From a virus: 20,075 nt of DNA. Where the stretch lies: IMG/VR virus record IMGVR_UViG_3300045978_000332, positions 1 to 20,075 of that record; one strand, 5' to 3'. This document shows positions 1 to 20,075 of the stretch, piece after piece (the first letter of the stretch is position 1; every line of letters starts with the position of its first letter). The notes under the pieces were generated by a model, which searched no databases, had not been told where the DNA came from, and worked only from the letters and a program-made list of their open reading frames with translations. A program made the position numbers and the translations under genes.

Positions 1-464
1 TAGAGGGTGAGGCCGGAGCCGTCCGCGTTCCAGCCGAGGAGTTTGCGTTGACCATGCGGCCAGACGAGGTTGCGCAGCGCTGTGCCGATCGTTTTGGCGA
101 GGACGGGCGTACGCTCGTCCACCTCGATGCGCTCCCAGAGCAGCATGGTCAAATAGTCGAGGGCCTGCTCAATGCCGGCGGAGCGAATCTGCCCGCCCGG
201 CGCGATCGCGGTCTGTTGCTCGACGGACAAGCCGCCAAAGATCCACACCACGGTGCCCGACGCCGGAGCGGTGGTGAACGTCACGTTGCCGCCATCCTCC
301 GCGCCGACACCGGAGACGCTATAGGACGCTGGCGACACGAGTACGTCTGAGGCGTACACGTCGAGGTCCTCAGCGAGGAGGATCTTGAAATCGTACGCAA
401 ACGACGTCTGCACGCCGTTGGCGAGGTAGGGACCAGCTTTGCGATCGACGGCGGCTACTGTCAC
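1..464 (-). CDS. Tail fibre / tailspike N-terminal part (3' end outside window)
   Basis: This is the first 154 codons of a gene that runs off the left edge. I chose a GTG start at 464 because AGGAGG lies just upstream (around 471-476) and the preceding gene stops 5 bases before it. Residues 13-40 include GVQTSFAYDFKIL followed by an acidic, aromatic stretch, which resembles the N-terminal virion-attachment domain of T7 gp17-type fibres and many podovirus tailspikes. Residues about 80-130 hold a conserved-looking helix with LDYLTMLLWERIE, also usual in such N-termini. The position right after the gp16-like gene matches T7 (16 then 17). The receptor-binding or enzymatic part is not visible, so fibre and spike cannot be told apart. 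The family call is by recognition of the sequence pattern, not by a search. Confidence 0.8.
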   Translation of the reverse strand, partial: MTVAAVDRKAGPYLANGVQTSFAYDFKILLAEDLDVYASDVLVSPASYSVSGVGAEDGGNVTFTTAPASGTVVWIFGGLSVEQQTAIAPGGQIRSAGIEQALDYLTMLLWERIEVDERTPVLAKTIGTALRNLVWPHGQRKLLGWNADGSGLTL

Positions 465-468
465 GGGG

Positions 469-3400
469 TTACCTCCTGCCAATGCCGAGGCCGCGCAGGA
501 CCTCGGGAAGTTGCTCCTGACCAGCTCGTGTCGAGCCGAGACGTCGCGTCACGTCGCGCTCGGTAAGGAGCGCGTCGATGGCCGGGTCCTCCTGGCGGAG
601 CTGCGCCAGTGCCGCCTCGCGGAATTTGAACACCATATCCTGGATGCCATCGCTCTTGCCACCTTTTGGCCCATCAGAAGACTCGTTGTAGCCCTCACTC
701 TGCATGAAGTTGCGCAACTCGTCCTTGAGCGCCGAGCTGCCATCAGGGCGCTTCCCGGCGGACAGCTCGACGTAGCGTCGGTATTGCGCAGGCGTGAGTG
801 GGATTTCATCATTCACGCGACGTCCTGGCACCTCGATAGAGATGACGCGCTCGGGCATCCGAATCGGCACCTTCTGGCGCAGCAGCTCCTCGTCCACCGG
901 GTCACCCTGGTACTCGCGTGAGAGAAAGGGCGAGAGGAGATCTGGACCCACCGGCTCGGCCCGTAGCCGCTCCCGGCCCCACAGGTCGAGCGCTGCCGGG
1001 GCCAGATGCGACGCGCCCGGCAGCCGCGTGAGCAGCTTATCCACGAGCGTGCGCGCTTCGCGCTGGACCGGGTCGAGCGTGCGAGCGAGGAGCGACACTG
1101 CGGCAATATTGCCGGGAGGAACGAGGGAGGACAGGCGCTGCGAGAGCCACTGCCCAAACTGTCGGCCCGTCTGCTGCTCGGTTTCCCCACGGCCAGGGGC
1201 GATAGCGTCCACCGTTTCGGCCACGCCTTTGAGATAGGTCTTGCTGGTCAGTGCGTTGAACACCGCCCCGAGGATGGCGCCAGCGGTCTGCTCCAGGCTG
1301 GAGAGCGTTTCTTCGCGCGCGTTCTGCGCAAAATCCGCCATGAGGCCCATCGGCAGTCCGACCAGGTCGAGGCGATTGTAGGAGTACCACGTCTCCCCGA
1401 TGCGTACGCTGTACTCCTGGATGCCCAGACGCTCCCAGTGCTGGCGCAGCGCCGGGTCCTGCGGCGCCTTGCCGGTAATGGTGCCTTCATGCGCCAGCAT
1501 CCCGAACAGGGCCAGCATGCCGGTGCCAAGCGCCATCTTGCTGCGCGCCAGGGCGCCTTCGGCACCGCCCGCAACGAGCGCCCGGTTCACGTTCTGGCTG
1601 AAGTTCCCTAGCACTGGCGTGCGCTCGGCAGCAAAGCGCGCGATGTTGAAGGGCGTACGGATGAACGGCAGCACGATTTTCAGTGGGAGAAAGTCTTCGC
1701 GCGCGTCCGCCAGACGCTGCGTCGCGCGGCCAAAGTTCTCGAAGGCCGCGCCGGCCTCGTCGAGAGGCGTCGAGAGTGTGTTGTAATTGGCCCACTTGAC
1801 GGCCTGCTCTTTCAAGGAGGGCAGCGGCTCATTGACCAGCGCCACGATGCGGCTTGCGAGTTCTTGCCCCTCGAGGCCTTCCTCAGTGGCACGCCGGAAG
1901 GCGCCTTCGTGTAGCGCAGCGCGGTAGTTGACGGTCTTAAAGAACTCGTCGACGCTCAGGAGCGCCTTCCCCGGAGCGCGAAACGCCGCGCCGAGGAGAT
2001 CCACCATCCCCCCCAGGAACGTCTCTTCTACGCCCAGGTTCGCTGCAGTCAGTGCCGGGCGCAGCGGCGCTTCCACCTTCGTCGCGTCCACCCCGAAGCG
2101 TGAGGCACCGGTGCGAAAGGCGTGCGCGGCGTATTGCCAGGCTTCCTGGAGGCTGCGCGTCATGCCGTAGGCAAAGGCATTGGCGGCCTGAAAGTTGGTG
2201 ACGATATCGCGTGGGTTGCCAAATGCCGTCGCCAGGTAGCGCTCGGGGATCGCCCAGGCCGCGCGCAGGGCGCCATCGAGCGCGTTCACGACATGGGTGG
2301 GAGGGGCAGAGAGGAGGGCGCCGTACCATACCTCAGTGAACATGTCCGCCCGAGTCACCTGCTGGGCATCGCGCAGAAACTTCGCAAGCTGCTCCGGCCC
2401 TGGAAGCTGGGCGATGCGCGTGGCCACTGCCTCAATGGGGAGGTCGTTCGACTCGGCGATGATGGCGGAAAACCGCGCGAGGAACTGCCGATCGGTCGCC
2501 GGCATGTCCACGCCAAAGACGCGCAGTGCCCGGCCCGCTTCAGCACGGACGCCTGTCGCAGACACGTGGATATTGGACGCGATGACGAACTGCTTGAGGA
2601 AATCGTCCGTGACACTGAGGTCGCCCTGCGCCATGCGGCTGGCCAGCTCGTGCAGCCGGTTGGCCGACGACACCCACACCTGCCTGACCGCGTAGGCGTC
2701 CTCCGCGTTGAGCGCGGTGCCGGGTTCGACCTGCAGGATCTGCTCCAGCCGCCGATACGGCGAGTGGACCGAGCCCTGCGCGATCTCGGCGATGGTCTGC
2801 GTGCCGCGCCCCTGCGCTTCGGCTTCGTCGCGCACAATCTCGGCCACGGTGGCAATGGTGCGCTTGATGTCGTCACTCGTGTTGATGCGGTCGAAGTTCA
2901 CGTGCACGGTCTTGCCGGAGCGCTCCAGCAGGTCGGAGGACCCGGAGGCTTCCAGACTGATAAACTGCTGCGCGCGGTTCACCTGTTCGTCTGGCAGGAG
3001 TTGCGCCAGCGGTGCCCGCGGGCCTGTGGTGGGTGGCTGCGTCTCCTCCGCCACATCGAGCGCGCGCTTGATGGCGGCGAGCGGGCTGTAGGTCGGCGTC
3101 TCCGCACTGAGCCGCGCGATGCGCTCCTCCAGGAGCGTCGTGGCGGCATCCGCAGCCGAGTCGAAGCGCCGGAGGTTCTGCCCACGTCCCAGCACCACGG
3201 AGCCGTCCTGCGCCACGACGGCGCCCGCCTGTGTCAGCTCCCGCTCGATCACGTCGGTACTCCCCTGCTGCACGGCCTCTAAGGCCTGTTCGGTCCTCTG
3301 CACACGGGTCGCATGGCGCGCTGCAGTCGCGGTCCGCTCGGCTTCGATAGCCGACTGCACCTGCTCGTCGGTGAGCTGGCCGAGATGGCTCGGCTGCGTC

Positions 3401-4710
3401 TGGCGGAGTGCCTGCGCCGGTGTTGCAGTGCCGGTCGCCTCTGCCGCCCCTTCCCGGAGTCCCTGGCTCACCGCGTCGCCTGCCTGCTGCCCGAGCTGGC
3501 GCGCCTGGCGCATCGTGCGGGCCGCGGCAAAGATCCCGTCCGTGAGCGCACCCAGGCCGAGGCCTTCGAGCGTGTTTTTCAAGCGTCCTTCCGCCTCGCT
3601 GTCGTCCGGCTGTGCGGCCAGATAGTCCGTGATGGGATTGCGCAGGGCGGGTGCGAGATCGTTCAGGAGGTTCGACATCCGTGGTGACTGCGGATCGAAC
3701 GCCGCAAAATCGGCGACAGCACCAGCCGCCATGCCACTGGTGATCCTCCCCGTGGCCCCGAGCACCCCGACGAGACGTGTGGCCGGGAGAAAGGCCGTGA
3801 GGAATTGACTCACGCCCCGGATGACGTCCCCTTCCACCGCCTCGGTGCGTGGGACCTCTGGCACGCTCACCTCTGCCTTCCAGTTGGGGCCGATGCCCTT
3901 CTCCCGCATCCAGTCGCCCAGCAGGTTCAGCGTCTGCATCGTTACTACGAACGCGTCGCGGGCGCCGCCGAGGACCTGGAGCGCGTCCTGACCCATGCGC
4001 CCGAAAAACGACTGGGGAGCCTCCATAGTAGGCGCCCGGTCTGGGGGTTGGCGTGTAGGCTCGGGAGCGCGCGATGCGACGAACGCACGCGCCATCTCGT
4101 CATCGATGGCGGCGTTCTTGTCCTGGAGGTACTGCTGGCTCACGTCGTCGTCGGTTTCACCGCGCGCACGACGCATCTCACGAGCCATCTCCTGGTCGAG
4201 CGTCGCCGCGGAGGCCACCGACGGCTGAAGCCCGATGAAGCGCAGCACGCTCGCCACCGCATCGCCGACGGTCACATGGCCCTTCTGGTCGCGGTCGAGT
4301 CCGGCATTTTGCGTATACGCCGGCGTCCCCTGACGAAACAGCACACGCCCTTCATCTGCGCCCACGGCATTCGGGGACAGCACCGCCATGTACATGTCCT
4401 TGAGGGAGCCCACACGACCCTTGTACGGTGTCAAGTACCGCTCCACCACGTCGAGCTGGTCTTCGGGCGTCATGCGCGCCAGGGCTTCAGGGGAGGTTCC
4501 CAGGCCCGTGCTCGTCGAAGGGAGGAATTGCAGGAGTCCGGTGGCGCCGCTCCCGGCCTGGTTGCGGATGGACGGCGAAAACGTGCCGCCGGTTTCAAAC
4601 GCCATCACCGCGAGCAAATCGTCACGGTTGGCGCCGAGACGGCCGGCGATCTGGTCCGCTTTGGCCAGAAAGGCTGGACTCAACAGGTCGCTGCCGGGAA
4701 TGGTGGGCAT
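469..4710 (-). CDS. Internal virion (ejection) protein with N-terminal lytic transglycosylase domain, T7 gp16-like
   Basis: A 1413-residue protein, close to T7 gp16 (1318 aa), in the matching place before the tail fibre. Residues about 10-110 form a soluble-lytic-transglycosylase domain. Glu39 in AFETGGTFSP is the expected catalytic acid (Glu37 in T7 gp16) and GATGLLQFLPST at 55-66 is the usual second motif. The domain should cut peptidoglycan during DNA ejection. The rest is long and largely helical. Around residues 795-830 a YGALLSAPPTHVVNAL motif resembles segments in large polyvalent phage and plasmid proteins, and hydrophobic stretches near 1057-1075 could interact with membrane. ATG at 4710 is preceded by AGGAG at about 9 bases. 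The C-terminal function is inferred from family and position only. Confidence 0.88.
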   Translation of the reverse strand: MPTIPGSDLLSPAFLAKADQIAGRLGANRDDLLAVMAFETGGTFSPSIRNQAGSGATGLLQFLPSTSTGLGTSPEALARMTPEDQLDVVERYLTPYKGRVGSLKDMYMAVLSPNAVGADEGRVLFRQGTPAYTQNAGLDRDQKGHVTVGDAVASVLRFIGLQPSVASAATLDQEMAREMRRARGETDDDVSQQYLQDKNAAIDDEMARAFVASRAPEPTRQPPDRAPTMEAPQSFFGRMGQDALQVLGGARDAFVVTMQTLNLLGDWMREKGIGPNWKAEVSVPEVPRTEAVEGDVIRGVSQFLTAFLPATRLVGVLGATGRITSGMAAGAVADFAAFDPQSPRMSNLLNDLAPALRNPITDYLAAQPDDSEAEGRLKNTLEGLGLGALTDGIFAAARTMRQARQLGQQAGDAVSQGLREGAAEATGTATPAQALRQTQPSHLGQLTDEQVQSAIEAERTATAARHATRVQRTEQALEAVQQGSTDVIERELTQAGAVVAQDGSVVLGRGQNLRRFDSAADAATTLLEERIARLSAETPTYSPLAAIKRALDVAEETQPPTTGPRAPLAQLLPDEQVNRAQQFISLEASGSSDLLERSGKTVHVNFDRINTSDDIKRTIATVAEIVRDEAEAQGRGTQTIAEIAQGSVHSPYRRLEQILQVEPGTALNAEDAYAVRQVWVSSANRLHELASRMAQGDLSVTDDFLKQFVIASNIHVSATGVRAEAGRALRVFGVDMPATDRQFLARFSAIIAESNDLPIEAVATRIAQLPGPEQLAKFLRDAQQVTRADMFTEVWYGALLSAPPTHVVNALDGALRAAWAIPERYLATAFGNPRDIVTNFQAANAFAYGMTRSLQEAWQYAAHAFRTGASRFGVDATKVEAPLRPALTAANLGVEETFLGGMVDLLGAAFRAPGKALLSVDEFFKTVNYRAALHEGAFRRATEEGLEGQELASRIVALVNEPLPSLKEQAVKWANYNTLSTPLDEAGAAFENFGRATQRLADAREDFLPLKIVLPFIRTPFNIARFAAERTPVLGNFSQNVNRALVAGGAEGALARSKMALGTGMLALFGMLAHEGTITGKAPQDPALRQHWERLGIQEYSVRIGETWYSYNRLDLVGLPMGLMADFAQNAREETLSSLEQTAGAILGAVFNALTSKTYLKGVAETVDAIAPGRGETEQQTGRQFGQWLSQRLSSLVPPGNIAAVSLLARTLDPVQREARTLVDKLLTRLPGASHLAPAALDLWGRERLRAEPVGPDLLSPFLSREYQGDPVDEELLRQKVPIRMPERVISIEVPGRRVNDEIPLTPAQYRRYVELSAGKRPDGSSALKDELRNFMQSEGYNESSDGPKGGKSDGIQDMVFKFREAALAQLRQEDPAIDALLTERDVTRRLGSTRAGQEQLPEVLRGLGIGRR

Positions 4711-4722
4711 CGCTGCGTGCTC

Positions 4723-6405
4723 CTAGTTCGGGGTGCCTGGCGTGCGCGCGCGGCCAGGATTGGGGAGTGTCGGCGCGGGCGCGCCAGGCGCCTCTTTGGC
4801 TCTTGGGAGTGCCTGCTTGAGCTGCAGATAGATGCGGCGCTTCGCACTCTGGGGCAGGTCGATGGTCTCCAGCACAATCATCGCCTCCTCGAAGGTGCGC
4901 AGGCCCTCGAACGCCTTCGGGATGCCCGCCGGGAGCCTGTCCTGCTGTTGCGCGGACTCGGGGAAGTACAGCTCGCGGAACTTGCGCCCCAGGTCAATCG
5001 CCTGCTGGCGCATGGCGGACGCCCCGTCCTGCTCATAGATACGCCGCAGCTCCTCATTGAGCTGGTCCAGGCCGGCGCTCGTGCGCGCTTTGACGCCGTC
5101 GTTGATCTTATCGAGCACTGCAGGCACGATGCCGCCCGGAAACGCTCCACTGAGAAACACCCGCCGCGCTTCTTTCGCGATGTCGTCGTTCAAGGGGTCC
5201 TGCTTGTCGCGCCGGCGCTGGATGGCGTCCATCAGGCTCTGGTAGCGCTCGACGCTCAGGTTTTGCGCCTGCGTCACCACATACTCCCTGGCCGTATCGA
5301 GCATGCCCGGCGTCTCTGCCGAGTCGATCATCAGCGTCGCCTGCTGCGCAATGGCCGGCACGGTGCGGTCTTTGTACGCATCGTCGGTCAAACGATTGCG
5401 TAGGGTCTGGATGTCCTGGAGCAACGCCGCGTGATCGCCTTCTGAAATGCGCTGCTGACGCCTGGCCTCGTTCACCTGGGGGAGCAGGGCCACCAGCTCG
5501 GGGATGGTCACGTCCGCCTTGCCGGTAATCTGCGCCCGAAAGCCAGACGCCACCACGCTCTGCTCCTCCTGCAGGACGCGCTTCGCCGAGGCGGCGCGCG
5601 ATTCCTGAAAGGTCACCTGCTGGCGGAGCGTCTCCATGGCCTTGGCGCGGAGCTTCGGGAGTTCCGCCGGGGGAATCGTCGGATTCTCCTCTGGCCCCTT
5701 CCCGAACTGCACATACGCTGCTGCGGGGTCCTGCGCCATCGCCGCTTCCGCCTTCGCGACGCCGATACGGTCGCGAAAACCCTGCTTCAAGAGGTCGCCC
5801 TGTGCCTGTCTGAACAAACCCAGGCCCACGTACTCATCGACTTTCGTGTCGTAGGCGGTCTGCGCTTCGGCCTGCACACTGGGGGACGGTGAGCTGAGTG
5901 CCTGCCGCTCAAGCTGCTGGCCATAGACGCCAAAGCGCTCCACCGCTGCCTCGCCAAAGCGCTTCGTGCCCTCGATATCGGCCCGCGCGATGGGCTCTAA
6001 GGCCCGCGCCCTGGCCTGCGCCCGAAACGGCGCCTGCAAGCGTCCTGGCAGCGTCTCGGCCAGGCGGGTAATGGTCTCGTCGCGGTGTTGCTCCAGCATG
6101 GTGCGGTACTGCAGGGGATCAATCGACTGATCGCGGTAGAGTTCCTGCTGGCGCGCCAGCACACTCTCCATCACCTGCGCCTCGGCGTCCGTCGCTTTGG
6201 CCGCGTCTGAGGCGCGCTGCAGGCGTGTCGTGACGTCGAGCGTCGTCTGCGCCACGTCCTCGATGCCCCGTGCCAGCACCGCCTGGCCCCGTGCCGTCGC
6301 GTCCAGGTCGCCCAGGAGCGGCCTCGGCGCACCCAGCCCACGCGGCCGCACACCCTGCTCGCGCGGGAGCTGGCGCGTATAGAGATAGGGGGGAAGTTCA
6401 GCCAC
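4723..6405 (-). CDS. Internal virion protein, T7 gp15-like in position and type
   Basis: 560 residues, starting at GTG 6405 with GGAGG five bases upstream. The frame is open further upstream, but that part is a shadow of the preceding gene, which this one overlaps by 8 bases. The protein is almost entirely helical and charged, rich in Gln, Arg, Ala and Glu, with no signal peptide or clear membrane segment. Residues about 223-262 (AMAQDP, then a PPAELPKLRAKA stretch) resemble a segment common in phage internal structural proteins. It lies between the gp14-like and gp16-like genes, as T7 gene 15 does, though it is shorter than T7 gp15 (747 aa). By analogy it forms part of the internal core and the periplasmic ejection tube. 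The C-terminal 30 residues are Pro-rich and probably disordered. Confidence 0.75.
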   Translation of the reverse strand: MAELPPYLYTRQLPREQGVRPRGLGAPRPLLGDLDATARGQAVLARGIEDVAQTTLDVTTRLQRASDAAKATDAEAQVMESVLARQQELYRDQSIDPLQYRTMLEQHRDETITRLAETLPGRLQAPFRAQARARALEPIARADIEGTKRFGEAAVERFGVYGQQLERQALSSPSPSVQAEAQTAYDTKVDEYVGLGLFRQAQGDLLKQGFRDRIGVAKAEAAMAQDPAAAYVQFGKGPEENPTIPPAELPKLRAKAMETLRQQVTFQESRAASAKRVLQEEQSVVASGFRAQITGKADVTIPELVALLPQVNEARRQQRISEGDHAALLQDIQTLRNRLTDDAYKDRTVPAIAQQATLMIDSAETPGMLDTAREYVVTQAQNLSVERYQSLMDAIQRRRDKQDPLNDDIAKEARRVFLSGAFPGGIVPAVLDKINDGVKARTSAGLDQLNEELRRIYEQDGASAMRQQAIDLGRKFRELYFPESAQQQDRLPAGIPKAFEGLRTFEEAMIVLETIDLPQSAKRRIYLQLKQALPRAKEAPGAPAPTLPNPGRARTPGTPN

Positions 6406-7012
6406 CGGTGCCTCCTTGCCCTGGTCCGACCACGCCACTGGAGACGAGTGTGCGGCCCACCGACGCCACGCCCGAGAGCCCGGTGCCGAGCGCGGCCAGG
6501 CGGGCACCCTGGCGGGCGTCCTGGGCTTTCGCGCGGCCAATGCCGAGCGATGTGACCGCCCCACGCCGCAGTTCCTCCGCCTGAAAGCCTTCGAGCCGGG
6601 CCTCATCGCGGAGCTGCTGCTGGCGCACTGCCGAGCCAAAGCGCAGGGTTTCCTGATCGAGTTCGGCCTCACGGGCTTCGGTGACGGCCGTGAGGAGTGG
6701 TGCGCCGGTGAGTTCCACACCGGCCCCCAGCGTCTGCGCCCGGCGCTCCGCGAACTGGCGCGAGAACTGCTGCTGCCGGGTCTCCAGGTCCAACCCCAGG
6801 GCCTGCTGTTCGGCGAGTACCTCGTTCTCCACACCCGCCTGGCGGCGCTCCCCCAGGCGGGCTTCCTGCTCGGCCTGGTTCGCCTGCTGGCGCGCGTTGA
6901 ACTCGGCGGTCTGCGCCGCCACTTTCCCCTGCCGTGCCTGGGCCGAGACGCTCACTGCAGTGGCCGCCACGGTGGCCGCCACCACCACACCGGCTACGAC
7001 GAGTGGGGGCAT
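6398..7012 (-). CDS. Internal virion protein, T7 gp14-like
   Basis: 204 residues from ATG 7012, which has GGAGG four bases upstream. The longer upstream frame would overlap the preceding gene by more than 70 bases and has no better start. Residues 3-24 are a hydrophobic Val/Ala segment typical of a membrane helix. It is followed by a long Gln/Ala/Glu/Arg helix (about 25-165) and a Gly-rich tail. T7 gp14 (196 aa) has the same size and gene position and forms the outer-membrane channel of the ejection complex. The start overlaps the previous gene by 19 bases and the end overlaps the next by 8, so the three genes are probably translationally coupled. The assignment rests on layout, size and composition; sequence identity to T7 gp14 is not obvious. 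Confidence 0.75.
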   Translation of the reverse strand: MPPLVVAGVVVAATVAATAVSVSAQARQGKVAAQTAEFNARQQANQAEQEARLGERRQAGVENEVLAEQQALGLDLETRQQQFSRQFAERRAQTLGAGVELTGAPLLTAVTEAREAELDQETLRFGSAVRQQQLRDEARLEGFQAEELRRGAVTSLGIGRAKAQDARQGARLAALGTGLSGVASVGRTLVSSGVVGPGQGGTGG

Positions 7013-7497
7013 ACGTCCTCCGGCGTGATACGCGCGTAGAGCCAGGCATCGCCCCACGGAAAATAGCGCGCGCACACGGCTTCAAAGGTAAAGCCGAGGA
7101 GCAGCACGAGGTGCACCGTCTCCTCATCCTCCGCGTTGAGATGCGCTTCCACCCGCCGGTACGCGCGCAAGGCGATCGCCCACGCCAGGAAGCGTCCCAT
7201 CGTCCGGACCAGGGCGATCGGGTACGACCGTGCCTCCCTCGTGAGGAGGATCCAGCAGCGCCCGTTGCCCGACCAGTCCGCTGCCACCCCGCCAATACCC
7301 AGCAGATGCCCACGGCACCGCACGGCGATGTCGTCTCCTAGCTGCGCCTGTGCCATAGCGCTCAGCGCGTCCTCGTGCGCAGGGAACTCCTGGGCCATGA
7401 GCCGTATCTCGCGCTCGCCACACGGGGTGACCTCGACATACCCCGTTGAGGCCCGGCACGCGAACGCCATGACGGCGTGACGAGAAGCGTCACGCAT
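6994..7497 (-). CDS. GNAT-fold internal virion protein, T7 gp13-like
   Basis: 167 residues. ATG 7497 overlaps the stop of the nozzle gene (TAATG) and has GAGGAGG seven bases upstream; the next Met (residue 10) has no ribosome binding site. The pattern looks like an acetyltransferase (GNAT) fold: a strand-turn with HLLGIGGV at 64-71, WILLTRE at 82-88, a helix with RAYRRVEAHL at 111-120, then LLLGFTFEAVCARY at 132-145 and a final strand at 152-157. This matches the phage family that includes T7 gp13 (138 aa), whose members are virion assembly proteins rather than proven acetylases. An acetyl-CoA-binding R/Q-x-x-G-x-G/A loop is not clear here, so catalysis is doubtful. Its place directly after the nozzle gene supports the call. 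Confidence 0.78.
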   Translation of the reverse strand: MRDASRHAVMAFACRASTGYVEVTPCGEREIRLMAQEFPAHEDALSAMAQAQLGDDIAVRCRGHLLGIGGVAADWSGNGRCWILLTREARSYPIALVRTMGRFLAWAIALRAYRRVEAHLNAEDEETVHLVLLLGFTFEAVCARYFPWGDAWLYARITPEDVCPHSS

Positions 7498-10397
7498 TAC
7501 TCGGCCTCCTCATATTCCAGCTCGCCGGAGACCAGCAGAATGGTCGAGGGAAACGGCAACGTCTGCGCGAACGTGACGCGCCCGTCTGTCGTCCACTCGC
7601 CAATGGCGGCTTTCACGTCCACGTCCTCGGGTTCCAGTCCGGTATCCATCAGGTGAGCGACGTCGCGCATGGGCACCATGACGCCACCCACGGTGAGCCC
7701 CACGGAGTCGATGAGCCGCGCATGCATGGCGGCCCAGCGCCGCTTGCGCATCTGCAGCGTGCCATCGTCCGCCGGGATCTCGGGGCGCAGCGTCGTGATG
7801 TGGGCATCAAAGTGCAGGCCCACGTCGAGCATCTCCACGGCGTAGGGCGTCTCCACCTCACCGCCACTCACGACCTGGCTGCCCAGATCGGTCAGGCGGT
7901 GGACCATCACGGTTTCCCCTGCGAGCGTCACGGCGGCTGCGGCTTCCCGCTGCACGAGACGCACCGCGGCGCCTTCCAGATGGTCGAGCCCGCTGAACGT
8001 CGTCGCCGGTGCGCCGGCGTAGGCGAGCGCACAATCCACGGTGAGTGCGGCCAGGCGCTCGGCCTGGGTCGTGACGCCTGGACGTGCCACCTCGATGAAG
8101 CGCCGGGTCGCGCCGGCAATCTCGCGCCGGACCACGCACCAGAGCTGCTCCGTCTCGTCGGTGTCCTGCGCGTCGTCCACCGGGAGGATCGCGACCGACT
8201 CAAAGGCGCCCGCGGTCGTGTGGCGGTGCCAACCGCGCACCTCTTCGAGGAGTTCCATGGTGAGGCCGACAAGCTGCCCATCGCTGCGCACGGCCCACAG
8301 GGTTTTGATGGGCTGGCGCTGATAGGCGAGTTGCGTGACCCCGCCGGAGAGGATGTGCTCGGCGAGGAGCGTCAGATCGCGCACGCGACTAATCCGCGTG
8401 GACTCCTCGTTGAGCGTCAGTTCGTAGAGCCGCCGGAACCCCCGCTCGACGTGCACGATCGTCGTCGCATCGACGCGCACCGGACGCAGCGGCGGCGAGC
8501 CGGTAGTCCCCTGGGGCACCTGGCCCACGTCGTCTGGCTTGAGGATGGGGCCAGCACTGAGCACGAGATGCTCGCCGCCGCGTGTCCCCACAAAGAGGTC
8601 ACTGAAGGGCTCCATCCATTCGATGGTGTTCATGTGATTCGCGGAGAGTTCGATTTCCATGGCATCATCGGCCTGGCTTCCCATCGTGAACTGCTCGAAC
8701 TCGCCGCTGACGGACAGCCACACCGTTAACGGTTGCTGCGTGGTCCCGCCAAAACAGAGACGTCCCTGATGAAACGACACCGCGCGTGGATAGCCCCGCT
8801 CCGCCGACCACGCTTTGACACCCAGCGTCCAGGCACCGGCGTTGACGAGCGTGTCAGCATCGAGCGGATCCCAGACAATGCCGACGATGGTCGAGGCGTC
8901 GAGGACTCCGGTAACCTCGACAGTGCCACCCGCGATGGTCAGGAGCTTCTCCACGTCCTGGCTTCGAAACGCCTGGGCAGAGACATTTTTGACCGTCGCA
9001 TTGTCCACCACGGCCTGCTGGTCCTGATTGTTGCGGAAGTGCACGTAGGTCGTTGCTCCTGTCGCGACAAAGGTCACCTCATGCTCGTTGCCCACCTGAT
9101 ACGTGGCTTCCCCGGCCAGTTCAGAGCCCGTCGCGGTGGTGCCGACGAGGACCGCCACCGGATTTTCCCGGACATCGAACGCCAGACGGTAGGAGCGCCC
9201 GGCCACCGTGGTGAGCGTCTGACGCCGCCAGCCGACGCCGTTTTCGCCGCCGTCTAAGCGCAGCTCCCCTGCGGTGATACTGGCCGTCCCGGTCTGGCGA
9301 ATGGTGTACGCCTTGCCTGCCGGCCAGGAGGCTCCCGCGGTTGCCGTGGTGAGCTTCGTCTGCGAGACCACGGCTTCGACGCGGTCCTGCGTGCCGTCGG
9401 TCGTGTTGTAGGCGATGTGCGCGACTTCCACACCAGCGGTCATGAAGGTGGCCCCGGTATCAACCAGGGTCGTATTGACCGGGTCGGGCGCCGGGTCGGT
9501 TGTCGTGCCGCTGGCGACGGTCGGCCCCGAGAGATCGTCCCAGCCGGTCGCCTCATCGAAGCCACCACTCACGAGCATCTCGGGTGCTGAGTCGAGCGTG
9601 CGCTGGGCACTGAGGGTCACGAGCGCCCCTTGCGGACCAGCTTTATCGGGCTCGAGATCCACCACGGGTGAGCCTTCGAGCACCCACTGCCCCGCGGTGA
9701 TGGGAGCGGTCGAAGGAAAATCCACCAGAATCGTGCAGATGACGGTTGCCGAGGGCGACGTGCCCCCGAGCGCGGTGATGACGGCGCGTGCATCGCCTGA
9801 GCGGATCTGGCGATCGACGTCGCCATCGAGAAACACGGCACTGCCCGCGGTGAACGTGACACCAGTGCCCGTGGTCGCGCCCGGGGTGAGGGTCGTGCCC
9901 AGGTCCGTGTCCGCGTCTGCCGCTGGCATGGGGCGAAAGGGAATGACTTTATATTCCCAGCTCGTATGCGACAGCCTCAGCAGTTTCGCCGGCGGGTAGT
10001 CCGGGTGCACGATGTAGAGCACATCGGCCGACTGCGTCATCTGCAGTGCGAAGAGGTCCGCCTCATTATACGGTGTGGCGACCTCGACGGGTGTCCCCGG
10101 CGGGCTCTCTAAGCGTCCGAGATCGGCATAGAAGCGGATATAGAGATGCCCGATCTCCAGGATATACGCCTGCTCTACGCTAAACTCGAAGCGCTCCAGC
10201 CGACAGCGCCGTGTGTCGTACTTCGCCCGCGCCACGAACAGCGTCCCCGCTCTTTTCTCAACACCCCCCTGGGACAGCGTGCGGTAGTTCTGGCACACGG
10301 CCAGGCCAGCGAAATAGCGATTGATGTCCACGCGACCGCCGAGGCGCGGGGACAGTTCACCAGCCGTGAAGGAGTATTGCACACTTCTAAGAGGCAT
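7497..10397 (-). CDS. Tail nozzle (tail tubular protein B, T7 gp12-like) with extra carbohydrate-binding-like domains
   Basis: 966 residues, longer than T7 gp12 (794 aa). The N-terminus has the family signature YSFTAGELSPRLGGRVDINR (residues 8-27), then a conserved Cys-Asn-Tyr and QGGVEKRAGTLFV at 43-55. Residues about 162-245 look like a common beta domain of phage nozzles. Residues about 273-475 look like a jelly-roll carbohydrate-binding module: SGGFDEATGW at 277-286, AGRSYRLAFDVREN at 399-412, AVVDNATVKNVS at 462-473. A second small domain (about 303-367) sits inside it. The ATG at 10397 overlaps the gp11-like stop (TAATG), with GGAG eight bases upstream. The protein should form the tip of the tail tube and hold the fibres. 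The extra module may bind host surface glycans; that is inference. Confidence 0.88.
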   Translation of the reverse strand: MPLRSVQYSFTAGELSPRLGGRVDINRYFAGLAVCQNYRTLSQGGVEKRAGTLFVARAKYDTRRCRLERFEFSVEQAYILEIGHLYIRFYADLGRLESPPGTPVEVATPYNEADLFALQMTQSADVLYIVHPDYPPAKLLRLSHTSWEYKVIPFRPMPAADADTDLGTTLTPGATTGTGVTFTAGSAVFLDGDVDRQIRSGDARAVITALGGTSPSATVICTILVDFPSTAPITAGQWVLEGSPVVDLEPDKAGPQGALVTLSAQRTLDSAPEMLVSGGFDEATGWDDLSGPTVASGTTTDPAPDPVNTTLVDTGATFMTAGVEVAHIAYNTTDGTQDRVEAVVSQTKLTTATAGASWPAGKAYTIRQTGTASITAGELRLDGGENGVGWRRQTLTTVAGRSYRLAFDVRENPVAVLVGTTATGSELAGEATYQVGNEHEVTFVATGATTYVHFRNNQDQQAVVDNATVKNVSAQAFRSQDVEKLLTIAGGTVEVTGVLDASTIVGIVWDPLDADTLVNAGAWTLGVKAWSAERGYPRAVSFHQGRLCFGGTTQQPLTVWLSVSGEFEQFTMGSQADDAMEIELSANHMNTIEWMEPFSDLFVGTRGGEHLVLSAGPILKPDDVGQVPQGTTGSPPLRPVRVDATTIVHVERGFRRLYELTLNEESTRISRVRDLTLLAEHILSGGVTQLAYQRQPIKTLWAVRSDGQLVGLTMELLEEVRGWHRHTTAGAFESVAILPVDDAQDTDETEQLWCVVRREIAGATRRFIEVARPGVTTQAERLAALTVDCALAYAGAPATTFSGLDHLEGAAVRLVQREAAAAVTLAGETVMVHRLTDLGSQVVSGGEVETPYAVEMLDVGLHFDAHITTLRPEIPADDGTLQMRKRRWAAMHARLIDSVGLTVGGVMVPMRDVAHLMDTGLEPEDVDVKAAIGEWTTDGRVTFAQTLPFPSTILLVSGELEYEEAE

Positions 10398-11032
10398 TAG
10401 AGCGGCTCCGCAATATCGCCCATGGGCGGAAATGGGTCTTCGCCACGGATGGCGATATACGTCTCGTTCAGCGCGCGTGGCGGACTATCCTGATGGCCGT
10501 CAATGTCGATCACGCGCCCGAGCTGGGTCTGGAGCTCGGCGAAGAGTTGCGTGCGCAGGGTGGTCTTGCCGGTGAGGCGCTGACTGATGGCGAGCGCCAG
10601 CCACATGGCCAGGGTATCGCTAAACAGCGGCGGAAAGAGCGCCTCTGAGACGCGCGCGATATAGCGCAGCACGACCGAGGGGGCACTCGTGAGAATGACC
10701 GGGGTCTGCGTGTCGGGCGTGTTTGGGGCAATGTAGACCTCGCGCGCGTAGGCAAAATGCTGCGTGTGAATGGATAACGCGCGCAGGGGAAAGGGGGCCG
10801 TGGGCCAGGAGTACATATAGCTATACTCGTCATCCGGCGGCGCGTCGGCGATGCGCGTGAGTGTCTGGCGCGTCGTGGCGAACGTCCACGGCGCCCACGA
10901 CAAGATCTTATCGCGCACCAGCGGGTAGTAGAGCTGACACACCGGGCTATCGGAGGGCGCGGTAATGGATTTGTCGCCGACATAGTTGAGCGCCAGGTTA
11001 AACAGGGTCAGCGCGGCGAGCGATTCCGCCAT
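10397..11032 (-). CDS. Tail tubular protein A / gatekeeper, T7 gp11-like
   Basis: 211 residues (T7 gp11 is 196). The N-terminus NLALNYVGDKSI at 12-23 and CQLYYPLVRDKILS at 32-45, followed by PWTFATTRQTL, are characteristic of the podovirus gatekeeper family, which sits between portal and nozzle and closes the DNA channel. The RIADAPPDDEYSYMYSWP region (60-77) also fits the family. ATG 11032 has GGAGG nine bases upstream. The gene overlaps the preceding small gene by 35 bases and its stop overlaps the nozzle start. Confidence 0.88.
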   Translation of the reverse strand: MAESLAALTLFNLALNYVGDKSITAPSDSPVCQLYYPLVRDKILSWAPWTFATTRQTLTRIADAPPDDEYSYMYSWPTAPFPLRALSIHTQHFAYAREVYIAPNTPDTQTPVILTSAPSVVLRYIARVSEALFPPLFSDTLAMWLALAISQRLTGKTTLRTQLFAELQTQLGRVIDIDGHQDSPPRALNETYIAIRGEDPFPPMGDIAEPL

Positions 11033-11219
11033 CGCCTTTGTCCTCCAGGTCGAGCGTCAACACCTGTAGGAGATCGGCGAGCGCTTCCTCGGCAATCTCC
11101 AACCCCACCGCCAGGTCACTATGCGGGTCAGCGCGCACACGGTCCTGTTGCACACGCGTCAGGCATGCGGCCAGCACGTCCCGCGACTGGAGCCAGTAGA
11201 TGCGCTGTCCAGCGTCCAC
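10998..11219 (-). CDS. Small acidic protein of unknown function
   Basis: About 73 residues from the second of two tandem GTG codons; AGGAGG lies seven bases before it, while the first GTG (11222) and a TTG (11225) are closer than ideal. The protein is Leu- and Asp-rich and helical (for example GLEIAEEALADLLQVLTLDL). It overlaps the gatekeeper start by 35 bases and contains that gene's ribosome binding site. I do not recognise a family. The good ribosome binding site and tight packing argue that it is real; the position just before the gp11-like gene could suit a head-completion or assembly factor, but nothing in the sequence proves it. Confidence 0.55.
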   Translation of the reverse strand: MDAGQRIYWLQSRDVLAACLTRVQQDRVRADPHSDLAVGLEIAEEALADLLQVLTLDLEDKGDGGIARRADPV

Positions 11220-11242
11220 CACCAATCCTCCTGTCTGGGGGC

Positions 11243-11263
11243 TCCGCCGTTCAGGGCGGCGGA
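11243..11263 (-). other. RNA hairpin between two late genes
   Basis: A perfect 7-bp stem (TCCGCCG / CGGCGGA) with a 7-base loop occupies much of the 48-bp gap between the coiled-coil gene and the small acidic gene. No T-run follows on the minus strand, so it is not a standard intrinsic terminator. It may stabilise the mRNA or mark a processing site. Confidence 0.45.
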
Positions 11264-11267
11264 CTGA

Positions 11268-11759
11268 CTACGTTTCTCCTTGCAGGCCTTCAACGGCTTT
11301 TCTGATGTCGGCCAAGCGCTTTTCGAGCCTGGAGAGTTCACGGCCGCGCGTCTTCACCTGCGCCTCCAGCGCGTCACGCTCCGTGCGGAGCGCCTCCACG
11401 TCGGCCTCAAGGCGCATCCGCTCATCGCCCAGCTGCGCGACCTGCGCGAGCACTTCACCGGCCTGCTCCTGTTTCCACGCTGCGAGATCCAGGGCGATCC
11501 GCTCCCGCCCTTTGTCCAGTTCGACGTCGACCTGCTCCTGCACGCGCGTGAGCTGCTTCGTCACGTCGCCCAGGTGCTCTTCGGCGGTGAGCCACTGCTC
11601 GCGCGTGTGCACGAGCGCCGCCTGCACGCGCTCAAGCTCGGTCTGCGCCTGCGCCGCTTCCGCAAACACCCACTCCGCATCGGAGAGCCGCTCGACGAAC
11701 TGGCGTATTTCCTGCGCTGTGACGCGCGCGTGTTCGTAGTTGATGGGCTCATCTGCCAT
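11268..11759 (-). CDS. Coiled-coil protein, probable virion or assembly component
   Basis: 163 residues, almost wholly predicted coiled coil from about residue 30 to 160: repeated Leu/Val/Ala at heptad spacing among Glu, Arg, Gln and Lys (for example RMRLEADVEALRTERDALEA near 113-132). There is no Cys, no membrane segment and no signal peptide. ATG 11759 has only a weak AGGA about 10 bases upstream. Its place between capsid and tail genes suggests a structural or chaperone-like role in head completion, or a second scaffold-like factor. No family is recognised; function is inferred from position only. Confidence 0.6.
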   Translation of the reverse strand: MADEPINYEHARVTAQEIRQFVERLSDAEWVFAEAAQAQTELERVQAALVHTREQWLTAEEHLGDVTKQLTRVQEQVDVELDKGRERIALDLAAWKQEQAGEVLAQVAQLGDERMRLEADVEALRTERDALEAQVKTRGRELSRLEKRLADIRKAVEGLQGET

Positions 11760-11785
11760 ACGACCAACGTCCTACATGGTTCGGG

Positions 11786-12145
11786 TTAGACCCCGCCGCC
11801 CCGGCTCGCTTTGATGCGCACACGCGCGGAGCCAGTGCCCGCCACGACGCGCGGTCGGACCATATACGGGGCATTGATCGACACATGACCGCCGGGCGCC
11901 GTGAGCACAATCTCGGTGTAGAGCGCGTTGCGCAGGCGGTACCACACCACGAGCGCGTCACCTTCGCGCGAGAGCGAGCCCTCCATGCCGATCGTCGGCG
12001 TGCCTGAGAGCATCTCCATCACCTGGATCTCCACCGCCGCACACGGCCCAATGACCAGGAGTGGCGGGTCGGTATCGGTCTCGTCGATCACCCACTCCTG
12101 GAGGAGAAGGCCATAATCGGTCTCGATGCGATGAGTGGTAGCCAT
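11786..12145 (-). CDS. Small probably beta-rich protein of unknown function in the head gene block
   Basis: 119 residues from ATG 12145. The open frame extends upstream, but that part is a shadow of the preceding gene. No strong ribosome binding site is seen; the previous stop is 10 bases upstream, so coupling is likely. The sequence looks like a compact beta protein: alternating hydrophobic strands such as PPLLVIGPCAAVEIQVME and DALVVWYRLRN, then EIVLTAPGGHVSI, ending in a basic Gly-rich tail. Together with the previous decoration-like gene it could be a capsid accessory or head-tail joining protein. I do not recognise a family. Confidence 0.6.
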   Translation of the reverse strand: MATTHRIETDYGLLLQEWVIDETDTDPPLLVIGPCAAVEIQVMEMLSGTPTIGMEGSLSREGDALVVWYRLRNALYTEIVLTAPGGHVSINAPYMVRPRVVAGTGSARVRIKASRGGGV

Positions 12146-12155
12146 GCGTGCGGTC

Positions 12156-12389
12156 TCAAGGAGTCGGCGGGCGCAAGCGCCCCAGCATCTCGGTGCACGA
12201 CAGCAAGCGCTCGACCAGTTCCCGGGTCGTGTCTTGCTGATGACGCAGCTCGCTAATGAGCCAGTGCACGATCGCCGCACCGATGAGCAGCAAGGCGAGC
12301 GACACGATCGGCCCACCCTGCTGCAGCAATGGGAGCACCAGGCCCAGGACTCGGCTCGCACGTCCGCCGTTCGCCCCGTTCGTCGCCAC
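12156..12389 (-). CDS. Small membrane protein of unknown function (holin-like in size)
   Basis: 77 residues from GTG 12389, two bases after the stop of the preceding gene (TGA-GC-GTG), with no strong ribosome binding site, so translation is probably coupled. Residues about 15-23 and 28-46 are hydrophobic (PIVSLALLLIGAAIVHWLI), giving one long or two short membrane segments. They are followed by a charged amphipathic helix (ELRHQQDTTRELVERLL) and a basic Pro end. Size and layout resemble small class II/III holins or other phage membrane proteins, but no endolysin gene is next to it. It is equally plausible as an unknown accessory protein. The start codon is the less certain part. Confidence 0.5.
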   Translation of the reverse strand: MATNGANGGRASRVLGLVLPLLQQGGPIVSLALLLIGAAIVHWLISELRHQQDTTRELVERLLSCTEMLGRLRPPTP

Positions 12390-12391
12390 GC

Positions 12392-12880
12392 TCAGGCGCT
12401 CGGCGAGCCGAGCGTGTAGGCAATAACGCCTTTGACCGTCGCGCCAGCAGGAATGGTGCCGCCCGTACACTGAAAGGTCAGAACCGCCGGACCCTCGAAG
12501 ACGCGGCTCTCCAGGGCACCGGTGGCATCGTTCAAGACTTTGGTCCCCGCCGCCGCCACGTCGAGCGCGGTCCCTAAGCCCGTGAGTGAGGCGGCTTGCG
12601 TGGTGCCATCGGGTTTGAGGTACGCCTCCCACCCGAACGAGAGCACGCGCGACGTGCCAAAGGCACTATGCCGGATGCGCGACAGGTGCGAAATGTAGCG
12701 CGCCCCGGCCGGCAGCTTGCACACACGAATCGTCGAATTGGCATCACCCGCTGCGACACCCTGCGTGAATTCAAACACTTCGAGAATCGTCCCGGCACCA
12801 CTTTTGGAGCGCCGATTAAACTTCGGAGGCGTCGCCTCAATATTGATGAGGAGATCGCTTTCTTCCTGAGTCTCAGCCAT
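12392..12880 (-). CDS. Probable capsid decoration or head-stabilising protein
   Basis: 162 residues directly downstream of the capsid gene (20-bp gap), with AGGAG eight bases before ATG 12880. After a polar N-terminus (about 1-30) the protein looks all-beta: ILEVFEFTQG, then VCKLPAGARYISHLSRIRHS at 53-72, then a strand with RVLSFGWEAYLKPDG, and a C-terminal strand pair with FQCTGG and VIAYTLG. Phage genes with a PAGA-then-strand pattern just after the major capsid gene are commonly decoration or capsid-associated proteins, and that is the basis of the call. No database match could be made here. Confidence 0.6.
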   Translation of the reverse strand: MAETQEESDLLINIEATPPKFNRRSKSGAGTILEVFEFTQGVAAGDANSTIRVCKLPAGARYISHLSRIRHSAFGTSRVLSFGWEAYLKPDGTTQAASLTGLGTALDVAAAGTKVLNDATGALESRVFEGPAVLTFQCTGGTIPAGATVKGVIAYTLGSPSA

Positions 12881-12900
12881 AGGACTTTCTCCTATAGTAC

Positions 12901-13794
12901 TTATGCAGGCGATGCTGTGGTATCGACCCCAATCTCCACGACCATCTTATCGTCGACGCGAACATAGTTGAATTTATCCTCGCGAAACACCTGCATGGCG
13001 TAGGACAAATCCGCCCGCTCACCGGCGCGCATCTTCACCTCGGCGTTCTTGCCACAGCCCATGCCCATCTTCGCATAGGCCACGGTATACCGTGTGGTCG
13101 CAATGGTCGGCATCTGCGTGGTGGGAATCCAGTTGAAGCCCATGAGGCCCTGCACCGGCTTGCCTTCCATGAGGGCCTGGCGCGACACATAGTCGAGTGA
13201 AGTGAACTGTGTCTCGGTGAGCAGGAAGCGGATATCTTCAGGGTGATAGAGGAGAAAGTAGGGGCCCATCACCTCGACGTCGCCGCCGGTCGCGGTATCG
13301 AGGATGGCGCGCGCCTGGATGATTTTATTGCGTGTCAGCCCCGTCGTCCCCGCCGCGATCTTCTGCGCTGCCGGCAGCGCCACCACGGTGGACGCGGCGC
13401 CGAAGGTGTCTTCGGTGGTTTCCGTCGCGTCGCCTCTGGCAGCCGTAATGAGCCGACTGGTGTGCGTCCGGTTGAGCGCGGCGGCGGCGGTGGTCACGTA
13501 CTCGCTTTCGGCCTGCCACATGTGCTCCCACTCGTCGATCTGATCTTCCATGAGGTTGATCCGCCACGGCGTGGGAAAGGCCCAGCGCATCGTCGCCGCC
13601 GGGGTATTGTTGGGCGTCGGCGCAAACCGTGAGGTCGGCGTCTCGCCCTCAGCGACCGCCAGGACCGGGAACCCGATCATGCGCGCGCGCTGCGTTTTCA
13701 TCATCGTCGTGCCGTCCACTTTGGCGCGCGATTCCTGCGCCTTGTGGTGCACGTTGTCGAAATACGCCCTTACTTGCCAGCCTTCAACGGGCAT
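12901..13794 (-). CDS. Major capsid protein
   Basis: 297 residues. The N-terminus (EGWQVRAYFDNVHHKAQES) and a conserved-looking core match my recollection of a podovirus capsid family, distant from T7 gp10 but probably with an HK97-like fold. Core elements are RINLMEDQIDEWEHMWQAES at 78-97, NKIIQARAILD near 154-164 and GPYFLLYHPEDIRFLL near 173-188. The C-terminal half ends in DKFNYVRVDDKMVVEIGVD, a typical last strand of the P domain. It follows the scaffold gene (with one insertion between), as expected. ATG 13794 has AGGTAGGA four to eight bases upstream. The long structured leader in front may raise expression, since capsid protein is needed in the largest amount. Confidence 0.85.
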   Translation of the reverse strand: MPVEGWQVRAYFDNVHHKAQESRAKVDGTTMMKTQRARMIGFPVLAVAEGETPTSRFAPTPNNTPAATMRWAFPTPWRINLMEDQIDEWEHMWQAESEYVTTAAAALNRTHTSRLITAARGDATETTEDTFGAASTVVALPAAQKIAAGTTGLTRNKIIQARAILDTATGGDVEVMGPYFLLYHPEDIRFLLTETQFTSLDYVSRQALMEGKPVQGLMGFNWIPTTQMPTIATTRYTVAYAKMGMGCGKNAEVKMRAGERADLSYAMQVFREDKFNYVRVDDKMVVEIGVDTTASPA

Positions 13795-13834
13795 TATGTC
13801 CTACCTCAGTGCTCAGGGCTTGATGCCATGAGCG

Positions 13835-13927
13835 AGAGAGTGCCGGCACCTGCCGATCTCTCTAGCCTTCACGTGGCTCTTCGGGGTGGGTGTTGGGCCG
13901 GATCGTCCACCCGACGAGTCCCCGGCC
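13835..13927 (-). promoter_or_regulatory. Structured leader before the capsid gene (two hairpins)
   Basis: The 187-bp gap 13795-13981 is unusually long for this window and holds no convincing gene. It contains a two-part hairpin: GGCCGG/CCGGCC (13896-13901 with 13922-13927) enclosing TCGTC/GACGA (13903-13907 with 13913-13917). Nearer the capsid start is a second one, AGAGAG/CTCTCT (13835-13840 with 13858-13863), enclosing the palindrome TGCCGGCA. Neither is followed by a T-run, so a leader or processing role is more likely than termination. A TTGACA box lies upstream (13953-13958, minus), but no good -10 follows it. Confidence 0.4.
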
Positions 13928-13973
13928 AGGTCTGTCCCTCCTGCTCTTGCCTTGTCAAGAACCTCCGAGAAAC

Positions 13974-13989
13974 CTCCCCGTTCAGGGAG
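13974..13989 (-). terminator. Weak terminator-like hairpin at end of the Cys-rich gene
   Basis: CTCCC / GGGAG forms a 5-bp GC stem with a 6-base loop, followed on the minus strand by GTTTCTC. The stop codon of the Cys-rich gene lies in the loop. The stem is short and the T-run weak, so at best this is partial termination. Confidence 0.25.
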
Positions 13990-14398
13990 AGGAGGATGTC
14001 ACGTCATGCCACACGCCATCGTGCCATCGTGCGACCAGCTTCCCGGACGCACTATGCACGCCCGCCGCCCTCATGGCCTGGCGTATCCACTGTTGCACGG
14101 ACGTATAGCACTCCCACCTGGAGCTCTCCTCATACGGGTGCGGAGAGCACAATAGCAGTTGGAGGGCCTCTGGGCCTGGGACAGCCCAGACCTCAGGCCT
14201 GCCCAGACAGCCCAGCTGTATATCTCCCACCTCCTGAGCGCCGTCAGGGAACGTGTACCACGTTTTCACGCACCCAAACAGCCCGGCGCCACAATGCGGG
14301 CAGCGTCCTAGCGTGGGTGGCACGCCGAACGTCCAATCAGACCAATCTTCCCGATATACCAGCCGAGTACAGTCATGTGGTTTATACAGTCTGTGCAT
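13982..14398 (-). CDS. Cys-rich, possible zinc-ribbon protein; insertion between scaffold and capsid genes
   Basis: 138 residues from ATG 14398. Seven Cys are present (10, 33, 36, 43, 64, 84, 97), and RCPHCGAGLFGC at 32-43 looks like half of a zinc ribbon. The protein is also rich in Trp and Tyr. It does not resemble a virion protein, and its codon use has more A/T in third positions than its neighbours. It sits where the scaffold and capsid genes normally adjoin. No ribosome binding site precedes the ATG (CACTCCTT), 18 bases after the scaffold stop. Together this suggests a late-acquired accessory (moron-like) gene; it could instead be a small regulator. I do not recognise the family. The complementary strand is also open here but its translation looks random. 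Confidence 0.55.
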   Translation of the reverse strand: MHRLYKPHDCTRLVYREDWSDWTFGVPPTLGRCPHCGAGLFGCVKTWYTFPDGAQEVGDIQLGCLGRPEVWAVPGPEALQLLLCSPHPYEESSRWECYTSVQQWIRQAMRAAGVHSASGKLVARWHDGVWHDVTSSSP

Positions 14399-14416
14399 AA
14401 GGAGTGCCTAGACGTC

Positions 14417-15352
14417 TTACCTTTCTTCTTCTCTGAGATCGATGCCCGTAAAGGCCCCGACCTGGAGTCCATCGCGCTGGCTGCCGTACGCCAGCGGCCC
14501 GTAGCGTTGCTGCACGGCCTGAAAATCTGCCGGCGTCATGCGGCCCTCACGCAGTTCGCCGCGCGCGCGGTTAATGCGCTCTTGCGCGTCCTGCGCGCTC
14601 GTAGCGCCGTGTGCGCCACCCGGTACGAAGCGATCGTGCCCTTTCAAGCGTGCCAGCTCATACGCCATCTGCACGAACTGCGGCACGTTACCGAGGAGCT
14701 GGGGGCGTCCGTCCGCGTCTTTCGCTACCATGGTCTCGACCCAGCCCGTATCGCCGAACTCCCGGCGCAGGCCTTCCATGGCGACCGCGATGTTATGGTC
14801 TGCCATGGCGCCCCAGTGCTGCTTGAGCTGCTCGTAGCCGGCCTGGCGCTGGGCGCCTTCCCCTTCCTGGAACGCCTGCCACTGCTGCGCGCTGTACTGC
14901 GCGTACCACTGCACGATGGGCGCAAGCTGCGCGTCGGTCATGCCCGCCTTGTGGGCTTCGGCGAGGAAGCCCTGAAAGGCCTCAGGCGCCATCTGCGGCA
15001 TGCCGTCTGGCATGGTGGGCGCCGTGGTCGTGTACTTGTCCGGCGTCTGCGGCACGCCGAGCGCCGTCCGGAAGGCCTGTACTGCCTCGGGTGTGGCGTC
15101 CTGGCCCGGGACCTGCAGGCCCTGGGGGCGCTCGCCGAATTTGCGCTCCAGCTCCAGATGCCCGCGCGCGAAGTCATCGGCGCTCTTGTAGCGCGCGAAT
15201 GTCGGGGACGTGCGCAGCGCCGCGTCCTCGAACATCGTCTCGGTCCACGGGGTCGCGCCGGCAGCGCCCGTGCCCGTGTCAGCACCTGCGCCCGCGCCAG
15301 CACCACCATCGGCACCGGCCTCGGCCATCAGCAGCGGAAAGCGCCGTGTCAC
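14417..15352 (-). CDS. Scaffold (capsid assembly) protein
   Basis: 311 residues, near T7 gp9 (307 aa), between the portal and capsid genes. The start is GTG 15352, overlapping the previous stop (GTGA) with GAGGAGGAGG seven bases upstream. The frame is open 34 codons further but without another good start. A low-complexity Gly/Ala/Asp stretch (about 10-33) is followed by acidic helices. Residues near 60-115 (DFARGHLELERKFG, then VPQTPDKYTTTAP) match the pattern of podovirus scaffold proteins. The C-terminus is charged (GIDLREEER), although T7-type scaffolds usually end in a basic helix. The protein should guide prohead assembly and then leave. Confidence 0.82.
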   Translation of the reverse strand: MTRRFPLLMAEAGADGGAGAGAGADTGTGAAGATPWTETMFEDAALRTSPTFARYKSADDFARGHLELERKFGERPQGLQVPGQDATPEAVQAFRTALGVPQTPDKYTTTAPTMPDGMPQMAPEAFQGFLAEAHKAGMTDAQLAPIVQWYAQYSAQQWQAFQEGEGAQRQAGYEQLKQHWGAMADHNIAVAMEGLRREFGDTGWVETMVAKDADGRPQLLGNVPQFVQMAYELARLKGHDRFVPGGAHGATSAQDAQERINRARGELREGRMTPADFQAVQQRYGPLAYGSQRDGLQVGAFTGIDLREEER

Positions 15353-15603
15353 TGGGTATCCTCCTCCTCGCGTGTCTGCCTCGGCACACGCGCTTCGTCG
15401 ATCGCGTCGAGCAGCTCGCGCACCAGATCCTGACGCCCGACCCACCGCAGGCACTGCTCGGGCTCAAGAGGCGGATGCGCCAGGAGATAGGTGTGCACCA
15501 GGTACCCGATCACCTGCCTGCCCCAGGGCATCACCAGCATCGAGCACAGCGCGGCGTGGAACTCCGCCTCACTGCACGCCTCAAAGTCGTTAAGCCTGGG
15601 CAC
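15349..15603 (-). CDS. Small Bbp19-like phage protein
   Basis: 84 residues from GTG 15603, with GGGAG seven bases upstream; it overlaps the portal end by 14 bases and the scaffold start by 4. The pattern of a helix, then MPWGRQVIGYLVH at 25-37, then a GRQDLVRELLDAI helix at 56-68, resembles the small family typified by Bbp19 of Bordetella phage BPP-1, often found next to portal genes. The molecular role of that family is not established. Extension to an earlier in-frame codon would only add a shadow of the portal gene. Confidence 0.65.
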   Translation of the reverse strand: MPRLNDFEACSEAEFHAALCSMLVMPWGRQVIGYLVHTYLLAHPPLEPEQCLRWVGRQDLVRELLDAIDEARVPRQTREEEDTQ

Positions 15604-17278
15604 CCGTAAACTCCCGGATGGCGTCGAGCGCGGGCGCCGCGTCCCCGGCCGCTTTCGCGACCTGGCTGCCGGTATCAAGCTGTGCCTGCTGCTCTGCCTG
15701 CACCTGCGCCTGGGCGCGCACCGCCTCCATAAAGCGCCGATCGGTAATCAGCGGCTCGGGGAAGCCCCGCGCGCGCAAGAAGCGGGCGACCGTGTCATCG
15801 AGCGCGACGTTCTGGAGAATCGCCCGGTCCCCCGTGCGCTCGGCCAGCTGCAGCACGAACTCCACGCCCTCGGTAATGGCCTCGACGTCGTCTTCCTTTT
15901 GCGCTCGGGCCAGCGGTCCCAGGTATTCCACGTTGATGTGCCCCTGGTTGGCCAGCGCCGCTTCGATGATGACGTCGGGCGGCTGCGGGAAGGCGCCAGC
16001 ATGCAGCATAAGCGAGAACGAGACGTCGATAAACGGGTTCAGGAACTCGGCCAGCAACCGGAAGAACGCCGGTCCCATGATGCGGGCCATCTGCCGGCGG
16101 CGGAGCATGAGTTCGCCGAGGGTGCGGTGCGTGCGCTGCGTGGTCTCCGGCAAAAACTGGAGCTGGTCGATGTAAAAGGCCCGCAGGATACGCGAGCGCC
16201 GCTCCTCGATCTGGAGCTGGGCCAGGTCCATGCGCGAGCCCGACGCGTACGGCACGAACGAGCCGCCCTTCGCCAGGGGGTTGAGCGTGCCCGGCAGCAG
16301 CGACACCCGGCCGATGGTCTCGCGACTCTCCCCGACCAGCCATCCCGGGGGCAGGATGGTCATGGGGAGGGCCCGGAGCGCGTCCTTGTCAATGAGCTGC
16401 AGCGTCTTCGACTCCGGCAGCACGATATGCCCGCGGCCAAAGCCCCAGGGCGTGTGCTGGCTGATTTTCTCCCACCGGAAGACCAGGTACGGGAACCACC
16501 GGTACCCCGACTCGTGTACCAGGTGCTTGTGCGTGACATCCACCCAGCACGAGGCCCACGGCATATTTTTCGCATCACGCTGCCCTCTGTCGCGGTCGCG
16601 TCGCGGGTAGACGGCGTGGAGGTACTTGCCGGGCTCGAAGCGCCGAGCGGCGCCGTCGTCCGAGAGCGCGTCCTGGACGTTCGTATGCAGGGCCTCTTTG
16701 CCCCAGATTTCCGCGGCCTGGTGCGGCGACAGCTCGCGGTCCTCGTAGAGGGTATCGACGCGGCCCGTCGCACTCTCTGCCGTGTAGTAGGTGCCGATAA
16801 GCAGCGAGTGCGCCTCATAGCCGCGAAAGCCTGGTGTGAGGCGCTCGGCCATCTGCTGCTCATCGAGGTAGAGGGCGCCCGTGCCGAATCCGGCGTACTG
16901 GCGGTACGCCTCGTGCACCGCCGTCGTGACCGGCGCTTCGTCCGAGACCATCTCCTCGTACAGAATCTGGGAGACGTCATCGAGCCAGCGCGCCGCCTCC
17001 TGATTGTCGCGTAAGGACCGCATGCGCAGGCCGAACCACAGCATCTGCCAGTTGGTGATCCAGGCCCCCAGGTGTGCCACGAAGGTATCGAGCGCCCACA
17101 TGGCGGTGGAATCGTAGAGCTGGCGCGTGCGTGTCGTCCCCGGCTGGCGCCAGGAGAGGATATCACTCTGCCCTGGCAGCATGAGGTCAGCAATATCCTG
17201 CCAGTCCTGGAGCCAGGCGTGGGTCTGGCTCGCCAGGGCGTCACGTTCGCGCATGATGCGTGCTACGTCTGCCGGCAT
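15590..17278 (-). CDS. Portal protein (head-tail connector, T7 gp8 type)
   Basis: 562 residues (T7 gp8 is 536). Family features: LYDSTAMWALDTFVAHLG at 54-71 followed by a NWQMLWFGLRM segment (the usual D-S-T-A then W-F pattern), HEAYRQYAGFGTGALYLDE at about 121-139, FPYLVFRWEK and GFGRGHIVLPESKTLQLID in the stem/crown region, then a C-terminal helix rich in Ala and Gln. The protein forms the dodecameric ring through which DNA is packaged and ejected. ATG 17278 has AGGA six bases upstream. The preceding small gene ends 3 bases before it. Confidence 0.93.
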   Translation of the reverse strand: MPADVARIMRERDALASQTHAWLQDWQDIADLMLPGQSDILSWRQPGTTRTRQLYDSTAMWALDTFVAHLGAWITNWQMLWFGLRMRSLRDNQEAARWLDDVSQILYEEMVSDEAPVTTAVHEAYRQYAGFGTGALYLDEQQMAERLTPGFRGYEAHSLLIGTYYTAESATGRVDTLYEDRELSPHQAAEIWGKEALHTNVQDALSDDGAARRFEPGKYLHAVYPRRDRDRGQRDAKNMPWASCWVDVTHKHLVHESGYRWFPYLVFRWEKISQHTPWGFGRGHIVLPESKTLQLIDKDALRALPMTILPPGWLVGESRETIGRVSLLPGTLNPLAKGGSFVPYASGSRMDLAQLQIEERRSRILRAFYIDQLQFLPETTQRTHRTLGELMLRRRQMARIMGPAFFRLLAEFLNPFIDVSFSLMLHAGAFPQPPDVIIEAALANQGHINVEYLGPLARAQKEDDVEAITEGVEFVLQLAERTGDRAILQNVALDDTVARFLRARGFPEPLITDRRFMEAVRAQAQVQAEQQAQLDTGSQVAKAAGDAAPALDAIREFTGAQA

Positions 17279-17281
17279 GGG

Positions 17282-17486
17282 TCATCCTACCAGTGTGCGC
17301 TTCTTCGGCTGTGTCGAACTATAGTCACCCAGTTGGGTTGTCGTCATCGAGCGGACGGCACTCCTCAGTCCTGCGGGCTTCAGGCTGTCTACCCGGAGCG
17401 TCCCCTCTGTGGCGGCCTGCGCAATCCGGGCTGTGCGGGCCTGTGACTCGGACTGTGCGGGCCTGTGACTCGGACTGTGCGGGCAT
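17282..17486 (-). pseudogene. Small gene broken by a 22-bp tandem duplication
   Basis: An ATG at 17486 lies just after the stop of the previous gene, with GGAGA six bases upstream, and reads MPAQSESQAR before the frame breaks. A 22-bp unit is present twice plus a 10-bp remnant (17431-17484). Removing one 22-bp unit restores a single 60-residue frame that ends in KKRTLVG just 3 bases before the portal ATG. As written, the ATG frame instead ends after about 56 codons at a TGA near 17317. The restored tail (DYSSTQPKKRTLVG) resembles the KTLLG ending of the neighbouring 79-residue protein. It may be a real mutation, a phase-variable site or an assembly error. Confidence 0.6.
17431..17484. repeat. 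22-bp tandem repeat, about 2.45 copies
   Basis: The unit (on the plus strand CTGTGACTCGGACTGTGCGG followed by GC) occurs at 17441-17462 and 17463-17484 with no mismatch, preceded by its last 10 bases at 17431-17440. As 22 is not a multiple of 3, each gain or loss of a unit shifts the reading frame of the gene at 17282-17486. Confidence 0.97.
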
Positions 17487-17489
17487 GGC

Positions 17490-17729
17490 CTATTCTCCAA
17501 GCAAGGTCTTGCGCGTCGAGACCACCGGCCCCGTATCGCCGGCCCCACCGCCGGGCGTCAGCAGCGTCTGGCGCCGGCCGCGCCTCCGGGCGAGCGCGCG
17601 TGTCTCTTCCTCGGCCCCCTGCACGGCCTCGGAGGTCCTCGCCGGTGGAGGCAGCGGCGTCGGCGTCGGCGGCGGGGTGCGGGGCGCCGGGGGCTCGGGG
17701 AATTTTGGCGTGTCGCCAAAGAAGGACAT
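17490..17729 (-). CDS. Small proline-rich protein between terminase and portal (T7 gp7.3-type tail assembly candidate)
   Basis: 79 residues from ATG 17729, two bases after the terminase stop, with GGAGG eight bases upstream; the frame-open GTG at 17738 is too close to that site. After MSFFGDTPKFPEPP the protein is a Pro-rich linker (9-29), then an Arg-rich helix (about 40-53) leading to GRRQTLLTPGGGAG (51-64) and ending STRKTLLGE. Small phage proteins with this R-rich GR-x-x-TLLT-x-G motif and KTLLG end are common just before portal genes, and T7 gp7.3 holds a comparable place. The virion or tail-assembly role is inferred. Confidence 0.65.
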   Translation of the reverse strand: MSFFGDTPKFPEPPAPRTPPPTPTPLPPPARTSEAVQGAEEETRALARRRGRRQTLLTPGGGAGDTGPVVSTRKTLLGE

Positions 17730-17731
17730 AG

Positions 17732-19144
17732 CTACCACCTCCCCATGGGGTTAAAGTCGGCGCCGGGCTGCTGGCGCGCGCGGCGTGAGCGCCCACCGAA
17801 GGGCGGCTCCTCGTGCTCCTGGACCGCCAGGCCCACCGCGAGGTAGCGAAACGCCGACGCCGGATGTGACGCCCAGTCGTGCAGCGGCCGGTCGTGAAAC
17901 ACCTTTTTCTCCTCGTCCCACTCGCGCCGGTACGATCTGAGGCCGTTCAACCCCTGGCGGGTGTGCTCGGCATCGAAGACGCAGCGCGAAAGGAGGGTAC
18001 GCGCGGCGTTGATGCCGTCCACCAGGGGCCACTTCGGCACCGCCGTGAAGCAGTAGCCGAACTCGGTGAGCTGCTCGGCCCGCGTTTTCCCGGTGCCCCA
18101 GTCCGCTTCGCCCAGATCCTGCTCCATGGCAAAATGCTTCCCGTAGAGGTAGCCCTTCTGGTCGAGCATCTGCGCGTAGTAGTCCGCCCCTTTGTTACTT
18201 GCCTGGTGATAGTCCATGACCAGCACCCGGTTGCCGTGCATCTGGCAGAACCACACGCTATTGGTGTCGTGGGCCTTCGACGTGCCCAGATCCCACGCGG
18301 TGTGCACACGCCTGGACGGGTCGTAGGCCACGGTCGTGATCCGTCCGTCACGCTCGGCTTTCAGCAGCTCGTCGGCCCAGTAGGCGCCCGGCATCGGCGC
18401 TTTCCAGGAGAGGTAGTATTCCTGCTCGATCAGCGCATCCACGCCCTGCACACCGCGCGCCAGGAGTTCCTGGCGGTGCGCGTCAATGGCCGCGTCCGTA
18501 ATGACGGGCGTGCCATCTTCGCCTGGAGCGTCGCGCCTGGTGTGATCCACGGTCAGATACTCCACGTGCCAGTCGGGCTGGGCAATCGCATACTGGTAGA
18601 GGTCATAGCCGTGGTTCTCGCCACGCGGCGTATAGGCAAGGATTTCCCAGCCGTCGTTTTCCGCGAGAATCGGCCTGGCGTAGTCACGTGCCAGCGGATT
18701 TTGTAAGCTGAACTCATCCCAGATGACTCCCACCGTGTTCCCGCCGACCACGGCGTTGACATTGCGATCGGTTCCGAGGAGTTGATACGTGCTGCCGGGC
18801 CAGGCCGGCTGCATCGTGTCACGCAGCGTGATCTTCAGCTCGTTTTTGTTGGGCGGCCGCTGCCGGAGCGCTGCCGGAAAATGTTCGATGTAGCGCAAAC
18901 CACTCCGGCCGATCCCGTCCCACACAATTTCCCGCGCTTGCTTGAGGAAGGGGAAGATATGTAAGTAGTTCCCTTTCCGCTGCAGCATGGGCTGTGGTAC
19001 GAAGGAGATCAGGCTCTCGGTTTTGCCACTGCGCCGATGCATGACCAGCAGGATATGCCGGCACCCGCGCTGCCACGCCGCATAGATGCGCCGATGGTAC
19101 GACCGGGGCGTGTACCTATACGGGATCTGGATTCTCGTCGCCAT
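17732..19144 (-). CDS. Terminase large subunit
   Basis: 470 residues. The ATPase domain shows Walker A as HRRSGKT (36-42), Walker B as VGVIWDEFS (138-146) with Glu144 as catalytic acid, and a coupling motif AYTPRGENHG (170-179). The RNase-H-like nuclease domain shows Asp285 in HTAWDLGTS, an acidic residue in the MEQDLGEADWG region (340-350), and Asp423 in HDWASHPASAF (422-432). The usual SH-x-A-D-A reads SHPASA here. The enzyme should drive DNA translocation through the portal and cut concatemers. ATG 19144 has GGAG ten bases upstream and overlaps the small subunit gene by 29 bases. Confidence 0.95.
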   Translation of the reverse strand: MATRIQIPYRYTPRSYHRRIYAAWQRGCRHILLVMHRRSGKTESLISFVPQPMLQRKGNYLHIFPFLKQAREIVWDGIGRSGLRYIEHFPAALRQRPPNKNELKITLRDTMQPAWPGSTYQLLGTDRNVNAVVGGNTVGVIWDEFSLQNPLARDYARPILAENDGWEILAYTPRGENHGYDLYQYAIAQPDWHVEYLTVDHTRRDAPGEDGTPVITDAAIDAHRQELLARGVQGVDALIEQEYYLSWKAPMPGAYWADELLKAERDGRITTVAYDPSRRVHTAWDLGTSKAHDTNSVWFCQMHGNRVLVMDYHQASNKGADYYAQMLDQKGYLYGKHFAMEQDLGEADWGTGKTRAEQLTEFGYCFTAVPKWPLVDGINAARTLLSRCVFDAEHTRQGLNGLRSYRREWDEEKKVFHDRPLHDWASHPASAFRYLAVGLAVQEHEEPPFGGRSRRARQQPGADFNPMGRW

Positions 19145-19535
19145 ACTGCGTCTGCTCCACTACGAGCGGTCCCGTGAAGGTGTGCGTCGTGTCCGTGCGC
19201 TCGCGATAGACGTCGGGACGCCGCGCCCGCAAGCGAAACATGAGGAGCGCGTCCGAGTACTCGCGCACGTGGCCAACGCGCTGGCCGCGCCAGTAGACGG
19301 GCTTCCTGACACCTTTCGTGGCGCGTCGATCGGCTTCACACTCCAGGAAGTCGTCGTACTCGGCCTGCGCCTCATCCCACGCCTGGGCAAACGCCGCAAG
19401 CTGCGCGCGCCATTCGTAGACGGCCGTCCTTGACGTCTTGATCGCCCGCGCTGCCAGGGTCACATTGCCGGTCTTGCGGAGGATCTCCACAAATTTCGCG
19501 CGCGTTTTGGCTGTCAACTTTGTCAACTTTGCCAC
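19116..19535 (-). CDS. Terminase small subunit
   Basis: 139 residues from GTG 19535, chosen because GAGG lies eight bases upstream and the product begins AKLTKLT. An in-frame TTG at 19568 would add 11 residues but has no spaced ribosome binding site and lies in a hairpin; no in-frame ATG exists. An N-terminal helix-turn-helix (about 24-43, NVTLAARAIKTSRTAVYEWR) should bind the packaging site. EADRRATKGVRKPV at 67-80 and REYSDALLMFRLRARRPDVY at 91-110 are the usual C-terminal signature of phage small terminases and Terminase_5/HTH-type packaging proteins. It overlaps the large subunit start, as normal for a coupled pair. Confidence 0.9.
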   Translation of the reverse strand: MAKLTKLTAKTRAKFVEILRKTGNVTLAARAIKTSRTAVYEWRAQLAAFAQAWDEAQAEYDDFLECEADRRATKGVRKPVYWRGQRVGHVREYSDALLMFRLRARRPDVYRERTDTTHTFTGPLVVEQTQYGDENPDPV

Positions 19536-19567
19536 CCGCACGACCTCGACGGTGGCCGCATTCCTCA

Positions 19568-19596
19568 AGCCTGGTAGCGGCGATGACTACCAGGCT
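19568..19596 (-). promoter_or_regulatory. Perfect 10-bp hairpin just upstream of the small terminase gene
   Basis: AGCCTGGTAG (19568-19577) pairs perfectly with CTACCAGGCT (19587-19596), loop 9 bases. No T-run follows. Its outer arm abuts the palindrome GGCTCCGGAGCC (19593-19604), which could also pair with either arm of the upstream terminator, so it may be part of a switchable leader. Confidence 0.55.
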
Positions 19597-19616
19597 CCGG
19601 AGCCGGCTATGGCCAC

Positions 19617-19667
19617 AAAAAAACCGGAGCTGTGAAGGCAGTTCCCCCCGCCCCACGGCTCCGGTTT
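19617..19667 (-). terminator. Strong intrinsic terminator in the late leader
   Basis: On the minus strand AAACCGGAGC (19658-19667) pairs with GCTCCGGTTT (19621-19630). The T-run of seven (19617-19623) overlaps the outer stem arm. Inside, GTG/CAC and further G-rich pairs can extend the stem after one mismatch. It lies directly downstream of the promoter at 19687-19714 and about 80-130 bases before the terminase start, so unmodified RNA polymerase should mostly stop here. The plus-strand reading has only TTT after the stem and is weaker. Confidence 0.7.
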
Positions 19668-19686
19668 CGTGTGGTATATGCCGGGA

Positions 19687-19714
19687 AGTGTACGCAGAAA
19701 TCGCGACGTGTCAA
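19687..19714 (-). promoter_or_regulatory. Sigma70-type promoter, candidate late promoter
   Basis: On the minus strand a perfect TTGACA (19709-19714) is followed after 16 bases by TACACT (19687-19692), four of six matches to TATAAT. Transcription should begin near 19679-19680 and read into the terminator leader and then the terminase-to-fibre gene block. This is the only good promoter-like pair I found in a long gap in the window. A TATACC (19673-19678) falls at about +2 to +7. Confidence 0.65.
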
Positions 19715-19764
19715 GCGCGCGGCACGGCACCGTGGCGTCAGGCGCGCGTGGGGGGGGCGGCGGG

Positions 19765-20073
19765 TTAGGGGCGCGAGGGAGTTCTCGCGCGCGTCATTTC
19801 ACAAGCCATTTCCTCATCAAGAGGGAGTCCGCTACAGGGTACGTGGGGTGACAATGCAGGAGTGCGCGCCGGTTGTTTCTCCAGCGGCACCATATCGAGA
19901 AGATGCCCATGTGCAATAATCGTTCTGCCCTTCGTCGGCTGAACGGTGTCGTCTTGTACAGCGAACCAGGGGCGTTCTAATGCAGTAATGCGAGCTGTGA
20001 CAGCAAAATAGTCTCGTTGTTTTGCTGTGCGCGTATGTGCTCTGATTGTCTCTCCCAGAGAACGATCACAGGT
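19765..20073 (-). CDS. C-terminal part of an unrecognised gene (5' end outside window)
   Basis: One frame is open from the right edge for 102 codons to a TAA at 19765. The translation looks protein-like in its first two thirds, with ETIRAHTRTAKQRDYFAVTA and ITALERPWFAVQDDTVQPTK near residues 8-48, then LLDMVPLEK; the end is Pro/Arg-rich. Base composition is less GC-rich than the rest of the window, with many A/T third positions. The gene ends about 50 bases before the late promoter, which in lambda-like phages is where the Q antiterminator gene lies, but I see no motif that shows this. A second minus-strand frame is also open for 32 codons at the edge, so the frame is not certain. Confidence 0.45.
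   Translation of the reverse strand, partial: TCDRSLGETIRAHTRTAKQRDYFAVTARITALERPWFAVQDDTVQPTKGRTIIAHGHLLDMVPLEKQPARTPALSPHVPCSGLPLDEEMACEMTRARTPSRP
19771..19790. repeat. 7-bp inverted repeat near the end of the right-edge gene
   Basis: GCGCGAG (19771-19777) and CTCGCGC (19784-19790) are perfect complements around a 6-base spacer, just before the stop of the right-edge gene. There is no T-run on either side, so termination is unlikely. Confidence 0.5.
20000..20028. repeat. 9-bp inverted repeat, possible operator or hairpin
   Basis: ACAGCAAAA (20000-20008) and TTTTGCTGT (20020-20028) are perfect complements with an 11-base spacer. It lies inside the predicted right-edge coding frame. An A/T-rich dyad of this form could be a protein-binding site, or a coincidence in a less GC-rich stretch. 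Confidence 0.45.
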
Positions 20074-20075
20074 AA

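Follow-up and report, generated by a model that had tools for sequence, protein, structure and literature searches.

A sigma70-type promoter and an adjacent intrinsic terminator precede a phage late block and form a candidate antiterminated leader

How are packaging and virion genes switched on when the promoter before them runs almost at once into a strong terminator? This question is raised by a 20,075-base linear IMG/VR virus record (the window), a fragment that holds the late block alone, with the early half of the genome absent and all large genes on the minus strand. Another record, contig L001/L018 (the twin), differs from it at 1 position in 13,766 bp, carries an identical leader and extends 247 bp further upstream. 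The original prediction was that the whole block is turned on by antitermination, either by a protein or by refolding of the RNA. The features of the locus are listed in Table 1.

Table 1 Features of the leader and of the genes on either side, in window coordinates
Feature	Position	Strand	Description
Upstream gene, 3' end; orphan	19765..20075	-	102 codons in the window, at least 185 in the twin contig L001 (L001 1-558)
Sigma70-type promoter	19687..19714	-	-35 TTGACA 19714-19709, 16-nt spacer, -10 TACACT 19692-19687
TATACC, -10-like hexamer	19673..19678	-	+2 to +7 given start 19679; A2 present, T6 absent
Intrinsic terminator	19617..19667	-	Imperfect stem-loop 19667-19621, -31.3 kcal/mol; T run 19623-19617 (seven Ts)
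Perfect palindrome GGCTCCGGAGCC	19593..19604	.	3' of the U-tract; partly complementary to the terminator 5' arm
Second hairpin AGCCTGGTAG/CTACCAGGCT	19568..19596	-	10 bp, arms 19596-19587/19577-19568, in the 5' UTR
Terminase small subunit (terS)	19116..19535	-	PHROG 4044; GTG 19535 likely start, Shine-Dalgarno GAGGU
Co-directional late block	469..19144	-	TerL, portal (PF12236), scaffold, capsid (PF19821), tail and internal virion proteins

The TTGACA-N16-TACACT element claimed for the gap before terS was found, with a predicted transcription start at about 19679. It matches the sigma70 consensus, which may not be that of the host, at 10 of 12 positions, and was the sole site at ≥10/12 in the window when both strands were scanned. 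Dinucleotide shuffling of the 230-bp gap produced a promoter of ≥10/12 in 0.15% of sequences, or in 0.05% under strict -10 rules. From 19617 to 19535, between the terminator and the likely GTG start of terS, the consensus scan found no promoter-like site, and inside the late block the window scans detected neither a second promoter of ≥10/12 nor a terminator of comparable strength. Judged from its Shine-Dalgarno sequence, this GTG is probably the start of terS rather than the TTG at 19568, which is located at the second hairpin. A weaker promoter-like site (9/12) lies before the portal gene at 17347-17318, just downstream of a 22-bp unit in 2.6 tandem copies (17427-17484, 97% match); chance alone would give about 1.8 sites of 9/12 per 10 kb. 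At the terS start, a 9-bp tandem repeat of AAGTTGACA (19512-19531) creates two extra TTGACA hexamers that have no -10 partner.

The 10-bp GC-rich hairpin with seven Ts that had been proposed early in the transcript is real and stronger than supposed, with arms (AAACCGGAGC/GCTCCGGTTT) that extend beyond one mismatch into a second stem. A 76-nt piece including the outer CCACA/UGUGG folded at -40.2 kcal/mol (z -5.9), a value that none of 200 shuffles equaled. The terminator came from a fold-based scan, in which it was the strongest in the window; a simple scan had not listed it. With position 19679 as the start, the hairpin extends from about +13 to +59 and the T run spans +57 to +63, roughly 80 bases ahead of the likely terminase start, and in prefix folding the terminator was present from about 56 nt onward and never displaced. 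In related viral loci (1.43 Mb of strand sequence), a terminator of ≤-12 kcal/mol lay no more than 110 nt downstream of 3 of the 218 promoter-like sites (≥10/12), and none was below -15. The promoter and terminator statistics and the rarity of such close pairing make chance a poor explanation for the leader. Search of the RNA families (Rfam) gave no match apart from one chance hit. The terminator stem pattern AACCGGAGC...GCTCCGGTTTTT occurred in four viral contigs besides the twin, with loops and surroundings unlike those here, and on this evidence it is a generic stem.

These sequence statistics show a promoter-like site, a terminator, their order, and no equal promoter in the stretch from there to the genes or within the block, and thus confirm the predicted lambda pR'-tR' order of promoter, terminator and late block. 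With no promoter-like site between the terminator and the gene, the late block needs either read-through or a promoter of a type invisible to the scans. We see about an even chance that the gap is a compact leader of the late operon, working in the manner of lambda pR'-tR' or the AlpA promoters and read through by a predicted phage factor. Host RNA polymerase would start near 19679 and, unaided, would stop at the T run, and the product would be an RNA hairpin about 60 nt long. The gene for a phage antitermination protein would lie outside the fragment or be the upstream orphan; this protein would load at or just past the promoter, and polymerase carrying the factor would read through into a packaging and virion operon of at least 19 kb. 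Use of the promoter, function of the terminator in the host and its relief by a protein are all what we infer from this anatomy. Since the transcript has only about 12 nt ahead of the hairpin, promoter-loaded factors are the natural class, and there is no space for a leader peptide, an aptamer, a nut-like site or an antiterminator arm. A leader-peptide or riboswitch attenuator was rejected because of this short distance and because the proposed arm lies behind the U-tract. An RNA of the HK022 put type was also rejected: put needs two promoter-proximal stem-loops working on the polymerase ahead of any terminator, and here the first stem-loop itself ends in the U7 tract and the second lies behind it.

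Of the two routes to antitermination that had been proposed, action of a protein is the best reading of the anatomy, whereas refolding of the RNA is excluded on geometry. The palindrome and the second 10-bp hairpin are present where claimed, and the latter is not a terminator because it has no U-tract. The 9-bp complementarity through which the 5' arm of the terminator was to be captured also exists and is perfect, but it joins 19664-19656 with 19605-19597, one base away from where it had been placed. This partner arm is 3' of the U-tract and is made only after polymerase has left that tract, so it is absent when termination is decided and refolding cannot stop it. The alternative fold is, moreover, 12.5 kcal/mol worse (-63.5 vs -76.0 kcal/mol). 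Undoing of the terminator by this pairing is scarcely credible.

The leader has in common with lambda pR'-tR' (Q of PF03589; 21Q, PF06530; 82Q, PF06323) a sigma70 promoter, an intrinsic terminator and one long late operon. The terminator here is much nearer the promoter (about +13 to +63) than lambda tR', which lies near +190, and the leader directly precedes terS, whereas that of lambda precedes the lysis genes. The Q proteins of lambda and 21 require a binding element between -35 and -10, plus a -10-like pause element (PMC6606751; PMC7171158). Inspected by eye, the promoter spacer (CGTCGCGATTTCTGCG) has neither the TGAGCA direct repeat of 21Q nor the GGGACG of AlpA, elements that vary among Q families, and unlike in lambda no Q-binding element or Q gene was identified in the fragment. 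TATACC had been put forward as the pause element. Its position relative to a start at 19679 holds, but as a pause element it is incomplete: T6, which is important for sigma-dependent pausing, is missing, and a hexamer of ≥4/6 is expected in 4.3% of random sequences for the stretch that holds it. It was nevertheless the best hexamer in the initial transcribed region, where the scan found none with both A2 and T6, the positions needed in the AlpA system (PMC9371919). AlpA promoters of Pseudomonas aeruginosa (alpB, PA0807) likewise have a promoter-near intrinsic terminator; theirs begin at +26 and +54, and a protein loaded at the promoter lets polymerase bypass them (PMC7969949, PMC9371919). They differ in the spacer, and the operon here is a phage late operon for which no AlpA relative was seen. 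The terminator begins at about 13 nt, closer to the start than in any of the Q and AlpA leaders that we cite.

The gene upstream of the leader had been suggested as a place to search for a Q-like antiterminator. None was found among its visible 185 C-terminal residues, which matched none of the Q families (PF03589, PF06530, PF06323). The protein had no match in Pfam, NCBIfam, PHROGs, phages, viral contigs or genome contigs, and its structure prediction was unusable (mean pLDDT 40). The gene has about 50% G+C, and the late block roughly 58-68%. Because T6 is missing and the upstream gene has no Q-family match, we propose that the leader works like, and not that it is, the lambda or AlpA type. 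It is a long shot that the upstream orphan or another phage gene is an antiterminator of a new family, loading without a canonical pause element ahead of a terminator that begins at about 13 nt. The lack of a visible antiterminator in these 185 residues also fits a leader that works with no factor, as a leaky attenuator and insulator: the terminator would block read-through from the upstream gene and would hold late expression at a low, constant proportion of promoter firing. The terminator indeed lies about 100 bp past the stop codon of this co-directional gene, a position expected of a terminator at the end of an operon. However, so stable a hairpin (-31 kcal/mol), followed by seven Ts, should terminate very efficiently, and leakage would ill suit genes whose products are needed most at late times, so that we consider this account unlikely, though not negligible.

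The lack of a consensus promoter below the terminator would be met differently if a late promoter at 19617-19535 were of a kind that consensus scans do not see, used by a phage polymerase or another sigma factor, with the terminator merely ending the upstream operon and the promoter match being due to chance or minor. The sigma70 consensus may not apply in the host, a polymerase gene may lie in the absent half of the genome, and the virion genes are T7-like. Yet the probability of a promoter of such quality in the gap by chance is ≤0.15%. Phage-polymerase promoters usually recur within the block, but 20-mers below the terminator do not recur there above the shuffled level. A hidden promoter is, in our judgement, rather unlikely. 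The promoter and terminator could also constitute a gene for a small RNA about 60 nt long, with regulation of the late block secondary, which is compatible with read-through by a phage factor. Distance and anatomy fit such a gene, like that of StxS, a phage-encoded RNA of Shiga phages that is 74 nt long (PMC12197685). The RNA would, however, be nearly all stem, with a possible seed of just about 12 nt and a G-rich loop, and it has no Rfam match; we give a small-RNA gene a slim chance.

Q-type control had been regarded as unusual beside a T7-like virion gene set with no visible RNA polymerase gene. The missing gene means little, because the fragment contains the late block alone, and a Q or a terS-proximal terminator is already known together with the same or a related portal. 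Pseudomonas phage Shamal has a Q protein of PF06530 (E 6e-16) and a portal of PF12236 (E 7e-146), and Pseudomonas phage vB_PaeP_YA3 has the same portal family, Q, and a terminator at +224 from the late promoter (PMC7326022). Both share the PF12236 portal family with the window, but their late promoter stands before the lysis genes and their terminator is farther away. In Salmonella phage epsilon15, which has a portal related by tblastn to that of the window, an intrinsic terminator is annotated immediately before terS, and a similar hairpin precedes terS in TL-2011b, ZX5 and EC.W1-9 (Uetakevirus). The terS-terL-portal order, the related portal and the terminator before terS are common to these phages and the window, whereas the sequence differs and their candidate promoter just upstream scores no more than 8-9/12. 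The Uetakevirus loci (L099/L100, which are epsilon15, L102, L104 and L105) have GTGACATGTCACGA and a GCCGCC/GGCGGC terminator before terS in common. In the terS gap of BPP-1, scanned as for the window, neither promoter nor terminator was found. Promoter-loaded antitermination also acts on a phage-like structural cluster, the Caulobacter GTA cluster under GafYZ (PMC11150451); unlike here, its terminator follows the first gene, and its control needs IHF and GafY.

If read-through by a phage factor is the right reading, a phage without close relatives beyond an identical contig would join those in which termination close to the promoter gates the virion genes, and loading of the factor would have to be complete within about 60 nt. 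The leader would then lend itself to a simple reporter with which to look for the factor; it would overturn nothing.

Searches of viral contigs with TerS, TerL, portal, capsid and the upstream protein returned one identical contig and otherwise distant relatives, and genome contigs yielded nothing related to TerS or the upstream protein. In TerL, the nearest relatives besides the twin were about 40% alike, and at such a distance they can neither confirm nor refute the leader. Comparison of the gap across related phages, which had been suggested as a check, gave a divided result: the leader is identical in the twin, but a promoter followed by a terminator upstream of TerL was no commoner in 88 distant relatives (6 hits, twin excluded) than on the control strand (5 hits). 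The TerL profile search used four sequences, as a nine-sequence profile was too diverse. As far as these sequences go, the arrangement is no clade-wide feature, and conservation gives its function no support. One TerL relative, L087, carries at 3841-3945 (minus) TTGACA-N17-TATGAT (11/12), followed by a hairpin that has a T-rich tail and precedes a leftward gene; this leader resembles the present one in its promoter and terminator but is located on the divergent strand.
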